A stretch of DNA of 64,000 bases. Source: Streptacidiphilus albus JL83. Its GTDB lineage: Bacteria; Actinomycetota; Actinomycetes; Streptomycetales; Streptomycetaceae. A program made the position numbers and the translations under genes. Positions 1-64,000 of this stretch are shown piece after piece (position 1 is the first letter of the stretch; each line of letters starts with the position of its first letter). The DNA is taken from NCBI RefSeq assembly GCF_000744705.1, contig NZ_JQML01000001.1:310001-374000 (forward strand), written 5' to 3'. The notes beneath the pieces are model-generated. The model was not told the DNA's origin and searched no databases. It was given only the letters and a program-made list of their open reading frames with translations.

Positions 1-1
1 C

Positions 2-559
2 CTGAGCGGCCTGGTCGACTCCCCGGACGACATCGCCGAGCACTTCGTCACCGCGATGCTGCTGGAGATCCCCGACGAGGGCGACATGGTCCGGATGACC
101 GACTGCGGTCATCCCCCGCCGCTGCTGATCAGCGCGGGCCGCCTCACGCCCGTGGCCGGCTCGGACCCGGCACCACCACTGGGACTGGGCGCGATGGGAG
201 CAGGCGGCCAGCCCCTCGACACCTTCCGCTTCGGCCCCGGCGACATGATCCTCCTGTACACCGACGGGGTCGTCGAGGCGCGCGACCACCAGGGGGCCTT
301 CTACCCCCTGGCAGAGCGCGTGGCCCAGTGGGTCACGCACACCCCAGAGGTGCTGCTCCGGCACCTGCGGGAAGACCTGCTCGCCCATGCCGGCGGACGC
401 CTGGACGACGACGCGGCCGTCGTCGCCGTGCAGTACGCGGGTGCGCCGGAAATCCTCCGGGACGCCCTCCGCCAGGACGCCGCCACGCAGAATTGTCGGA
501 TGCACGTGGTGATCGACAGCGCGGAGGAGGAGTCCGGTTCCACCGGCGGCGGCGCTTAA
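2..559 (+). CDS. SpoIIE/PP2C-type serine phosphatase, C-terminal part
   Basis: The reading frame is open from the window edge, so only the last 185 residues or so are present and the start lies upstream. Three landmarks of the SpoIIE/RsbU branch of PP2C phosphatases are seen: CGHPPPLL, the metal-site strand ILLYTDGVVEARD, and the terminal LDDDAAVVAVQ. These enzymes are cytoplasmic, use two metal ions, and usually dephosphorylate anti-anti-sigma (STAS) proteins; upstream GAF, PAS or HAMP sensor domains are common in the family but cannot be seen here. The last 15 residues are Glu/Ser/Gly-rich and probably disordered. The stop is TAA, followed 29 bases later by the next gene on the same strand. 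Confidence 0.85.
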   Translation: MSGLVDSPDDIAEHFVTAMLLEIPDEGDMVRMTDCGHPPPLLISAGRLTPVAGSDPAPPLGLGAMGAGGQPLDTFRFGPGDMILLYTDGVVEARDHQGAFYPLAERVAQWVTHTPEVLLRHLREDLLAHAGGRLDDDAAVVAVQYAGAPEILRDALRQDAATQNCRMHVVIDSAEEESGSTGGGA

Positions 560-588
560 TCACTTGACCCGGTCCGTACGGTGTCCGA

Positions 589-1374
589 ATGAAGGACATG
601 CTGATCGACGAACTCCGCACCGCCTACGACGCCCAACTCCGTGGTGTCACCCCGCCCGGCGGCAACGCCCGCATCGAGCACGACGGCCCGTTGACCCGTG
701 TGGTCGGCTGGCACCGCGGCTTCGTCACGGGCCCGCGCGACCTCGGCGTGCACGGGGAGGAACTCGACACGCTCATCGCCCGGCAGCGTGACTTCTACGC
801 TGCCCGTGGCGAGGCGGTCGAGTGGAAGACCCGCGCCCACGATCTCCCCGCCGACCTCACTGACCGACTCGCCACCGCCGGCTTCGTCGCCGAGGACAGC
901 GAGACCGTGCTCATCGGCCAGTCCGCGGACCTCGCGGCCGACCCGGTCCTGCCCGACGGTGTGACCCTCCGCCGTGTCACCGCCACGTCGGACCTCCGGC
1001 GCATCGCCGCCATGGAGAGCACCGTCTGGGGCGAGGACTGGAGCTGGCTGGGCGACGACCTGGCCGCCCGGATCGAGAACGCCCCCGACGACACCGTCAT
1101 CCTCGTCGCCGAGGCAGGCACCGAAGTCGTCTGCGCCGCCTGGTTGGTGTTCAAGGACGGCGCCGACTTCGGCGGTCTCTGGGGCGGCTCGACGCTCAAG
1201 GAATGGCGCGGACAGGGCATCTACCGGGCCATGGTCGCCCACCGGGCCCAACTCGCCGTTGCCCGCGGTGTCCGCTACCTCTACGTCGACGCCTCGGTCG
1301 ACAGCGCCCCGATCCTCACCAGGCTGGGCCTGCACGCGGTCACCACGACGACACCGTACGTCTGGACGCCCTGA
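589..1374 (+). CDS. GNAT family N-acetyltransferase
   Basis: A 261-residue protein with an N-terminal region of about 120 residues and a C-terminal GNAT domain (about residues 125-255). The acetyl-CoA pyrophosphate-binding loop is seen as RGQGIYRA at residues 207-214, after the strand GLWGGST. GNAT enzymes move an acetyl group from acetyl-CoA to an amine; the substrate cannot be told from sequence. The N-terminal half may be a degenerate second GNAT fold, as in tandem-GNAT proteins, but no second pyrophosphate loop is seen. The ATG at 589 begins 29 bases after the phosphatase stop, so co-transcription is possible. Confidence 0.8.
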   Translation: MKDMLIDELRTAYDAQLRGVTPPGGNARIEHDGPLTRVVGWHRGFVTGPRDLGVHGEELDTLIARQRDFYAARGEAVEWKTRAHDLPADLTDRLATAGFVAEDSETVLIGQSADLAADPVLPDGVTLRRVTATSDLRRIAAMESTVWGEDWSWLGDDLAARIENAPDDTVILVAEAGTEVVCAAWLVFKDGADFGGLWGGSTLKEWRGQGIYRAMVAHRAQLAVARGVRYLYVDASVDSAPILTRLGLHAVTTTTPYVWTP

Positions 1375-1538
1375 CCTCGGCCGTCCTTCGGCGGCAGGGC
1401 ATCGCGGGTGTCCATCGGGGTTCGCACCGTCAGCGCGAGGTTCTTCGTGCTGACGGGCACCATGGAGGTGTCCGCTTGCAGTCTGTTGATCATGTCCTCT
1501 AGGTTCGGGCCCATGCGCGAAGTCGTCCTGGGGGGCAT

Positions 1539-2252
1539 GTGGTGACCGGCTCGCTGTTCCTGTCCGGGGGCGGCGGTGCCGAGGACTCGCTCCTGCTGGA
1601 CTCCGCGTTCGCTTCAGCCGTGGGCTCCGGACCGTTGTGGTACTGGCCCGTCGCGATGGATCCGACCGGAGTCGACTACACCGCCTGTCTGGATTGGGTG
1701 ACCGGTGTGTTCGCGCCCCTCGGAGTGGACGAGATCCACATGTGGGACGGCGCGGACGGCGAGCCGGCCGCACGCCTCGCGGAGTTCCGCGGGGTGTACA
1801 TCGGTGGCGGCAACACCTTCCGTCTGCTGGCGGTCCTTCGACGCCACGGCCTCCCACCTGCACTGCAGCGCTTCGTGGAGAACGGCGGAGCCGTCTACGG
1901 AGGAAGCGCGGGCGCGGCGGTGCTGGGTGCCGACATCACGACGGTCGCGCACCTCGATGTGGACTCCTGCCACACGACCGACCCTCGCGGCCTCGACCTG
2001 TTGGCGGGTCACGGGGTGTTCGTACACCACCGCCGGCAGGACGCGCCACGTGCGCAGGACTGGGCGAGGAGGAACGGCCGACCCGTCGTGGCCCTGGACG
2101 AGCGCGCCGGAGCAGTGCTCACGGACGGGCGGTTGACCGCCGTCGGATTCGAACCGGTGTACCTGATCGAAAATCAGGTACGGAGCCTGCAGCCGGGCGA
2201 GAGCGTCGTACTGCCACTCACGACGCCGGGCTCCCCTGCTCCGGTGGGGTGA
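1539..2252 (+). CDS. Peptidase S51 family (PepE/cyanophycinase-like) hydrolase
   Basis: A 237-residue cytoplasmic protein with the class-I-amidotransferase-like fold of peptidase family S51. The strand YIGGGNTFRLL (residues 88-98) and the nucleophile elbow GGSAGA (121-126, Ser123) are the hallmarks of alpha-aspartyl dipeptidase and cyanophycinase relatives; HH at 163-164 may supply the catalytic His. Known members hydrolyse Asp-X dipeptides or cyanophycin; the substrate here is unknown. Start is GTG at 1539 or the in-frame GTG at 1542, both just after a G-rich ribosome site. The final 35 bases overlap a decayed LuxR-type fragment on the other strand. Confidence 0.75.
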   Translation: MVTGSLFLSGGGGAEDSLLLDSAFASAVGSGPLWYWPVAMDPTGVDYTACLDWVTGVFAPLGVDEIHMWDGADGEPAARLAEFRGVYIGGGNTFRLLAVLRRHGLPPALQRFVENGGAVYGGSAGAAVLGADITTVAHLDVDSCHTTDPRGLDLLAGHGVFVHHRRQDAPRAQDWARRNGRPVVALDERAGAVLTDGRLTAVGFEPVYLIENQVRSLQPGESVVLPLTTPGSPAPVG

Positions 2253-2305
2253 CCAGTCCCAGCTCGTACGCCTTGATCACCAGGTGCACCCGGTGGCAGC
2301 GGTCC
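2218..2305 (-). pseudogene. Remnant of LuxR-type response regulator C-terminus
   Basis: Read on the minus strand, the frame encodes RVHLVIKAYELGLVTPPE, then a stop at 2218. This matches the last helix and tail of NarL/LuxR-type streptomycete response regulators (usual form RVQAVVLAYESGLV). Upstream of the first Arg-Val the similarity ends and nothing of the HTH core or receiver domain is left. The fragment overlaps the 3' end of the S51 peptidase gene. I read it as a leftover from deletion; a chance match is possible because the stretch is short. Confidence 0.4.
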
Positions 2306-2497
2306 GGCGCCGGGACGTCTGATGCGGGGCTTCGGCCGACGCCCCGGCGGGTGCTGCCGTTCGGGTGAGGACGGGCCCCGCACGGCGCTGCGGTGCCGCC
2401 CGCGGGCTCCCGAGGAGCCAGGATCGCCTCCGTACCCCGCAGTTTCGACGGTGCTGCCGACCGTGCCCATGGCGCCCCAGGCGGAAGGGAAGGGCTC

Positions 2498-3706
2498 GTG
2501 GGCAGCGGAACCGGCCCCGACGAGGCCTCGGCACGGCCGAACCGGTCCCGGGTCCGCGGGGCGATCGTCCGCAGCGGGGCCCGCACCGCGCCGGTTCGGC
2601 TGCTGATTCGCAGGGCCGTTCCGCGCCCTGGCGGCAGCGGGCGCGACCGCCCGGTGGTCCCGCCGCTGCTCCGGTCGGCGGCCGGCTACGCCTGGCGGCT
2701 GCTGGTGGTCGCGGGCGCCGCCTACGCGGGCTTCCTGCTGGTGGAACGGCTGGAGCTGATCGCCATCGCGGTGTTCGTGGCACTGGTGGTCACCTCCGTG
2801 CTGCGGCCGGTGGCGGATCGGCTGGCGCACGCGGTCCCCAGGAAGCTGGCCGTGCTGGCGGTCATCCTGGGTGCGCTGCTGCTGGTGGGCGGTCTGCTGT
2901 CGCTGATCGGCGAGGCGGTCGCAGCCCAGGCGCCGACACTGCGGGGGGAGTTCAGCAGCGGACTGGGACGGGTGGAGCGCTGGCTGGAGCGGCCGCCGTT
3001 CCATGTCGGCCCGGCGGCCCTGTCGGGTCTGCAGAAGAGCCTCGGCAACTACCTCTCCACCCATCGCGCCACCGTGGTCAGCACGGCCGTCAACGGTGCC
3101 GGGCGGGTGGTGGAGGTGGCCACCGGGGGTGCCCTGGCCCTGTTCTGTTCGGTGTTCTTCATCCACTCGGGCGACCGGATGTGGCACTGGGTCGCGCAGC
3201 AGACGCCCGGCGGAGCCCCGGTCCGGCTGGAGCGCGCGGCGAAGGCGGCCTGGCAGGCCTTCGCCGGCTACACCCGCGGGATCTTCATCGTGGCCGCCAG
3301 CAACGCGGTGATGGTCGGCGTCTCCCTGTACCTGTTGCGCGTCCCGCTCGCCCTGCCGCTGACGCTGCTGGAGTTCTTCGCCACCTTCGTCCCGCTGGTC
3401 GGCTCGCCGGTCGCGATGGCGGTCGCCGCGGTGGTGGGGCTCGCGGCGCGCGGCCCGGTGACCGCCGCGATCGTGCTGGTGCTGATCGTGGTCATCGGGC
3501 AGGTCGAGGGCCATGTGCTGCAGCCGCTGGTGATGGGCTGGGCGGTCCGGCTGCACCCGGTGGTGGTGGCGCTGTCGGTCCTCGCCGGCGGCATCCTCGC
3601 CGGGATTCCCGGCGCCGTCGTCGCCGTCCCCGTCGTCTCGGTGGCCTGGGCCGTCGTCCGTGAGCTGCGGACCGCGCCGCCCGCCGAGCGGGGGGCGGGA
3701 CGGTAG
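2498..3706 (+). CDS. AI-2E family transporter (UPF0118 membrane protein)
   Basis: A polytopic membrane protein of 402 residues. It has two hydrophobic segments near the N-terminus (around YAWRLLVVAGAAYAGFLL and ELIAIAVFVALVV), a third near VLAVILGALLLVGG, a soluble coil region, then a C-terminal membrane bundle with the family-typical phrase LEFFATFVPLVGSP and VIGQVEGHVLQPLVMG. The family was named for autoinducer-2 export but includes Na+/H+ antiporters and proteins of unknown substrate, so no substrate is assigned. I chose GTG 2498 because an AAGGGAAGGG ribosome site precedes it; an in-frame ATG at 2393 would add a 35-residue low-complexity tail. It stands between two regulator remnants. 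Confidence 0.8.
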   Translation: MGSGTGPDEASARPNRSRVRGAIVRSGARTAPVRLLIRRAVPRPGGSGRDRPVVPPLLRSAAGYAWRLLVVAGAAYAGFLLVERLELIAIAVFVALVVTSVLRPVADRLAHAVPRKLAVLAVILGALLLVGGLLSLIGEAVAAQAPTLRGEFSSGLGRVERWLERPPFHVGPAALSGLQKSLGNYLSTHRATVVSTAVNGAGRVVEVATGGALALFCSVFFIHSGDRMWHWVAQQTPGGAPVRLERAAKAAWQAFAGYTRGIFIVAASNAVMVGVSLYLLRVPLALPLTLLEFFATFVPLVGSPVAMAVAAVVGLAARGPVTAAIVLVLIVVIGQVEGHVLQPLVMGWAVRLHPVVVALSVLAGGILAGIPGAVVAVPVVSVAWAVVRELRTAPPAERGAGR

Positions 3707-3739
3707 CCACGCCGGGCAGGCGGGGGTCGGCGCCGGCAC

Positions 3740-4036
3740 CGGGGCCGGCACTTCCCCAGCAAGGAGATCCTGCTGGAGGCCGTACTGGTGCAGCACATCG
3801 ACGACCAGGCGGACGCCGCCCGGCGATGGGCGGCCGCCGCCGAGCCGGTCGCGGCGCTGTTCGGCTTCCTCCTGGACGTGGTCGCGGCGTCCCACCGGCG
3901 CAAGCACACCTGCGACGCCCTGACCACGGAGAAGAGTTGGCCGCACCCGACCCTGGCCGCCTCCTCGCGACGGTTCCGCCAGGCACTCGACGAACTGCGG
4001 GGCGACCTGCCGCCAGCGGGCACATCGCCGCCCCGG
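3740..4036 (+). pseudogene. TetR-family regulator remnant lacking the DNA-binding half
   Basis: From about 3749 the frame reads HFPSKEILLEAVLVQHIDDQ, the end of a TetR recognition helix and the start of helix 4 (usual form YHFPSKEALLEAV). About 80 further residues continue as a plausible TetR ligand domain (FLLDVVAASHRRK, SSRRFRQALDELRG). Everything before the HFPSK motif is missing: the sequence upstream is Gly/Arg-rich junk running back to the AI-2E stop at 3706. The 3' end runs out against the convergent SDR gene. It therefore looks like a regulator truncated at both ends, possibly once controlling a neighbour such as the IpdF-like SDR. Confidence 0.55.
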
Positions 4037-4867
4037 TTACGGGTGCTGACTGCTGACCGACACCACTTCGCCGGTCATGTAGGAGGAGTAGCCGCTGGCC
4101 AGGAAGACGATCACGTTGGCCACCTCCCAGGGCTCCGCGTAGCGGCCGAAGGCCTCGCCCGCGGTGAGCTCCGCCAGCAGCTCGGGGGTGGTGACCTTCA
4201 CCAGGTGCGGGTGCATGGCCAGGCTCGGGGAGACGGCGTTGACCCGCACCCCGAACTCGGCGGCCTCGATCGCGGCGCAGCGGGTCAGCGCCATCACCCC
4301 GGCCTTGGCCGCGGCGTAGTGGGACTGCCCGGCCTGGGCCCGCCAGCCCACCACCGAGGCGTTGTTGACGATGACCCCGCCCTGACCCGTCGCCCGGAAG
4401 CGGCGCAGCGCGGCGCGGGTGCAGCGCATGGTGCCGGTGAGGGTGACGTCCAGCACCTTGTCCCACTGGGCGTCGTCCATCTCCACCAGTCGGGCGGTGC
4501 CACCGAGGCCGGCGTTGTTGACCAGGATGTCCAGCCGCCCGTGCCGCTCCTCGGCCAGCGCGAGCAGCGCCCCGACCTGCTGCTCGTCGGTGACGTCGCA
4601 GGGGGCGCCGGTGACCCTGGCCGAACCGAACTCCTCGGTCAGGGCCTCGACGGTCTCCTTGAGCCGGCGGGCGTGGGCGTCGCCGAGGACGACGTCGGCG
4701 CCCTCCTCCAGGAAGCGCCGGGCGGTCGCGCCGCCGATCCCGGCCCCGGCGGCGGCCGTGATCACGGCGCTGCGGCCGGCCAGCAGCCCGTGGCCGGGCA
4801 GGTACTCGGGCGCGGACGCGGTTGCGGGCGCGGAGGCAGTGGCAGGCACGGAGGCCGGAGTGGTCAT
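4037..4867 (-). CDS. IpdF-like short-chain dehydrogenase (steroid CD-ring pathway type)
   Basis: A 276-residue SDR. Seen: Ala-rich leader (1-22), cofactor loop TAAAGAGIG (37-45), NNAG (117-120), and catalytic Ser171, Tyr184, Lys188 in the blocks NNASVVGWRAQ and QSHYAAAKAGVM. From memory, these blocks, GHGLL near the N-terminus and the ending YSSYMTGEVVSVSSQ agree closely with mycobacterial IpdF (Rv3559c), which reduces the hydroxyl-indanone CoA intermediate of cholesterol C/D-ring breakdown; other SDRs differ in these places. A perfect KstR2-type palindrome lies 124-137 bases upstream of the start, and KstR2 controls this pathway in mycobacteria. The other Ipd genes are not in the window, so the role is inferred. 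Start ATG 4867. Confidence 0.8.
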   Translation of the reverse strand: MTTPASVPATASAPATASAPEYLPGHGLLAGRSAVITAAAGAGIGGATARRFLEEGADVVLGDAHARRLKETVEALTEEFGSARVTGAPCDVTDEQQVGALLALAEERHGRLDILVNNAGLGGTARLVEMDDAQWDKVLDVTLTGTMRCTRAALRRFRATGQGGVIVNNASVVGWRAQAGQSHYAAAKAGVMALTRCAAIEAAEFGVRVNAVSPSLAMHPHLVKVTTPELLAELTAGEAFGRYAEPWEVANVIVFLASGYSSYMTGEVVSVSSQHP

Positions 4868-4990
4868 GGGCGGGTCTCCCAGGACGGGCCGAGCACCCGC
4901 TCGGCGGCGATGGTGCGCCGGAGGCCGTCATCTGCCGCTCCCGGCGCAGGCGTTCGGCCTGTCGGCGACCGACCCCCCGCACGGTAACCC

Positions 4991-5004
4991 ACCAAGCACT
5001 TGTT
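4991..5004. promoter_or_regulatory. KstR2-type palindromic operator
   Basis: The 14-base sequence ACCAAGCACTTGTT fits AnCAAGnnCTTGnT, the consensus I recall for the mycobacterial TetR regulator KstR2, at every fixed position on both strands. It lies between the PadR gene end (5044) and the IpdF-like gene start (4867), which is where a promoter for the latter should be. No kstR2 gene is seen in the window. Confidence 0.6.
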
Positions 5005-5043
5005 AGGGAGACCACCGGCGTGGTCGCCGCGGCCGCCGGACCG

Positions 5044-5655
5044 CTACCCGTCCTCGCCGCGCTCGCGCCAGACCTGTTCCAGGTCCTCCAGCATGCCCTC
5101 GGCCAGGTCCCGCTCGGCCTGGTAGTAGCGCTCGGCCCACTTCAGGGTGACCGCCGGGTAGACCCACTCCTGATGGTCCCGGGCGGCCTTGATGTCCACC
5201 TCGGCCCGACGCCGCATCTCCTCCGCGTACTCGCGGTGCTGCGCCAGCACCCCGCGCATCTGCGCCGGCTCCTGCAGGTGCCCGAGCCACAGCCGCAGCA
5301 TCGGACCGTGCTTGAGCACCATCGGCTCCACCGGGGCCTCCCGTGCCCAACCGCGCAGGGCGACCGAGCCCGCCTCGGTGATGGCGTAGATCCGCTTGGA
5401 GCGCGAGCCCGTGCCCTGGTCGACGATCCGCGAGACCGCCAGGCCGGCCGCCTCCAACCGCTTGAGCTCCCCGTAGATCTGACTGAACGAGGGACTCCAG
5501 AAGAAGAAGCCCATGCTCCGGTCGGCCCACTTCTTCAGGTCGTAACCGGAGAGCTCGCGCCCGAAGGAGAGCAGACCGAGCACCGCCCAGCTGGTCACCG
5601 GCAGGTTCGGCCGCCCGTCGACCGGGGACTCCTCGGCACCTCGCGCGTCAGCCAC
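5044..5655 (-). CDS. PadR family transcriptional regulator
   Basis: A 203-residue regulator with a PadR winged helix at about residues 20-103 (LPVTSWAVLGLLSFGRELSGYDLKKW region, then SFSQIYGELKRLEAAGLA and the wing RSKRIYAITEAG) and a C-terminal VirR-like helical dimerisation arm (about 120-200). PadR repressors release DNA upon binding small aromatic or other ligands. It is divergent from the monooxygenase operon, with 90 bases between, and an interrupted palindrome sits there, so it likely represses that operon and itself. Start is GTG at 5655. The 3' end is 176 bases ahead of the IpdF-like gene, which has its own operator. Confidence 0.85.
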   Translation of the reverse strand: MADARGAEESPVDGRPNLPVTSWAVLGLLSFGRELSGYDLKKWADRSMGFFFWSPSFSQIYGELKRLEAAGLAVSRIVDQGTGSRSKRIYAITEAGSVALRGWAREAPVEPMVLKHGPMLRLWLGHLQEPAQMRGVLAQHREYAEEMRRRAEVDIKAARDHQEWVYPAVTLKWAERYYQAERDLAEGMLEDLEQVWRERGEDG

Positions 5656-5708
5656 GGCCGAAGTCTACGTCCGGCCGCTCCGTCCCTTCCCTTCCCCAGG
5701 TATGCCTG

Positions 5709-5724
5709 TTAGGTATATGTCTAA
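5709..5724. promoter_or_regulatory. Inverted repeat, candidate PadR operator
   Basis: TTAGGTATATGTCTAA has arms TTAG/CTAA around a near-symmetric ATAT core and sits between the divergent PadR and monooxygenase starts. It is the only AT-rich palindrome in the 90-base gap and lies 10 bases upstream of the GGGAGG ribosome site at 5734-5739, a place where bound repressor would block transcription. Confidence 0.4.
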
Positions 5725-5745
5725 TCGAAATACGGGAGGTTCACC

Positions 5746-6894
5746 GTGAAGTTCTCGATGATCTTCGAGGCCCAACTCGCCGACCCCACACCCGAACGCG
5801 AGCACCAGGTCATCCGCGACTGCGTCGACCAGGCCGTCCGCGCCGAGGAGGTGGGCTTCGACCGGATCTGGGCGGTCGAGCACCACTCGCTCACCCGCTA
5901 CGCGCACATGAGCGCCTCCGAGATCTTCCTGACCTGGGTCGCCGCCCGCACCAGCCGCATCCGGATCGGCCACGGCGTGGTCACCGTGCCCTTCGGCTAC
6001 CAGCACCCGGTCCGGGTCGCCGAGCGCGCCGCCATGCTGGACGTGCTCTCCGGCGGGCGGGTCGACCTCGGCGCCGGACGCGGCGCCACCCGCCAGGAGA
6101 TGTCCATGTACGGGGTCAGCCCCGAGGACACCTACCCGCAGCTGGAGGAGGCGCTGCGGATCGTCGGCCGGGCGTGGCGGAAGGAGGAGTTCGAGTGGCA
6201 CGGCAGCATCGACATCGGTCCCGGCGCGATCCTGCCCCGCCCGGTGCAGACCCCGCACCCGCCCCTCTTCATGGCCTGCAGCAAGCACGACACCCTGCGC
6301 ACCGCCGCCGAGTACGGCGTCGGCGCGCTGGTGCTGGGCTTCGCCGGGGCCGAGGACGTCCGGCAGATGCGCAGGGTCTACGACGACGCCATCGCCGCCC
6401 GCACCGGCGAGCGCCTCGTCTCCACCGAGGTCAACGACCACTTCTCGGCCCTGTGCCCGACCGTCGTGCTCGACGACGCGGCCGAGGCCTACCGGATCGG
6501 CACGCGCGGTCAGCGCTTCTTCGCCGAGTCCATCGCCCACTGGTACGGCGACGGCCCGCTCCCCTCCGAGGACACCGAGGACGTCGACAACGCCGCCGAG
6601 ATGACGCACCGCGCCGAGGACCTGGTCGCCAGGCTGCACGAGGCCGACATCCCGGTCCGTCCCCAGGAAACCGGCATCCTCAACACCGACCACGCCTACG
6701 GCGACGCCGACACCGCCATCGCCTACGTCGAGCGGCTGCGCGAGATCGGCGTGGACGAGGTCATGTGCCTGATCCAGATGGGCACCGTCCCGCAGGAGGC
6801 GTGCCTGGAGACCATCCGCCAGTGGGGCGAGAAGGTCATCCCGCACTTCCGCGCCGAGGAGCGGACGGCCACGGAGCAGGGGGCAGGCGCATGA
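5746..6894 (+). CDS. LLM class flavin-dependent monooxygenase
   Basis: A 382-residue protein of the bacterial-luciferase superfamily (TIM barrel binding FMNH2 supplied by a reductase). Landmarks: the N-terminal MKFSMIFEAQL strand, EEVGFDRIWAVEHH (the EHH triad typical of the family), RIRIGHGVVTVPFGYQHP, the GGRVDLGAGRG phosphate-binding loop, and PHPPLFMACS. Members oxidise ketones, nitriloacetate, alkanes, steroid or terpenoid intermediates and others; the substrate is not readable. GTG start at 5746 follows GGGAGG by six bases. Its stop overlaps the next start by ATGA, so it heads a three-gene operon with an SDR and a hydrolase, the classic order alcohol oxidation, oxygenation, ester or lactone cleavage. 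Confidence 0.85.
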   Translation: MKFSMIFEAQLADPTPEREHQVIRDCVDQAVRAEEVGFDRIWAVEHHSLTRYAHMSASEIFLTWVAARTSRIRIGHGVVTVPFGYQHPVRVAERAAMLDVLSGGRVDLGAGRGATRQEMSMYGVSPEDTYPQLEEALRIVGRAWRKEEFEWHGSIDIGPGAILPRPVQTPHPPLFMACSKHDTLRTAAEYGVGALVLGFAGAEDVRQMRRVYDDAIAARTGERLVSTEVNDHFSALCPTVVLDDAAEAYRIGTRGQRFFAESIAHWYGDGPLPSEDTEDVDNAAEMTHRAEDLVARLHEADIPVRPQETGILNTDHAYGDADTAIAYVERLREIGVDEVMCLIQMGTVPQEACLETIRQWGEKVIPHFRAEERTATEQGAGA

Positions 6895-7622
6895 GCCCGC
6901 TCGACGGCAGGGTGGCGGTGGTCACCGGTGCGGCGCGCGGCCAGGGAGCCGCCGAGGCGCGGATGCTGGCCGAGGCCGGCGCCCGGGTCGTCCTCACCGA
7001 CGTGCTGGAGGAGGAGGGCCGGGCCGTCGCCGCCGGGATCGGCGAGGACGGCCTGTTCCTCCGGCACGACGTGACCGACTCCGCCCAGTGGGGCCGGGTG
7101 GTCGCCGAGGCCGTCGCCCGCTTCGGCCGGCTCGACGTCCTGGTCAACAACGCCGGCATCTGGCACGCCACGCCGATCGAGAGCGAGACCGAGGCCGCCC
7201 TCGACCGGCTGCTGCGGGTCAACCTGCACGGGCCCTTCCTCGGCATCCAGGCCGTCGTGCCGGCCATGCGCGCGGTCGGCGGCGGATCGGTGGTGAACAT
7301 CTCCTCGGTCGCCGGGATCGTCGGCATCAGGGGCCACACCGCCTACGGATCCAGCAAGTTCGCCCTCCGCGGCCTCACCAGGTCGGCGGCCCTGGACCTG
7401 GCGGAGGACCGGATCAGGGTCAACTCCGTCCACCCCGGCGTCATCGACACCCCCATGGTCGCCGGGGCGATCGGGGCCGGGGGCGGTTGGCAGCACATCC
7501 CGCTCTCCCGGCCCGGGGCCTCCGACGAGGTCGCCGCCATGGTGCTCTTCCTCGCCTCGGACGCGTCCAGCTACGTCACCGGGGCGGAGTTCGTCGTGGA
7601 CGGGGGGATGACCGCCAGGTGA
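6891..7622 (+). CDS. SDR family oxidoreductase, hydroxysteroid dehydrogenase-like
   Basis: A 243-residue classical SDR with TGAARGQG (12-19), Asp37 after the second strand (predicts NAD over NADP), NNAG (86-89), Ser138/139, and Tyr152-x3-Lys156. The phrases AARGQGAAEARMLAEAGA and VNSVHPGVIDTPM place it among the 3-alpha/20-beta-hydroxysteroid and cyclic-alcohol dehydrogenases. It likely interconverts an alcohol and ketone that is substrate of the partner monooxygenase. It is coupled at both ends by 4-base overlaps (ATGA with the monooxygenase, GTGA with the hydrolase). Confidence 0.85.
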   Translation: MSPLDGRVAVVTGAARGQGAAEARMLAEAGARVVLTDVLEEEGRAVAAGIGEDGLFLRHDVTDSAQWGRVVAEAVARFGRLDVLVNNAGIWHATPIESETEAALDRLLRVNLHGPFLGIQAVVPAMRAVGGGSVVNISSVAGIVGIRGHTAYGSSKFALRGLTRSAALDLAEDRIRVNSVHPGVIDTPMVAGAIGAGGGWQHIPLSRPGASDEVAAMVLFLASDASSYVTGAEFVVDGGMTAR

Positions 7623-8560
7623 ACGCCGCCGACCCGCTCTCCGCCGAGGTCCGGGCGCTCGTCGACGCCATGGCGGAGGTCTTCCCCGACCCTGGGCGCG
7701 CCCCGCTCACGGCCGAGGCGCTGCGCGCCGCCTCGCGCGCGGGGGTCGGCCGACCGACCCGCCGACTGCCGCTGGTCGAGGACCGCGTGATCCACGGCGA
7801 CCCGGCCCGGCCCGGTTCTCCCCCCGTCCCGGTGCGGATCTACCACCCGGAGGGCGCGGTCGACGGCGGCCCGGCGGTGGTGTTCCTGCACGGCGGCGGC
7901 TGGGTGCTGTGCGACCTGGACACCCATGACGGCCTCTGCCGTGAGCTGGCCGCCCGCACCGGGGCGGCCGTCGTCGGCGTCGACTACCGCCGGGCGCCGG
8001 AACACCCCTTCCCCGCCGCCCTGCTGGACGCCTACGCGGTCCTCTGCTGGGCCGCTCGGCGGAGTGCGCGCGTCGCCCTCGCCGGTGACAGCGCGGGCGG
8101 CAACCTGGCCGCTGCCGCCGCACTGATGTCGCTGGACCGGGGCGGCCCGCGGATCGCCGCGCAGCTGCTGCTGTACCCGGTGCTCGACCACCGGCTCGAC
8201 CGACCGTCCGCCACCGCCTACGCGACCGGCTTCTTCCACACCACCGCCCATATGCGCTGGTACTGGCGGCAGTACCTCGGCGCCGACGGTGACGGCGCGG
8301 ACCCCTACGCCTCCCCCGGCCTGGCCGCCGACCTGTCCGGCCTGCCCCCGGCCTACCTGCTGCTGCCGGAGTGCGACCCGCTGCACGACGAGGGCCGCGC
8401 CTACGCCGCACGGCTCGCGGATGCCGGCGTCCCGGTCGAACTCAGCGTCGCCGCGGGGATGTTCCACGGCTTCCTGGGGCTGCGCGGAATCCTTCCCGAG
8501 GCGGACGAGGCGCTGGCCGCCGCCGCGTCCTGGCTGCGGGAGGCACTCGGCCGGCCGTGA
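7619..8560 (+). CDS. Alpha/beta hydrolase of the HSL (hormone-sensitive lipase-like) family
   Basis: A 313-residue esterase. The oxyanion motif HGGGW is at 91-95, the nucleophile elbow GDSAGG at 156-161 (Ser158), the acid is probably Asp253 in ECDPLHDEG and the base His283 in MFHGF; this is the full bacterial HSL set. No signal peptide, so cytoplasmic. I place the start at GTG 7619, which overlaps the SDR stop as GTGA. As last gene of the monooxygenase operon it probably opens an ester or lactone made by Baeyer-Villiger-type oxidation, but that is inference. Confidence 0.85.
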   Translation: MNAADPLSAEVRALVDAMAEVFPDPGRAPLTAEALRAASRAGVGRPTRRLPLVEDRVIHGDPARPGSPPVPVRIYHPEGAVDGGPAVVFLHGGGWVLCDLDTHDGLCRELAARTGAAVVGVDYRRAPEHPFPAALLDAYAVLCWAARRSARVALAGDSAGGNLAAAAALMSLDRGGPRIAAQLLLYPVLDHRLDRPSATAYATGFFHTTAHMRWYWRQYLGADGDGADPYASPGLAADLSGLPPAYLLLPECDPLHDEGRAYAARLADAGVPVELSVAAGMFHGFLGLRGILPEADEALAAAASWLREALGRP

Positions 8561-8781
8561 CCGGGTCGGGCCGGGTGGGCCGGGTGGGCCGACTTTTCGT
8601 ACCGGAACTCCGACACGCCGAGGGGCGCTCACCGCACCCGTGTTGCCGCTGCTCCGAGCCGATTGTTCGTGCGCGCGCAACGTGACCCACACCACTCCGT
8701 CACCCAACCCCACCTCTGCGTCGCCGGGTGTCCATATAGTGGGACGGCATCAGTGGGCAGCGCCGTTCGCGGGAGGAAACC

Positions 8782-11517
8782 ATGTCACTGCCGACCCATC
8801 AATCCCTGGAGCCCCGGCACACGGTGGCCGTCGTCGGGGCCGGAGCCGCCGGGACCCTCGTGGCGATTCACCTCTGCGAGGCCGCCCACCGCCGGGGCAG
8901 CCGACTGGAAATCCTCCTGGTCGATCCCACCGGTGCGCCCGGAACAGGCACCGCCTATGCCACGCGGGATCCCCGGCACCGGCTGAACGTCCCGGCCGGC
9001 GGCATGAGTTGCTACCCCGACGACGGCACCCACTTCGTCCGCTGGCTGGTCCGGCACGCCAACACCCGCAGCACCGCCGCGGACTTCGTGCCGCGCGGCC
9101 TCTTCGGCTCGTACCTCGCGGACACCCTGGTCGACGCCTCGGCCCGGGCCCGGCCCTCGGTCGCGGTGCGCCACGTCGCCGCCGCCGTCGCCGACATCCG
9201 CCGACAGGGCGGCCGCATGGCGCTGGTGCTCGCCGACGGCACCGAACTCGGCGCGGACAGCTGCGTCCTGGCCACCGGTCCGCTGCGCTCCCGGCAGGGC
9301 TGGGCGCCCCCGGAGCTGCGCCGCTCCCCGCAGTTCGTGCCGGATCCCTGGGCGCCGGACGCGCTCACCCGGCTGCTCGCCGCCGACGGCGACATCCTGC
9401 TCGTCGGCAGCGGGCTGACCGCCGTCGACGTGGCGCTCACCCTCGACCGGCCGGGTCGCACCATCCACGCCGTCTCCCGCGGCGGCGAGTTGCCCCGCCC
9501 GCACGCCGTCGCGCCGCTCGCCCCGCTGCCCCCGGACGGGCCCCTGCTCGGGCTCCCGCTGGCCGACCTGCGCCGCGCGGTCCACCGGCACGTCGGCCGC
9601 ACCATCCGTGCCCACGGCGACTGGCGCCCCGCCGTCGACGGGCTGCGGCCGCTCACCGCCCAGCTCTGGAGCGGCCTCTCGGACGCGGACCGCGCCGAGT
9701 TCCTCGCCCGCGACCACTCCCGCTGGAACACCCTGCGGCACCGGATGTCGCCCGCGACCGCGGAGTCCCTCCAACGGCTCCGGGACGCCGGACGGTTCGT
9801 TCCCGCCACCGGTCGGGTGGAGGCCGTCCGGCCGCTGCCGGACGGAGCGGAGGGCGCCGACCGGCGCCCCGGACTGGTCGTCGCCCTGAACGGCGGCCGC
9901 ACCCTCCGGGTCCGCTGGGTGGTGGACTGTACCGGCCCGGCGACGGACCCGGCCCGGTCCGCCGACCCGCTCCACACCGGCCTGCTGGACTCCGGTCTCG
10001 CCCGCACCGGCCCGATGCGCATCGGCTACGCGACGGACCCGGACGGCCGGCTCCTCGGCGCCGGCGACACGACGCCCGCGCCGCTGTGGACGCTCGGCGC
10101 CCACCGCCGCGGCGAACTCTGGGAGAGCACCGCGGTGCCCGAGATCCGGGTGCAGGCCGCACGCCTCGCGGGCGCCCTGCTCGACGGCGTCACCCCCCGG
10201 ACCCGCCCGGCCGCCCGCCGGCCCACCGACCAGCTGGGCCTGCCGCTCAGCACCCACCCGGAGGCGGCCACCGCCTACTGCACCGCGCTGGAGGACCTGA
10301 TGGCGGTCCGGGCCGGCAGCGAGGAGGCCCTTCGGCAGGCCGTCGAGCTCGATCCGGGCTTCGCCCTCGCCCACGCCGCCCTGGCCGCGCTCGGCCACGA
10401 GGGCGGTGCCCACGTGGACGTCCCCCGTGCCCTCGCCGACGCCCGTACCGCCGTCCGCGAACGCGGCGACGAACGCGAACGCTCCATGGTCGAGGTGGTG
10501 GCCCAGCGCATCCTCGGAGCCGGCGGGGACGCCGCCCTGCTGCGCCACCTCACCGACCACCCCCGGGACGTGCTCGCGCTCGGCATGGCCGTGCCCACCA
10601 TTGCCTTCTCCGGGGTGGCGGACCTTCAGGAGGACGCCTACCAGCTGGTCGAGCGCACCGCCCCGGACCACGACGGCCACTGGTTCCACACCTCGCTGCT
10701 CGCCTTCATCCGACAGGAGCAGAACGACTTCGCGGCCGCCGACCGGCTCGCCCGCCGCGCCCTGGCCGCCGAGCCGGCCGCCGGGCACGCCGCCCACGCC
10801 CTCACCCACGTCTACTACGAGCAGGGGGACCACCGGGAGGGGCTGCGCTGGCTCGACGCGTGGATCGACCGCCACGGGCAGGGCACGGCGCACCACGCCC
10901 ACTTCTCCTGGCACGCCGGCCTGCACGAACTGGCGCTCGACGACGCGGCCGCCGTCCGCCGGCGCTGGCACTCCCAACTCTCGCCGTCCCGGGTGCACGG
11001 GATCCGGGCGCTGGTCGACTCCGCCTCGCTGCTCTGGCGGGCCCGGCTGGCAGACCGCTGGCCCGGGGCGACGCCCATCGAGGCGGTGCTCGACTCGATC
11101 GGGCAGGAGACCCTGGAGCAGCCCGGCAGTGCCTTCGTCGCCCTCCACAGCGCGGTCGCGCTGGCAGCCGCCGGCGACCTGGTCGGGCTGCACCGGCTGC
11201 ACCGCCACGCGGCCTGGCACTCCGATCCCGTGCAGTCCGAGGTCATCGCACCGCTCTGCGACGCCATGTCCGCCGCCGTGGAGGAGCGCTGGGGCGAGGC
11301 CGCCGACACGCTGACCGCGCTGCGGCCCCTGGCCCGCCGGGTCGGCGGCAGCGCCGCCCAGCGCGAGGTCGTGGAGGAGACCCTGCTCCGTGCGCTGACC
11401 GCCTCGGGCCGCTACGCCGACGCGGAACTGCTGCTCCGGGAGCGGCTGGACCGCCGCCCCTCGGCCCTCGACCTCCGCCGGGCGCAGCAGCTGCGGGCGG
11501 GCGTGCCGACCGCCTGA
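8782..11517 (+). CDS. Fusion of FAD/NAD(P)-binding oxidoreductase and TTC38-like TPR domain
   Basis: A 911-residue, two-part protein. Part one (about 12-475) is an NAD_binding_9-type flavoprotein: GAGAAG at 19-24, LNVPAGGMSCYPDD, VLATGP, a second nucleotide loop ILLVGSGLTAVDVAL and a late CTGP. Part two (about 483-905) looks like the tetratricopeptide protein 38 family: STHPEAATAYCTALEDLMAVRAG, then helical repeats with ELDPGFALAHAALAALGHEGG and AGHAAHALTHVYYEQGDHREG. There is no stop or rebinding signal at the junction near 10228. RBS GGGAGGAAA precedes ATG 8782. The oxidoreductase class often acts as amine or thiol N-oxygenase-like enzymes of unknown substrate; the TPR half suggests a bound partner. 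Stand-alone versions of both halves are known to me, the fusion is not. Confidence 0.75.
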   Translation: MSLPTHQSLEPRHTVAVVGAGAAGTLVAIHLCEAAHRRGSRLEILLVDPTGAPGTGTAYATRDPRHRLNVPAGGMSCYPDDGTHFVRWLVRHANTRSTAADFVPRGLFGSYLADTLVDASARARPSVAVRHVAAAVADIRRQGGRMALVLADGTELGADSCVLATGPLRSRQGWAPPELRRSPQFVPDPWAPDALTRLLAADGDILLVGSGLTAVDVALTLDRPGRTIHAVSRGGELPRPHAVAPLAPLPPDGPLLGLPLADLRRAVHRHVGRTIRAHGDWRPAVDGLRPLTAQLWSGLSDADRAEFLARDHSRWNTLRHRMSPATAESLQRLRDAGRFVPATGRVEAVRPLPDGAEGADRRPGLVVALNGGRTLRVRWVVDCTGPATDPARSADPLHTGLLDSGLARTGPMRIGYATDPDGRLLGAGDTTPAPLWTLGAHRRGELWESTAVPEIRVQAARLAGALLDGVTPRTRPAARRPTDQLGLPLSTHPEAATAYCTALEDLMAVRAGSEEALRQAVELDPGFALAHAALAALGHEGGAHVDVPRALADARTAVRERGDERERSMVEVVAQRILGAGGDAALLRHLTDHPRDVLALGMAVPTIAFSGVADLQEDAYQLVERTAPDHDGHWFHTSLLAFIRQEQNDFAAADRLARRALAAEPAAGHAAHALTHVYYEQGDHREGLRWLDAWIDRHGQGTAHHAHFSWHAGLHELALDDAAAVRRRWHSQLSPSRVHGIRALVDSASLLWRARLADRWPGATPIEAVLDSIGQETLEQPGSAFVALHSAVALAAAGDLVGLHRLHRHAAWHSDPVQSEVIAPLCDAMSAAVEERWGEAADTLTALRPLARRVGGSAAQREVVEETLLRALTASGRYADAELLLRERLDRRPSALDLRRAQQLRAGVPTA

Positions 11518-11523
11518 GCGGCC

Positions 11524-11565
11524 GTCACCCTCGGGGCAGCGGGGGTCACCCTCAGGGCAGCGAGG
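11524..11565. repeat. 21-bp tandem repeat at the 3' end of the sigma factor gene
   Basis: Two copies, 11524-11544 and 11545-11565, agree at 19 of 21 bases. The second copy carries the sigma gene's stop codon; the first lies just beyond it in the 34-base gap to the convergent FAD/TPR gene. Probably a small slippage duplication. Confidence 0.6.
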
Positions 11566-12856
11566 CCGCCTTGCGCAGCAGCACCGACCGTTCGCGGGCG
11601 TTGCGGCACAGGCGGGCCGCGAGTTCGAGCTCGGCCCGGGCCTCCTCGGTCCGGCCGAGCCGGCGCAGCAGCTCGCCGCGCACGCTCGGGAGCAGGTGCG
11701 ACCCCGACAGCCGGTCGGTGGCGACCAGTTCGTCGACGATGGCCAGCCCCTGCTGCGGCCCGGCGGCCATCGCGACGGCGACCGCCCGGTTGAGCTCGAC
11801 GACGGCGGAGGGCGCGACCCGGCCCAGCGCCTCGTAGAGCAGCACCACGCGCTCCCAGTCGGTCTCCGCCACCGAGGGGGCGGTCGCATGGCAGCCGGCG
11901 ATCGCGGCCTGGAGTCCGTAGGGCCCCAGGCCGCGTCCGACGGCGGCGGCCCGGCCGATCGCGGCCAGGCCGCGGCGGATCGCGGAGCGGTCCCAGAGCC
12001 GCCGGTCCTGGTCCTCCAGCAGCACCGGCTCGCCGTCGGCGCCGGTGCGGGCGGGAAAGCGTGCGGCGGTCAGCTCGCACAGCGCCAGCAGCCCGGACAC
12101 CTCCGGTTCGTCGGGCAGCAGGGCGGCCAGCATCCGGGTCAGCCGGATCGCCTCGTAGGCCAGGTCGGGGCGGAGCAGCCGGTCGCCGGAGGTCGCCGTC
12201 GAGCCCTCGGTGAAGATCACGTACAGCACGCTCAGCACCCCGCCGACGCGCCTGCGGCGCTCCTCGGCCGGCGGCAGCTCGAACGGCACTCCGGCCGCGG
12301 CGATCGTCTTCTTGGCCCGGGTGATGCGCGCCTGGACGGTCGGCACCGGCACCAGGAACGCCCGGGCGATCTCCTCGCTCGCCAGCCCGGCGACCGCACG
12401 CAGCGTCAGCGCCACCCGCGCCTCGGGCGCGAGCACCGGATGGCAGGCGACGAACATCAGTGCCAGGACGTCGTCGGGCACCTGGTCGGGGTCCCACAGC
12501 AGGTCGTCGGAGCGCTCCGGCGGGGTCCCGGCGCCCGAGCTCGCCTCGCCCTCCGCGAGCGGGCCGGAGAGCACCGCGTACCGCTCGTCCAGGGCGGTGC
12601 GGCGGCGGTAGTGGTCGATCGCCCGTCGCCGCGCGGTGGCGAGCAGCCAGCCGACCGGGTTGGTCGGCGCGCCCTCGCGCGACCAGCTGACCAGCGCCTC
12701 GGCCAGCGCCTCCTGGGCGACGTCCTCGGCCAGCTCGAAGTCCCCGGTGTAGCGGGTCAGCGCGGCGACGATCCGGGCCGACTCGATCCGCCACACGGCC
12801 TCCACGGCCCGCCGAGCCGTCTGCGGGCTCGGCGGGCCTGCTGCGGCGTCCGGCAT
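11552..12856 (-). CDS. ECF sigma factor of the ECF42 type with long C-terminal extension
   Basis: A 434-residue RNA polymerase sigma factor. Region 2 is at about 10-85 (RIESARIVAALTRYTGD, DFELAEDVAQEALAEAL, WLLATARRRAIDHYRR) and region 4 at about 120-175 (LRAVAGLASEEIARAFLVP with TVQARITRAKK). The remaining 250 residues are a helical extension (ALYDAL-like block VVLLYEALGRVAPSAVVELNRAVAVAM) that marks ECF42, a group with no anti-sigma factor but with a DGPF/YciI partner next door. The partner gene is directly upstream and overlaps by one base (TGATG). A promoter fitting the group's motif precedes the pair. Confidence 0.9.
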   Translation of the reverse strand: MPDAAAGPPSPQTARRAVEAVWRIESARIVAALTRYTGDFELAEDVAQEALAEALVSWSREGAPTNPVGWLLATARRRAIDHYRRRTALDERYAVLSGPLAEGEASSGAGTPPERSDDLLWDPDQVPDDVLALMFVACHPVLAPEARVALTLRAVAGLASEEIARAFLVPVPTVQARITRAKKTIAAAGVPFELPPAEERRRRVGGVLSVLYVIFTEGSTATSGDRLLRPDLAYEAIRLTRMLAALLPDEPEVSGLLALCELTAARFPARTGADGEPVLLEDQDRRLWDRSAIRRGLAAIGRAAAVGRGLGPYGLQAAIAGCHATAPSVAETDWERVVLLYEALGRVAPSAVVELNRAVAVAMAAGPQQGLAIVDELVATDRLSGSHLLPSVRGELLRRLGRTEEARAELELAARLCRNARERSVLLRKAASLP

Positions 12857-13275
12857 CAGAGCTGGCCGGTCCGCTCACGCCAGGCGCGCTCCTTGGCGAT
12901 CCACTCGTTGTCCTGCGGGAACTCGTCGATGCCGGGCACCCGGCGCACCTCGCACTTCGAGCCGGCCGGCGCCGGGAGGCGCCTGGCCCACTCGACCGCC
13001 TCCTCCTTCGAGGCCACGTCGATCAGGTAGAAGCCGCCGAACAGCTCCTTCGTCTCCCCGTAGGGGCCGTCGGTGACCACCGGCGTCTCGCCGCCGAAGT
13101 CGACCACCACCCCCTGCCCCGGGTCGTCCAGGCCCTCGGCGGCGACCAGCACTCCGGCCCGGATCAGCTCCTCGTTGAAGCGGCCCACCGTTTCGAGCAT
13201 CTCCTCGAACGGGGTGTCCATCATCTTCGCCATGGACTCGTCCGTGCCACGCATGATCAACATGTACTTAGCCAT
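12856..13275 (-). CDS. DGPF/YciI-like domain protein, partner of ECF42 sigma factor
   Basis: A 139-residue dimeric alpha/beta-barrel type protein starting MAKYMLIMRG, with the domain signature VTDGPYGETKELFGGFYLI (variant of DGPF) and KEEAVEWARRLPAP. DGPF proteins occur next to ECF42 sigma factors and are their main regulatory targets; the biochemical role is unknown. ATG 13275 is chosen because AGGAGG lies 7-12 bases before it; an upstream in-frame codon at 13317 would add an unlikely Pro/Arg-rich tail. The stop overlaps the sigma start by one base. Confidence 0.88.
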   Translation of the reverse strand: MAKYMLIMRGTDESMAKMMDTPFEEMLETVGRFNEELIRAGVLVAAEGLDDPGQGVVVDFGGETPVVTDGPYGETKELFGGFYLIDVASKEEAVEWARRLPAPAGSKCEVRRVPGIDEFPQDNEWIAKERAWRERTGQL

Positions 13276-13322
13276 CTTCGGCCTCCTGGGTACGGGGTCG
13301 TCCGTCGACCCTCTCACCCCAA

Positions 13323-13350
13323 GGTCGAACGGCGCGACCGCGGATCGACA
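13323..13350 (-). promoter_or_regulatory. ECF42-type autoregulated promoter
   Basis: On the minus strand TGTCGA (13350-13345) is followed after 17 bases by CGACC (13327-13323), then about 48 bases to the DGPF start. The reported ECF42 target motif, from memory, is TGTCGA at -35 and CGA at -10, so the sigma factor probably drives its own dgpf-sigma operon. Confidence 0.55.
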
Positions 13351-13358
13351 CGGCGCCG

Positions 13359-13376
13359 CTCCGGCTTCCGCCGGAG
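13359..13376 (-). terminator. Hairpin terminator after lectin gene
   Basis: CTCCGGC/GCCGGAG, a 7-bp stem with a TTCC loop, lies 20 bases beyond the lectin stop at 13397. No T-run follows, as is common in high-GC actinomycetes. Confidence 0.45.
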
Positions 13377-13396
13377 ACGACGCCGACTGCGAACCG

Positions 13397-13900
13397 TCAG
13401 GTTCCGCTGGCCCAGAGCGCGGTGCCGGAGCAGTTGCCGCCGGGTGCGTAGACGACCAGGTTGCCGTCGCGCTGGAAGCACACGTAGGCGCCGCCGTGCC
13501 CGGAGGTGTTCGACGACCACACCTCAGGTCCGGTGGTCCTGACCACCTCGAAGTTGCCGTCGAACTCCATGACGCCGAGCGTGTTCGCGTGGATGTCGGT
13601 GTTGCTCGCCCAGATCGCCTGGCCGACCTCGTTGTAGATCACCAGGTTGCCGTCGCTCTGGTCGACCAGCTCGTAGGCGAGCGTGTACTCGGAGTCCGCG
13701 ATGCAGATGGCGGTGCCAGAGCCGATCTCGGTGCCCGCGTTGTAGCGGACGTCCGCGCTGTTCTGGCTGCTGCACGCCGAGGGGAACGGGAATCCGTCGG
13801 GGTGGATCGCGGACGCCTGGGCCGGGCCCGGGGCGCTGACCAGGGCGCCTGCGGCGACCGCGGTCACGGCGGCCAGCCTGGCGGTGAACGAGAGCTTCAT
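13397..13900 (-). CDS. Secreted bulb-type (B-)lectin domain protein
   Basis: A 167-residue exported protein: signal peptide about 1-29 (MKLSFTARLAAVTAVAAGA, cut after AQA), then one B-lectin beta-prism. Three mannose-site repeats of the QxDxNxVxY type are seen: QSDGNLVIY and QRDGNLVVY are close to consensus, the middle one (EFDGNFEVV) is degenerate. Each repeat is followed by the WASNT/WSSNT/WASGT strand. Four Cys could form two disulfides. Such proteins bind mannose-type glycans or act as antimicrobials; no enzymatic domain is attached. The ATG at 13900 has an ACGGAG site upstream. Confidence 0.85.
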   Translation of the reverse strand: MKLSFTARLAAVTAVAAGALVSAPGPAQASAIHPDGFPFPSACSSQNSADVRYNAGTEIGSGTAICIADSEYTLAYELVDQSDGNLVIYNEVGQAIWASNTDIHANTLGVMEFDGNFEVVRTTGPEVWSSNTSGHGGAYVCFQRDGNLVVYAPGGNCSGTALWASGT

Positions 13901-14065
13901 GATTCTCCGTACTGTCGGTAATACCGGTGTCCTGCTTGCTCGTTCATGGATACGCCTGACCACGGGGCCCGGTTGCACGGCACGGTGCCCCGGTTTCACG
14001 CTGACGCCGGGCCCGGGGGTGAGATGCCTCTCAATGCGACATGTCGCCCGATCAGCTGCGCGAGA

Positions 14066-15757
14066 ATGGTCTTCGTGCCAGAAGAGAACCTGACCCCGCG
14101 CCGGATCGCCGACGACTACGTGGCCCGCATGGCGGCCCACGACCCCTCCATCGCCGCCGCGTTGGGCGAGCGGGTGGGGGCGGACCGGCAGCCGGAGCTG
14201 TCCCCGCAGTGGTACGAGGCGGGTGCCGAGCTGGCCCGCGAGGCGCTGACGGCGCTGGACACGGCGACGGCCGGCGCCGCCGGCCCGGCGCCGGACCCGC
14301 TGGAGGCGGACTGCGCGCGGCTGCTGCGCGAGCGGCTGACGGCCGAACTCGCCTGCCACGAGGCGGGCGACCACCTGCGGTCGGTGCGCTCGCTCCGCCC
14401 TCCGTTCGAGTCGCTGCGGAGCATCTTCACCCTCTCGCCCAGCGAGACCGACGAGGACTGGGCCAACGCCTCCGCCCGGCTGCGGGCCCTGCCCGGAGCG
14501 CTGGACGGCTACCGCCGGACGCTGCGCGAGGGCGTCGACCGGGGGCTGCTTTCCGCCCCGCGCCAGGTCGAGGCCGCGATCCGGCAGCTGACCGCCTGGA
14601 CCGGCGAGGAGAGCGGCGGACCCGGCTGGTTCACCGGCTTCGTCGCGGACGGGCCCGGGGACCGGCGCACCGAACTGGACCGCGACGCGCTCACGGCCAC
14701 CGCCGCGGTCGCGGAGTTCCGCGACTGGCTGCGCACCGACTACGCCCCGCGGACCCTCGGGGTCCCGGACGCGGTGGGGCGGGAGATGTACCTGCGCTCC
14801 GCCCGCCGGGCCACCGGCGCCGACCTGGACGTGGCCGAGGCCTACGCCTGGGGCTGGAGCGAGTTCCACCGCACCCTCGCCGAGATGCGGGTGGCGGCGG
14901 ACAAGGTGCTGCCCGGCGCCACCGTGCTGGAGGCGATGACCCACCTGAACGAGCACGGCCACGCGATCGAGGGCGAGGAGGGCATCCGGGCCTGGCTCCA
15001 GGAGCTGATCGAACAGGCGATCGCGGACCTGGACGGCACCCACTTCGACATCGCGGGCCCGCTGCGCCGGGTGGAGACCCGGATCGCGCCGCCCGGCGGC
15101 TCGGTCGCCCCGCACTACTCGGGCCCCAGCCTCGACTTCAGCCGCCCGGGACGCACCTTCCTGCCGGCCCTGGGCCGCACCGTCTTCCCGACCTGGCAGC
15201 TGGTCAGCACCTGGTACCACGAGGGCGTGCCGGGCCACCACCTGCAGATCGCCTCGTGGACCGCCGGCCTGACCCGCTACCAGGTGACCCTCGGCAAGAT
15301 CAGCGCCAATGTCGAGGGCTGGGCCCTGTACGCCGAGCGGCTGATGGACGAGCTGGGCTTCCTCACCGACCCCGCCAACCGGCTCGGCTACCTGGACAAG
15401 CAGATGCTGCGGATCATCCGGGTGATCATCGACATCGGCATGCACCTGCGGCTGGAGATCCCGGCCGACTCGCCGTTCCACCCGGGCGAGCGGTGGACCC
15501 CGGAACTGGGCACCGCGTTCATGGCCGCCTACCACGGCAGCCCGGCCGCCCGCCGCAACGGCGAGATCGAGCGCTACCTGGGTTGGCCGGGCCAGGCGAT
15601 CGGCTACAAGCTCGGCGAGCGGGCCTGGCTGCACGGCCGCGCGGAGGCCAGGCGGCGGCAGGGCGCCGGATTCGACCTGAAGACCTGGCACATGGCGGCG
15701 CTCGCCCAGGGCTCGCTCGGCCTGGACGACCTGGCGGCAAGCCTGGCCGTCCTCTGA
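14066..15757 (+). CDS. DUF885 family metallopeptidase-like protein
   Basis: A protein of about 563 residues of the DUF885 family, a gluzincin-like group. The zinc motif HEGVPGHH is at about residues 384-391, with the downstream Glu region NVEGWALYAERLMDELG. The C-terminus carries the family phrases YLGWPGQAIGYKLGE and RRRQGAGFDLKTWH. No signal peptide, so cytoplasmic; peptide or dipeptide cleavage is likely but unproven. The start is uncertain: ATG 14066 is used, GTG 14075 is an alternative; neither has a strong ribosome site. It is divergent from the lectin gene and convergent to the end of the Mce operon. Confidence 0.8.
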   Translation: MVFVPEENLTPRRIADDYVARMAAHDPSIAAALGERVGADRQPELSPQWYEAGAELAREALTALDTATAGAAGPAPDPLEADCARLLRERLTAELACHEAGDHLRSVRSLRPPFESLRSIFTLSPSETDEDWANASARLRALPGALDGYRRTLREGVDRGLLSAPRQVEAAIRQLTAWTGEESGGPGWFTGFVADGPGDRRTELDRDALTATAAVAEFRDWLRTDYAPRTLGVPDAVGREMYLRSARRATGADLDVAEAYAWGWSEFHRTLAEMRVAADKVLPGATVLEAMTHLNEHGHAIEGEEGIRAWLQELIEQAIADLDGTHFDIAGPLRRVETRIAPPGGSVAPHYSGPSLDFSRPGRTFLPALGRTVFPTWQLVSTWYHEGVPGHHLQIASWTAGLTRYQVTLGKISANVEGWALYAERLMDELGFLTDPANRLGYLDKQMLRIIRVIIDIGMHLRLEIPADSPFHPGERWTPELGTAFMAAYHGSPAARRNGEIERYLGWPGQAIGYKLGERAWLHGRAEARRRQGAGFDLKTWHMAALAQGSLGLDDLAASLAVL

Positions 15758-15783
15758 GTCAGGCGCCCGGCTGCCGCTGCTCC

Positions 15784-15807
15784 GGCGCGCCCCGGTTCGG
15801 GGGCGCC
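15784..15807. terminator. GC-rich hairpin between convergent genes
   Basis: Arms GGCGC/GCGCC and CCCC/GGGG around a GGTTC loop with one bulge, in the 72-base gap between the DUF885 stop and the end of the Mce operon. It may terminate from both sides. Confidence 0.35.
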
Positions 15808-15829
15808 CCGGTCCCGGTCTGCTGCCGGG

Positions 15830-16569
15830 TCAGCCCGCGGCGAAGGTGCCGATGTCGCTGATCCGCCAGACGCCCTTGAGCAGCACCGCCGACACGGTGA
15901 ACATGGCCGGGGAGTCCTCGCTGTCCGCGGCCGAGCTCGCACCCGTGCCGGTGGTGGTGTCCCGCTGGTCGGCGAAGACCAGCAGCTGGGCCCGGTCGCC
16001 GTCGAGCTGCTCCAGCCCGCAGTCGGTGACGGTGGTGGTCAGCACCAGCTTCAGCTTGCCGGCGTCCGCTCGCACGGCGCCCAGCATGCTCGCGTACTGC
16101 TTGACGGCCGGGCCGGTCAGCAGCCCGCCGACGGCGTCGTCGGTGCGGGCCGGATCGGCGTAGTCGTAGGAGAAGAGGGTGTTCACCGCCTGGGTGATGC
16201 TGCCCTTGACCTGGCTGGTGCGGACCGCGTCGGTGAGCGCGGTGTTGGTCCGGCCGGGGCCGCTGTTCAGGCTCCCGGCCCGGGCCTGGGCGTAGCCAGC
16301 GAAGCAGCCGAGCACCACCGTCAGCAGCACCGCCAGCAGCGGGGTGCGGGGCCGGGGCAGCCTGCGCCACCGGCCCCCGGCCGCTCGCCGCGGGCCCTTC
16401 GCGGCGGCCGCGGCGGCCGTTGCGGCCGGTGCGGCCGGTGCGGCCGTGTCGGCGCCCGCGCCGGCGGCGCTGCCGCTGCCGGGCCGGGGCGCGGCAGGGT
16501 CTCCGTGTCGCCGGCCGCCCTGGAGGCCAGTCGGCGTCGGTGGTTGATGGTCTGGCGGGTGGTGGTCAT
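15830..16569 (-). CDS. Mce-associated membrane protein, apparently frameshifted
   Basis: Last gene of the Mce operon. The C-terminal part (frame ending 15830) is a typical Mce-associated protein: a membrane segment LLAVLLTVVLGCFAGY, then an extracytoplasmic NTF2-like domain ending FTVSAVLLKGVWRISDIGTF. That frame has no ATG and no ribosome site. A good start, ATG 16569 with AAGGAG upstream, lies in another frame and encodes MTTTRQTINHRRRLASRA, the expected basic cytoplasmic tail. The frames must join within the Ala/Pro-rich, CCG-repetitive stretch at about 16380-16500, so a one-base indel (error or mutation) is likely. Without the shift only GTG 16330 could start the product. Confidence 0.6.
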
Positions 16570-16594
16570 CGCGCAGTCTCCTTCCGGGTGCCGC

Positions 16595-17101
16595 TCACGA
16601 GTCGGTGCTCGACGCCTGGGCCAGGTCGCTGAGTTTCCAGCCGGTGGCGGTACGGGTCAGCTGTCCCAGCAGTCGGCTCTGCTTGACCGTCGGGCCTGCC
16701 CCCGGTTCGGAGACGGTGATCTGGAGGGCCACCATCACCGAGGCCAGCCCGGTGTGCTGGTCCAGCTCGGTGACCGCGCCGGCCAGCACCTTGGCCGTGG
16801 TGACCGTGTGCGCCTGCTCCACCTGCTTGCTGAAGTCGGCCTCGCCCTGGCTGAGCTGGGTGTGGAGGTCGCCGGTGGTGGACTGGCTCCAGGAGTTCAG
16901 TCCGGCGCTCAGGTGCTGCCAGTCCAGGGTGTTGAGGTTCTGCACCGCCTGCTCCCCCGCCGCCAGCACCTGGTCCCGGCTCTGCGCCAGCGCCGCCGAG
17001 CCGTCGTGGGCCGCCGCGTACCAGGACCAGCCGCCCCAGGCCGCCGCAGCCGCGGCCAGCACCGCCAGGCCGCGCGCCGCCACCGTCACCGCTGATGCCA
17101 C
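16595..17101 (-). CDS. Mce-associated membrane protein
   Basis: A 168-residue single-pass protein: membrane segment near the start (VAARGLAVLAAAAAAWGGW), a coil-like ectodomain (SRDQVLAAGEQAVQNLNTLDW) and the characteristic end TRTATGWKLSDLAQA, matching the NTF2-like tail shared by Mce-associated (Mas) proteins. These proteins stabilise or accessorise Mce lipid importers in the cell wall. GTG 17101 is selected because GAGGGGAC precedes it; a TTG at 17146 overlapping the previous stop would add 15 residues. It is 25 bases ahead of the last Mas gene. Confidence 0.75.
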   Translation of the reverse strand: MASAVTVAARGLAVLAAAAAAWGGWSWYAAAHDGSAALAQSRDQVLAAGEQAVQNLNTLDWQHLSAGLNSWSQSTTGDLHTQLSQGEADFSKQVEQAHTVTTAKVLAGAVTELDQHTGLASVMVALQITVSEPGAGPTVKQSRLLGQLTRTATGWKLSDLAQASSTDS

Positions 17102-17142
17102 TGTCGTCCCCTCACACTCTGTCGAATCAGCGCCGTGTCGAG

Positions 17143-17631
17143 TCAACGCTGTGTCATGTCACTGATGCGCCACTGCCCGTCGATCAGCCGGGCGGTCACC
17201 GACAACTGCCCCTCCACGGTGCTGGAGCGGGCGCCCTGGCGCTGGGCGGTCTGTGCCACGAAGATCAGCAGCTGCGCCTGGTCCCCGGTCAGGCTGAGCA
17301 CGCCGCTGTGGGTCACCCGGGTGGTGACGGTCAGCCGCTGGCTCCCGATCTGCCCTTCGACCTGCGCGAAGAGCAGTTGGTACTGGGTCGAGGCGGTGCC
17401 GCTGAGCAGGGTGCGCGCGGCCAGCGCGGTGGCCCCGGTGTTCTGCGGGGTGTAGGAGAGGATCCGGCTGAGGGCGCTGTCCACCTGGCTGCTGACCCGG
17501 GCGGTGGCCGCCGGGTCGATCACCGCCCGGTCGGCCGAACCGCCGGGCCGGGCCTGCAGCCCGGCGGCGCCGAAGCCCAGGGCCGTGAACCAGAGCGCGG
17601 CCGGGAGCACCCAGCGCAGGCCGCGCCTCAT
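17143..17631 (-). CDS. Mce-associated membrane protein
   Basis: A 162-residue Mas protein with an N-terminal anchor (RGLRWVLPAALWFTALGFGA), a helical section (SSQVDSALSRILSYTPQN) and the NTF2-like half ending SVTARLIDGQWRISDM, very like the other three Mas proteins of this operon. ATG 17631 overlaps the preceding stop as ATGA. Predicted to face the outside and assist the Mce complex. Confidence 0.8.
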   Translation of the reverse strand: MRRGLRWVLPAALWFTALGFGAAGLQARPGGSADRAVIDPAATARVSSQVDSALSRILSYTPQNTGATALAARTLLSGTASTQYQLLFAQVEGQIGSQRLTVTTRVTHSGVLSLTGDQAQLLIFVAQTAQRQGARSSTVEGQLSVTARLIDGQWRISDMTQR

Positions 17632-18128
17632 GAGGTGCCGCCGGAGATGGTGGTCAGCGCGGAGACCTTCCAACCGGCGCCGGTGCGCACCAGTTGCGCC
17701 TGGATGCCCCGCTGTTGCGTCTGCGCGGTGGTTCCGACCGCGCTGACCTGGACCGAGAGGGTGGCCAGCAGGGTCGCGGTGCCGCCGCGCGGGTCCAGCG
17801 CGCTGAGCGCGGCCGCGGTCACGCTGCCCACGGCCTCGGTACCGGAACCGGTGAGGCTCGCCAGGCTGCCGCTGGAGCCGCGCTGGAGCCCGTCGTGCAG
17901 CGACCCGGTGGTGGCCGCCAGCCAGCTGTGCAGCGAGCTGCCGGCGGCGGCGCCGTCCGCGCTGCTGAGTGCGGTCAGGTCGGCGCGTCCGTCGGCCAGC
18001 GCCGCGGCCCGGGCACGGGCCGGGTCGGTGTCCGGCGCCGGCCGGGCGGCCCACCAGCCCACCGCCGCCGCGCAGGCCAGCAGTCCGCCGACGGTGGCCG
18101 CCCACCAGCCGATCGACCGCCCGCTCAC
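17628..18128 (-). CDS. Mce-associated membrane protein
   Basis: A 166-residue protein, first of the four Mas genes after mceF. Anchor SIGWWAATVGGLLACAAAVGWW, then a soluble domain with SSLHSWLAATTGSLHDG and the closing block VRTGAGWKVSALTTISGG. The GTG start at 18128 overlaps the mceF stop as GTGA. Function: accessory subunit of the Mce importer by family context. Confidence 0.8.
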   Translation of the reverse strand: MSGRSIGWWAATVGGLLACAAAVGWWAARPAPDTDPARARAAALADGRADLTALSSADGAAAGSSLHSWLAATTGSLHDGLQRGSSGSLASLTGSGTEAVGSVTAAALSALDPRGGTATLLATLSVQVSAVGTTAQTQQRGIQAQLVRTGAGWKVSALTTISGGTS

Positions 18129-19243
18129 TGACCGCTCCCGGTCGGGGCGTTGGCCGAGCCCCGGACGTCGACGCCGGTGCTGGGCGGCGAGTCGCAGCCG
18201 GCCGCGCTGTTCCAGGGGCCGTCGGTGGTGTCGGTGCCGCTGTGGTGGACCGTGCCGCCGTAGCCGTCGGTGCAGGGCAGCGGCTGGAAGAAGGTGACCG
18301 CCATGCTCATGTGCGCCCCGCTGCCGTTGATCGCGGTGGATCCGGCGGCGGCGACCTGGGGAAGCCGGATCAGCAGCTCCTGGATGCCGGCCTGGCGGCC
18401 CACCGCCACGTCGGCGGTGGTGAGCAGGTTCGCCAGCAGCACGCCGAGGTTGGGGCCGACGTCCTGCAGCAGCTGGTCGAGCTGGGTGGCGGCCTCGGGG
18501 GTGTTGGTGATCAGCTGCCGCAGGTCGCTGTCGGAGCTGTCGAGTTGGGCGGCGAGCTGGTCGGCGCTGGTGGCGAAGGAGCGGATGGCGCCGCCCTCGT
18601 CGGCCTGGGTCTGCAGCACCGTTCGACCGTCCGCCAGCAGGGTGCTGGTGGCCGGCAGGGCCCGGTCGGCGGCCTCGGTGAACTGGCTGCTGCTGTCCAG
18701 CAGTGCCTGGAGGTTCTGGGCCTGCCCGGTGAACGCGTCGCCGAGCTGGTCGACCACGGTCTGCAGGGCCTGCAGCGGGACGGACTCGGTGAGGGTGTTG
18801 ACGCTGGTCAGCATGGTGGTGACCGGGGCCGGGGTGCTGGTGTCGGCCTGCCGGACGGTGTCGCCGCCGACCAGGTAGGGGGCCCGGTCGGTGGCGGGCT
18901 CCAGGTCGAGGTACTCCTCGCCGGCCACCGACAGGTCCGCCACCTGGGCGTGCAGCTGACGCGGGATGTCGTGGGCGGAGTCGTTCAGGTGCAGGTCGGC
19001 CTGGACTCCGTCGTCGGTGAGCCGGATGGGCCCGACCCGGCCGACGGAGACCCCGCGGTAGGTGACGTCCGCGTTCTGGAACAGGCCCCCGGTCTGCGCC
19101 AGGTCCACCCGCACCACGTAGTAGCCGGGCATGCCGAACAGGCCGCCCACGTCCGCGTAGTCGGCGCCGAGGTAGCCCAGTACCAGCACGGACAGCGCCA
19201 GGAAGGTGACGTTCTTGATCAGGACGACGCGCCTGAGCCTCAC
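18125..19243 (-). CDS. mceF: Mce family substrate-binding protein MceF
   Basis: A 372-residue Mce protein. One N-terminal membrane segment (VTFLALSVLVLGYLGADY), the MCE domain at about 36-115 (YYVVRVDLAQTGGLFQNADVTYRGVSVGRVGPI, LSVAGEEYLDLEP), a long coiled-coil section (about 130-290) and a C-terminal extracytoplasmic tail with two Cys and Gly/Ser-rich end. Mce proteins form a hexameric tube that passes lipids or sterols across the envelope to the YrbE permease. GTG 19243 overlaps mceE by GTGA. Position sixth of six gives the letter F. Confidence 0.88.
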   Translation of the reverse strand: MRLRRVVLIKNVTFLALSVLVLGYLGADYADVGGLFGMPGYYVVRVDLAQTGGLFQNADVTYRGVSVGRVGPIRLTDDGVQADLHLNDSAHDIPRQLHAQVADLSVAGEEYLDLEPATDRAPYLVGGDTVRQADTSTPAPVTTMLTSVNTLTESVPLQALQTVVDQLGDAFTGQAQNLQALLDSSSQFTEAADRALPATSTLLADGRTVLQTQADEGGAIRSFATSADQLAAQLDSSDSDLRQLITNTPEAATQLDQLLQDVGPNLGVLLANLLTTADVAVGRQAGIQELLIRLPQVAAAGSTAINGSGAHMSMAVTFFQPLPCTDGYGGTVHHSGTDTTDGPWNSAAGCDSPPSTGVDVRGSANAPTGSGQ

Positions 19244-20364
19244 TTGGTGCCTCCTCGGACGGCGCTCGCCGACGGCAGCGGGAAGGGCAGGCGCGCGAGC
19301 GCCCGGTCGGCGTCGGCCGCGGGGGCCGGCGGGAAGTCGCTGTCGGCCGCGGTCAGCGCGGGGATGATCTGGGTGTCCGGCGGTGCGGCCAGGTCCAGGT
19401 AGGTGTTGAGGTAGTCGCCCTTGACGCCGTTCAGCACCTGGTCCGTGAACGGGTAGGTGACCAGCACCTGGAGCGAGTCCGGCAGGTCCTGGCCGGCGTC
19501 GGCGAGCCGCTGGAGGGTGGGGGCCAGCCCCTTGAGGTCGGCGACCAGGTCGGCCTGGCTGGCGTTGACGGTGTCCACCGCGACGCCGGACAGGGTGTCC
19601 AGCGACTGGAGCATGGTGACCAGCTGCTGCCGCTGCTCGGAGAGGACGGACAGGCCGGGGCTGAGGTCGCTGAGCACCGTGTCGATCTGCTGGTTGCGGG
19701 CCGCCAGCGTGGCGGAGAGCTGGTTGAGCCCGTCCAGGGCGGCGGTGATGTCCGAGCGGTGCGCGTCGAGGTCGCCCACCAGCGTGCCGAGTCTGCTGAG
19801 CAGGTCGCGGACCTCGGGCACGTTCCCCGCCAGCGCCTGGTTCAGCTCCGTGCTGATGGTCTTCAACTGCTGCACCCCGCCGCCGTTGAGCAGCAGCGAC
19901 AGCGCCCCGAAGACCTCCTCCACCTCCGGCGAGCGGTTGGTCCTGGCCAGCGGGATCACCGCGCCGTCGGTCAGCGAGCCGGTCGCGGGCTGCTCGGCGG
20001 GCGGGCCGGAGAGTTCGATGTACTTCTCGCCCAGCAGGCTGGACTGTTCCAGCGAGGCGTAGGCGTCGGCCGGCAGGTGGACCCCGCCGTTGAGCTCCAT
20101 GGTGACCACGGCGGTCCAGCTGTCGGGAGCCAGCGCTATCCCGGTGACCCGGCCCACCGCGACGTCGTTGACCTCCACCGACGCCTGCGGGACCAGGCTG
20201 AGCACGTCGCTGAAGTCCGCCTTGACGGTGTAGGGGTGGCTGCCCAGGCCGGCCCCGCCGGGCAGCGGCAGGTCCTGCATGGCGGTGTAGCCGGAGCAGC
20301 CGGCGGTGCTGAGCACCGCGCCCGCGGCCAGCCAGCAGCAGACGGCCCGCCCGGGCCGGCTCAC
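19240..20364 (-). CDS. mceE: Mce family lipoprotein MceE
   Basis: A 374-residue Mce protein and the only one of the six with a lipobox: WLAAGAVLSTAGC puts the lipidated Cys at about residue 23, as is known for MceE/Lpr-type subunits. MCE domain at about 45-125 (YTVKADFSDVLSLVPQASVEVNDVAVGRVTGI, SLLGEKYIELS), then the helical needle region (about 140-300). GTG 20364 overlaps the mceD stop as GTGA. Confidence 0.9.
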   Translation of the reverse strand: MSRPGRAVCCWLAAGAVLSTAGCSGYTAMQDLPLPGGAGLGSHPYTVKADFSDVLSLVPQASVEVNDVAVGRVTGIALAPDSWTAVVTMELNGGVHLPADAYASLEQSSLLGEKYIELSGPPAEQPATGSLTDGAVIPLARTNRSPEVEEVFGALSLLLNGGGVQQLKTISTELNQALAGNVPEVRDLLSRLGTLVGDLDAHRSDITAALDGLNQLSATLAARNQQIDTVLSDLSPGLSVLSEQRQQLVTMLQSLDTLSGVAVDTVNASQADLVADLKGLAPTLQRLADAGQDLPDSLQVLVTYPFTDQVLNGVKGDYLNTYLDLAAPPDTQIIPALTAADSDFPPAPAADADRALARLPFPLPSASAVRGGTK

Positions 20365-21392
20365 TGGGTGCCGCCGGTGCTGGGGAAGGGCATCGGGAAG
20401 CTGAGCTCGTTCAGGTCGGCCCGGCCGTCGATACTGCCCTTGGCCGGGTCGTAGGCGCCCAACAGGTTGTCCGCGGCCAGCGGCGCGTCGTCGAGCAGCT
20501 CCGCCAGCGAGGCCCGCTGCTGGGCCATGGTCCGGGTGATCGGCACCAGCTGGTTCACCACTCCCTGCAGCTGGGCCCGGTTGGACTGGATGAAGCCCTG
20601 CACCTGGCCCAGGGCGGTGGACAGCTGCGACAGCGCGGTGCCCAGGTCGGTCCGGTCCTCCGCCAGGAAGCCGCTGACGTCGGCGAGTTCGCCGGTGGCC
20701 GACTGCACCTGGCTGTCGTTCTGCTTCAGCATGCTGGTGAAGCTCTGCAGCGAGGTCAGGGTGGCGAAGAGCTCGGTGCTGTTGCCGTTCAACGTCTGTG
20801 CGGCGGAACCAAGTTGACTGATGGACTGGCCGATGGCGGTGCCGTTGCCGTTCAGGTTCGCCGCCCCGGTGTCCAGCAGCTGCGACAGCGCGCCGTCGGA
20901 GTTGGCGCCCTGCGGGCCGAGGGCGTCGGCCAGTTGGGTGATGCTCTGGTAGAGCTGGTCGACCTCGACGGGGGTGGCGGTGCGGGACTGCGGGATGCTC
21001 CCGTGGTCGGTCAGCTGCGGGCCGCCGGTGTAGGCCGGGGTCAGCTGGACGTAGCGGTCGGCGATCAGCGTCGGCGCGACCACCACGGCGTCGGCGTCGG
21101 CCGGGACCCTGACCCCCGGGTCGACCGAGAGCACCACCTTGACCTGGGTGCCGTCCGGGGTGACCGACTCGACCGAGCCCTCCTTGACGCCGAGGATCCG
21201 CAGGTCCGAACCGGCGTACACGCCGATGGCGCGGTTGAAGTAGGCGGTGATCCGCAGGCCGCCGCCGCCGTTCAGCGAGACCACTCCGGCGGCGGTGCCG
21301 CCGCCGACCACCACCACCAGGGCGGTGCCGGCGGCGATGGCGGCCCGGGTGGAGGTCCGGCGCAGCGGTCGCCTGTCCAGTACGGATGTCAC
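20361..21392 (-). CDS. mceD: Mce family protein MceD
   Basis: A 343-residue Mce protein: basic N-terminus, membrane segment AAIAAGTALVVVVGGGTAAG, MCE domain at about 45-125 (LRITAYFNRAIGVYAGSDLRILGVKEGSVESV, IADRYVQLTPAYTGG), then coiled coil up to residue 300 and a Pro-rich tail (LSFPMPFPSTGGT). GTG 21392 overlaps the mceC stop as GTGA. Confidence 0.88.
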   Translation of the reverse strand: MTSVLDRRPLRRTSTRAAIAAGTALVVVVGGGTAAGVVSLNGGGGLRITAYFNRAIGVYAGSDLRILGVKEGSVESVTPDGTQVKVVLSVDPGVRVPADADAVVVAPTLIADRYVQLTPAYTGGPQLTDHGSIPQSRTATPVEVDQLYQSITQLADALGPQGANSDGALSQLLDTGAANLNGNGTAIGQSISQLGSAAQTLNGNSTELFATLTSLQSFTSMLKQNDSQVQSATGELADVSGFLAEDRTDLGTALSQLSTALGQVQGFIQSNRAQLQGVVNQLVPITRTMAQQRASLAELLDDAPLAADNLLGAYDPAKGSIDGRADLNELSFPMPFPSTGGTQ

Positions 21393-22423
21393 TTGCCTTT
21401 ACCTCCGGTGGTCGGGGACATGCAGCCGGAGGACGACTGCCGGTCGGCGGGCAGGTAGCTGTTCGGAATGAGCCCGCACAGGTAGACGTCGAACCAGCGT
21501 CCGTTGCCGAGGGTGTTCCCCAGCTGCTGGTAGTAGGGCCCGGCCAGGGCCAGCACCTGGTCCAGGTTGGACTGGTTGGCCTGGAGCACCGAGACCACCC
21601 GGGAGAGCGCACTGAGTGTCGGCGCCAGCTGCTGGTCGTCGTCCTGGACCAGCCCGGTCAGCTCGGCGCCCAGCTCGGTCGTCCCGACCAGCAGCGAGTG
21701 GATCGCGTCGCGGCGGCTCTGCACCTCGGCCAGCAGCAGGTTGCCGTCGGTGATCAGGTCGGCCAGCTTGTCGTTCTGGGCGGCCACGGTGCCGGTCAGG
21801 GCGGCGCTGGCGGACAGCAGCTGGGCCAGCTGGGCGTCCCGGCTGGAGATGGTCTGCGACAGCGCGGACAGGCCGGTGACCGCCGAGCGGACCGAGGGCG
21901 GGGTGTCCTTGAAGGTGTCGGAGATCGCCTGGAAGCTCGCCGCCAGCTGCTTGCTGTCCACCGAGTCCAGGGTCTGCCCCAGCCCGTCCAGCGCCTGGGA
22001 GACGTCGAAGGGCGAGCTGGTGCGGCTGCTGGGGATGGTCCGGGAGGGGTTCTGGGCGGCGTCCCCGAGCGGGTCCACCGCCAGGTACTTGGCTCCCAGC
22101 AGGGTGCGGATGTCGATGGCGGCGGTGCTGGCGTTGCCGACCCAGGCGCCGCGGACCAGGAACCCGACCTTCACCTGTGCGCCGTCCAGGGCCACCGAGG
22201 TGACCTGGCCGACCTTGACCCCGGCCACGCTGACGTCGTCGCCGGCCTCCAGTCCTGAGGACTCGGTGAAGTAGGCGCTGTAGTGGGTGCCGCCGTCGCC
22301 GATCAGCGGCAGCGCGTCGGCGTCGTAGGCCGCGAACGACACCAGGGCGCAGGCGACCACGCCGACCAGGCCGACGGTGACCGGGTTGCGGCGCCGCAGC
22401 GGAGTGAACAACGGTGGCCTCAT
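21389..22423 (-). CDS. mceC: Mce family protein MceC
   Basis: A 344-residue Mce protein with anchor NPVTVGLVGVVACALVSFAA, MCE domain at about 45-125 (YSAYFTESSGLEAGDDVSVAGVKVGQVTSVAL, LLGAKYLAVDPLG), coiled coil to about 300 and the C-terminal block RWFDVYLCGLIPNSY, a feature shared by actinobacterial MceB/C/D subunits. ATG 22423 overlaps the mceB stop as ATGA. Confidence 0.88.
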   Translation of the reverse strand: MRPPLFTPLRRRNPVTVGLVGVVACALVSFAAYDADALPLIGDGGTHYSAYFTESSGLEAGDDVSVAGVKVGQVTSVALDGAQVKVGFLVRGAWVGNASTAAIDIRTLLGAKYLAVDPLGDAAQNPSRTIPSSRTSSPFDVSQALDGLGQTLDSVDSKQLAASFQAISDTFKDTPPSVRSAVTGLSALSQTISSRDAQLAQLLSASAALTGTVAAQNDKLADLITDGNLLLAEVQSRRDAIHSLLVGTTELGAELTGLVQDDDQQLAPTLSALSRVVSVLQANQSNLDQVLALAGPYYQQLGNTLGNGRWFDVYLCGLIPNSYLPADRQSSSGCMSPTTGGKGK

Positions 22424-23451
22424 GAACCGCACCTCGGCTGGGTGATGGCGATCCCGGTGGGCGGCGCGCTGCCGTCGGAGGTGGTGACTCCGGTGACCGT
22501 GGCCTGGCACAGGTAGAGGTTGAGCCAGGAGCCGTAGGAGGCGGTCCGCCCGATCGCGGTGAACTTCTGCGGGGTCTTCTGGAGGAAGTCCTCCAGCTCC
22601 GGGGTGCCCGCCTCCAGGTTGTCCGAGAGCCGCCCCAGCTGTGCGATGGAGTCCTTGAGCGGCTGGCGGCCCTGGGCGAGCAGCCCGGCCGTGCTGGTGC
22701 TGAGCCCGGAGAGCGCGCTGATGGCCTCGCCGATCGGCTGGCGGTCCGCGGAGAATCCGCTGACCAGCTGCTGGAGGGTGGTCACCAGGGTGGTGAAGCC
22801 CTGCTGGTGGCCGTTGACGTTGTCCAGCACCGAGGTCAGGTTGTCGATCACCGAGCCGATCACCTGGTCCTTGGCGGCCAGGGTGTTGGTCAGCGTGCCG
22901 ACGTCCTGCACCAGCCCGTCGACGGTGCCGCCCTCGCCCTGGAGGACCTCCACGATCTCCTGCGCCAGCTGGTTGGTCTGGTCCGGGTCGAGCCCTTCGA
23001 ACAGCGGTTGGAAACCGTCGAAGAGCTGGGTGAGGTCCAGCGCGGGCGTGGTGCTCTGCACCGGGATGGTCCCGCCGGGCCGCAGCGACCGGCCGACCGG
23101 GCCCACGCCCTGGTCCAGCTCCAGATAGCGCTCGCCGACCAGGTTCAGGTACTTGACCGAGGCGGTCGCCGAGGCGGGCAGGGCGCGCCCGCGCTGCACG
23201 TCGAAGTGGACCAGCGCGTAGCGGCGCCCGGTCACCCGCACCCCCTCCACCTGGCCCACCTGGACCCCGGCGATCCGCACGCTGTCGCCCGCCACCAGCC
23301 CGGTGACGTCGGTGAACTGCGCGTAGTAGCCGGTGGTGGCGCCGACCGAGGTGTCGGAGACGGCGAGGGCCAGCCCGGTGGTGGCCAGCGAGGTGACCGC
23401 GATGAAGACCGCGGACTTGGCCAGCGGCCCGGCCAGGCTGCGCCGCTTCAT
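22420..23451 (-). CDS. mceB: Mce family protein MceB
   Basis: A 343-residue Mce protein: anchor SAVFIAVTSLATTGLALAVS, MCE domain at about 40-120 (YYAQFTDVTGLVAGDSVRIAGVQVGQVEGVRV, NLVGERYLELDQG), long helical region and the closing block GSWLNLYLCQATV. ATG 23451 overlaps the mceA stop as ATGA. Confidence 0.88.
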   Translation of the reverse strand: MKRRSLAGPLAKSAVFIAVTSLATTGLALAVSDTSVGATTGYYAQFTDVTGLVAGDSVRIAGVQVGQVEGVRVTGRRYALVHFDVQRGRALPASATASVKYLNLVGERYLELDQGVGPVGRSLRPGGTIPVQSTTPALDLTQLFDGFQPLFEGLDPDQTNQLAQEIVEVLQGEGGTVDGLVQDVGTLTNTLAAKDQVIGSVIDNLTSVLDNVNGHQQGFTTLVTTLQQLVSGFSADRQPIGEAISALSGLSTSTAGLLAQGRQPLKDSIAQLGRLSDNLEAGTPELEDFLQKTPQKFTAIGRTASYGSWLNLYLCQATVTGVTTSDGSAPPTGIAITQPRCGS

Positions 23452-24647
23452 CGGACCCCCACCTGCGCCCCGCGCAGCACCGGGCCGACCAGCAGGCTGC
23501 TCCAGCTGGGCAGGTCGGTGGGCCGGGTCCCGGCCGAGGGTGCCAGAAGTTCGTTGATCAGGGCGTTCTCCTGGGGCGTGTTGGGTCGGCCGGTGTACGG
23601 GGTGCTGTAGCAGGCCGGACCGCCGGTGGCGTCGTAGCGCGGGGTGTCCTGCCCGGGCAGGTAGGCCCCGCGCGAGGGCGCCGAGGTCAGGTCGACGTGC
23701 AGACCCGGCTCGTCGGTGCCCGCGCCCAGGGCCTTGTTCATCTCCGGGACGAAGTCGGCCAGGGTGCGCAGGGTGCACGGGAACTCGGAGGAGTACTCGC
23801 CGAGGAGGGTGAGCGTGCCGCGGCTGTCCGCGGCCAGCCGGATGATGGTCGACTGGTTCTGCTCCAGGAAGGCGGTGGTGCTCCCGGCCGCCGCGGTCGT
23901 GGTGGAGTAGAGGTCGGCCAGCTGGCTCTGCTGGTCGGCGACGGTGCCGGTGGTGGTGGCCAGCTCGGTGAGCGCCTGGAGCAGGTCCGGGGCGGCCTGG
24001 TTGTAGGAGCGGCTGACCTGGACCAGGTTGTGCAGGTCGCTGTTGAGGGCGGGCAGTTGCGGGTTGAACTTCTTGAGGTAGGTGTCCAGGGTGGTCAGCG
24101 TGGTGCCGAGTTCGGCGCCCCGGTCCTGGAGCGCCCCGGCGACGGCGTTCAGCGTGGCCGCGAGCTGGGCCGGCTGGACGTCGTCCAGCAGTGGCAGCAG
24201 GTTGTCGAAGACCTGCTCCAGCTCGATCGCGTCGCTGGAGCGGTCCTCCGGGATGACGCTGCCGGCCGTCAGCGCCGGGCCGCTCGCGGTGGCGGGCGGG
24301 ATCAGCTCCACGAAGCGGGCGCCGAACAGGGTGGTCGGCAGCATCTGCACGGAGACCCCGGCCGGGATCTGCCGCAGCCGGGCGGGCGGGATGGCCAGGG
24401 TCAGCGTCGCCCCCGAACCGTTCGCCCTGATCGAGCTGACCCGGCCGACGACCACGCCGTCCAGCTTGACGTCGGCGTCGACCTGCATCTGGTTGCCGAC
24501 GCTGTCGGTGTGCACCAGGACGCTGTCGGTGTCGCTGAAGTCGTGGTCGTACACCGACACCGAGAGCCAGGCCAGCAGCACCGGCGCCATCAGGAAGCAC
24601 AGCCCGGCGCCCCGGCGGCGCAGGGTGGAGACCGGCCGGGCGCTCAT
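23448..24647 (-). CDS. mceA: Mce family protein MceA
   Basis: A 399-residue Mce protein, longest and first of the six. Anchor GAGLCFLMAPVLLAWLSVSV, MCE domain at about 40-120 (DSVGNQMQVDADVKLDGVVVGRVSSI, LFGARFVELIPPA), coiled-coil section with VFDNLLPLLDDVQPAQLAATLN, then a 110-residue C-terminal domain (EFPCTLRTLADFVPEMNKALG, YDATGGPACYSTPYTG). The Cys pair in the tail probably forms a disulfide. ATG 24647 overlaps the yrbEB stop as GGATGA. Confidence 0.88.
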   Translation of the reverse strand: MSARPVSTLRRRGAGLCFLMAPVLLAWLSVSVYDHDFSDTDSVLVHTDSVGNQMQVDADVKLDGVVVGRVSSIRANGSGATLTLAIPPARLRQIPAGVSVQMLPTTLFGARFVELIPPATASGPALTAGSVIPEDRSSDAIELEQVFDNLLPLLDDVQPAQLAATLNAVAGALQDRGAELGTTLTTLDTYLKKFNPQLPALNSDLHNLVQVSRSYNQAAPDLLQALTELATTTGTVADQQSQLADLYSTTTAAAGSTTAFLEQNQSTIIRLAADSRGTLTLLGEYSSEFPCTLRTLADFVPEMNKALGAGTDEPGLHVDLTSAPSRGAYLPGQDTPRYDATGGPACYSTPYTGRPNTPQENALINELLAPSAGTRPTDLPSWSSLLVGPVLRGAQVGVR

Positions 24648-25507
24648 CCCGCCACCCGCACGGTGGTGGTGGCGCCCCAGATCGCCAGGCTGAGGAAGAA
24701 GTCGGTCAGGCTGATGATCACGATGGCGTTGCGCACCGAGCGCCCCACCGCGATCCCCACCCCGGCCGGGCCGCCCTTGGCGTGGAAGCCGTAGTAGCAG
24801 TGCGCCAGGATCACCACCACGCTGAAGACCAGCACCTTGAGCGCCGACAGCAGCACGTCCTCCGGTGCCAGGAACAGGTTGAAGTAGTGGTCGTAGACCC
24901 CGGAGGACTGGCCCTCGCCGTACACCGTCACCAGCCGCGAGGCCGCGTAGGAGGCGAGCAGTCCCACCCCGTACAGCGGGACGATGGCGACCACCCCGGC
25001 GATGATCCGGGTGGTGACCAGGTAGGGCACGCTGCGGATGCCCATCGCCTCGAGCGCGTCGACCTCCTCGTTGATCCGCATCGCGCCCAGTTGTGCGGTG
25101 AAGCCCGCGCCCACGGTCGCCGACAGCGCCAGACCGGCCACCAGCGGTGCGATCTCCCGGGTGTTGAAGTAGGCCGAGATGAAGCCGGTGAAGGCGGTGG
25201 TCCCGATCTCGTTCATCGCCGAGTAGCCCTGCAGGCCGACCACCGTGCCGGTGGCCAGGGTCATCCCGACCATCACCCCGACGGTGCCGCCGATGACGCC
25301 CAGCCCCCCGCTGCCGAAGGCGACTTCGGAGAGCAGCCGGAGCACCTCGCGCAGGTAGCGGCGCAGGGTCCGCGGGATCCACAGCAGCGCGCCCAGATGG
25401 AAGATCAGATGGTCGCCGGACTCGTCCAGCCAGCGGAACCAGTTGCGGCGGGGGGCCGCCGGATCGACGACTGCCTCGGGCGCGCTCTCACGCTCGGTCA
25501 AGGCCAT
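24644..25507 (-). CDS. yrbEB: MlaE/YrbE-type ABC transporter permease, second copy
   Basis: A 287-residue integral membrane permease. The first 35 residues are acidic and soluble, an interfacial helix follows, then five or six membrane helices with the MlaE signature EEVDALEAMGIRSVPYLVTTRI (cytoplasmic coupling loop) and the closing IISLTDFFLSLAIW. With YrbEA it forms the membrane core of the Mce importer and contacts the Mkl-type ATPase. ATG 25507 follows the yrbEA stop by three bases. Confidence 0.9.
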   Translation of the reverse strand: MALTERESAPEAVVDPAAPRRNWFRWLDESGDHLIFHLGALLWIPRTLRRYLREVLRLLSEVAFGSGGLGVIGGTVGVMVGMTLATGTVVGLQGYSAMNEIGTTAFTGFISAYFNTREIAPLVAGLALSATVGAGFTAQLGAMRINEEVDALEAMGIRSVPYLVTTRIIAGVVAIVPLYGVGLLASYAASRLVTVYGEGQSSGVYDHYFNLFLAPEDVLLSALKVLVFSVVVILAHCYYGFHAKGGPAGVGIAVGRSVRNAIVIISLTDFFLSLAIWGATTTVRVAG

Positions 25508-25510
25508 GGC

Positions 25511-26284
25511 TCACATGCCCTTCTGCGGGACGAGCTGGAGGTAGACGGCGGTCAGCACCACGTTGACCAGGAAGAGCAGCAGGAAGGTGATCACCACGGA
25601 CTGGTTCACCGCGTCGCCGACGCCCTTGGGGCCGCCGCGCGGGTTCAGTCCCCGGTGTGCCGCGACCAGGCCGGCGATCAGGCCGAAGATCAGCGCCTTC
25701 AGCTCGCCCACATAGATGTCGGGCAGCTGGGCCAGGGCCGAGAAGCTGGAGAGGTAGGCGCCCGGCGTGCCGTGCTGGAGGTAGACGTTGAAGAAGTAGC
25801 CGCCGACCACCCCGACCACCGACACCAGCCCGTTCAGCAGCACCGCGACCAGCATCGTGGCCAGCACCCTGGGCACGATCAGCCGCTGGACCGGGGAGAC
25901 GCCCATGACCTCCATGGCGTCCAGCTCCTCGCGGATCTTGCGCGAGCCCAGGTCGGCGCAGATCGCCGACCCGCCGGCCCCGGCGATCAGCAGGGCCACG
26001 ATCAGCGGGCTGGCCTGCTGCACCACCGCCAGCACGCTGGCCCCGCCGGTGAACGACTGGGCGCCCAACTGCTGGGTCAGCGAACCGACCTGAAGCGCGA
26101 TCACCGCGCCGAAGGGGATCGAGACCAGGGCCGCCGGAAGGATGGTGACGCTGGCGACGAACCAGAACTGCTCGACCAGCTCCCGTACTTGGAACGGACG
26201 GCGAAAGGTGTCGCGGAACGTGGTCGCGCCCAGCGAGAAGAAGTCCCCGGACTGCCGGAGCGCGGACTGCACCGGATTGCTCAT
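25511..26284 (-). CDS. yrbEA: MlaE/YrbE-type ABC transporter permease, first copy
   Basis: A 257-residue permease of the MlaE family with the coupling-loop signature REELDAMEVMGVSPVQRLIVPRV and membrane helices such as VLAVVQQASPLIVALLIAGAGG and SVVITFLLLFLVNVVLTAVY. The interfacial N-terminal helix (FQVRELVEQFWFVASV) is typical. ATG 26284 overlaps the ATPase stop as ATGA. Confidence 0.9.
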   Translation of the reverse strand: MSNPVQSALRQSGDFFSLGATTFRDTFRRPFQVRELVEQFWFVASVTILPAALVSIPFGAVIALQVGSLTQQLGAQSFTGGASVLAVVQQASPLIVALLIAGAGGSAICADLGSRKIREELDAMEVMGVSPVQRLIVPRVLATMLVAVLLNGLVSVVGVVGGYFFNVYLQHGTPGAYLSSFSALAQLPDIYVGELKALIFGLIAGLVAAHRGLNPRGGPKGVGDAVNQSVVITFLLLFLVNVVLTAVYLQLVPQKGM

Positions 26285-27249
26285 GGCTGCTCCCCTGCGG
26301 CCGGGCCGGTGGCCGGGGCGGGTGCGGCGGCGGCGAGCCGGTGCTGGTTCCGGAGCGCCGCCACCCGCTGCCGGCGCCGCTGCACGGCCTGCCGGGGCGG
26401 CAGCCCCGGGCTCGGCTCCAGCTGCGCCGGGATCGCCACGGGCGGCGCGGCCGGCAGCTCGCCCTCCAGCTCCATCGTCTGCTGGTCCTTCTCCTCGGCC
26501 ATGCCGATCGGGCCGATCCGGTGCCCGCCGAGGAACTGCCGGACCACCGGCTCCTCGCTGTTCAGCAGCAGTTCGCGGGGGCCGAAGGCGACCAGCCGGC
26601 GGCGGAACAGCATGCCCAGGTTGTCCGGGACGGTGGTGGCGATGTCCAGGTTGTGGGTGACGATCAGCATGGTCGCGTCGATCTGCGCGTTCAGGTCGAT
26701 CAGCAGCTGCGAGAGGTAGGAGGTGCGCACCGGGTCGAGCCCGGAGTCGGGCTCGTCGCACAGCACGATCTGCGGGTCCAGCACCAGCGCCCGGGCCAGT
26801 CCCGCGCGCTTCCGCATCCCGCCGGAGATCTCCCCCGGCAGCTTCGCCTCTGAGCCCAGCAGGCCGACCAGTTCCATCCGCTCCAGCACGGTCCGCCGGA
26901 TCTCCGACTCCTTCTTGCGGGTGTGCTCGCGCAGCGGGAAGGCGATGTTGTCGTACAGGTTCATCGAACCGAACAGCGCGCCGTCCTGGAACATCACCCC
27001 GAAGAGCTTGCGGGCCTCGTAGATCTCGTGCTCCGGGCTGCTGGCCATGTCCACACCGCCGACCAGCACCCGTCCGCGCTCGGGGCGCAGCAGCCCGATC
27101 ACCGACTTGAGGAAGACCGTCTTGCCGGTCCCGGAGGGCCCGAGCATCACGCTCACCTCGCCGGCCGGGAGGGTGAGGTTCACGTCCTCCCAGACCGTCT
27201 GGCTGCCGAAGGACTTGGTGAGTCCCTCGACGGTCACTTCGATCCCCAT
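26281..27249 (-). CDS. mkl: Mce importer ABC ATPase (Mkl/MceG type)
   Basis: A 322-residue ATPase: Walker A GPSGTGKT (37-44), Q-loop VMFQDG (85-90), signature SGGMRKR (142-148), Walker B IVLCDEPDSGLDP (161-173) and switch His199. The DEPDSGLDP form and an extended C-terminus (about 240-322, Pro/Gln/Arg-rich) are typical of Mce/Mla ATPases, where the tail clamps the partner subunit. Energises lipid import through YrbEA/B and MceA-F. It is in the operon here, whereas mycobacteria keep mceG unlinked. The upstream secreted-protein gene ends 18 bases before its ATG. Confidence 0.92.
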   Translation of the reverse strand: MGIEVTVEGLTKSFGSQTVWEDVNLTLPAGEVSVMLGPSGTGKTVFLKSVIGLLRPERGRVLVGGVDMASSPEHEIYEARKLFGVMFQDGALFGSMNLYDNIAFPLREHTRKKESEIRRTVLERMELVGLLGSEAKLPGEISGGMRKRAGLARALVLDPQIVLCDEPDSGLDPVRTSYLSQLLIDLNAQIDATMLIVTHNLDIATTVPDNLGMLFRRRLVAFGPRELLLNSEEPVVRQFLGGHRIGPIGMAEEKDQQTMELEGELPAAPPVAIPAQLEPSPGLPPRQAVQRRRQRVAALRNQHRLAAAAPAPATGPAAGEQP

Positions 27250-27267
27250 GTCACTGCCTCTCGCATG

Positions 27268-28842
27268 TCACTGCCCCGGAGTCTTCGGTGCGCGGCTGGG
27301 CAGCACCGGCATCGTGAAGGTGTTGCACACGGTTCCCTGGAAGGTGGTGCAGATGGGGCCCTGGACCAGGTTGAGCGAGTTGCCGGTGCCGGAGACGGCG
27401 GCGTCGAACAGCGGGTCGAGGTCCTGTCCCCCGCTGCCGCAGCCGGTGAAGTAGGGGATGGTCAGCTGGTCCTGGCTGATCGGTCCGCCGGTGGCGATCT
27501 GGTAGTCGCGGGTCGGGTCGTCACCGGGCAGCCCCTGGTTGCTGGTTCCCACCAGCTTCAGCTGGAGCGGGGTGACCGTCCGGCAGTCGGGGCCGACGTT
27601 CAGCGGGGTGCCGTCCACCTCCACGTCGTAGAGCCGCAGGGTCTGCTCCCCGGAGATGGTGGTGACGCTCGCCTCCTGGTAGTACGGGCCCGCCCCGGTG
27701 TTGACCACGGTCAGCGGCCCGTGCGGGATCAGCTGCATCTTGGCGGTGGTCGGCATGAAGCCGTAGGTGAGGAAGGTCGTGTCGGCGGGCGGCAGGGTGA
27801 GGCTGCCGATCTCCTCCGCCTCGAAGAACGGCGGGCTGACGGTGAAGCTGTAGACGTCGCGCAATACCGCCAGGGTGGCCAGCCCCGGGTCGTCCGCGGG
27901 GTTGTTCACCAGCGACGCCTCGCCCAGCTTGCCGACGTTCGCATAGCCGATGGCGTAGGCGCACTCCACCCCGGTGTCGGCCGGGGGCTGGCCGAGCGGG
28001 GGGTAGTAGATCGCTCCGGGCGGCGGGGCGATCAGGTCGGAGGGGTTGAGCGACCCGGAGGGGGTGCTCAGGCAGGAGGGGACCTGCGCGGCGGACAGCG
28101 CCCGTCGCCGGACCGCGGCGCTCGGGTCGGCCCCGGCCGACGCCGAACTCTGCGGCCTGGGCGCGCTGCTGGCGTAGACGCTGCCGAGGGTCCCGGGCGC
28201 GGCCGAGGGCGTGCAGGCGAGCTGCACCGTGCTGCCCCCGGCGACCAGGGACAGGGTCAGCACCGCGGGGGTGACCGTGGTGGTGCTCCCGTCGGGGCCG
28301 GCCGTCAGCGCCGCCACCTGCCCGGTGGCGGTGAGCTCCGGGTCGGCGGTGCCCAGTCGTACCGGGGCGACGGTCAGCCCCGACCACTCGGCGGTGTTCC
28401 CCGGTTGTGCCGCGCCCGCCGCCCGGGCCCGGGCCGACGTCCGGAGGGTGAGCGTGGACTGCCCGGCGGTTGACTGAACCGCCTTCGTAGCAACGGACTG
28501 TGACGCACCGTCGGACTCGGCGACCGAGACCTGGAGCGCGACCGTGCCGGAGACCGAGGCGGCCCCGGCCGGCAGCAGCCCGCGCGGCACGGCGGTCCGG
28601 AGCGTCAGCGGTCCGGGCTGCAGCGGGGCCCCGGCGGTGTCGGCGGTCGGGTAGTCCTGGGTCAGCGAGACCTGCAGGGCCTGCGTGCCGTCGGCGAGCA
28701 GGCAGGCGTAGGCGACCGTGATCTGCCCGGTGCGCACGTCCGCTCCGGCGTCGGGCCCGGTCATCACCGTCGCGACCAGCACTCCGGCGGCCACGACCCC
28801 GGCGAGCAACGGCGCGGGGCGCAGCCCCGTGGCAGAACCCAC
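27268..28842 (-). CDS. Large secreted protein heading the Mce operon, function unknown
   Basis: A 524-residue exported protein of no firmly recognised family. Signal sequence or anchor about 10-30 (LLAGVVAAGVLVATVMTG). Then an Ig-like beta domain (ITVAYACLLADGTQALQVSLTQ, about 38-150) that resembles the actinobacterial DUF6801 fold, a second similar beta domain (about 160-230), a linker with Ser/Ala/Pro, and a C-terminal domain rich in Cys and aromatic residues (VECAYAIGYANVGK, DCRTVTPLQLKLVG, IPYFTGCGSGG). GTG 28842 is chosen for the AGGAGG before it. The short gap to the ATPase suggests it is the first operon gene, perhaps a cell-wall lipid-capturing or scaffolding partner; this is inference. 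Confidence 0.7.
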   Translation of the reverse strand: MGSATGLRPAPLLAGVVAAGVLVATVMTGPDAGADVRTGQITVAYACLLADGTQALQVSLTQDYPTADTAGAPLQPGPLTLRTAVPRGLLPAGAASVSGTVALQVSVAESDGASQSVATKAVQSTAGQSTLTLRTSARARAAGAAQPGNTAEWSGLTVAPVRLGTADPELTATGQVAALTAGPDGSTTTVTPAVLTLSLVAGGSTVQLACTPSAAPGTLGSVYASSAPRPQSSASAGADPSAAVRRRALSAAQVPSCLSTPSGSLNPSDLIAPPPGAIYYPPLGQPPADTGVECAYAIGYANVGKLGEASLVNNPADDPGLATLAVLRDVYSFTVSPPFFEAEEIGSLTLPPADTTFLTYGFMPTTAKMQLIPHGPLTVVNTGAGPYYQEASVTTISGEQTLRLYDVEVDGTPLNVGPDCRTVTPLQLKLVGTSNQGLPGDDPTRDYQIATGGPISQDQLTIPYFTGCGSGGQDLDPLFDAAVSGTGNSLNLVQGPICTTFQGTVCNTFTMPVLPSRAPKTPGQ

Positions 28843-28857
28843 CTTGTGCCTCCTCGA

Positions 28858-28871
28858 TAGAACTTGTCCAG
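28858..28871 (-). promoter_or_regulatory. KstR-like half-conserved palindrome upstream of Mce operon
   Basis: TAGAACTTGTCCAG has six of the eight fixed positions of the KstR motif TnnAACnnGTTnnA and lies 16-29 bases upstream of the first operon start, next to the ribosome site. Its GAACTTGTC core recurs twice in the inverted repeat at 28952-28980. The site is weak for KstR and may belong to another regulator. Confidence 0.3.
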
Positions 28872-28951
28872 CGGCGCAGGACAGTACGTGTGGGTAGCAA
28901 TCAACGACAAGCAGAAAAACACAGGACGAGTCAGAAACTGCTGACCGGGCC

Positions 28952-28980
28952 GCGAACTTGTCAGAGGATGACAAGTTCGC
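28952..28980. repeat. Perfect 12-bp inverted repeat between two secreted-protein genes
   Basis: GCGAACTTGTCA, spacer GAGGA, TGACAAGTTCGC. It lies 29 bases past the stop of the secreted-protein gene at 29010 and 110 bases ahead of the Mce operon. It can act as a rho-independent-like terminator (no T-run) or as an operator, since its GAACTTGTC arm is repeated at 28860-28868. Confidence 0.7.
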
Positions 28981-29009
28981 CGCCCGGCCCTGTCACAAAG
29001 TGCGTGGGA

Positions 29010-29633
29010 TCACGGAGAGGTGATCTTCAGCGTGGACGGCGAGACGACGTAGGAGGCCGAGTAGGTGGCCGCGTCGCCGGTGTTGATCAGCCCGAGGCAG
29101 CCCGACACGCCGTACGCGTGCAGGTTGCCGCCGCTGATCGCCAGGGTGTGGCTGGAGTTGGTGTAGGTGGCGTTGAGGGTGGCGGGGGTGGTGGAGCTGG
29201 TGCCGGCGAAGTTCGCCGAGCACAGGGTGCCGCTGATGCTCGCCTTCACGCCGGTCAGCGTGCCGGTGGTGACACCGGTGGTGGCGTTGTACGAGGTGGC
29301 GTTCAGGTCCCAGCTGAGGCCGCTCGGCGTGACCGAGAAGGTGATCCCGAGCGGGCCGGTGCAGCTCTTCCAGGAGACCGCACTGATGGTGGCGATGTCG
29401 GTGCCGGACAGGCCGGTGCCGTTGGCGGCGGTGCCCGAGGCGGCGGACGAGGTACAGTCCAGTGCCGCGCCGGTGCTGGTGTCGGTGAGCGTGGGGCTGC
29501 TCGCCGACGCCGTGAACGAGCCACCGCCCGAGACGGTCCAGGTGGTGGCGGCGAAGGCCTGGGTGGTGCCGAATCCGACCACTGCCGCGAACGCCGTTGC
29601 GGCGACCGCTGTGGCCTTGGAGATGTGGCGCAT
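29010..29633 (-). CDS. Secreted protein of unknown function
   Basis: A 207-residue exported protein: signal peptide MRHISKATAVAATAFAAVV and on to about residue 29 (cut after AFA), then a Thr/Ser/Gly-rich beta-strand protein with four Cys (ALDCTSSA, WKSCTGPLG, SGTLCSANF, GVSGCLGLI), likely two disulfides. No family is firmly recognised; similar small secreted beta proteins are common in streptomycetes. AAAGGA precedes ATG 29633. Divergent to a PucR regulator with palindromic sites between, and upstream of the Mce operon on the same strand, so a link to the importer is possible but unproved. Confidence 0.8.
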   Translation of the reverse strand: MRHISKATAVAATAFAAVVGFGTTQAFAATTWTVSGGGSFTASASSPTLTDTSTGAALDCTSSAASGTAANGTGLSGTDIATISAVSWKSCTGPLGITFSVTPSGLSWDLNATSYNATTGVTTGTLTGVKASISGTLCSANFAGTSSTTPATLNATYTNSSHTLAISGGNLHAYGVSGCLGLINTGDAATYSASYVVSPSTLKITSP

Positions 29634-29960
29634 GGTGATCCTTTCCGGGGGTGGGTTACCCGCTGAACTGCGGTGCGACGGGGACGTTACGCAGCGGTAA
29701 CCCGGGGCCGCAATGGCCGGAACCGGCCCGCCCGCAAAAGAATTACCGACCGGTAATTTGTTGTCTGCGAGCACACAGTGCCGCTCCCGGCTTTGTCGAA
29801 AAATGAGCAACCGCCCCCGGAGGACTGCCCGTTGCGACCGGACCCGACGAATCCTGTTGCGTGACTGTGCAGGCGGCTCGGTCGTGGTCTATGTTGCACG
29901 CACCACCGATCTCGTATGCCCGCGTCCTAACTGAGCCGAACAGCGTGGGGGTAGCAGCAG
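29634..29960. promoter_or_regulatory. Divergent control region with GTTAC/TTACC palindromes
   Basis: A 327-base gene-free gap between the secreted-protein gene and the PucR regulator. Three related symmetrical sites are seen: GGGTTACCC (29653-29661), GTTAC-N6-GTAAC (29686-29701) and AATTACCG-AC-CGGTAATT (29741-29758, perfect 8-base arms). They lie within 130 bases upstream of the secreted-protein gene. The half nearer to pucR (29760-29960) shows no obvious symmetry. The most economical reading is an operator cluster for the adjacent PucR protein. Confidence 0.5.
29741..29758. promoter_or_regulatory. Palindromic operator candidate AATTACCG-AC-CGGTAATT
   Basis: Perfect 8-base arms with a two-base centre, the strongest of three GTTAC/TTACC-type sites in this gap. 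It lies 108 bases upstream of the secreted-protein start and is conspicuous against the GC-rich background. Confidence 0.5.
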
Positions 29961-31214
29961 ATGACAGAAGTTCGGCAGGCCTCCGCCCGCGCCGGGGCGG
30001 CGCTGGGCGCGGTGCCGCGCGAGCTCGCCGTGGTGATGCGGCCCGAATTACCCAGTCTGCTCCGGGAGATGACGGCAGAGATCGTGGCCGCGCTGCCGGA
30101 GTACCGGCTCCTGATGGAGGGGCCGGACGCCGGTCTGGTCCATCTGGGCATCAAGCAGAACGTCATCACCTTTGTGAACCAGGTCGCCGCGCCGCAGGCG
30201 AACACCCAGCTCCGGGACGAGATCTGCCGGAGTTTCGGGCGGTTCGAGGCCTATCAGGGGCGCAGCCTGGATGTGCTCCAGGACGCCTACCGGATCGGCT
30301 GCCAGGTCGCGCTGCGAAGGGCCAGGGAGGTGGGCAACCGCTACCGGCTCTCCGCCGCCGTGCTCATGGCCTTCGCCGATGCGCTGTTCGCCTACATGGG
30401 CGAGATCGCGGAACTCTCCCGGGAGGGCTACCTGCGGGCGGTGATCGAGATGGGCGAGGAGCCGGACGGGCGCCGGCGGCGGCTGATGCAGCGGATCCTC
30501 ACCGGGGCCGGGACGGCCGACAACGCGCTCTCCGAACTGGCGGACCAGGTCGGCTGGCCGCTGCCGGAGGAGATCACCCCGGTCGCCCTGCACCGCGACT
30601 CGATCCCCAGCCGCGCCGGGCTCGACCGCCGTGTGCTGGCCGATCTGGGCTGCCCCGAACCGTACCTGCTGTTACCCGGACCGCTGGACGAGGCCGGACA
30701 GGCCTTCCTGGCCAAGGCGCTGGCCGGCTGCCGGGCCGCGATCGGGCCGACCGTGGCGCTGGGCCGCGCCGCCGACTCGCTGCGCTGGGCCCGGCAGACC
30801 CTGGCCCTGGTCGAGAAGGGAGTGATCCCGGACGGCGCGCCCACGCGCAGCGAGGACAGCCTGCTGACCCTCTGGTTACTGGGCGACCCGGCGCTGATCG
30901 GTGAGCTGTCCCGGCGCTGCCTGGCACCGCTGGCGGCGCACACCGCCACCCAGCGCCGGCGGCTGCTGGAGACCCTGCACGTGTGGCTCACCAGCCGGGG
31001 AACCGCCGCCCAGATCGCCGAGCAGCTCGGGGTGCACCCGCAGACCTTCCGCTACCGGATGCGGCTGCTGGAGCAGATCTTCGGCGACCAGCTCACCGAC
31101 CCGACCCAGCGTTTCGCCATCGAGATCGCGCTGCGGGCACTGGCCCTGCACAACGGCCGCCCCGTCCAGCCGCCGCCCGCCGCCGACCCGACGCTGGACC
31201 TGCCGGGCCTCTAG
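29961..31214 (+). CDS. PucR family transcriptional regulator
   Basis: A 417-residue regulator. The C-terminal PucR helix-turn-helix is at about 340-400 (LHVWLTSRGTAAQIAEQLGVHPQTFRYRMRLLEQIFG). The middle (about 180-320) looks like the GGDEF-like CdaR domain, and the N-terminal 170 residues form a helical sensing region (RELAVVMRPELPSLLREM, DVLQDAYRIGCQVALRR). Family members respond to purine or other metabolites. Divergent to the secreted-protein gene and likely to act on the palindromes between them. Confidence 0.88.
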   Translation: MTEVRQASARAGAALGAVPRELAVVMRPELPSLLREMTAEIVAALPEYRLLMEGPDAGLVHLGIKQNVITFVNQVAAPQANTQLRDEICRSFGRFEAYQGRSLDVLQDAYRIGCQVALRRAREVGNRYRLSAAVLMAFADALFAYMGEIAELSREGYLRAVIEMGEEPDGRRRRLMQRILTGAGTADNALSELADQVGWPLPEEITPVALHRDSIPSRAGLDRRVLADLGCPEPYLLLPGPLDEAGQAFLAKALAGCRAAIGPTVALGRAADSLRWARQTLALVEKGVIPDGAPTRSEDSLLTLWLLGDPALIGELSRRCLAPLAAHTATQRRRLLETLHVWLTSRGTAAQIAEQLGVHPQTFRYRMRLLEQIFGDQLTDPTQRFAIEIALRALALHNGRPVQPPPAADPTLDLPGL

Positions 31215-31263
31215 CCGAACCCGGCCGAGTGACCGCCGACCACCACCCGGTAACGTACCCGGG

Positions 31264-32232
31264 ATGAGGGTGGCCATCTTGGACGTGGGGGCGTCGTCGG
31301 CGCGCCTCGATCTGGTGACCCTGCGGCCGCACCGGCCGCTGCACGCCTCGGTCACGGTCAAGTACCGGACCGGGCTCTCCACGGCCGTGGCACCGGACGG
31401 CACCATCGGGGCCGAGCCGGTGGAGCAGCTCTGCCGGGCCGTGGCCGCAGCGGTGCGGACCGCCCGGCGCTCGGGGGCGCGGGAGCTGATCGCCTTCGCC
31501 ACCTCGGTGGTCCGCGACGCCCCCGACCAGCAGCAGGTCCTCGACCGCGTCGAGGCGGCCAGCGGGGTGCGGCTCGGCTTCCTGACCGGGCGGCAGGACG
31601 CGCGGCTGACCTACCTGGCGGCCCGCGCCTGGTCCGGGCCGGACGCCGGGGAGCTGGTCCTGGCCGACATCGGCGGCGGCACCGTGGAGGTGGCCGGCGG
31701 CAGCGGGCCCGAGGCCGACTGGGCCCTGTCGCTCCCCCTGGGCGCCCGACGGCTGACCCTCGCCGCCCTGCCCGACGACCCGCCCTGCCACGACCACGTC
31801 ACCGCGTTGCGCGAGCACGTCGCCGCCGCCCTGGCCGCGCAGCTCGGCGAGCACCTGGCCGAACCGGCCCGGTTCCGCGCCCTCGCGACCTCGCGCACCT
31901 TCGCCCAGCTCGCCCGGCTCACCCGCCCGCACCGGGCCCCCGAACGGCTCACCCTGCGGCGCGGCGCGGTCCGGGCGGTGATCCCGCTCCTCGCCGCGAT
32001 GCCCGCCGCCGACCGCGCCCGGCTCGACGGCGTCTCGGCCTCCCGTGCCCGCCACATCCTCGCCGGAGCCATCGTCGCCGAGGCGCTGATGGACACCTTC
32101 CGGCTCAGCCGGCTGCACCTCTGCCCCTGGGCCCTGCGCGAGGGGGTCGCGCTCCGGCGCCGGGAGCAGCTCGAACTCTCCTGCCCCGCCGAGGACATCG
32201 ACCACCTGCGGCACCCCCTGCCCGGCCGCTGA
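31264..32232 (+). CDS. Ppx/GppA family phosphatase-like protein
   Basis: A 322-residue protein of the actin-like ASKHA fold. The phosphate-1 loop is ILDVGASSARLDLV (usual form D-x-G-S-N-S-x-R-L), the second landmark LADIGGGTVEVAGG is near residue 135, and the middle shows ATSVVRDAPDQQQVL. The Asn of the canonical loop is replaced here by Ala or Ser, so activity on polyphosphate or pppGpp is not certain. Short type (about 300 residues) without the C-terminal HD region. ATG 31264 is 49 bases after the PucR stop on the same strand. Confidence 0.8.
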   Translation: MRVAILDVGASSARLDLVTLRPHRPLHASVTVKYRTGLSTAVAPDGTIGAEPVEQLCRAVAAAVRTARRSGARELIAFATSVVRDAPDQQQVLDRVEAASGVRLGFLTGRQDARLTYLAARAWSGPDAGELVLADIGGGTVEVAGGSGPEADWALSLPLGARRLTLAALPDDPPCHDHVTALREHVAAALAAQLGEHLAEPARFRALATSRTFAQLARLTRPHRAPERLTLRRGAVRAVIPLLAAMPAADRARLDGVSASRARHILAGAIVAEALMDTFRLSRLHLCPWALREGVALRRREQLELSCPAEDIDHLRHPLPGR

Positions 32233-32264
32233 GGCCGGGCGGGGAGTACCCAGCAGACGGGTGC

Positions 32265-32479
32265 TCAGGACGCCAGGATCTCGCCCTCGAACGGGCTGCA
32301 GAGGCTGCGGTGACGATGTAACCGGCCGGGACGGTCTGGTTGGCGCAGACCGACGTCGCCGTCCTCGGCGTCGCGGCCCGGGCGCCCGCCGCCCCTGGCC
32401 CGACGAAGGCGAAGAACGCCAGTGCGACGGCGACGGAGAGGGGAAGCACTCGGTGTACCAACTGCCTGAGACCGCTCAT
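32265..32479 (-). pseudogene. Small secreted peptide gene, apparently frameshifted
   Basis: ATG 32479 has AGAGGAG upstream and encodes a signal peptide (QLVHRVLPLSVAVALAFFAF, cut after ARA) followed by TSVCANQTVPAGYIVTA, the start of a common streptomycete small secreted protein (VCAxxPVPAGYVV). After that the frame becomes Arg/Pro-rich and would run 128 bases into the convergent ppx gene; the neighbouring frame instead gives LCSPFEGEILAS and a stop at 32265. A one-base indel near 32300 is the simple explanation. Even when repaired the protein would be shorter than its relatives. Confidence 0.45.
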
Positions 32480-32597
32480 GGACACGCTCCTCTGATCGAA
32501 TGGGTACGTATCGAGCACGAGTACGAGCGTGAGGCCAGCAACAGATATGAGTGACCGTCAGAAATGAGTTGCTTTTGGCTCGTTTCCCGCCAAGGAT

Positions 32598-32637
32598 GCC
32601 ACCACCGCCCGGGGTGCGAACCGGGGGCGGTGGTGGC
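32598..32637 (-). terminator. Strong hairpin after the glucanase-like gene
   Basis: GCCACCACCGCCC (32598-32610) and GGGCGGTGGTGGC (32625-32637) make a perfect 13-bp stem with a 14-base loop, starting 7 bases beyond the stop of the large secreted protein. Confidence 0.7.
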
Positions 32638-32643
32638 AGCCGG

Positions 32644-35600
32644 TCAGGAGAGGACCTCGAACTCGGCGACCTGGGCGCCGTTCTGGACGCTGTTGGCGCT
32701 GAAGTCCAGCTCGACGTACCGGTCGGCGGTGCCGGCCGGCAGGGTGATGGAGACGGTGTTGCCGGTGGCGGGGTTGAAGGTGTAGGTCGCCGGGCCCACC
32801 AGGGTGGTGAAGCCGGTGCCGTTGGTGCTGCCCAGGACGGACAAGGTCTGGGTGCGGGTGTTCCAGTCGGTGGCCGGTGGCAGGTCGACCACCACCGAGG
32901 ACAGCGACTGCGCGGCGCCGAGGTCGACCGTGAGGGTGGTCGGCCAGACGCCGTCGGTGCCCTCCCAGTAGCTGCTGGTGTTGCCGTCGTCGGCGTTGCC
33001 GGCCGGGTAGCCGGGGGTGCTGCTGCTGGCACTGACCGGCCGGTCCAGGGCCAGGTTGACCGGGCTGCCGCTGCTCCCGGTCCCGGACAGGGCGACGCTC
33101 AGGGGTCCGTTCGCGGCGCCGCCGACCACCACCAGGCTCGCCGAGGCCGCACCGGTCGCGGTCGGGGCGAAGGCGACCGCCACCGTGCACGAGGCGCCGG
33201 CGGCCAGGCTGCTGCCGCAGGTGTTGGTCTCGCCGAACGGTGCACCGGCACTGATCGAGGAGATCGCCGCCGCCACGGTCCCGGTGTCGGTGACCGTCAC
33301 CGACTGCGCCGCCGTGGTCGAACCCACCGTCTCGCTGCCGAACGAGAGCGAGCTCGGCGACGCGCTCAGCGTCGCGGTGCCCGGGCTGCCGCCGCCGGTC
33401 CCCGGGAAGACCTCGAACTCCGACACCTGCGCCGCGCTCCACCCGGTGTTCGCGGTGAACGAGAGCTCCAGGTACTTGTCGTTCGTGCCCTGGGGCAGGC
33501 CGAACGACACCGTGTTGCCCGTCGCCGGGTTGAAGGTGTAGTTCGCGGAGGGAACCAGCGTGCTGTACGTGGTGCCGTCGGCCGAGCCGAGCACCGACAG
33601 GGTCTCGGTGCGGGTCGCCCACGCGGTGGACGGCGGCAGCGTCAGCGTCACCGAGCCCAGCGGGTACGACTGGCCCAGGTCGGCGGTCAGGGTCTGCGGA
33701 TAGGCCGCCCCGTCCAGGCTCTCCCAGTACGTGCCGGTGTTCCCGTCGTTGGCGTCGCTCGCCGGGTACCCGGCGGCGGCGCTGCTCGCGGTCATCGTCC
33801 CGGCCGCCGCGAGGTCGGTGCCCGGGCCGATGCCGTTGCCGGACAGCGACACCGTGGCCGGGCTGCCGTTCGCGTTGCTGGTGACGGTCAAGGCGCCCGG
33901 AGCGGCCCCGGCCGCGGTCGGGGTGAACCCCACGGTCACGGTGCAGGATCCGTTGACGGCGACGGTGGTGCAGTCGTTGGTCTCGGTGTAGGGGCCGGTC
34001 ACCGCGACGCCCGACACGGTCGCCGGTGCGGTGCCCGAGTTGCTCACCGTGACGGTCTGCGTCGGAGCGGCCGTGCCGACGACCTCGTTGGGGAAGCTCA
34101 GCGTGCCCGGGGCGGCGCTGAGCACCGGGCCCGGCGCGGTGCCGCTCCCGGAGGAGAAGGCCAGGTAGTGCAGGCTCCAGCCCGGGGCGTCCTGGTCGAG
34201 GACGAGGGTCTGCAGGCCCGCGGGCAGGGTGACGGTGTCGGAGACCGTGGCCCAGCTCTGCGGCCCGCCGGTGGCCGGGACCGCCTCCGCACCGGTGAGG
34301 GCGTTGCCTGCGGCATCGGTCAGGTGGAGGGCGTCGGAGACGCCGCTGGTCGAGGAGGTCCGGAAGTTGACGGTGTAGAGCCCGGCGGTGGCGACGTCGA
34401 CGGTGTATCTGAACCACTGGCCGGCGCCCGTCCAGGCCAGGTCGTCACCGCCCCCGGTGTCCGAGCTGGCCTCCAGGTCGACCCCGTCGGGCCGGTAGCC
34501 GTCGGCCGTGCCGTTGACCGAGCCGACGGTGTAGGCCACGCCCTGGCCGCCGCTGTCGTAGTTCGCCGCCTGCACGGTTCCCGGCACTGCGGCCGCGGTG
34601 CCGCCGTAGGGGCTCTCGGCCGTGGTGTTCTGCCAGCTGTTGCCGGTGGTCGTGGCGGTGAAGCCGGTGGACTCGTTGTCGTAGGCGGTCGTTCCCGGGG
34701 CCAGGCCGGTGACCGAGTTCCCGGTGATGACAGCGTTGCCGGTGGGGGCCGGGTAGTACTGGGGGGAGATCACGACTCCGTCGCGCCACGGGTCGACCAC
34801 CTGGTTGGCGGCCAGGGTGGTGTCGGTGGAGGTGGAGAAGTCGATGCCGTCGTAGACCGGGTCGACCACGGTGTTGCCGGTCACGTCGGCGTCGGTGACG
34901 GTGCCCACGTTCTGGCCGTCGCCGCCGTTGCCGATCTGCAGTGCGGGCTGGCCCTGGAAGTAGGCGTTGCCGCCGGAGCGCACGATCACGTTGCCGGAGA
35001 CCGTGGCGCCGAGCAGGTCGCTGCCGTTGACCCCGAAGCGGCCGATCCCCAGGCCGATGTAGCGGGCGGTGTCGGCGATGTAGTTGTCCTCGACCACGTG
35101 TCCGCTGCCGCCGTAGACGCCGATGCCCTTGCCGCCCCACGCCCCGAGCAGGGTGTTGTGGGTCATGGTGATGTCGGACATCGCGGTGTAGTCGGTCGAG
35201 CCGTTGTAGGCCACCGAGTTGATGGCCATGGCGTCGTCCCCGGTGCCGCGGATGAAGTTGTCGGTCACCTTGATGTCACTGCCGGTGGTGCCGGTCAGCG
35301 AGACGTTGTTGATGTTGCACCCGTCGGCCCAGATCGAGGTGAAGAAGTTGCCCGCCACCGTGCCGCCGGTGCCGGAGGCCCAGAGGCTGGACTCGACGTG
35401 CTGGACCCACATGGACTCGATCGACCAGTCGCTGCCGGTGGTGTCCTCGGCCCCGCCGCCGCCGTCGACCTCGGCGCGGCTCAGCGCGTCGGAGTCGATG
35501 TGGAAGCTCTGCAGGTGGCAGGAGGTGCACTGGAACGCGGAGCCCAGCGCCACGCTGTTGGGCAGCGGGACGTCGCGGTAGATCTCGCTGTACAGGTAGC

Positions 35601-36552
35601 CCGCCCCCTCCACCGTCACGTTGTCCACCACGATGCTCGCGGTGCCGGTCAGGTAGAACGTGCCCTGCGGGATCCACAGGATCTCGTGGTCCGCCGCCGC
35701 CTCGTTGACGCAGTTCTGGATGTCGGCGGTGCTGTCGACCGCGCCGGGCGCGGCCGTGCCGTTGGTCGGGGTGTCGTCGGGGACCGCGCCGCAGCTGGTG
35801 ATGGAGATGGAGTTCGCCGGCTGGGCGGCCGGGGCGGGCGCGTCGAACAGGTCGATCGAGTTGATCCAGTAGGACCCGGCGGTGTTGGACGAGTCCTCCT
35901 GGAGGCCGAAGGTCGCGCCCGGCGGGATCGGGGTGCCGGTGACGAAGGCGTGGAATTCGTCCCAGAAGTCGCGCGGGCTGCCGTCGGCGGGGTTCTGGTC
36001 GCTGCCGTTGTAGTTGTCGTCGCCCTCGTACTGCCAGCTCTGGATCGAGTTCAGGGCCAGGGCCTGCCGGAACACCCCGTTGACGTAGAAGTCCAGCGTG
36101 TTGGTGAGCCCTCCGCCGGTGGCGGAGTCCGGGACGGAGGCGCGCACGTTGATGAAGCTGATCGGCTGACCGGTGTCGTTGGTCCACTGAACGGACTGGC
36201 CGGTGCCGGTCAGTTGGACGTAGGCGTGGCCGGTGGCCTCCCCCTGCGGGCTGTCGTACTCGGAGGTGGGCGCCGAGGTCAGTGACACCACGCCGGCCCC
36301 GCCGCCCAGCGCGCCCTCCGGCGCCTGGTAGGTGGTGAACGGCGTGGTCGCGCCGGCCACGCTCGGCGAGGGGGTGCCCGGCGCCTGGTACGCGGTGGCG
36401 GTGGAGGGGGCAGCCGCCACCGCGGCCGACGCCGGCAGGACCGCCAGCATCAGGCCGGCGACGGCGGTGGCCGCCGCGGTGCACATGGCTAACAGCCTGC
36501 GCGGGCGGCGGCGGGAGGGGAGCGGCTGCACGGTCGGGGCAGAGTGTCTCAT
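32644..36552 (-). CDS. Secreted multidomain glycan hydrolase, GH87 (mycodextranase/alpha-1,3-glucanase)-like
   Basis: A 1302-residue exported protein. Order: signal peptide 1-43; beta-sandwich (about 60-240); right-handed parallel beta-helix (about 255-640) with WADGCNINN near 409 and GTGDDAMAINS near 437, the placing and form of the acidic residues in GH87 alpha-1,3-glucanases; CBM6-like module (about 654-800, VQAANYDSGGQGVAY, GQWFRYTVDVATAGLYTV); choice-of-anchor-D Ig module (about 807-905); F5/8-type C module (911-1047); a second Ig module (1054-1157) and a second F5/8-type C module (1164-1302). Likely degrades alpha-glucan of fungal walls or dental-type glucans outside the cell. ATG 36552 has AGGGAG ahead. 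Confidence 0.78.
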   Translation of the reverse strand: MRHSAPTVQPLPSRRRPRRLLAMCTAAATAVAGLMLAVLPASAAVAAAPSTATAYQAPGTPSPSVAGATTPFTTYQAPEGALGGGAGVVSLTSAPTSEYDSPQGEATGHAYVQLTGTGQSVQWTNDTGQPISFINVRASVPDSATGGGLTNTLDFYVNGVFRQALALNSIQSWQYEGDDNYNGSDQNPADGSPRDFWDEFHAFVTGTPIPPGATFGLQEDSSNTAGSYWINSIDLFDAPAPAAQPANSISITSCGAVPDDTPTNGTAAPGAVDSTADIQNCVNEAAADHEILWIPQGTFYLTGTASIVVDNVTVEGAGYLYSEIYRDVPLPNSVALGSAFQCTSCHLQSFHIDSDALSRAEVDGGGGAEDTTGSDWSIESMWVQHVESSLWASGTGGTVAGNFFTSIWADGCNINNVSLTGTTGSDIKVTDNFIRGTGDDAMAINSVAYNGSTDYTAMSDITMTHNTLLGAWGGKGIGVYGGSGHVVEDNYIADTARYIGLGIGRFGVNGSDLLGATVSGNVIVRSGGNAYFQGQPALQIGNGGDGQNVGTVTDADVTGNTVVDPVYDGIDFSTSTDTTLAANQVVDPWRDGVVISPQYYPAPTGNAVITGNSVTGLAPGTTAYDNESTGFTATTTGNSWQNTTAESPYGGTAAAVPGTVQAANYDSGGQGVAYTVGSVNGTADGYRPDGVDLEASSDTGGGDDLAWTGAGQWFRYTVDVATAGLYTVNFRTSSTSGVSDALHLTDAAGNALTGAEAVPATGGPQSWATVSDTVTLPAGLQTLVLDQDAPGWSLHYLAFSSGSGTAPGPVLSAAPGTLSFPNEVVGTAAPTQTVTVSNSGTAPATVSGVAVTGPYTETNDCTTVAVNGSCTVTVGFTPTAAGAAPGALTVTSNANGSPATVSLSGNGIGPGTDLAAAGTMTASSAAAGYPASDANDGNTGTYWESLDGAAYPQTLTADLGQSYPLGSVTLTLPPSTAWATRTETLSVLGSADGTTYSTLVPSANYTFNPATGNTVSFGLPQGTNDKYLELSFTANTGWSAAQVSEFEVFPGTGGGSPGTATLSASPSSLSFGSETVGSTTAAQSVTVTDTGTVAAAISSISAGAPFGETNTCGSSLAAGASCTVAVAFAPTATGAASASLVVVGGAANGPLSVALSGTGSSGSPVNLALDRPVSASSSTPGYPAGNADDGNTSSYWEGTDGVWPTTLTVDLGAAQSLSSVVVDLPPATDWNTRTQTLSVLGSTNGTGFTTLVGPATYTFNPATGNTVSITLPAGTADRYVELDFSANSVQNGAQVAEFEVLS

Positions 36553-36927
36553 CGGTCTCCCTGGTTGACGTCGTGCCGAACCTCGACCGCGGCAACCGCG
36601 CTGCGGCGCCTGGAGGGGCCGGTGGGTTCGATTGGTGTGCAGAGAGTAGGACCAGGGACACATCGCCGCAATAGTTGCAGATAAGTTACTCAATATTGAT
36701 GTGAGGTACTGCAAAAAACCGACAGCGACTCCCCCCGCCGGCCTGCTCGAACCGACGCGGCCGAGCACCCGGCCGGCCGGCCGGCGGGGCCGCAGTGGGT
36801 AATCCCCGCACCCGAGCCGCGGCGGGTCGGTTACCCTCAGAACCTCTGGTGAGCCGGGAAGTCTGGTCGGCGGCGCGCGACAGCCCCCGAGGGGCGGCGC
36901 GTCCGTTCGCCTGCCCCGGGAGTCCTG
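36553..36927. promoter_or_regulatory. Divergent intergenic region with AT-rich promoter segment and structured leader
   Basis: 375 bases between the glucanase-like and DUF2254 genes. The part nearest the glucanase gene (36650-36715) is unusually AT-rich (CAATATTGA, TAAGTTACT, CAAAAAA) and probably holds its promoter. Next comes a long hairpin: CCCCGCCGGCC (36733-36743) and TGCTCG (36744-36749) pair with CGAGCA (36762-36767) and GGCCGGCGGGG (36779-36789). The last 120 bases form the candidate leader RNA listed separately. Confidence 0.55.
36810..36927 (+). ncRNA. Candidate structured 5' leader of DUF2254 gene
   Basis: The stretch before ATG 36928 holds nested complementary segments: CTCA/TGAG enclosing CAGA/TCTG (36835-36853), GCCG/CGGC around GGGAAGTCTGGT (36853-36871), and GCCCC/GGGGC with a three-base loop at about 36883-36895 inside a GCGCG/CGCGT stem. 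The core CTCTGGTGAGCCGGGAAG is, from memory, a recurring block upstream of actinobacterial membrane transport genes, but I cannot verify that or name an Rfam family. It could be a riboswitch or attenuator. Confidence 0.35.
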
Positions 36928-39813
<2,886 letters not shown>

Positions 39814-39822
39814 GCCCACATA

Positions 39823-39842
39823 TTAATACTGGGCATTATTAA
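39823..39842. promoter_or_regulatory. Palindromic operator upstream of tetR-HSD operon
   Basis: TTAATA and TATTAA flank CTGGGCAT, ten bases upstream of the TetR start codon. It is one of very few AT-rich palindromes in the window and fits an autoregulatory TetR operator. Confidence 0.5.
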
Positions 39843-39932
39843 CCACAAGCGACCGAGGGACGCTTGGCGGGCCGTCGGCCGGGGAATGGCATCGGGGTCA
39901 TGACAATCGGTGGATGGTGCGGAGGTCTTTCG

Positions 39933-40640
39933 ATGGCGTTCGGAAAATGGGTTTCCCTCGCGGCGGCGGCATCGCTGGTACTGGGCCTGGCAGGAGCGGC
40001 GCAGGCCAGCAGCATCGGCCCGCACGGCAGCAAGGCGGCCCGGACGGTCAGGGTCTCGGCGGCGGCGCCCACCGGATGCGGCTTCGTCGCCTCGGTGCCC
40101 GCCGACCGGTTCAAGGGCGTCCCGGTGTTCAACGCGGCCGAGGCCGCCAAGCCCTACACCGTGAAGCTGCACACGGACCAGGGGCTGATCGCCTTCCAGG
40201 CGCTGACCGCCGCCGCCCCGTGCACGACCTTCTCCTTCAAGTTCCTGGCGTCGCAGCAGTACTTCAACCGCACCCACTGCCACCGGCTCACCACCCAGGG
40301 CATCTTCGTCCTGCAGTGCGGAGACCCCACCGGCACCGGCAGCGGCGGCCCCGGCTACTCGTTCAACGACGAGAACCTGACCGGTGCGACCTACCCGGCC
40401 GGCACGGTGGCGATGGCCAACGCCGGCCCCAACACCAATGGCAGCCAGTTCTTCTTCGTCTGGAAGGACACCACGCTGCCGCCCGACTACACCCCCTTCG
40501 GCCGGGTGACCCAGGGCATGGCCGTGCTGGAGAAGATAGCCGCGGCCGGTGACGACTCCCAGAACGGCCCGGGCGACGGCTTCCCGACCCTGCCGGTGGA
40601 CATCAGCAGCGTGACCGTCAACAGCGCCGGCAGCCGGTAG
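39933..40640 (+). CDS. Secreted cyclophilin-type peptidyl-prolyl isomerase
   Basis: A 235-residue exported protein: signal peptide 1-25 (GKWVSLAAAASLVLGLAGA, cut after AQA), then a cyclophilin domain from about 75 with FNRTHCHRLTTQGIFVLQCGDPTGTG, GPGYSFNDENL, TVAMANAGPNTNGSQFFFVWKD and FGRVTQGMAVLEKI. The catalytic region (F-N-R-T-x-x-H-R, the usual FHR) and the GSQFF block are present. Assists folding of exported proteins. ATG 39933 is chosen for the GGAGG eight bases before it; it is preceded by 91 bases that contain the TetR operator on the other side. Confidence 0.88.
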   Translation: MAFGKWVSLAAAASLVLGLAGAAQASSIGPHGSKAARTVRVSAAAPTGCGFVASVPADRFKGVPVFNAAEAAKPYTVKLHTDQGLIAFQALTAAAPCTTFSFKFLASQQYFNRTHCHRLTTQGIFVLQCGDPTGTGSGGPGYSFNDENLTGATYPAGTVAMANAGPNTNGSQFFFVWKDTTLPPDYTPFGRVTQGMAVLEKIAAAGDDSQNGPGDGFPTLPVDISSVTVNSAGSR

Positions 40641-41030
40641 CCCTCCACGGAGCCCGGCCCTCGTGTTTCCATGGTGGAAGCTCCGGAGTTCCCACCATGG
40701 AAACCAATGGGTCGATCAGCGTGGCCGAGGCATCCGCCGCACCGACCTCGGCGAAACGGCGCCAGGTGCGCGTGGTAGCCCGGTGCGGCGGAGCCATCGG
40801 CCGGATCGAAATCGATGCCGCCGGCCCCGGACTCATATCCCACCGCCCGCCCGGGAGTTATCGCACTTCACGAGGGCCTTTGTGCCCACGAATTCGGAAA
40901 CGGTTCACGGACCCGACCGCTCCCCGTCGCCGGGCGGGCGTCGCACCTCCGGACCTGCGGGTGACGCTGTGTCGGAGCTCCCAGCTCGGGGAGATTGAGC
41001 CGGAGGACGGCGCGACGGTACGCTCCGCGA
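40641..41030. other. Gene-free interval with terminator hairpin
   Basis: 390 bases between the cyclophilin and glutamate-synthase-like genes. It holds the long hairpin at 40665-40704. An open frame from 40697 (with VRVVARCGGAIGRIEID) has no ribosome site and runs into the next gene, so it is not called. The final 100 bases probably contain the promoter of the flavoprotein gene, but no clear -10/-35 pair is seen. Confidence 0.5.
40665..40704. terminator. Long near-perfect hairpin after cyclophilin gene
   Basis: GTTTCCATGGTGG (40665-40677) pairs with CCACCATGGAAAC (40692-40704); the loop region contains the palindrome CTCCGGAG and AA/TT, so pairing can extend further with one bulged C. It begins 24 bases past the stop. 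Confidence 0.65.
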
Positions 41031-42614
41031 ATGATCAGAACTGCAGTAATCGCCTTCATCGGGGCGCTCGCGGTCGGCTCCGCCGCCGCGGCCCTGGCCG
41101 TGTCCCCCTGGTGGTGGCTGGCCGCCGCCCTGCTCGCGGCAGTGGCAGGGCTCGGAACCTACGATCTCCTGCAGAAGCGGCACTCCATCCTCCGCAATTA
41201 TCCGGTGCTCGGGCATATACGCTTCATGCTGGAGTCGATCCGACCCGAATTGCAGCAGTATTTCATTGAGCGCAATTTCGACGGGCGTCCCTTCGACCGG
41301 GATGTGCGCAGCCTCGTCTACCAGCGGGCCAAGGGGGAAGAGGCGGAGCTCGCCTTCGGTACCGAGCGGAACGTCTATGAAGAGGGCTACGAGTACTTCG
41401 AGGCGTCGATGCGGCCGCAGCCGGTGGCGGCCGAGCAGCCCCGGGTCCGCATCGGTGGACCGGACTGCACCAAGCCCTACGACATGGCGCTGCTCAACGT
41501 CTCGGCGATGAGCTTCGGCTCGCTGTCCGCCAACGCCATTCTCGCGCTCAACCGCGGCGCCGCCCTCGGCGGCTTCGCCCACGACACCGGCGAGGGCGGC
41601 CTCTCCGAGTACCACCTGCGCCACGGCGGCGACCTGGTCTGGGAGATCGGCACCGGATACTTCGGCTGCCGCACCGACGACGGCCGCTTCGACCGGGACC
41701 GGTTCGCCGAGAAGGCCGCGCACGACAGCGTGAAGTGCGTGTCGCTGAAGCTCTCGCAGGGCGCCAAGCCCGGCATCGGCGGCGTGCTGCCCGGTGAGAA
41801 GGTCACCGCCGAGATAGCCCGGGTGCGCGAGGTGCCCCAGGGCAAGACCGTGATCTCGCCCCCGTACCACCAGGTCTTCAGCACGCCCAGGGAACTGGTC
41901 CGGTTCATCGCCGAAATGCGCGAACTGTCCGGCGGCAAGCCGGTCGGCTTCAAGCTGTGCGTCGGCTCCCGGCGGGAGTTCCTGGCGGTGTGCAAGGCGA
42001 TGATCGAGGAGAACACCACCCCGGACTTCATCATCGTCGACGGCTCGGAGGGCGGCACCGGAGCCGCTCCGCTGGAGTTCGCCGACCACCTCGGCAGCCC
42101 GCTCACCGAGGGGCTGACCACCGTCCACAACGCCCTGGTCGGCACCGGCCTGCGGGACCGGATCAAGATCGGCGCCAGTGGCAAGGTGGCCACCGGGGCC
42201 GACATCGTCAAGCGGATGGTGCAGGGCGCCGACTTCACCAACTCGGCCCGCGCGATGATGTTCGCCATCGGCTGCATCCAGGCGCAGAGCTGCCACACCA
42301 ACACCTGCCCGGTCGGCGTGGCCACCCAGGACCAGCGCCGTGCCCGCGCGCTGAACGTCGACGACAAGTCGTCCCGGGTCCACCACTTCCAGTCCGGCAC
42401 GGTGAAGAGCGCCCAGCAGATCATCGCCTCGCTGGGGGTGAACAGCCCTGCCGAGCTGCGCCCGGCCATGCTCCGCCGCCGCGTGGACCCGGTCACCGTG
42501 CAGTCCTACGCCGACCTCTACGAGTGGCTGACCCCCGGCCAGTTGCTGATCGAGCCGCCCGAGTCCTGGGCCGCGGACTGGAAGGCCGCCGACCCCGAGC
42601 GGTTCTCGGTCTGA
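41031..42614 (+). CDS. FMN-binding glutamate synthase-like protein (GltB2-type)
   Basis: A 527-residue protein with two N-terminal membrane helices (TAVIAFIGALAVGSAAAALAV, PWWWLAAALLAAVAGLG) followed by a glutamate-synthase alpha-subunit-like TIM barrel. FMN and substrate regions: NVSAMSFGSLSANAILALNRGA, GEGGLSEYH, IVDGSEGGTGAAPLEF, IKIGASGKVATG. The iron-sulfur Cys set is seen as CIQAQSCHTNTCPVGVATQ. It lacks the glutaminase domain, so it cannot use glutamine alone; membrane-anchored relatives have unknown donors or are methylglutamate-synthase-like. ATG 41031 used. Ends with a strong terminator. Confidence 0.85.
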   Translation: MIRTAVIAFIGALAVGSAAAALAVSPWWWLAAALLAAVAGLGTYDLLQKRHSILRNYPVLGHIRFMLESIRPELQQYFIERNFDGRPFDRDVRSLVYQRAKGEEAELAFGTERNVYEEGYEYFEASMRPQPVAAEQPRVRIGGPDCTKPYDMALLNVSAMSFGSLSANAILALNRGAALGGFAHDTGEGGLSEYHLRHGGDLVWEIGTGYFGCRTDDGRFDRDRFAEKAAHDSVKCVSLKLSQGAKPGIGGVLPGEKVTAEIARVREVPQGKTVISPPYHQVFSTPRELVRFIAEMRELSGGKPVGFKLCVGSRREFLAVCKAMIEENTTPDFIIVDGSEGGTGAAPLEFADHLGSPLTEGLTTVHNALVGTGLRDRIKIGASGKVATGADIVKRMVQGADFTNSARAMMFAIGCIQAQSCHTNTCPVGVATQDQRRARALNVDDKSSRVHHFQSGTVKSAQQIIASLGVNSPAELRPAMLRRRVDPVTVQSYADLYEWLTPGQLLIEPPESWAADWKAADPERFSV

Positions 42615-42969
42615 CCCCCTGCCGGTCCGGCGTCGACAGCGGCGCGAGGGTGCGCAGCGAGCAGTGCTGCTCGCTGCGCACGGCGGCCCCTCACCCGGGT
42701 CGCACCGCGAACGCCGAACGCGTGTTCAAGCAGTATCCGGCCGTAGCTTCCGGGGCCGTGACGGTGCGTCGTCGAATGGTCACGCAATTGCCCGGCGGGT
42801 CGCCGCGAATGGACAGCGGTCACCCCGGCGCCGCATTCACCGGAGCATCGGCGCCCGTCATCGGTTCGTCGTGGACGGCGATATCCCGGCGCCATTCCCC
42901 CGGCAATGGCAGGTTCATGGCGTCGGGCCTGCGGAATGAATGCGGGGGTGCGCGTCGGTCGGGCGCGGC
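42615..42969. other. Gene-free interval, convergent gene ends
   Basis: 355 bases between two convergent genes. It begins with the strong terminator hairpin at 42650-42681. The rest has no credible gene: open frames on both strands lack ribosome sites and family features. Slightly lower GC than the flanks around 42840-42950. Confidence 0.5.
42650..42681. terminator. Perfect 14-bp stem terminator
   Basis: GTGCGCAGCGAGCA, loop GTGC, TGCTCGCTGCGCAC, 35 bases beyond the flavoprotein stop. No T-run. Confidence 0.75.
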
Positions 42970-43335
42970 TCAGAGTTCGAGGCCGGCCTCGATGCCCTTC
43001 AGGGCGTGCCGGGCGAGGGCCAGGTTGCCCCGGGAACGGTCGAGCGCGAGGTAGAGGAAGAGCGAACTCTGACTGCGGCCCAGCGGGCGGATCAGGTGGT
43101 ACTGGGTGCCGAGCGTGATCAGGATGTCCTCGATGACGTCGTCTATCGCCAGTGTGGCCAGGGCGCGCAGCTTCGCCCGGACGACCTCGGTGTTGCCCGC
43201 CGCGGCGACCTCCAGGTCGAGGTGCTGCCCCCCGCCGAGGAATCCCAGCGCCATGCCGCTCTCGTAGTCGACGACGGCCACCCCGAGGGCGCCGTCGATG
43301 GCCATCGCTTCCTGGAGCGCGGACTGAATGTTCAT
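42970..43335 (-). CDS. Roadblock/LC7-like small protein
   Basis: A 121-residue protein: MNIQSALQEAMAIDGALGVAVVDYESGMALG, then GNTEVVRAKLRALATL, DDVIEDILITLGTQYHLIRPL and SSLFLYLALDRSRGNLALARH. This is the helix-five-strand arrangement of the roadblock/longin fold; LFLYLALDRSRGNLALAR matches a streptomycete subgroup. Such proteins bind small GTPases or polar scaffold proteins in bacteria (MglB type). ATG 43335 chosen, because the upstream extension is implausible; divergent to three related genes across 148 bases. Confidence 0.75.
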   Translation of the reverse strand: MNIQSALQEAMAIDGALGVAVVDYESGMALGFLGGGQHLDLEVAAAGNTEVVRAKLRALATLAIDDVIEDILITLGTQYHLIRPLGRSQSSLFLYLALDRSRGNLALARHALKGIEAGLEL

Positions 43336-43483
43336 GTGCTGTACTTCCTTCGAATGACTTCCCCGGCCGGAATCCCGCCGCGTGCACGGACAAAGTAGCA
43401 AACAGGCCGTCAACCACCGCCATGCGCGATCAATCTCCGCAATCAAGTAGGCTCGCTGACGTCAGGAAAGGAAAAGGACCCCG

Positions 43484-43843
43484 GTGCGCACACTCGACAC
43501 TTCCCTCTCCGACGTACTCGCTTCGCCGGGGACGATCGGTGTCCTCCTCGTCGACGCCGTCAGCGGCCTCACCTATGCCGCCGCCGGCGACCGCACGGCG
43601 GTCGGCTCCGGCGAGGCGCTCTCCGAGCTTGCCGAACTGGTCGCCGACGGGCTGCACCAGGCAGGCGCGGACGGAGAGTTGGAGAGCATCGTGGTCACCG
43701 GTCGGCGACGGCACCACATCGTCCAGGTGGTTCCCCGGCAGGGGGACCCGCTACTGCTGGCCGTCGTGGTCGACCGCGAGCGGACCAACCTGGCACTCGC
43801 GATGCGCGAGACCGCGACCCACGCAGAGAACCTGCTCGCATGA
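43484..43843 (+). CDS. Roadblock/longin-like small protein
   Basis: A 119-residue protein, MRTLDTSLSDVLASPGTIGVLLVDAVSGLTYAAAG, with SELAELVADGLHQAG, ESIVVTGRRRHHIVQVV and PLLLAVVVDRERTNLALAM. The final strand-helix resembles the divergent neighbour (DRSRGNLALAR), suggesting paralogy. GTG start with AAAGGAAAAGG ahead. The stop overlaps the next start (ATGA), so it is co-translated with the DUF4388-like gene. Confidence 0.7.
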   Translation: MRTLDTSLSDVLASPGTIGVLLVDAVSGLTYAAAGDRTAVGSGEALSELAELVADGLHQAGADGELESIVVTGRRRHHIVQVVPRQGDPLLLAVVVDRERTNLALAMRETATHAENLLA

Positions 43844-44772
43844 CCGAGGGCTCCGTGCCGCGCGCGGCACGCAACGTACCCGCGCTCCTGCTGACACTGC
43901 GCCAGGAGGGGTTCAGCGGGCTGGTCACCGTCTCCGGCTCGCCCGGCGGCACCATCCACCTGGAGCGCGGACTGGTCACCGCGATCGACTCCCCCGGCAC
44001 TCCGAGCGCCGAGACCCTGCTGCTGCGGTCCCGACGGATCAGCGAGGCGGACTGGAGCGCCGCCGCCACGGTCGGCGCCGCCGACGGGCGGCTCGACCGG
44101 GCGCTGATCGCCGCAGGGGTCGTCAGCGCGGCCGAGCTGGAGATCGTCTGCCTGGCCGCCGCCTTCGACGGCGCCTTCGCCATGTCCCTCAGCCCGCCCG
44201 GGAGCCGGGAGGTGACGGCCTCGGCCGCGGCGCCGCAACTGCCGGTGCGTCCAGGGCTCGAACCGCAGCTGCTGTTCGACGAGACCGCGCGCAGGCGCGC
44301 GCTGCTGACCAGGCTCTGGGGACCGCCCGGCGAACTGGCCCGCACCCGGTTCCACTGCTCCCCGGAGGCCGGGGGCGGTGCGCTGCGGATGCCGCGCCGG
44401 TACCGGGACCTCCTGGCAGCCGCCACCGGCAGGAACACCCCACGGGACATCGGGTTCGGGCTGGGGCGCGGCCTGTTCGCGGTGATGCTCGACCTGGCCG
44501 GGATGGACGCCCGCCGACTGCTCGTCCCGGAGGCGGCGCGCTCCGGCGACGCGGCGCCGAGCGTCGCGCCGCGCACTCCCCCGACCGGCGCACCGGCCCC
44601 CGTCGCCGGTCCGCTGCCGCGCCGCACCCCCGGTCGGCCCGCCCCGGGCGCCCGGGCGGCGACCACGCTCCGGGGGACCACGCTCCGGGGGACACGCCCC
44701 ATCACCCTCCCGGCCGTGAACACGGCCGACGAACCACCTGTCGCACACCGCACGGAGAAGAGCCGACCATGA
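43840..44772 (+). CDS. DUF4388 (PATAN-like) domain protein
   Basis: A 310-residue protein. Residues about 12-120 read as DUF4388/PATAN: VPALLLTLRQEGFSGLVTVSG, GGTIHLERGLVTAIDSPG, LLRSRRISEADWSAA, with a second helical part RLDRALIAAGVVSAAELE. This domain is an effector-side partner in bacterial two-component and GTPase polarity signalling. Residues 150-235 may be a winged or helical domain (ETARRRALLTRLWG, GLGRGLFAVMLDLAG), and the last 75 residues are Pro/Arg/Thr-rich and disordered, with a pentapeptide repeat (TTLRG twice). Sits between two roadblock genes and overlaps both by four bases. Confidence 0.7.
   Translation: MTEGSVPRAARNVPALLLTLRQEGFSGLVTVSGSPGGTIHLERGLVTAIDSPGTPSAETLLLRSRRISEADWSAAATVGAADGRLDRALIAAGVVSAAELEIVCLAAAFDGAFAMSLSPPGSREVTASAAAPQLPVRPGLEPQLLFDETARRRALLTRLWGPPGELARTRFHCSPEAGGGALRMPRRYRDLLAAATGRNTPRDIGFGLGRGLFAVMLDLAGMDARRLLVPEAARSGDAAPSVAPRTPPTGAPAPVAGPLPRRTPGRPAPGARAATTLRGTTLRGTRPITLPAVNTADEPPVAHRTEKSRP
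44661..44690 (+). repeat. Two exact 15-bp tandem copies
   Basis: GACCACGCTCCGGGG at 44661-44675 and again at 44676-44690, inside the disordered tail of the DUF4388-like gene, keeping frame. Confidence 0.85.
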
Positions 44773-45158
44773 GCAGCCAGACGTCGTCCGCATCGCTTGT
44801 CGATGAGCTGAAGTCGCTACGCGAACGGATCATGGGCCTCTCCGAGAGCGTCATCTCCACGACCGACGGCCTCCTGGTCGCCGCCGACACGGCAACGGTC
44901 CACCCCGAGTCCGTCGCCGCCCTGTCGGCCGCCATGCTCGGCCTGGGCCAGCGCACCGCCGCCGAGGTCGGCGTCGGCGGCCTGCGGGACGTGGTCACCC
45001 GTTGCAGCGGCGGCTACGTCGTCGTCCTGGCCATCGGCGGGCAGGCCCTGCTGATGATCCTGGGCGACGAGGGACTCGACATCGCCGCCCTGCACCGCGA
45101 GTCGCCCGCCACCGTCCACCGGCTGGCGCACCTGCTGGGCATCGCCCTGCCGGCCTAG
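44769..45158 (+). CDS. Roadblock/LC7 domain protein
   Basis: A 129-residue protein: VDELKSLRERIMGLSESVISTTDGLLVAAD, AALSAAMLGLGQRTAAEV, GGYVVVLAIGGQALLMILGDEGLDIAALHRES. This is the clearest roadblock/LC7 member of the cluster, of the type found in streptomycete conservons. The start ATG 44769 overlaps the DUF4388-like stop. No GTPase, DUF742 or histidine kinase gene flanks it, unlike conservons. Confidence 0.82.
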   Translation: MSSQTSSASLVDELKSLRERIMGLSESVISTTDGLLVAADTATVHPESVAALSAAMLGLGQRTAAEVGVGGLRDVVTRCSGGYVVVLAIGGQALLMILGDEGLDIAALHRESPATVHRLAHLLGIALPA

Positions 45159-45181
45159 GGGTGTCGGCGGCGCAGCGGCGA

Positions 45182-45649
45182 TCATGCGCCGTTGCGCTCC
45201 TGCCAGAACCGGTAGACCTCGACCGCGTCCGCCCGGGCCCGGTGCCGCATCGGCAGTCGGCGCTCGTCCCAGTTCTTGGCGAACTCGCCGTAGAAGGTGT
45301 CCAGTTCGAAGTACTTGCGGTCGTCCACGTAGTACGGCTCGTAGGCGTCGCGGGTGGTGAGGAAGACGACCTCGTCCGGGGAGCAGTAGTACAGCGAGCC
45401 CAGGCACATGGGACAGGGGTGGGCCAGCACGTGGATGGTGGTGCCGGTCAGGTGCTCGGTGCCCAGCTTCACGCAGGCCTCGCGGATCGCGAGGATCTCG
45501 GCGTGGGCGGTCGGGTCGCCGGTCTGGGCGACCAGGTTCGGGCTCTCCGCGAGGATCCCGCCGTCCTTGACGATGACGGTCGCGAACGGTCGGCCGCCCT
45601 CGGCGACGTTCTGGCGGGCGAGGTCGATGGTGCGCTGCGCGAAGTCCAT
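45182..45649 (-). CDS. Nucleoside/guanine-cytosine deaminase family protein
   Basis: A 155-residue zinc deaminase with HAE at 49-51 and PCPMC at 78-82 (ligands His49, Cys79, Cys82; proton shuttle Glu51). The C-terminal half (YVDDRKYFELDTFYGEFAKNWDERRLPM) differs from TadA and fits the guanine/cytosine-type deaminases of streptomycetes. The product base is not certain. It is last in the cyanate operon, 113 bases beyond cynS, and could release ammonia from a base; relation to cyanate is inferred from position. Confidence 0.8.
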   Translation of the reverse strand: MDFAQRTIDLARQNVAEGGRPFATVIVKDGGILAESPNLVAQTGDPTAHAEILAIREACVKLGTEHLTGTTIHVLAHPCPMCLGSLYYCSPDEVVFLTTRDAYEPYYVDDRKYFELDTFYGEFAKNWDERRLPMRHRARADAVEVYRFWQERNGA

Positions 45650-45762
45650 GGCGGGGGTCCCTTGCTGGAGAGGTGCTGGAGACGTGCTGGAGAAGTGCCG
45701 AGGCGGTGCGGGCGGGCGCGGGGCCGGGCCCCGCGCACCGCCGCCGATCGATCAGGGGTGGG

Positions 45763-46233
45763 TCAGAACGGCTTGGTCGGCAGGTACTTGCCGTCCAGGG
45801 TGATGACCGCGCGCTCGCCGCCCTCGGGGTCGGCGACCTTCTTCACGTCGAGCTTGAAGTTGATCGCGGAGATGATGCCGTCGCCGAACTCCTCGTGGAC
45901 CAGGGCCTTGAGGGTGGTGCCGTAGACCTGGACCATCTCGTAGAAGCGGTAGATGGTCGGGTCGGTGGGGATCCCGCCGGGGATCGAGCCACGGACCGGG
46001 ATGGTCTGCAGCAGCACCGCGTCGTCGCCGTCCAGGCCCAGCAGCTCGCTGACGGCCTCGGCCGAGGCCTTGGGCAGCGGGTGCTGGCCGAGCACGGCGG
46101 CGGTGACGAAGGCGACCGACAGGCCGCCGGCCTCGGCGATCTCCCGCCAGGACAGGTCCTTGCGGACCTTTGCCTCGACCGCCCTGACGGCCAGGGCCTC
46201 GCGGGCGGTGTTGTCGAACTGGGCGTGCACCAT
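45763..46233 (-). CDS. cynS: Cyanate hydratase (cyanase)
   Basis: A 156-residue protein, exactly the usual length. The catalytic residues Arg96, Glu99 and Ser122 fall at the same numbers as in the E. coli enzyme ([20 protein letters not shown]). An N-terminal helical HTH-like domain (about 10-75) precedes the decamer-forming catalytic domain. Converts cyanate and bicarbonate to ammonia and carbon dioxide in the cytoplasm. Follows cynT with a 119-base gap and is divergent, with it, from the cynR-like regulator. Confidence 0.95.
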
Positions 46234-46352
46234 GAGGTGGTGTCCTTTCGCAGAGTGCCGGTCCGAGGGCCGGAGCGGCGGGAATCGGGCGTCCCGGGAC
46301 GGGTGTCCCGCGACGGGTGGTCCGGGATCGGGCGTGGGCGCCGAGCCTGGGG

Positions 46353-46940
46353 TCAGGCTGCCAGAGCCGGGGCGCCGGAGGCGGCAAGGTCGACGACCGC
46401 GCCGGTGGGGATGGAGTAGACCCAGCCGTGCAGGGTGACCCTGCCATCGGCCAGTGCGCGGGCCACCGAGGGGTGGGTGGCCAGATTGGCCAGCTGCGCG
46501 AGGACGTTGCCCCGCACCAGTGCGTCCACCCCGGTGCCGGCGGCGCGGGCCACGGAGGCGTCCGCGTGGCGCAGCCAGTCGGCGACGGTCGGCACGGCGC
46601 TCAGGTCGTGCCCCTCGGCCAGGGCGGTCATCGCCCCGCAGGCCGAGTGGCCGCAGACGACCACGTCGGTGACGCCGAGGACGGCGACCGCGTACTCGAC
46701 GCTGGCCGCCACCCCGTCGGCGCCGGGGGTGTAGGCCGGGACGAGGTTGCCGGCGGTGCGGATGACGAACAGCTCGCCCGGCTCGCTGCCGGTGATCAGC
46801 TCCGGCACCACGCGGGCGTCCGAGCAGCTGATGAACAGCGTCGTCGGCGTGTGGTCGGTCGCCAGGCGGGCGAAGAGCTCCGCCTTGGCCGGGAAGACGT
46901 CTCGACGGAAACGCGCGACGCCTTCGGAGAGGTTCTGCAC
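46353..46940 (-). CDS. cynT: Beta-class carbonic anhydrase
   Basis: About 195 residues. Zinc ligands Cys39, His98 and Cys101 with the Asp41-Arg43 dyad (SCSDAR, CGHSACG). In cyanate operons this enzyme returns the CO2 made by cyanase to bicarbonate and stops bicarbonate loss. GTG 46940 is chosen for AAGGGAG upstream and because family members begin near QNLxEGVARFR; ATG 46991 would extend by 17 residues. Divergent to the LysR gene. Confidence 0.9.
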
Positions 46941-46991
46941 GGTCACTCCCTTCGGTGGCTGCCGGTCCTTGGGGCCGACCAGATCCACCAT

Positions 46992-47063
46992 GCATGACCT
47001 GTGGCTATAGTGTCCAAGACCTGTTGTCGATGGTTGCCAGTGATGTCATCTATGGTTGGTCCC
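46992..47063. promoter_or_regulatory. Divergent cynR-cynT control region
   Basis: The gap between the carbonic anhydrase and LysR starts is locally AT-richer and holds CTATAGTG and GATG-T-CATC (inverted repeat) about 35 bases apart. LysR regulators bind such paired sites; no exact operator is assigned. Confidence 0.35.
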
Positions 47064-47960
47064 ATGGCCCTGGAACTGCGTCATCTGCGCTATCTGCTCG
47101 CCGTCGCCGAACACGGCAATTTCACCCGCGCCGCCCAGGAGCTGCGGATCTCCCAGCCCACCCTGTCCCAGCAGATCAAGCAGTTGGAGCGGACCGTCGG
47201 CGTCCAGCTCCTGGACCGGACCGGCCGCTCCGTCCGCCCCACCGACGCCGGCACCGCCTACCTCCACCACGCCCGGCGGGCCATCCGCGACCTCGCGGCC
47301 GCCGACCGTGCCGTCCACGACCTCCAGGACCTCTCCCACGGCCACCTGCGCCTGGCGTTCACCCCGACGTTCACCGCGTACCTGATCGGCCCGCTCGCCG
47401 CCGAGCTCCACGCCCGCCACCCCGGCATCACCCTGGACGCCAGGGAGCTGAACCAGGACCGGATGGAGTCGGCGCTACTGGCCGACGAGCTCGACCTCGG
47501 CATCGCCTTCCGCGGTCCCCACCTGCCCGGCATCACCGGGACCGACCTGTTCACCGAGACCCTCGGCCTCGTCGTCGGCCCCCGCCACCCCCGGGCCGGC
47601 CGCAGCGAACCGCTCCCGGTGACCGACCTCGACGGTCAGCCCCTCGCACTGCTCAGCGGCGACTTCGCCACCCGCGGCCACATCGACGCCCACTTCGCCC
47701 GCCACCGCACGACGCCGACCGTCGCGGTGGAGGCCAACTCCATCACCGCCCTGACCGAGATCGTCCGGCGCACCCCGCTGGCCACGGTCCTCCCGGACGC
47801 CATCACCCACGACCAGCCGCAGCTCCACCCCGTCCCGCTGACCCCCGCCCTGCCCTCCCGCACGGTCACCCTGCTCCGCCGCGAAGCCGCCTACCGGAGC
47901 GCTGCGGCAAGGGCGTTCACCAGCCTCACCCGTGACTGCGCCCGGGCACTGGCGCGCTGA
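47064..47960 (+). CDS. cynR: LysR family regulator of cyanate genes (CynR-like)
   Basis: A 298-residue LysR regulator: HTH at about 1-60 (LRHLRYLLAVAEHGNFTRAAQELRISQPTLSQQIKQLE), inducer domain from 90. From memory it is close to E. coli CynR over its whole length (FTPTFTAYLIGPL, DELDLGIAFR, LALLSGDFATRGHID, VEANSITALTEIVRRTPLATVLPDAI). It should switch on cynT-cynS when cyanate is present. ATG 47064 used; ATG 47052 is possible. Ends 55 bases from the convergent ferredoxin gene. Confidence 0.9.
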   Translation: MALELRHLRYLLAVAEHGNFTRAAQELRISQPTLSQQIKQLERTVGVQLLDRTGRSVRPTDAGTAYLHHARRAIRDLAAADRAVHDLQDLSHGHLRLAFTPTFTAYLIGPLAAELHARHPGITLDARELNQDRMESALLADELDLGIAFRGPHLPGITGTDLFTETLGLVVGPRHPRAGRSEPLPVTDLDGQPLALLSGDFATRGHIDAHFARHRTTPTVAVEANSITALTEIVRRTPLATVLPDAITHDQPQLHPVPLTPALPSRTVTLLRREAAYRSAAARAFTSLTRDCARALAR

Positions 47961-47961
47961 C

Positions 47962-47997
47962 GGCCCGGCAACCGCCGCGGGCGGCGGCAGCCGGGCC
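47962..47997. terminator. Bidirectional terminator between cynR and ferredoxin
   Basis: GGCCCGGC/GCCGGGCC outer and CCGCCG/CGGCGG inner stems around CGGG, with two small bulges, immediately after the cynR stop and 19 bases from the ferredoxin stop. Confidence 0.7.
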
Positions 47998-48015
47998 GGG
48001 GGCCGACCGGACTGG

Positions 48016-48210
48016 TCAGTCGGTGAGTTGGATCGCGAGGGCCGGACAGACCATCGCGGAGCGGCGCACGTCCTGGTCGAGGTCGCGCGGGGGCTCCGGG
48101 TCCAGCAGCACCACGATCCCGTCCTCGTCGCGCTGGTCGAAGACGTCGGGCGCGGCCAGGACGCACTGGCCCGAACCGACGCACTTGTCCTGGTCGATGG
48201 TCACTCGCAT
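48016..48210 (-). CDS. [3Fe-4S] ferredoxin, P450 partner
   Basis: A 64-residue ferredoxin with CVGSGQC (Cys10, Cys16) and a final Cys55 (MVCPALAI). The missing middle Cys of the cluster loop identifies a 3Fe-4S type, the standard electron donor to streptomycete P450s. ATG 48210 has AGGAG ahead. Last gene of the reductase-P450-ferredoxin set. Confidence 0.9.
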   Translation of the reverse strand: MRVTIDQDKCVGSGQCVLAAPDVFDQRDEDGIVVLLDPEPPRDLDQDVRRSAMVCPALAIQLTD

Positions 48211-48274
48211 GGGCGTTCTCCTCACTTGTGCCGGGTGGTTGTCGAGCGTGGCTGGTGCGGCGGCGCCGGTCGGA

Positions 48275-49459
48275 TCACCAGGTGACGGGCAACTCGTAGA
48301 CGCCGTAGACGAGTCCGTCGTGCTTGAAGCGCACCTGGTCGAGGTCGGTGGCCAGCCGGAGGCCGGGGATCCGGCGGTGGAGCGTGCTGAGGACCACCTG
48401 GAGCTCGACCCGCGCGAGCGGCTGGCCCAGGCACTGGTGGGGGCCGAAGCCGAAGGCCACGTGGTGCCGGGCCTCGCGGGTGATGTCCAGGCGGTCGGGG
48501 TCGGGGAAGGCCTCCCCGTCGCGGTTGCCGACGTCGTTCGCCAGGATGATGCCCTCGCCGGCCCGGATGGTCCGGCCGCCGACGAGGATGTCCTCCGCCG
48601 CGACCCGGCGGCGTCCGGAGTGGGTGATGGTGAGGTAGCGCAGGAGCTCCTCGACCGCCCCGGCCACCAGGCGCGGGTCGTCGGTCGTCCGCAACTCCGC
48701 CAGCTGCTCCGGGTGCTGGAGCAGCGCGGCGGTCCCGAGCGCGATCATGTTGGCGGTGGTCTCGTGGCCGGCGATGAGCAGCAGCACACTGGTGACCGCC
48801 AGGTCGTGCCGGGTCAGCGCACCGGTGGCGACCTGCTCCAGGGCGAGCCTGGACAGCAGGTCGTCGGCCGATTCGGCGAGCTTCCGCGCGATCAGCTCGT
48901 CCAGGTAGTCCGCCAGGGCGAGTTGCGCCTGCACCGAGGCCTCGGGGCTCTGGTCACGGTTGACCAGGACGCTGCTGTGCCGCTGGAAGAACGCGTGGTC
49001 CTCGTAGGGCACGCCGAGCAGTTCGCAGATCACCATGGACGGCACCGGCAGCGCGAAGGCCTGGACCAGGTCCACCGGCCGGGGCCCCGCCAGCATGGCG
49101 TCGACCAGGTCGTCGACGATCCGCTGGATCGCCGGGCGCATCGCCTCCACCCGCTTGATGGCGAAGGGACCGGTCACCATCCGGCGCAGCCTGGCGTGTT
49201 CGGGGTCGTCCATGCTGATGAAGGTCCTGGCCTGCTCGCGCCGGGCGCGGGTGGCCTCGGTGGGGTGGGGGTAGGCGGCCAGTCCGGTGTCGGCGCTCAC
49301 CCGGGGGTCGACCAGCAGGGCGCGCTGGTCGTCGTAGCCGGTGATCAGCCAGGGGGTGCTGCCGTCCCAGAGCCGCACCCGCGTCGGCGGCTCCTGCCGG
49401 TCGCGCAGCCGGCGCAGCTCCGGCGGCGGGTCGAAGGGGCAGCGGGCGTCGCGCGCCAT
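48275..49459 (-). CDS. Cytochrome P450
   Basis: A P450 of at least 394 residues: I-helix AGHETTANMI, K-helix EELLR, heme loop FGFGPHQCLGQPLARVE with the Cys thiolate. Class I bacterial type, soluble, probably CYP105/107-like. ATG 49459 (MARDARCPFDPP) lacks a ribosome site. Upstream, ATG 49530 with GGACAGGAC encodes MTETSTQIDPDTTAP in another frame; the two would join at the C5G4 run near 49490, so the true N-terminus may be 20-odd residues longer with a one-base indel here. Substrate unknown. Confidence 0.82.
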   Translation of the reverse strand: MARDARCPFDPPPELRRLRDRQEPPTRVRLWDGSTPWLITGYDDQRALLVDPRVSADTGLAAYPHPTEATRARREQARTFISMDDPEHARLRRMVTGPFAIKRVEAMRPAIQRIVDDLVDAMLAGPRPVDLVQAFALPVPSMVICELLGVPYEDHAFFQRHSSVLVNRDQSPEASVQAQLALADYLDELIARKLAESADDLLSRLALEQVATGALTRHDLAVTSVLLLIAGHETTANMIALGTAALLQHPEQLAELRTTDDPRLVAGAVEELLRYLTITHSGRRRVAAEDILVGGRTIRAGEGIILANDVGNRDGEAFPDPDRLDITREARHHVAFGFGPHQCLGQPLARVELQVVLSTLHRRIPGLRLATDLDQVRFKHDGLVYGVYELPVTW

Positions 49460-49588
49460 GGGGTAGGCCGGCGGGGTGGCGCCCCGGGGGCCGTGGTGTC
49501 CGGGTCGATCTGGGTGGAGGTCTCGGTCATCGTCCTGTCCTGTCCCGTCTCGTCTGCTTCGGTGGGGTACGGCTCTCGGGTGCACGGC

Positions 49589-50884
49589 CTACGGCTGCGC
49601 GGCGGCGCCGGGCTCGCCGGCATCGGGCTCGCCGGCATCGGGGCCACCGGCATCGGGCCCGCCGGCGCCGACGGCCTCGTCCCAGGGGGCCCGCCGGGCC
49701 ACCAGCGCGCGGTGGTTCCGGGTCTGTCTGGGCAGGTTGACGCCGATGACGCCGCCCACCCGGCCGTCCGCCCGGCACAGGGCGACCAACCGGCCCGCCT
49801 CGGTACTGCCTTCGACCACGCGGACCTCGTCCGCGCCCCTGGTCCGGCCGTAGATCTGGACCCGCAGGCCGTACAGGTCGGACCAGACGTACGGGACGGG
49901 GTCGAAGACCTCGGCGCCGCCGGGCGGGGCGAGGATGTTGCGCGCGACCGCGAGCCCCTGCTCGGCGGCGTTGGTGCGGTGCTCGATCCGGGTCGGCAGT
50001 CCCGTGCGCGGGTGGGTCCAGCGGGCCACGTCACCGGCGGCCCACACCCCCGGTCCGGCGCACAGGGTGGCGTCGCAGCGCACGCCGTCGTCGACGGTGA
50101 GGCCGCTGCCGACCAGCCAGTCCACGGCCGGGCCGGCGCCGACGGCGAGCAGCACCGTGTCCGCGGGCAGCGAGGTGCCGTCCTGGAGCTCCACCCCGCA
50201 GGTCCGCCCCTCCTCGACCAGGACCCGGCGGGCCCGGACCCCGGTGTGCAGCCGCACGCCGTGCTCGCGGTGCGTGCGGGCCAGGAAGGCGCCGATCTCC
50301 TCGCCGACGGCATCGGACAGGGGGATCCGGGTGGCCGAGACCAGGGCCACGTCGACGCCCAGCCCGGCGGCGACCGCGGCGACCTCGTTGCCGATGAAGC
50401 CGGAGCCGACGATCACCAGCCGGCGGGTCCGCCGCAGTGTTCGCCGCAGGGCGAGGGCGTCGCCGAGGGTGCGCAGGGTGTGGGTCCCCGGTGCCGGGGC
50501 GGCTCCGGGGGACGTCCCCGGGAGCAGCCGCGGGGTCGATCCGGTGGCGATCACCAGGGCGCGGTAGCGCAGCCGTTCGCCGGTGGCCAGCCGCACCTCA
50601 CGACGGCCGGTGTGCAGCGCGGTCGCCGGCCGGCCGAGCCTGAGGTCCAGCTCCAGGGCGGCCAGCGCCGCGCGGCTCCGCAGCTCCAACCGGTCGGGCT
50701 CCCAGTCCCCCTGGAGCAGTTGCTTGGACAGCGGGGGTCGGTCGTACGGAAGCTGGTCCTCGGCTCCCACCAGGGTCAGCGGTCCGTCGAAGCCGTGCGC
50801 GCGCAGCCCCTCCGCCGCACTCAGACCGGCCGCTGACGCGCCGACGACCACGATGCGGTCGGGTAAGTCGGACACCGGGCCCAT
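49589..50884 (-). CDS. FAD-dependent ferredoxin reductase
   Basis: A 431-residue pyridine-nucleotide oxidoreductase: FAD loop VVVGASAAGLSAA (12-24), NAD loop RLVIVGSGFIGNEVAA, FAD-contacting GVWAAGDVARW, and a C-terminal reductase domain. Transfers electrons from NAD(P)H to the ferredoxin that feeds the P450. The last 25 residues are repeats of (E/G)PDAG, written in DNA as 15-bp units. ATG 50884 has GGAGGGAG ahead. It heads the operon. Confidence 0.88.
   Translation of the reverse strand: MGPVSDLPDRIVVVGASAAGLSAAEGLRAHGFDGPLTLVGAEDQLPYDRPPLSKQLLQGDWEPDRLELRSRAALAALELDLRLGRPATALHTGRREVRLATGERLRYRALVIATGSTPRLLPGTSPGAAPAPGTHTLRTLGDALALRRTLRRTRRLVIVGSGFIGNEVAAVAAGLGVDVALVSATRIPLSDAVGEEIGAFLARTHREHGVRLHTGVRARRVLVEEGRTCGVELQDGTSLPADTVLLAVGAGPAVDWLVGSGLTVDDGVRCDATLCAGPGVWAAGDVARWTHPRTGLPTRIEHRTNAAEQGLAVARNILAPPGGAEVFDPVPYVWSDLYGLRVQIYGRTRGADEVRVVEGSTEAGRLVALCRADGRVGGVIGVNLPRQTRNHRALVARRAPWDEAVGAGGPDAGGPDAGEPDAGEPGAAAQP
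49610..49669 (-). repeat. Four 15-bp tandem units encoding (E/G)PDAG
   Basis: Units at 49610-49624, 49625-49639 (identical to the first), 49640-49654 and 49655-49669 (diverged) form the C-terminal tail of the ferredoxin reductase. Confidence 0.8.
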
Positions 50885-51160
50885 CCATCTCTCCCTCCGA
50901 GCGGGCTCGCCGAGCAGTCGGCGGCAACCGGCATGACAGAGTCGGCATTTGGTTGGCAAAGCCATCCAAAGGCCTGGCGCCACCCTACTCCTCGAAACCG
51001 GCTGTGCACATACCGCCCCTCCCGCCGGAAGCAGGCCCTCCGCCCCATGGTTCACCTGCATCCATCTTTAACGTCTACGGGCAGAACCCTTGACGGAACG
51101 GACAACAGACTCTTAAATCTGCATTTAACACTAACAGCAGGCCCGATCCAGGGAGCGCCC

Positions 51161-52696
51161 GTGAGCACGAACCCGCCCGCCGTCGACGACAGGGCGAGAC
51201 CAACCGGCCCGCCCCCTGCCCTCGCCTCCGGAGCCGTCTCCGCCACGGTCGGCAAGGGGCTGCGTCCCGACTCCGTCGGGCTGTTCACGATGATCTCCCT
51301 GGGACTGGCCTCCGTGGCTCCCGCCTACAGCCTCACCGTCACCCTCGGCCTGGTGGTCGCGATCGTCGGAGTGCAGGCGCCCGCCGCGCTCCTGGTCGGT
51401 TTCGTCCCGATCCTGTGCACCTCCTTCGCCTATCGCGAGCAGAACCGGGTGATGCCCGACTGCGGCACCAACTTCGTCTGGATCACCCGGTCCTTCGGTC
51501 CCTGGGCCGGCTGGCTGGCCGGGAACTGGGTGCCCCAGATCGCCACGGCGATCGCCATGACCGCGCTCGGCAGCATCGGCGCCACCAATCTGCTCAGCCT
51601 GGTCGGCCTCGACGCCTGGGCCGGGCAGACGCTGCCGACGACACTGGTGGCGGTCGGACTGATCGCCCTGGTCACCGCGGTCTCCTACCGCGGGGTACAG
51701 CTGTCCGCCCGGGTGCAGAACGCCATGCTGGTGGTCCAACTGGTCGCGCTGCTCGGCTTCGCAGCCATCGCCCTGGGCCGCGGCCACGCCGCGACACCGT
51801 CCCTGAGCTGGCTCGACCCCCTGGCGATCCACAGCGCGAAGGGGTTCACCGAGGCCGTCCTGCTGTGCCTCTTCATCTACTGGGGCTGGGACGCCGCCCT
51901 GGCCGTGAACGAGGAGGCCAAGGACCGCAGCCGCACCCCCGGCCGCGCCGCGGTGCTCTCCACCCTGATCCTGCTGGGCACCTACGTCTTCACCGCGGTC
52001 GCCGCGATCAGCTTCGCCGGCGCCGGCACCACCGGTGCGGGGCTGGCCGACCCGAGCAACTCGGCGGACGTCCTCACCGCCCTGGCCGGCCCGGTCCTCG
52101 GCAGCGCCGCCGCCAAGCTCGTCACCTTCGCCATCTGCATCTCCACCGTCAGTGCCCTGCTCACCTGCGTGGTGTCCACCGCCCGGCCCAACGTCTCGGT
52201 CTCCGCCCACGGCGCGCAGCCGGCGGTCTTCGGCCGGATCCATCCCCGGTACCAGACCCCGACCTTCGCCACCGTCTTCTCCGGCGCCTCGGCGTCAGTG
52301 CTCCTGGTCGTCCTCACCTTCGCCTCCTCCCGGTTCCTCGGCGACGCGATCCTGTCCACCAGCCTGCTGATCGCGTTCTACTACGGCACCACCGCCCTGT
52401 CCTGCACCTGGCACTTCCGCCACGAGCTGCGCAACTCAGTACGCGACCTGCTGGTCAAGGGGGTCCTGCCGGCCGCCGGCGGCATCATGATGCTCGCGGC
52501 CTTCGGCTACAGCGCCTACCAGACCGTCGCCCCCGACTACGGCAGCACCTCGATCGACGGCGTCGGCGGCGTGTTCCTGCTCGGCATCGGCTCCATCGTG
52601 CTGGGCCTGGCCGTCATCGCGGTGCTGCGGCTCCGCTACCCGGACTTCTTCCGCCACGGCCGCAGCACCATCACCGACTTCGTCGTCGAGGACTGA
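51161..52696 (+). CDS. APC family amino acid permease
   Basis: A 511-residue membrane protein with about 12 helices. The family hallmark near helix 1 is FTMISLGLASVAPAYSLTVTLG, and helix 6 region IYWGWDAALAVNEEAKDRSRTPG is typical. Imports an amino acid or amine. GTG 51161 is preceded by GGGAGCG. It is followed, 71 bases later, by a nitrilase-fold hydrolase, a pairing seen for uptake and breakdown of amides or amine derivatives; substrate not known. Confidence 0.88.
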   Translation: MSTNPPAVDDRARPTGPPPALASGAVSATVGKGLRPDSVGLFTMISLGLASVAPAYSLTVTLGLVVAIVGVQAPAALLVGFVPILCTSFAYREQNRVMPDCGTNFVWITRSFGPWAGWLAGNWVPQIATAIAMTALGSIGATNLLSLVGLDAWAGQTLPTTLVAVGLIALVTAVSYRGVQLSARVQNAMLVVQLVALLGFAAIALGRGHAATPSLSWLDPLAIHSAKGFTEAVLLCLFIYWGWDAALAVNEEAKDRSRTPGRAAVLSTLILLGTYVFTAVAAISFAGAGTTGAGLADPSNSADVLTALAGPVLGSAAAKLVTFAICISTVSALLTCVVSTARPNVSVSAHGAQPAVFGRIHPRYQTPTFATVFSGASASVLLVVLTFASSRFLGDAILSTSLLIAFYYGTTALSCTWHFRHELRNSVRDLLVKGVLPAAGGIMMLAAFGYSAYQTVAPDYGSTSIDGVGGVFLLGIGSIVLGLAVIAVLRLRYPDFFRHGRSTITDFVVED

Positions 52697-52767
52697 CACA
52701 CCGAACACCGCAGCGCCGCAATACCGCAGCACCGCAGACCGATCGAACAGAGAGACCGAGCAACCGT

Positions 52768-53658
52768 ATGCGAACCCTCGCCATCGCCGCCGTCCAGACC
52801 TCCCCGGTGCCCTTCGACCCGGAGGCCAGCTGGCAGCGCTTCGCCACCCAGGCGCGCGCCGTCCGGGAGCTGTTCCCGCACGTCCAACTGCTGGTCGTGC
52901 CGGAGCTGCTGCTCATGGCCGAGGGGCCGCTGCTGGCCGACGCCCCCGCCGACTGGATGGAGCGGACGGCCGAGACGATCCCGGGCCCGCTGACCGACCG
53001 GATCTGCGCGCTGGCGGCGGAGACCGGCCTGTGGCTGATCCCGGGCAGCATCTTCGAGCGCGCCGGGGACGGGAACATCTACAACACCGCCCTGGCCGTC
53101 TCCCCGCAGGGGGAGATCGTCGCCCGCTACCGCAAGGTCTTCCCCTGGCAGCCCTACGAACAGGCCGCCCCCGGAAGCGAGTTCGTGGTCTTCGACATGC
53201 CGGGGGTCGGCCGCGTGGGGCTGGCCATCTGCTACGACGGCTCCTTCCCCGAGACCATGCGCCAACTGGCCTGGCTCGGAGCCGAGGTCGTCATCCAGCC
53301 CACCCTCACCACCACCCGGGACCGGGAGATGGAGCTGGTCTGCGCCCGCGCCAACGCCTGGACCAACCAGCTCTACGTGGTCAACGTCAACGCCGCCGAC
53401 CCGGCCGGCGTCGGCGCCAGCGCCGTCGTCGATCCGGAAGGCATCGTCCGCCAGCAGGCCGGAACCGGCGAGGAGGTCCTGGTGGACGTCCTGGACCTGG
53501 ACACCGTCACCCGGGTGCGCCGCTACGGCTCGGCCGGGATCAACCGCCCCTGGGAGCAACTGGCCCGCTACGGCGAGAAGATAGAACTGCCGATGTACGG
53601 CGGCGGGACCTTCCGCACGCCGGACTGGCTCAAGGACGCGGATTCCCGGGGCCTTTAG
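52768..53658 (+). CDS. Carbon-nitrogen hydrolase (nitrilase superfamily)
   Basis: A 296-residue hydrolase with the Glu46-Lys123-Cys155 triad (VVPELLL, RYRKVFPW, ICYDGSFPE). Forms of this type act on aliphatic amides or N-carbamoyl amines. It is downstream of and probably co-transcribed with the amino acid permease. Overlaps the patatin stop by four bases at the 3' end. Confidence 0.88.
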   Translation: MRTLAIAAVQTSPVPFDPEASWQRFATQARAVRELFPHVQLLVVPELLLMAEGPLLADAPADWMERTAETIPGPLTDRICALAAETGLWLIPGSIFERAGDGNIYNTALAVSPQGEIVARYRKVFPWQPYEQAAPGSEFVVFDMPGVGRVGLAICYDGSFPETMRQLAWLGAEVVIQPTLTTTRDREMELVCARANAWTNQLYVVNVNAADPAGVGASAVVDPEGIVRQQAGTGEEVLVDVLDLDTVTRVRRYGSAGINRPWEQLARYGEKIELPMYGGGTFRTPDWLKDADSRGL

Positions 53659-54530
53659 CGGTCCCGCCGACCGGCGTGGGGTCGGTCCGCCCCGGCCTCG
53701 CTCCGCCAGCTGGAACGGAGTTGCGCGCCGAGGTCGCCGGCCTGGCGGAGCCCCGCCAGGTAGGCCGGCTCCCAGGCCGTCGGATCGCCCAGGTCCGGAC
53801 CGAAGGCGCGCGCCGAGGCCGGATCGGGGCCGACGGTCACCACGGTGTCCGCCCCCACCGCCGCCAACTGCTGGTCGAGGGCCTCACGGGGAAACAGGTG
53901 TGCCATCGGCTCGACCACGACCAGCGTGCGGGCTCCGGCCGCCAGATCGGCGTTGGCGCCCGCCCGCAGCGCACCGTCCATGTACCGTCGGCCGTCGACG
54001 GCGACGGGGGGCGCGGCCCCGGGGAAGGCGCTGCTCGCCGCCACCGCGTGCACCAGGGGCACGCCGCTGTCGCGCTCCCACACCACCGGCTCACCGGTGG
54101 TCGCGTCCACGGCGATGATCATCAGTCGCCGCTCCGGCCACTCGTCCGCGCCGATCAGGGCGCCACGCCCGGCGATCAGCGCCGCATCGGCCCGGGGGTC
54201 GGTGCCTTCGAGTGCGAGCCGGCCGACGCGACGCCTGGCCTCGCCGGGTTCCAGGCTGCGGTCGCCGAGCACCGCGAAGACCGCGCCCGCCCGCGCCGGG
54301 TCGACCTCGATCCGGTGAGCGGACTGGCGAGCCGGAGCCGCGAGCCGCCCCGGGTCCTGGCCGGTGGCGAGCAGCGTGCCGACGATCGCGCCGGCCGACG
54401 TGCCGACGATCAGGTCGGCCTCGCCCAGATCCACGCCGTCGCGGCGCAGCCCGTGGGCCAGACCGGCCATCCAGGCCGTGCCGACATGACCTCCGGGGCC
54501 CAGGACGAGTGCTCGGTCGATGGTGTGCAT
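53655..54530 (-). CDS. Patatin-like phospholipase
   Basis: A 291-residue patatin-fold hydrolase: oxyanion loop GPGGHVGTAW (11-20), nucleophile elbow GTSAG (43-47, Ser45) and catalytic Asp of the DG motif near residue 184 (YMDGALRAG). Acts on phospholipid or lipid acyl ester bonds. No signal peptide. ATG 54530 with GGGAGG is preferred to an upstream ATG at 54545. Divergent to a TetR gene, 85 bases apart. Confidence 0.88.
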   Translation of the reverse strand: MHTIDRALVLGPGGHVGTAWMAGLAHGLRRDGVDLGEADLIVGTSAGAIVGTLLATGQDPGRLAAPARQSAHRIEVDPARAGAVFAVLGDRSLEPGEARRRVGRLALEGTDPRADAALIAGRGALIGADEWPERRLMIIAVDATTGEPVVWERDSGVPLVHAVAASSAFPGAAPPVAVDGRRYMDGALRAGANADLAAGARTLVVVEPMAHLFPREALDQQLAAVGADTVVTVGPDPASARAFGPDLGDPTAWEPAYLAGLRQAGDLGAQLRSSWRSEAGADRPHAGRRDR

Positions 54531-54615
54531 CGTGCCCTCCCTCATTATTGAAACAGTCGTACCATATACTCGCCAACGCACGTTCCGGTTCCGAATTCCC
54601 GAGAGGAGATCCACC

Positions 54616-55176
54616 GTGGGGCGACCCGCAGATCCCGCCCGGCGCGAGCGCACCCTGGCGCGGGCGACCGACTACGTGCTGGCGCACGGCCTGGCCGGAC
54701 TGAGCCTGCGCCCACTGGCCGCGGCCCTCGACACCAGCCCCCGGATGCTGCTCTACGACTTCGGCAGCAAGCAGGAGTTGGTCGCGACGGTCCTCGCCGA
54801 GGCCCGCCGCCGGGGTGCGGTTCGGCTGGCCGAGCACCTTCCGCCGACGACCGGCACCGTGCAGGAGCGGCTGCGCGGCATCTGGGCGTGGATGAGCGCG
54901 GACGAGCGGGCGCCGTTCGTCCGACTGTTCTTCGAGGTGCACGCCGACGGGCTGGTCCACCCCGAGAACTACCCCGACCAGGGCCAGGCGATCACGGACT
55001 GGTTCGACACCCTCGGCGCCACCTTCCACGACGTCACCGACGGTCCCGACGACACCGTCACGCCCACACTGGTCATGGCCGTGGTCCGGGGCCTGCTGTT
55101 CGATCTCACCACCACCGGCGACCGCCGCCGCACCGATCGTGCGCTGGACCGCTTCGCCGAGCTCCTCGCTCGGTGA
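54616..55176 (+). CDS. TetR family transcriptional regulator
   Basis: A 186-residue regulator: HTH at about 10-55 (RTLARATDYVLAHGLAGLSLRPLAAALDTSPRMLLYDFGSKQELV) and a ligand domain to residue 185. GTG 54616 has GAGAGGAGATC upstream. It is divergent to the patatin gene across a short AT-rich stretch (TATTGAAACA, CCATATACT) and probably represses it. Confidence 0.88.
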   Translation: MGRPADPARRERTLARATDYVLAHGLAGLSLRPLAAALDTSPRMLLYDFGSKQELVATVLAEARRRGAVRLAEHLPPTTGTVQERLRGIWAWMSADERAPFVRLFFEVHADGLVHPENYPDQGQAITDWFDTLGATFHDVTDGPDDTVTPTLVMAVVRGLLFDLTTTGDRRRTDRALDRFAELLAR

Positions 55177-55329
55177 AGGCGCCGGCGACCGGCGACGCCG
55201 GGTCGCCCGGGCTGCCCCGGCAGCAGGCCAACCTCGGTGCGGTGGGAGGATACTGACGGACGACCAGCTCGTTCGGCGGTCCCCGCGCTTCCTGCGGTTC
55301 CCGCTCTCCCGCTGCTTCGGAGGCCTGTC

Positions 55330-56592
55330 ATGACCGGCGGCACACCCCGCGCCTCGACCCCGTCCCCGGCCTACCCGCTGGACGCGCGCGGCACCGACCA
55401 GCACGCGGAGAACGCCGCCCTGCGCGCCCTCGGGCCGGTCGCCCTGGTGGAACTGCCGGGCGGGGTCACCGCCTGGGCCGTCACCGGCCACGCCGAGCTG
55501 CAGTCGCTGCTCGCCGACCCCCGGATCGCCAAGGACCCGCGCCACTGGGGCGCGATGCGCGAGGGCCGCGTCCCCCGGGACTGGCCGCTGCTCGCCATGG
55601 TCACCGTCCCCGGCATGACCACCGCCGACGGCGACGACCACCGCCGGCTGCGCTCCCTGGTCAGCAGGGGCTTCACGCCGCGCCGGGTCGAGGCGCTGCG
55701 CCCGCACGTGGAATCCACCGTCGCCGAGCTCCTGGACCGGCTGGCCGGCCTCGCGCCCGGGCCGGTGGACTTCCGTGAGCTCTTCGCCTACCCGCTGCCG
55801 ATGCGGGTGATCGGCGACCTCCTCGGCGTGCCGCAGGACGCGCGGGACACCCTCCACCTCCACTCCATGACGGTGGTCAGCAGCTCCGCCACGCCCGAGC
55901 AGTCCCTGGCCGCCTACCGCGGCCTGACCGAGCTGCTGGGCGGGGTCGCCGCCGCCAAGCGCGCCCGGCCGGGCGACGACCTGACCAGCGACCTGATCGC
56001 CGTCCGCGAGGCCGACGACCGGCTCTCCGAGCAGGAGCTCGTCGGCACGATGATCCTGATGCTGGTCGCGGGCCACGGCACCACCCTCAACCTGCTCACC
56101 AACGCGGTACGGGCGCTCTCGGCCGACCCGGCGCAGCGGGATCTGGCCCGGTCGAGGGCGGTGCCCTGGTCAGCGGTGGTCGAGGAGACCCTGCGCTACG
56201 ACTCGCCGGTGGCGAACTTCCCCATGCGCTACGCCCTGGAGGACATCGCGATCGCAGGCGTGGTGATCCGCCGGGGCGAGGCCGTCCTGGCCTCCTACGC
56301 CGCGGCCGGACGCGATCCGCGCCAGTACGCCGACGCGGACCGCTTCGATCTCACCCGCACACCCAACCGGCACCTGTCGCTGGGCCACGGACTGCACTAC
56401 TGCGTCGGCGCGCCACTGGCCCGGCTGGAGGCGGGCATCGCGCTGCGCGCCCTCTACCAGCGGTTCCCCCAGCTCACAGCGGTCCACGACACCGAGCCCG
56501 TGCCCTCCTTCGTGAGCAACAGCGTGGCCGCGCTGCCCGTGCACCTGGGCCCGGAGACGCGGTCGGCAGCGGCGACGGCCGGGTGGCGCTAA
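55330..56592 (+). CDS. Cytochrome P450, atypical motifs
   Basis: A 420-residue P450 (CYP107-like): I-helix [13 protein letters not shown]-helix EETLR, heme loop [19 protein letters not shown]. Two usual residues differ: Glu of AGHETT is Gly, and Phe of the heme signature is Leu. These are seen in some secondary-metabolite P450s. No ferredoxin gene adjoins; it could use the 48-kb redox pair. ATG 55330 follows GGAGG by six bases. Its stop overlaps the convergent nucleoside hydrolase gene by four bases. Confidence 0.88.
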
Positions 56593-57755
56593 TTGGCGAT
56601 TCCGGCGACGTACTCGTTCCAGAACCTGGGAATGTCGATCGACTGCACGATCGTGGCCCGCTGGGTCCCGACCGGGTTGTTCGGCGGGGAGTACTCGTCC
56701 AGGTCGTAGGCGACGGCCCGGCCGTAGTCGGGACCGTCGACGTCGTCCACGTCGACATAGCTGACCTGCTGACGGGTGACCAGGGACGGGTCGAGCAGGA
56801 CCGCCGCCGCGATGGAGTCCCAGACCGGGGTGGTGTAGCCCGGGTCCTTGGCGAAGGTCGGGCCCTGGAGTGCCTCGAACTCGCGCTTCACCGGGTTCGG
56901 CGCGCCGGCCACCACCCGTTGGTACAGCGGCTTGGAGTAGACGACCTGCGTGCACAGCTCGTTGGGCACGATGGTCTGCTTGGCGAAGGGCTGGCGCAGC
57001 ACGATCTTGGCGGCCTCCGGGTCGAACCAGAAGTTGAACTCGGCGGCCGGGCCGATGTTGCCGGGTGCGGTGAAGGCTCCGCCCATGTAGACGACCTGCT
57101 TGATCAGCGGCACGATCTCGGGGTGGTCGCTGACGGCGATGGCGAGGTTGGTCAGCGGGCCGATCTCCAGCAGGGTGACCTGGTGCGGGTGCGCCTCGAC
57201 CTGGTGGACGATGAAGTCGGCGCCCGAGGTGTCGGCCAACGGGGCCGCCGCGGCGTAGCCGCCGTAGGGCGGTTGCGGCAGGGTGCGGTAGGAGCTGGGA
57301 CGGGGCCCCTCGAAGGCCCCGGTCCAGGGCGCGGTGCCGTAGAGCGCGTCGTCCCCGACCAGCCGCTGTTCCCGGTCCGGCATCAGCGGGAGCGCGGCGC
57401 CCTCGACGACCGGGATGTCGCTGCGCCCGATCAGCTGCAGCTGGCTGAGTGCGTAGGCGGTACCCGCCTCGGTCCAGGTGTTCCCGGAGACCGTGACCAC
57501 GCCGAGCAGGTCGACCTGGCGGTGTCTGGCCAGCAGGAACAGGGCCTGGGCGTCGTCGTTGAGCTCGCCCATGTCGGTGTCCAGGACGACCATGGGGGCG
57601 TCGGCGGAGGCCGGCCGGGCCGTCGTGCGGGCTGCGCCCGCTGCCGTGGGGGTCGCGGCGGGCGCCGGGGCGGGGCTCGCGGCCTGTGCGGCGGTGATGC
57701 CGCCACCGGCCAGGACGAACGCGGTGCAGACAGCGGCGATCTTGGTTCGGGACAT
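56589..57755 (-). CDS. Secreted nucleoside hydrolase (IUNH family)
   Basis: A 388-residue exported hydrolase: signal peptide about 1-26, Pro/Ala/Thr linker to about 52, then the calcium-site motif [17 protein letters not shown] (57-72; usual D-x-D-x-G-x-D-D). Splits nucleosides to base and ribose. It is the last gene of the ribose operon, so it likely feeds the transporter: nucleosides are cleaved outside and ribose is taken up. ATG 57755. A hairpin separates it from rbsC. Confidence 0.88.
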
Positions 57756-57802
57756 GCTGGCTCTCCTGGGTGGGAAGGGGCGTGTCGGGGCGTGTCGGGA
57801 GC

Positions 57803-57833
57803 GGGACCTGTCCGACCGAGCCGGACAGGTCCC
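57803..57833 (-). terminator. Hairpin between rbsC and nucleoside hydrolase gene
   Basis: GGGACCTGTCCG/CGGACAGGTCCC, a perfect 12-bp stem with a 7-base loop. Could attenuate or stabilise the upstream mRNA, lowering expression of the last gene. Confidence 0.6.
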
Positions 57834-57865
57834 CTTCCGGCCAGAGGTGTTGCTTCGGGATCCGC

Positions 57866-58885
57866 TCAGCCGTGGGCGGCGAGCCTGGCTGCGAGGCGGG
57901 CGCGGTAGTGGTCGACGATCACCGCGATCATGATCACCGCACCGGTGATGATCTCGCTCTCGAACTCGGAGATGCCCATCAGCAGCAGGCCGTTGGTCAG
58001 CACGCCGAGCAGGCAGGCGCCGAGCACGGTGCCGATCATCGAGCCCTTGCCGCCGTTCAGCGAGGCCCCGCCGATCACCACGGCGGCGATGGCGTTCAGT
58101 TCGTAGCCTTCGCCGATGGTCGGGTCGGCGATGTTCAGCCGCGCCATGTAGGTGACGGCCGCGATTCCGACACAGAGTCCACTGATGACGAAGACCGACA
58201 TCTTCACCAGCGAGGTGCGGTGCCCGGAGAGCCTGACCGCCTCCTCGTTGTTGCCGATTGCGAAGATCATCCGGCCGTAGACGGTGCGGGTCAGCACGAA
58301 GTGGCCGACCGCCACCATCGCCAGCGCGATCCAGAACAGGATCGGCACGCCCAGCAGGGTGATCGTGCCGAAGTCGTCGAAGGACTGCGGGAAGGTGTAG
58401 TAGGTCTTCGCGTTGGTGTACTGCAGCGCCGCGCCCCGGGCCACGTTGAGCATGCCGAGGGTGACGATGAAGGACGGCACCCGCCAGCGCTCCGAGACGA
58501 AGCCGTTGACCAGGCCGCAGGCCATCCCGACGACGATCGAGAGCACCACCGTCAGCAGGATGGCGACCGGCGCGGAGAGCGAGGACGAGGCGAGCACCCG
58601 CCCGGACACCACTGCGCAGAGGGCGATGACCGAACCGACCGAGAGGTCGATCCCGCCGACCAGGATGACGAAGGTCATCCCCACCGCCAGCATGGTGTTC
58701 AGGGTGATCTCGGTGGCGATGTCGGACAGGTTGCCGGCCGAGGCGAAGTGCGGTGCGAAGGCCGCGAACACGGCCAGCAGCACCAGCAGCGCGACGCCGG
58801 TGCCGGCCTCGCCCATCACCGTGCGCAGCAGGCCCGAGCCGGTTCGGCCGCTACGGGCGGTGCGGTCCAGGGTTTCTGTGGTCAT
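57866..58885 (-). CDS. rbsC: Ribose-type ABC transporter permease
   Basis: A 339-residue permease of the sugar BPD/RbsC family, about nine helices, with the conserved loop ILVGGIDLSVGSVIALCAVVSGRVL and the region EGYELNAIAAVVIGGASLNGGKGSMIGTVLGACLLG. Membrane core for ribose or a related pentose. ATG 58885 overlaps the rbsA stop (ATGA). Confidence 0.92.
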   Translation of the reverse strand: MTTETLDRTARSGRTGSGLLRTVMGEAGTGVALLVLLAVFAAFAPHFASAGNLSDIATEITLNTMLAVGMTFVILVGGIDLSVGSVIALCAVVSGRVLASSSLSAPVAILLTVVLSIVVGMACGLVNGFVSERWRVPSFIVTLGMLNVARGAALQYTNAKTYYTFPQSFDDFGTITLLGVPILFWIALAMVAVGHFVLTRTVYGRMIFAIGNNEEAVRLSGHRTSLVKMSVFVISGLCVGIAAVTYMARLNIADPTIGEGYELNAIAAVVIGGASLNGGKGSMIGTVLGACLLGVLTNGLLLMGISEFESEIITGAVIMIAVIVDHYRARLAARLAAHG

Positions 58886-60432
58886 GAGGATGTTCCTGAA
58901 CTGGTGGGGACGGGGTCGGCGGCGGAGGCCGCCGCGGTGTAGCCGGAGTAGGCGAGCTCCAGGATCCGGGTGCTGTCGAAATCCGCCCGGACCACCTCGC
59001 CGGCGATCCCGCCGCGGGAGAAGACCAGGATCCGGTCGCAGATGCCCAGCAGCTCCGGGAGGTCGGAGGAGACCACCAGCAGCGCCTTGCCCTGGTCGGC
59101 CAGCTCGATCAGCAGTTGGTGGATCTCGTAGCGTGCCCCGACGTCGATGCCCCGGGTGGGCTCGTCGACCACCAGCACATCGGAGTCCGCCAGCAGCCAG
59201 CGGCCCAGCAGGACCTTCTGCTGGTTGCCGCCGGAGAGGGTGCGTACCGGGGTGGCGGTGTCGGGGGTCTTGGTGCGCAGCCGGGCGGCCATCCGGGCGG
59301 CCAACTGCTGCTCCGCCGCCCGGCGGAGCAGCCCGAAGCGCGAGACCAGCTGCGGTGTGGCCAGGGTGGTGTTGGCCGCCACCGAGAGGTCCAGCACCAG
59401 GCCCTGGGCCTTGCGGTCCTCGGTCAGCAGGCCGATGCCGTGCCGGACGCTGTCGCGCGGCGAGCGCAGTCGCACCTCCTTGCCGCGCAGCAGCACCCGG
59501 CCGGCCGTGGGCCGGTCCGCCCCGAACAGCGCGCGGACCGCCTCCGTCCGCCCCGAGCCGACCAGGCCGGCGATGCCGACGACCTCGCCGGCCCGGAGCG
59601 CGAAGTCCAGCGGACGGCCGCCGGGGGGCGTGAGCCCCTCCGCCCGCAGCAGCTCCTCGCCGACGGCCGCGTCACCGCGCGGCGGGTACTCGTCCGCCAG
59701 CTCCCGGCCGACCATCAGCCGGATCACCTCCGCGGTGTCCAGTCCGTCCAGGTCGCGGGTCACCACATGGGTGCCGTTGCGGTAGACGGTGACCCGGTCC
59801 GCGATCTCGAACACCTCCTCCAGGTGGTGGGAGATGTAGAGGACGGCCACCCCGCGCTCGGTCAGTCGGCGCAGGATGGCGAAGAGCCGGGCCGTCTCAC
59901 GGGGCGTCAGGGTCGCGGTGGGCTCGTCCATCACCAGGACCCGGCAGTTCTGCCAGAGCGTCTTGGCGATCTCCAGCAGCTGCATCTGGGCGATGCCCAG
60001 CCGCTCGACCCTGGTGTCGGGGGCGACTTCCAGGCCGACCTCGGCCAGCAGCTCCGCGGCCCGGCGGTTGAGCTCGCGCCGATCCACCAGGCCGTGGCGG
60101 CGCGGCAGGCGCTGGAAGAAGAGGTTCTCGGCGACGGTGAGATTGGGGAGCAGGTTGAGCTCCTGATGGACCACCTGGACCCCGGCCGCCATGGCCTCGG
60201 CGGCCGATCCGGGCCGGTAGGGTTCGCCACCCAGGGTGACCGTGCCCTCGTCCGGCGGATGGATCCCGGCGAGCACCCGGACCAGGGTCGACTTGCCCGC
60301 GCCGTTCTCGCCGAGCAGCGCGTGCACCTCCCCCGCCCGGAGTTCCAGCTCCACCCCGTTCAGCGCGAGCACTCCGGGGAAGCGCTTGACGATGCCGCTG
60401 GCGGAGAGCACCGCCTCGGGTTGACCGGCCAT
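58882..60432 (-). CDS. rbsA: Ribose-type ABC transporter ATPase (double domain)
   Basis: A 516-residue protein with two ABC halves. First half: Walker A GENGAGKST, switch after DEPTATL. Second half: degenerate Walker A GLVGSGRTE, signature LSGGNQQK, DEPTRGIDVG. This is the RbsA/MglA pattern. Energises sugar uptake with RbsC and RbsB. ATG 60432 overlaps the rbsB stop by one base (TGATG). Confidence 0.93.
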   Translation of the reverse strand: MAGQPEAVLSASGIVKRFPGVLALNGVELELRAGEVHALLGENGAGKSTLVRVLAGIHPPDEGTVTLGGEPYRPGSAAEAMAAGVQVVHQELNLLPNLTVAENLFFQRLPRRHGLVDRRELNRRAAELLAEVGLEVAPDTRVERLGIAQMQLLEIAKTLWQNCRVLVMDEPTATLTPRETARLFAILRRLTERGVAVLYISHHLEEVFEIADRVTVYRNGTHVVTRDLDGLDTAEVIRLMVGRELADEYPPRGDAAVGEELLRAEGLTPPGGRPLDFALRAGEVVGIAGLVGSGRTEAVRALFGADRPTAGRVLLRGKEVRLRSPRDSVRHGIGLLTEDRKAQGLVLDLSVAANTTLATPQLVSRFGLLRRAAEQQLAARMAARLRTKTPDTATPVRTLSGGNQQKVLLGRWLLADSDVLVVDEPTRGIDVGARYEIHQLLIELADQGKALLVVSSDLPELLGICDRILVFSRGGIAGEVVRADFDSTRILELAYSGYTAAASAADPVPTSSGTSS

Positions 60433-61430
60433 CAGTTGCCGCCTGCGGCCGAGGCGGTGGTGACGACGGAGAAGGGGGTCTTCACCCAACCGGTGTACGT
60501 CGCCTTCCCGGCGATCTCGTTCAGGACGTCGTCGATGCCGTCGTCGGCCTGGAGGCCGGCGTTCTGGTTGACGGTGGCGACCACCGAGCCGTCGGCCAGG
60601 TAGGTCTGGACCGCGTCGATGTCGTCGAAGGAGGCAATCTTGACCTTGCCGGTCAGGTGCGCCGCGGCGATCGCCTTCTCGGCGCCCAGCGTCATGTCGT
60701 CGTTGGAGGAGAGCACGCCCTTGATGTCGGGGTGGGCGGTGAGCATGTCGCTGAGCACGGTGTAGGCGTCGTCGGTGTCCCAGTGGGCGGTGGTGGAGGC
60801 CAGCAGGTCCAGGTGCCCCTGCTGGACGGCCTCCATGAAACCGGCGGTGCGCTGCACGGCGTTGGCCGCGCCGGGCTCGCCCTGGAGGATGACGACCTTG
60901 CCGCCGCTGCCCAGGTCCTTGGCCAGGACCATCCCCGAGGCGAGGGTCGCCGCGGTGTTGTCGGGGCCGATGAAGGGGATGGCCAGGCCGGCCTGCTTGA
61001 GCGCGCCCTGGTCCAGCTGGACGTCGATGTTGACGACCTTCATGCCGGCTGCCACCGCCCGCTTCAGCGGCTCGACCAGGGCACGGGAGTCGGCAGGGGC
61101 GATGATCAGGCCGGCCGCGCCCTCGGTGATGCACTTGTTGATCTCGGTGACCTGGTCGTCGACGTCGGTGTCGCTCTGCACGCCGACGGCCTGGAGCACC
61201 AGGTCGCCACGCTGCTTGGCGTGGGCGACGGCGGCGGCCTGCATGCCCTGGAAGTACTGGTTGCCGAGCGACTTCATGACCAGGCAGACGGTCGGCTTGC
61301 CGCCCTTGGCGACGGCGGAGGCGGCGTTGCTGGACGTCCCCTCGTGGCCGCAGGCGCTGAGGGCGAGGGCGACGGCCGCGCCGGTGAGGGACGCGGCGAC
61401 GGCGCGGGCACGGGTGCGAGTGATGGACAT
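60432..61430 (-). CDS. rbsB: Ribose-type periplasmic-binding lipoprotein
   Basis: A 332-residue substrate-binding protein of the Peripla_BP_4 family: lipobox LALSACG (lipidated Cys about 27), first domain VCLVMKSLGNQYFQGMQAAA, hinge motifs INKCITEGAAGLIIAPADS and ASFDDIDAVQTYL. Holds the sugar outside the cell for RbsC. ATG 61430 with AAAGGTGG. Follows rbsD after 122 bases. Confidence 0.9.
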   Translation of the reverse strand: MSITRTRARAVAASLTGAAVALALSACGHEGTSSNAASAVAKGGKPTVCLVMKSLGNQYFQGMQAAAVAHAKQRGDLVLQAVGVQSDTDVDDQVTEINKCITEGAAGLIIAPADSRALVEPLKRAVAAGMKVVNIDVQLDQGALKQAGLAIPFIGPDNTAATLASGMVLAKDLGSGGKVVILQGEPGAANAVQRTAGFMEAVQQGHLDLLASTTAHWDTDDAYTVLSDMLTAHPDIKGVLSSNDDMTLGAEKAIAAAHLTGKVKIASFDDIDAVQTYLADGSVVATVNQNAGLQADDGIDDVLNEIAGKATYTGWVKTPFSVVTTASAAGGN

Positions 61431-61552
61431 GGAGGTCCACCTTTCTGGTGTTCGAGGGTGCGCTGGGTGGGTTTTGGACGTGCGGGAGTACCCCGATGGC
61501 AAGTCGGGTGGCTGGTGGTGGAACGGCAGTGCGGGCGCCCGGGGGCGAAGGG

Positions 61553-61939
61553 CTAGAAGGGGACGCCGGCGATCAGCAGGACGTTGGCGTACGGGGTGGC
61601 TTCGCCGGTACGGACGACGGCGGCGGCGCCCCGGGTCAACTCCTTGAAGCGCTCGTGCGGCACGCGGTCCAGCGGGGCCGGGGCGACCATTCCGGCGAGC
61701 TCCGCCCGCAGCGGTTCGGCCGCCTCGGCGGCCATCACCGCGCGCTCGACCACGAGCTCGGCGAGCACGGCGCGCAGCACCGGCAGGAAGGGCGGGTCGC
61801 CGCGCCGCCAGACCAGGTCGATGCCCGGTACGCCGGGCGGCACCGGCAGGCCCGCGTCGGCGATGACGATGCGGTCGGTGTGGCCGAGCGAGGTGAGCAG
61901 GGCCAGCAGGCCCGGATGCCACAGTCCGTCAGCGCGCAT
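61553..61939 (-). CDS. rbsD: D-ribose pyranase
   Basis: A 128-residue RbsD/FucU protein with catalytic His20 (GHTDRIVIADAGLPVP) and ENVLL-type end YANVLLIAGVPF. Converts beta-pyranose to furanose so that ribokinase can act. ATG 61939 overlaps the ribokinase end by 11 bases. Confidence 0.9.
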   Translation of the reverse strand: MRADGLWHPGLLALLTSLGHTDRIVIADAGLPVPPGVPGIDLVWRRGDPPFLPVLRAVLAELVVERAVMAAEAAEPLRAELAGMVAPAPLDRVPHERFKELTRGAAAVVRTGEATPYANVLLIAGVPF

Positions 61940-62882
61940 GCACGCCTCCCCCGGTGCGGGCGAGCAGCGCGTCGACCTCGGCCGAGGTGGGCAGCGCGGC
62001 CTGCGCACCGGCCCGGGTGGTGGCCAGCGCACCGGCGGCGCAGGCCCGGCGAAGCGCCTCCGGCAGGCCCACCCGTGCGCCCAGGGCCAGCGCGAGCTGG
62101 GCGCAGAAGGCGTCCCCCGCGCCGACCGCGTCCACCGCGTCCACCCGGAACCCGGGCTCGACCAGGGCCTCCAGCCCCTCGGCCGCAGCGGCTCCGGCCT
62201 CGCCGAGGGTGACCACGGCGACGGTGGGGCCCAGTCCGAGCAGCGCCGCCGCGCAGTCGGGCCCGGCCTCGGGCCGGCCGGCGTCCGGGAGCAGCCCGAG
62301 CGCCTCGCTCTGGTTGACCACCAGGACATCGACCGAGCGCAGCAGTTCCAGCAGCTCGTCGTCGACCGTCGGCAGCGGTGCCGCGTTGAGCACCGTCAGC
62401 ACCCCCGCCCGCCGCGCCGTTCGGGCCGCGGCGAGCGCGGTGGCGACCGGGATCTCCAGCTGCAGCAGCAGGACGTCGGCCGGGCCGAGCAGATCGCCGC
62501 CGGTGATCCGCTCCAGGACCGGCGCGTCCAGCCGACGGTTGGCGCCGGGCGACAGGGTGATCGCGTTCTCCCCGTCGTGCTGGACCACGATCAGGGCCAC
62601 CCCCGAACTGCTGTCCGGCAGGGTGCCGACGGCGCGGTCGTCCACCCCCTCGCTGACCAGCCGGGCCCGGAGTTCGGTACCGAAGGCGTCGTCACCGAGC
62701 AGCCCGACCATCCGAACGCGCGCGCCGAGCCGGGAGGCGGCGACCGCCTGGTTGGCCCCCTTGCCCCCGGCGTCGCGGACGGCGTCCTCGCCCGACACCG
62801 TCTCCCCCGGGGTCGGCAGTCTCCGGACCCGGACCGAGAGGTCCATGTTGAGGCTGCCGACTACGGCGAGTTGTGTGCTCAT
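61929..62882 (-). CDS. rbsK: Ribokinase
   Basis: A 317-residue PfkB kinase: VVGSLNMDLSVRV, GKGANQAVAASRLGA (substrate region), anion hole and base DAVGAGDAFCAQLALAL. Phosphorylates ribose to ribose-5-phosphate. ATG 62882 overlaps the LacI stop (ATGA). Confidence 0.93.
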   Translation of the reverse strand: MSTQLAVVGSLNMDLSVRVRRLPTPGETVSGEDAVRDAGGKGANQAVAASRLGARVRMVGLLGDDAFGTELRARLVSEGVDDRAVGTLPDSSSGVALIVVQHDGENAITLSPGANRRLDAPVLERITGGDLLGPADVLLLQLEIPVATALAAARTARRAGVLTVLNAAPLPTVDDELLELLRSVDVLVVNQSEALGLLPDAGRPEAGPDCAAALLGLGPTVAVVTLGEAGAAAAEGLEALVEPGFRVDAVDAVGAGDAFCAQLALALGARVGLPEALRRACAAGALATTRAGAQAALPTSAEVDALLARTGGGVHAR

Positions 62883-63994
62883 TGTTCTGCTCCGTGTTCG
62901 TGGTGCTGGTGGTTCGCAGGTTCCGGCGTCGTCGGGTGGGGTTCGGCCTCCTCCGGGCAGCCGCAGGAGCGGCGGGGGGCCAACCGGACCGGCAGCACGT
63001 CCCTGGTGGGCTCCTGGTCCGGGTCGCGCATCCGGGCGGTGAGCCGCTCGTAGCCGACCCGGCTGAGCTCGTCGAAGGGCTGGGACATGGTGGAGAGGGA
63101 GGGCGTGGTGTAGTTGCAGCCGGCGATGCCGTCGAAGGAGACCAGCGACAGGTCCTCGGGGATCCGGCGCCCCAGCTCGGCCGCGGCCCGGATCACCCCG
63201 AGGGCCTGCTCGTCCGAGGTGGTGAACAGCGCGTCGACCTTGCGGTCCGCGCCGAGCAGCGCCCGTCCGGCGAGGTAGCCGGCCCGGCGGCCGAAGGCGC
63301 CGTGCAGGAGCGGCGCGGCGTCCGGCAGGGCCTCCCAGCCGGTACGGCCGACGGAGCCCGATCCGGCCCGGAGGCCGGCCTCCTCCAGTGCGGCGCGCCA
63401 GCCGGCGACCCTGTCGACGGTGGGGTGGATGCCCAGCGGCCCGGCGATGCAGCCGATCCGGCGACGGCCGTGGGCGAGCAGGTGCCGGGTGGCCTCCACG
63501 GCCCCGCCCCGGTTGTCGACCAGCACCTGGGACACGCCTGCCCCCTCCAGTTCGCGGTCGAAGACCACGCAGGGCACCCCGGTCCTGGCCAGTTCGTCGC
63601 GCCAGGGCCGGTCGCCGTGGGCGGGGACCAGCATCAGTCCGTCGACCTGGCGGTCGAGGAAGGTGCGGATGTAGCCGGCCTCGCGCTCGGCGTCGTCGCC
63701 GGCGTTGCCGACCAGCAGTGTGTAGCCGCCGGCCCAGGCCCGGTTCTCCAGCCCTCTGGCCAGTTCGGCGAAGAACGGGTTGGCGCTGTCGGGGACGACC
63801 AGGCCCAGGGTCATGGTGTGGCTCATCCGCAGCGAGCGGGCGAGCGCGTTGGGGCGGTAGTCCAACTGCTTGACCGCGGCCAGGACCCGCTCCCGGGTGG
63901 CCGGAGCCACACTGCGCGGTCCCCCGTTGAGGACGTAGCTGACGACGGCAGGTGACGTCCCGGCGAGCGCGGCCACCTCCTGACGTGTGGGCAC
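62879..63994 (-). CDS. LacI family repressor of the ribose operon
   Basis: A 371-residue LacI regulator: HTH at 1-50 (PTRQEVAALAGTSPAVVSYVLNG with hinge RPNALARSL), then the sugar-binding core. The last 20 residues are His/Glu-rich. GTG 63994 lies six bases from the window edge, so the true start could be further upstream. As first gene of the ribose set it likely represses the operon until ribose or a derivative is bound. Confidence 0.88.
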   Translation of the reverse strand: MPTRQEVAALAGTSPAVVSYVLNGGPRSVAPATRERVLAAVKQLDYRPNALARSLRMSHTMTLGLVVPDSANPFFAELARGLENRAWAGGYTLLVGNAGDDAEREAGYIRTFLDRQVDGLMLVPAHGDRPWRDELARTGVPCVVFDRELEGAGVSQVLVDNRGGAVEATRHLLAHGRRRIGCIAGPLGIHPTVDRVAGWRAALEEAGLRAGSGSVGRTGWEALPDAAPLLHGAFGRRAGYLAGRALLGADRKVDALFTTSDEQALGVIRAAAELGRRIPEDLSLVSFDGIAGCNYTTPSLSTMSQPFDELSRVGYERLTARMRDPDQEPTRDVLPVRLAPRRSCGCPEEAEPHPTTPEPANHQHHEHGAEQ

Positions 63995-64000
63995 GAGAGT

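Follow-up and report, generated by a model that had tools for sequence, protein, structure and literature searches.

The question raised by this locus is whether a 14-bp palindrome in front of an SDR gene of a soil-dwelling relative of Streptomyces is an operator of the repressor KstR2, and, if so, where the other members of the regulon lie. The window, by which we mean the whole 64-kb stretch of DNA analysed, contains the SDR gene at 4037..4867 (minus strand) and the palindrome at 4991..5004. We refer to the gene as ipdF; it is open over 276 codons and encodes, by homology, an SDR of the family that oxidises 5-OH-HIC-CoA. Oxidation of the 5-OH group of this compound is shown for the M. tuberculosis IpdF in Crowe 2017. 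Against PRK07831/NF005880 the window protein scored 451 bits (cut-off 336), compared to 474 bits for the IpdF of the canonical cluster L136, and among the 68 matches in the 9.9-Mb genome it was the only one to exceed the NF005880 cut-off, with the next best at 154 bits. Among solved structures 3o38 scored highest (339 bits; next 156), and the SDR motifs NNAG, NNAS (carrying the catalytic S) and YAAAK (YxxxK) aligned with it. In a tree of 55 sequences, built without a non-IpdF outgroup, the gene was sister to the ipdF of L126, L123 and L133 (genomes G001, G004 and G011) with support of 99/95. The sequence-only reading had taken the SDR to be of the IpdF type, and both its NF005880 score and its grouping with, rather than outside, the ipdF genes of complete clusters in this outgroup-free tree bear this out. 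A second proposal, that the gene is part of a transferred piece of steroid catabolism, finds no backing for the window ipdF, given its well-supported sister relationship to three congeners.

Within the window, AnCAAGnnCTTGnT, the KstR2 consensus given in Kendall 2010, is matched exactly at a single place, the palindrome ACCAAGCACTTGTT (mean in shuffled sequence, 0.00), and the pattern search thus agrees with the earlier claim that 4991-5004 fits every fixed position of that consensus. With at most one mismatch to the 14-mer pattern, the window holds two sites against 0.21 expected. The site is embedded in an extended operator, CCTAACAAGTGCTTGGTGGGTTA (4985..5007, minus strand), that matches the extended pattern CCTAACAAGTGYTTGGTNGGTTA exactly, and it lies 123 bp from the ATG of ipdF. 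Kendall 2010 also reports binding of KstR2 in EMSA at three sites, and the M. tuberculosis protein bound the Rv3560c/Rv3561 probe, which is located before fadE30-ipdF and contains GCTAACCTACCAAGCACTTGCT; the window sequence GGTAACCCACCAAGCACTTGTT resembles this site outside the 14-mer as well.

A genome-wide search for further copies of the 14-base motif, as had been suggested, did recover two more strict sites, but neither is a regulon member. These sites, at 565 kb and 6.70 Mb, were rejected as candidates as they lie inside unrelated reading frames of 56 codons (by our reading of the sequence) and 621 codons. The strict pattern is not enriched, with three sites in 9.9 Mb compared to four for the reversed control, which on its face would suit a palindrome that arose by chance before this SDR gene. 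Given the absence of enrichment and the position of the other strict sites within reading frames, the 14-mer string alone proves little, and it is the context that is informative. Searched with up to three mismatches, the extended form turns up only twice in the genome (control, 0), and the second occurrence, at 6,624,671-6,624,693 with one mismatch, lies 71 bp before a KstR2-like gene, a placement that argues against chance. One-mismatch 14-mer sites were also present upstream of ipdA, at 407,510-407,523 and a distance of 43 bp, and upstream of the second of two further SDR genes (SDR11), at 419,334-419,347 and a distance of 54 bp. Altogether, the 102.5 kb of the organism's own stretches around the pathway contain six sites with at most one mismatch, four of them before pathway genes and two, at 416187 and 6631053, not preceding any. 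Like those of the relatives, the sites at 0.41 and 6.62 Mb deviate from the consensus at one base.

Conservation was assessed in the best 80 of at least 487 confirmed relatives. The exact strict 14-mer was absent from the DNA of all 80 of these loci, a result that speaks for chance and at first looked like a refutation, but a scan relaxed by one base reversed it: AACAAGTGTTTGGT, which differs at one base from AACAAGTGCTTGGT of the window, stands in front of the ipdF operon in 78 of these best 80, the exceptions being L087 and L110, where the relaxed 14-mer was not found at the ipdF locus. In 46 of the 78 it lies within 450 bp of ipdF; in the other 32 the upstream distance is 1,169-1,321 bp, and 31 of these 32 have a gene between operator and ipdF that was called as fadE family. 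We then surveyed 150 genomes, including that of this organism. The relaxed pattern CCTAACAAGTGYTTGGTNGG (up to two mismatches) was found in 32 of 59 ipdF-positive genomes, being missing in 27, and in none of 91 ipdF-negative genomes; its reversed control matched in 7 of the 150. For 28 of the 32 positives, cross-reading by hand placed the site within 1.3 kb of ipdF, and in the remaining four it was 7 kb away but inside the cluster (G009), 19 kb away (G095) or on other contigs (G103 and G135). Given the conserved position in the relatives and the restriction to ipdF-positive genomes, a chance palindrome is extremely improbable. These data support the identification of 4991-5004, by type, as a predicted KstR2-type operator.

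The short distance between operator and ipdF in the window appears to have a simple origin. Directly before ipdF lies what remains of the 3' end of a fadE30-type gene (4864..4917, minus strand; 54 bp), which reads RTIAAERVLGPSWETRP followed by a stop codon that overlaps the ipdF ATG. In the seven intact operator-fadE-ipdF loci compared, the fadE closes with variants like (R)NIIAERVLGLPKEVRP plus stop and has an identical 4-base overlap with ipdF, and the fadE30 of L136 ends NIIAERVLGLPREVKG. Another genome, G003, retains both ends of a fadE. Given this fadE-type tail, the closeness of operator and ipdF most likely arose by deletion of the fadE.

The sequence-only reading had held that the rest of the pathway was absent, which did not prove correct. 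A search of the full genome recovered kstR2 and ipdA, ipdB and ipdC, and CD-ring genes occupy three distant places of the chromosome, at 0.31, 0.41 and 6.62 Mb, each with operator-like sites, so that its alternative of a regulon scattered over the chromosome is supported. The KstR2-like TetR gene (genome 6,624,765-6,625,388), with an operator nearly identical to that of the window in front, is directly followed by a PRK07801 thiolase, and the genes beside this pair match the gap-pgk-tpi flank of the L123, L126 and L133 clusters (gene names by our reading). The stretch at 407.6-415.0 kb carries ipdA, ipdB, ipdC, echA20, two fadE genes and the genes for an enoyl-CoA hydratase and one SDR, and the second SDR gene lies at 418.4-419.3 kb. 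Of the expected members, kstR2, fadA6, ipdF, ipdA, ipdB, ipdC, echA20 and two SDRs are all present. Genome-wide searches returned one clear copy each of ipdF, ipdA, ipdC, kstR2 and the thiolase, the runners-up being at 154 bits, 35%, 37%, 40% (a fragment) and 53%, respectively.

The assignments of these genes rest on several comparisons. Ten of twelve genes paired best with their counterpart in L136, a cluster from a genome of the same class whose gene labels we assigned from the M. tuberculosis gene order, at 45-66% identity (45% for KstR2); no close counterpart of the second fadE or the extra hydratase was found in L136. The NCBIfam cut-offs cleared by the L136 versions of EchA20, the thiolase, IpdF and the two SDRs are also cleared by the organism's own proteins. 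No NCBIfam match up to 1e-30 was found for KstR2, IpdA or IpdB, and IpdC is below the cut-off of its only NCBIfam model (256 vs 453). Among solved structures, IpdA matched 6co6, 6coj and 6con, which we take to be IpdAB structures, at 363-385 bits (next 95), and EchA20 matched nothing more specific than general enoyl-CoA hydratases (95 bits at best). The KstR2-like protein matched 2ibd ("Possible transcriptional regulator"), presumably a Rhodococcus protein, at 229 bits and the KstR2 chains 4w1u and 4w97 at 195 bits, with the next at 88. It carries YRFVRDTVW, close to YRFIRDTVW, which a 2026 survey lists as motif KstR2-5. The KstR2-3 motif of the M. tuberculosis protein was not seen in our reading of the structure alignment, but since the survey reports this motif only from Mycobacteriaceae, it is hardly defining for other families. 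The best FadD3 candidate, at 5.46 Mb (L198, 9425-12402), is 54% identical to the L136 FadD3 over 374 residues, and no operator was found in the 20 kb around it; it adjoins a gene that we read as lipid-transfer/thiolase-like.

Comparison with thirteen congeners indicated that the three loci hold genes of two cluster types. Ten of these congeners have a cluster that we term type 1, or most of it, and three (L128, L131 and L135) have a divergent type 2; the type-1 sets comprise most of L043-L122 together with L123-L127, L129, L130 and L132-L134. The organism's own ipdF, kstR2 and thiolase are of type 1 (86, 91 and 91% identity at best, vs 66, 48 and 70% to type 2). In contrast, its ipdA, ipdB, ipdC and echA20 are of type 2 (87, 84, 86 and 89%, vs 72, 66, 70 and 71% to type 1), as are fadE, fadE2, ech9, SDR10 and SDR11 (87, 76, 93, 91 and 82%, vs 61, 41, 78, 62 and 53%), so that the genes shared with L128, L131 and L135 are 76-93% identical at best. 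Judged by these identities, the pathway is a mosaic of an ipdF, kstR2 and thiolase of the common streptomycete type and a remainder of the second type. In the type-2 layout ipdF stands between ipdC and echA20, with a TetR gene and a thiolase within the same 20 kb; at the organism's own 0.41-Mb locus there is a four-base overlap between ipdC and echA20, and in the 15 kb compared no ipdF, TetR gene or thiolase of the cluster was found, unlike in the type-2 clusters. If anything was acquired, it may have been this second-type cluster. Strict-consensus sites also occur inside the type-2 clusters (one in L128, three in L131 and two in L135), and L131 carries the very 14-mer of the window.

Type-1 clusters of Streptomyces and Streptacidiphilus share with this organism the ipdF, kstR2, thiolase and extended operator, but in them ipdF stays with other pathway genes, unlike the window ipdF. 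This is true even of G003, which is also split, with ipdF and ipdCBA-echA20 on one contig and kstR2, the thiolase, ech9 and a fadE on another. In the tree the G003 ipdF groups with the G002 gene (100/97) and the window ipdF with those of G001, G004 and G011, and these different partners suggest that splitting of the cluster may have happened more than once. In G012 the complete cluster sits on a single contig (L134), and a further kstR2-like gene lies on another (L196, 8604-9340), with an operator-like site and a hydrolase homologue nearby.

The surroundings of ipdF are of a different nature. The gene is flanked by an AI-2E transporter gene on one side and, on the other, by genes for a PadR regulator, a luciferase-like monooxygenase, an SDR and an HSL-type hydrolase (5044-8560). 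Homologues of these four occur at other ipdF loci among the best 80 of at least 487 relatives (PadR, 17; SDR, 14; hydrolase, 10; monooxygenase, 8), and near kstR2 genes elsewhere a hydrolase homologue was found in G003 and G012 and an SDR homologue in G003; the group is possibly an accessory module. At 15830-27237 (minus strand), 11 kb from ipdF, lies what we read as an MCE transporter cluster. Three of its genes that were scanned encode MlaD plus Mce4_CUP1, MlaE permease and ABC ATPase domains, and no operator-like site with at most one mismatch was found within it. An open stretch at 3707-4099 (plus strand), which by our reading has a TetR-like HTH end, FPSKEILLEAV, is perhaps a broken TetR gene; it was rejected as a kstR2 remnant, given an E value of 0.76 in comparison with the organism's own KstR2 and no Pfam match up to 0.01.

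The new flanks of ipdF, together with the deletion scar in the leader between operator and ATG, could indicate that the operator is a relic, left unbound or of minor effect after relocation, and that ipdF has been kept for another SDR reaction. The dN/dS of the window ipdF, estimated by a simple count method, is 0.67 in comparison with one type-2 ipdF, which points the same way, but it is 0.16-0.25 in comparison with four type-1 congeners. Moreover, the intact 14-mer is a better palindrome than the relatives' version (TGCTTG vs TGTTTG), with a C in place of the type-1 T that restores the mycobacterial consensus, and given that no other ipdF was found in the genome, the pathway would need the window copy. 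We therefore consider a relic quite improbable and favor a functional operator.

The favored reading of a KstR2-controlled regulon leaves its substrate to be considered. The steroid catabolism of the sequence-only reading, taken as a whole pathway, is unsupported. Among the four strong FAD_binding_2 proteins of the genome KstD was not found, three being succinate dehydrogenase/fumarate reductase subunits and one an L-aspartate oxidase, and the best HsaC-type match in the genome reached only 24 bits (cut-off 366), in searches run without a true KstD or HsaC as positive control. Both proteins are expected to score strongly with the models used. Given these results, the genome looks, from its gene content, like one carrying the CD-ring (HIP) module alone. 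The lack of KstD and of a strong HsaC match, as well as the absence of the steroid pathway from 55 of 57 Streptomyces genomes reported in Bergstrand 2016, would also fit a regulon that is controlled by KstR2 but serves another bicyclic acid, e.g., a terpenoid-derived one, instead of a steroid CD-ring acid. This is unlikely, although it carries more weight than a relic, as the ring-opening genes ipdA, ipdB, ipdC and ipdF together with echA20 all match best the corresponding genes of L136, and a 1977 paper cited in Crowe 2017 refers in its title to HIP metabolites from Streptomyces rubescens.

Very probably, then, a KstR2-type TetR repressor uses 4991-5004 as its operator and has ipdF as a target, within a regulon of three loci for which we propose the following working and origin. 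The sequence, its conservation, the gene content, the mosaic and the remnant are observed; for repressor binding, effector, co-induction, enzyme activity and order of events, we infer a model. The repressor would be made from a gene 6.3 Mb from the window ipdF on the same contig, behind its own near-copy of the operator. With no substrate present, it would hold 4991-5004 and keep ipdF shut; once HIP-CoA or a closely similar CD-ring intermediate formed, it would leave the DNA, and ipdF, kstR2-thiolase and ipdABC-echA20-fadE would be transcribed together from the three loci. The ancestral operon would have been operator-fadE30-ipdF-kstR2-thiolase, an arrangement still present in many streptomycetes. 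From it, ipdF with an operator would have ended at 0.31 Mb, with fadE30 cut to its last 17 codons and stop and the operator thereby brought close to ipdF, and kstR2-thiolase with an operator would have remained beside gap-pgk-tpi, the place of the whole cluster in the three nearest congeners. The remaining steps would come from a second-type cluster in which precisely ipdF, kstR2 and the thiolase are missing.

As described in Kendall 2010 and Crowe 2017, the KstR2 regulon of Mycobacterium and Rhodococcus has the same operator consensus in the same position before fadE30-ipdF and shares kstR2, fadA6, ipdF, ipdABC, echA20, two SDRs and fadE with the genes found here. In contrast with its single region, the genes here lie at three loci up to 6.3 Mb apart with two cluster types mixed, and the fadE30 before ipdF, present in that regulon, is reduced to a remnant. 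Among the titles and abstract openings listed in searches of openly licensed PMC papers, no account of a split KstR2 regulon in streptomycetes was found. The present results add streptomycetes to the mycobacteria and rhodococci in which this regulon was described, and show that a consensus one base too strict hides the streptomycete KstR2-type sites. They also provide candidate genes for the HIP metabolism of a Streptomyces named in the 1977 title cited in Crowe 2017. More tentatively, and with slightly less than even credence, streptomycetes may form a guild of CD-ring finishers, in which a KstR2-controlled HIP module without an A/B-ring pathway would act on HIP-like acids left by other microbes; here, reciprocal gene loss between two unlike clusters would have left one copy per step, with only the shared operator linking genes across 6.3 Mb. 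The organism offers a natural experiment, a catabolic regulon over three loci and two cluster types in which the dispersed operator is the only visible link.
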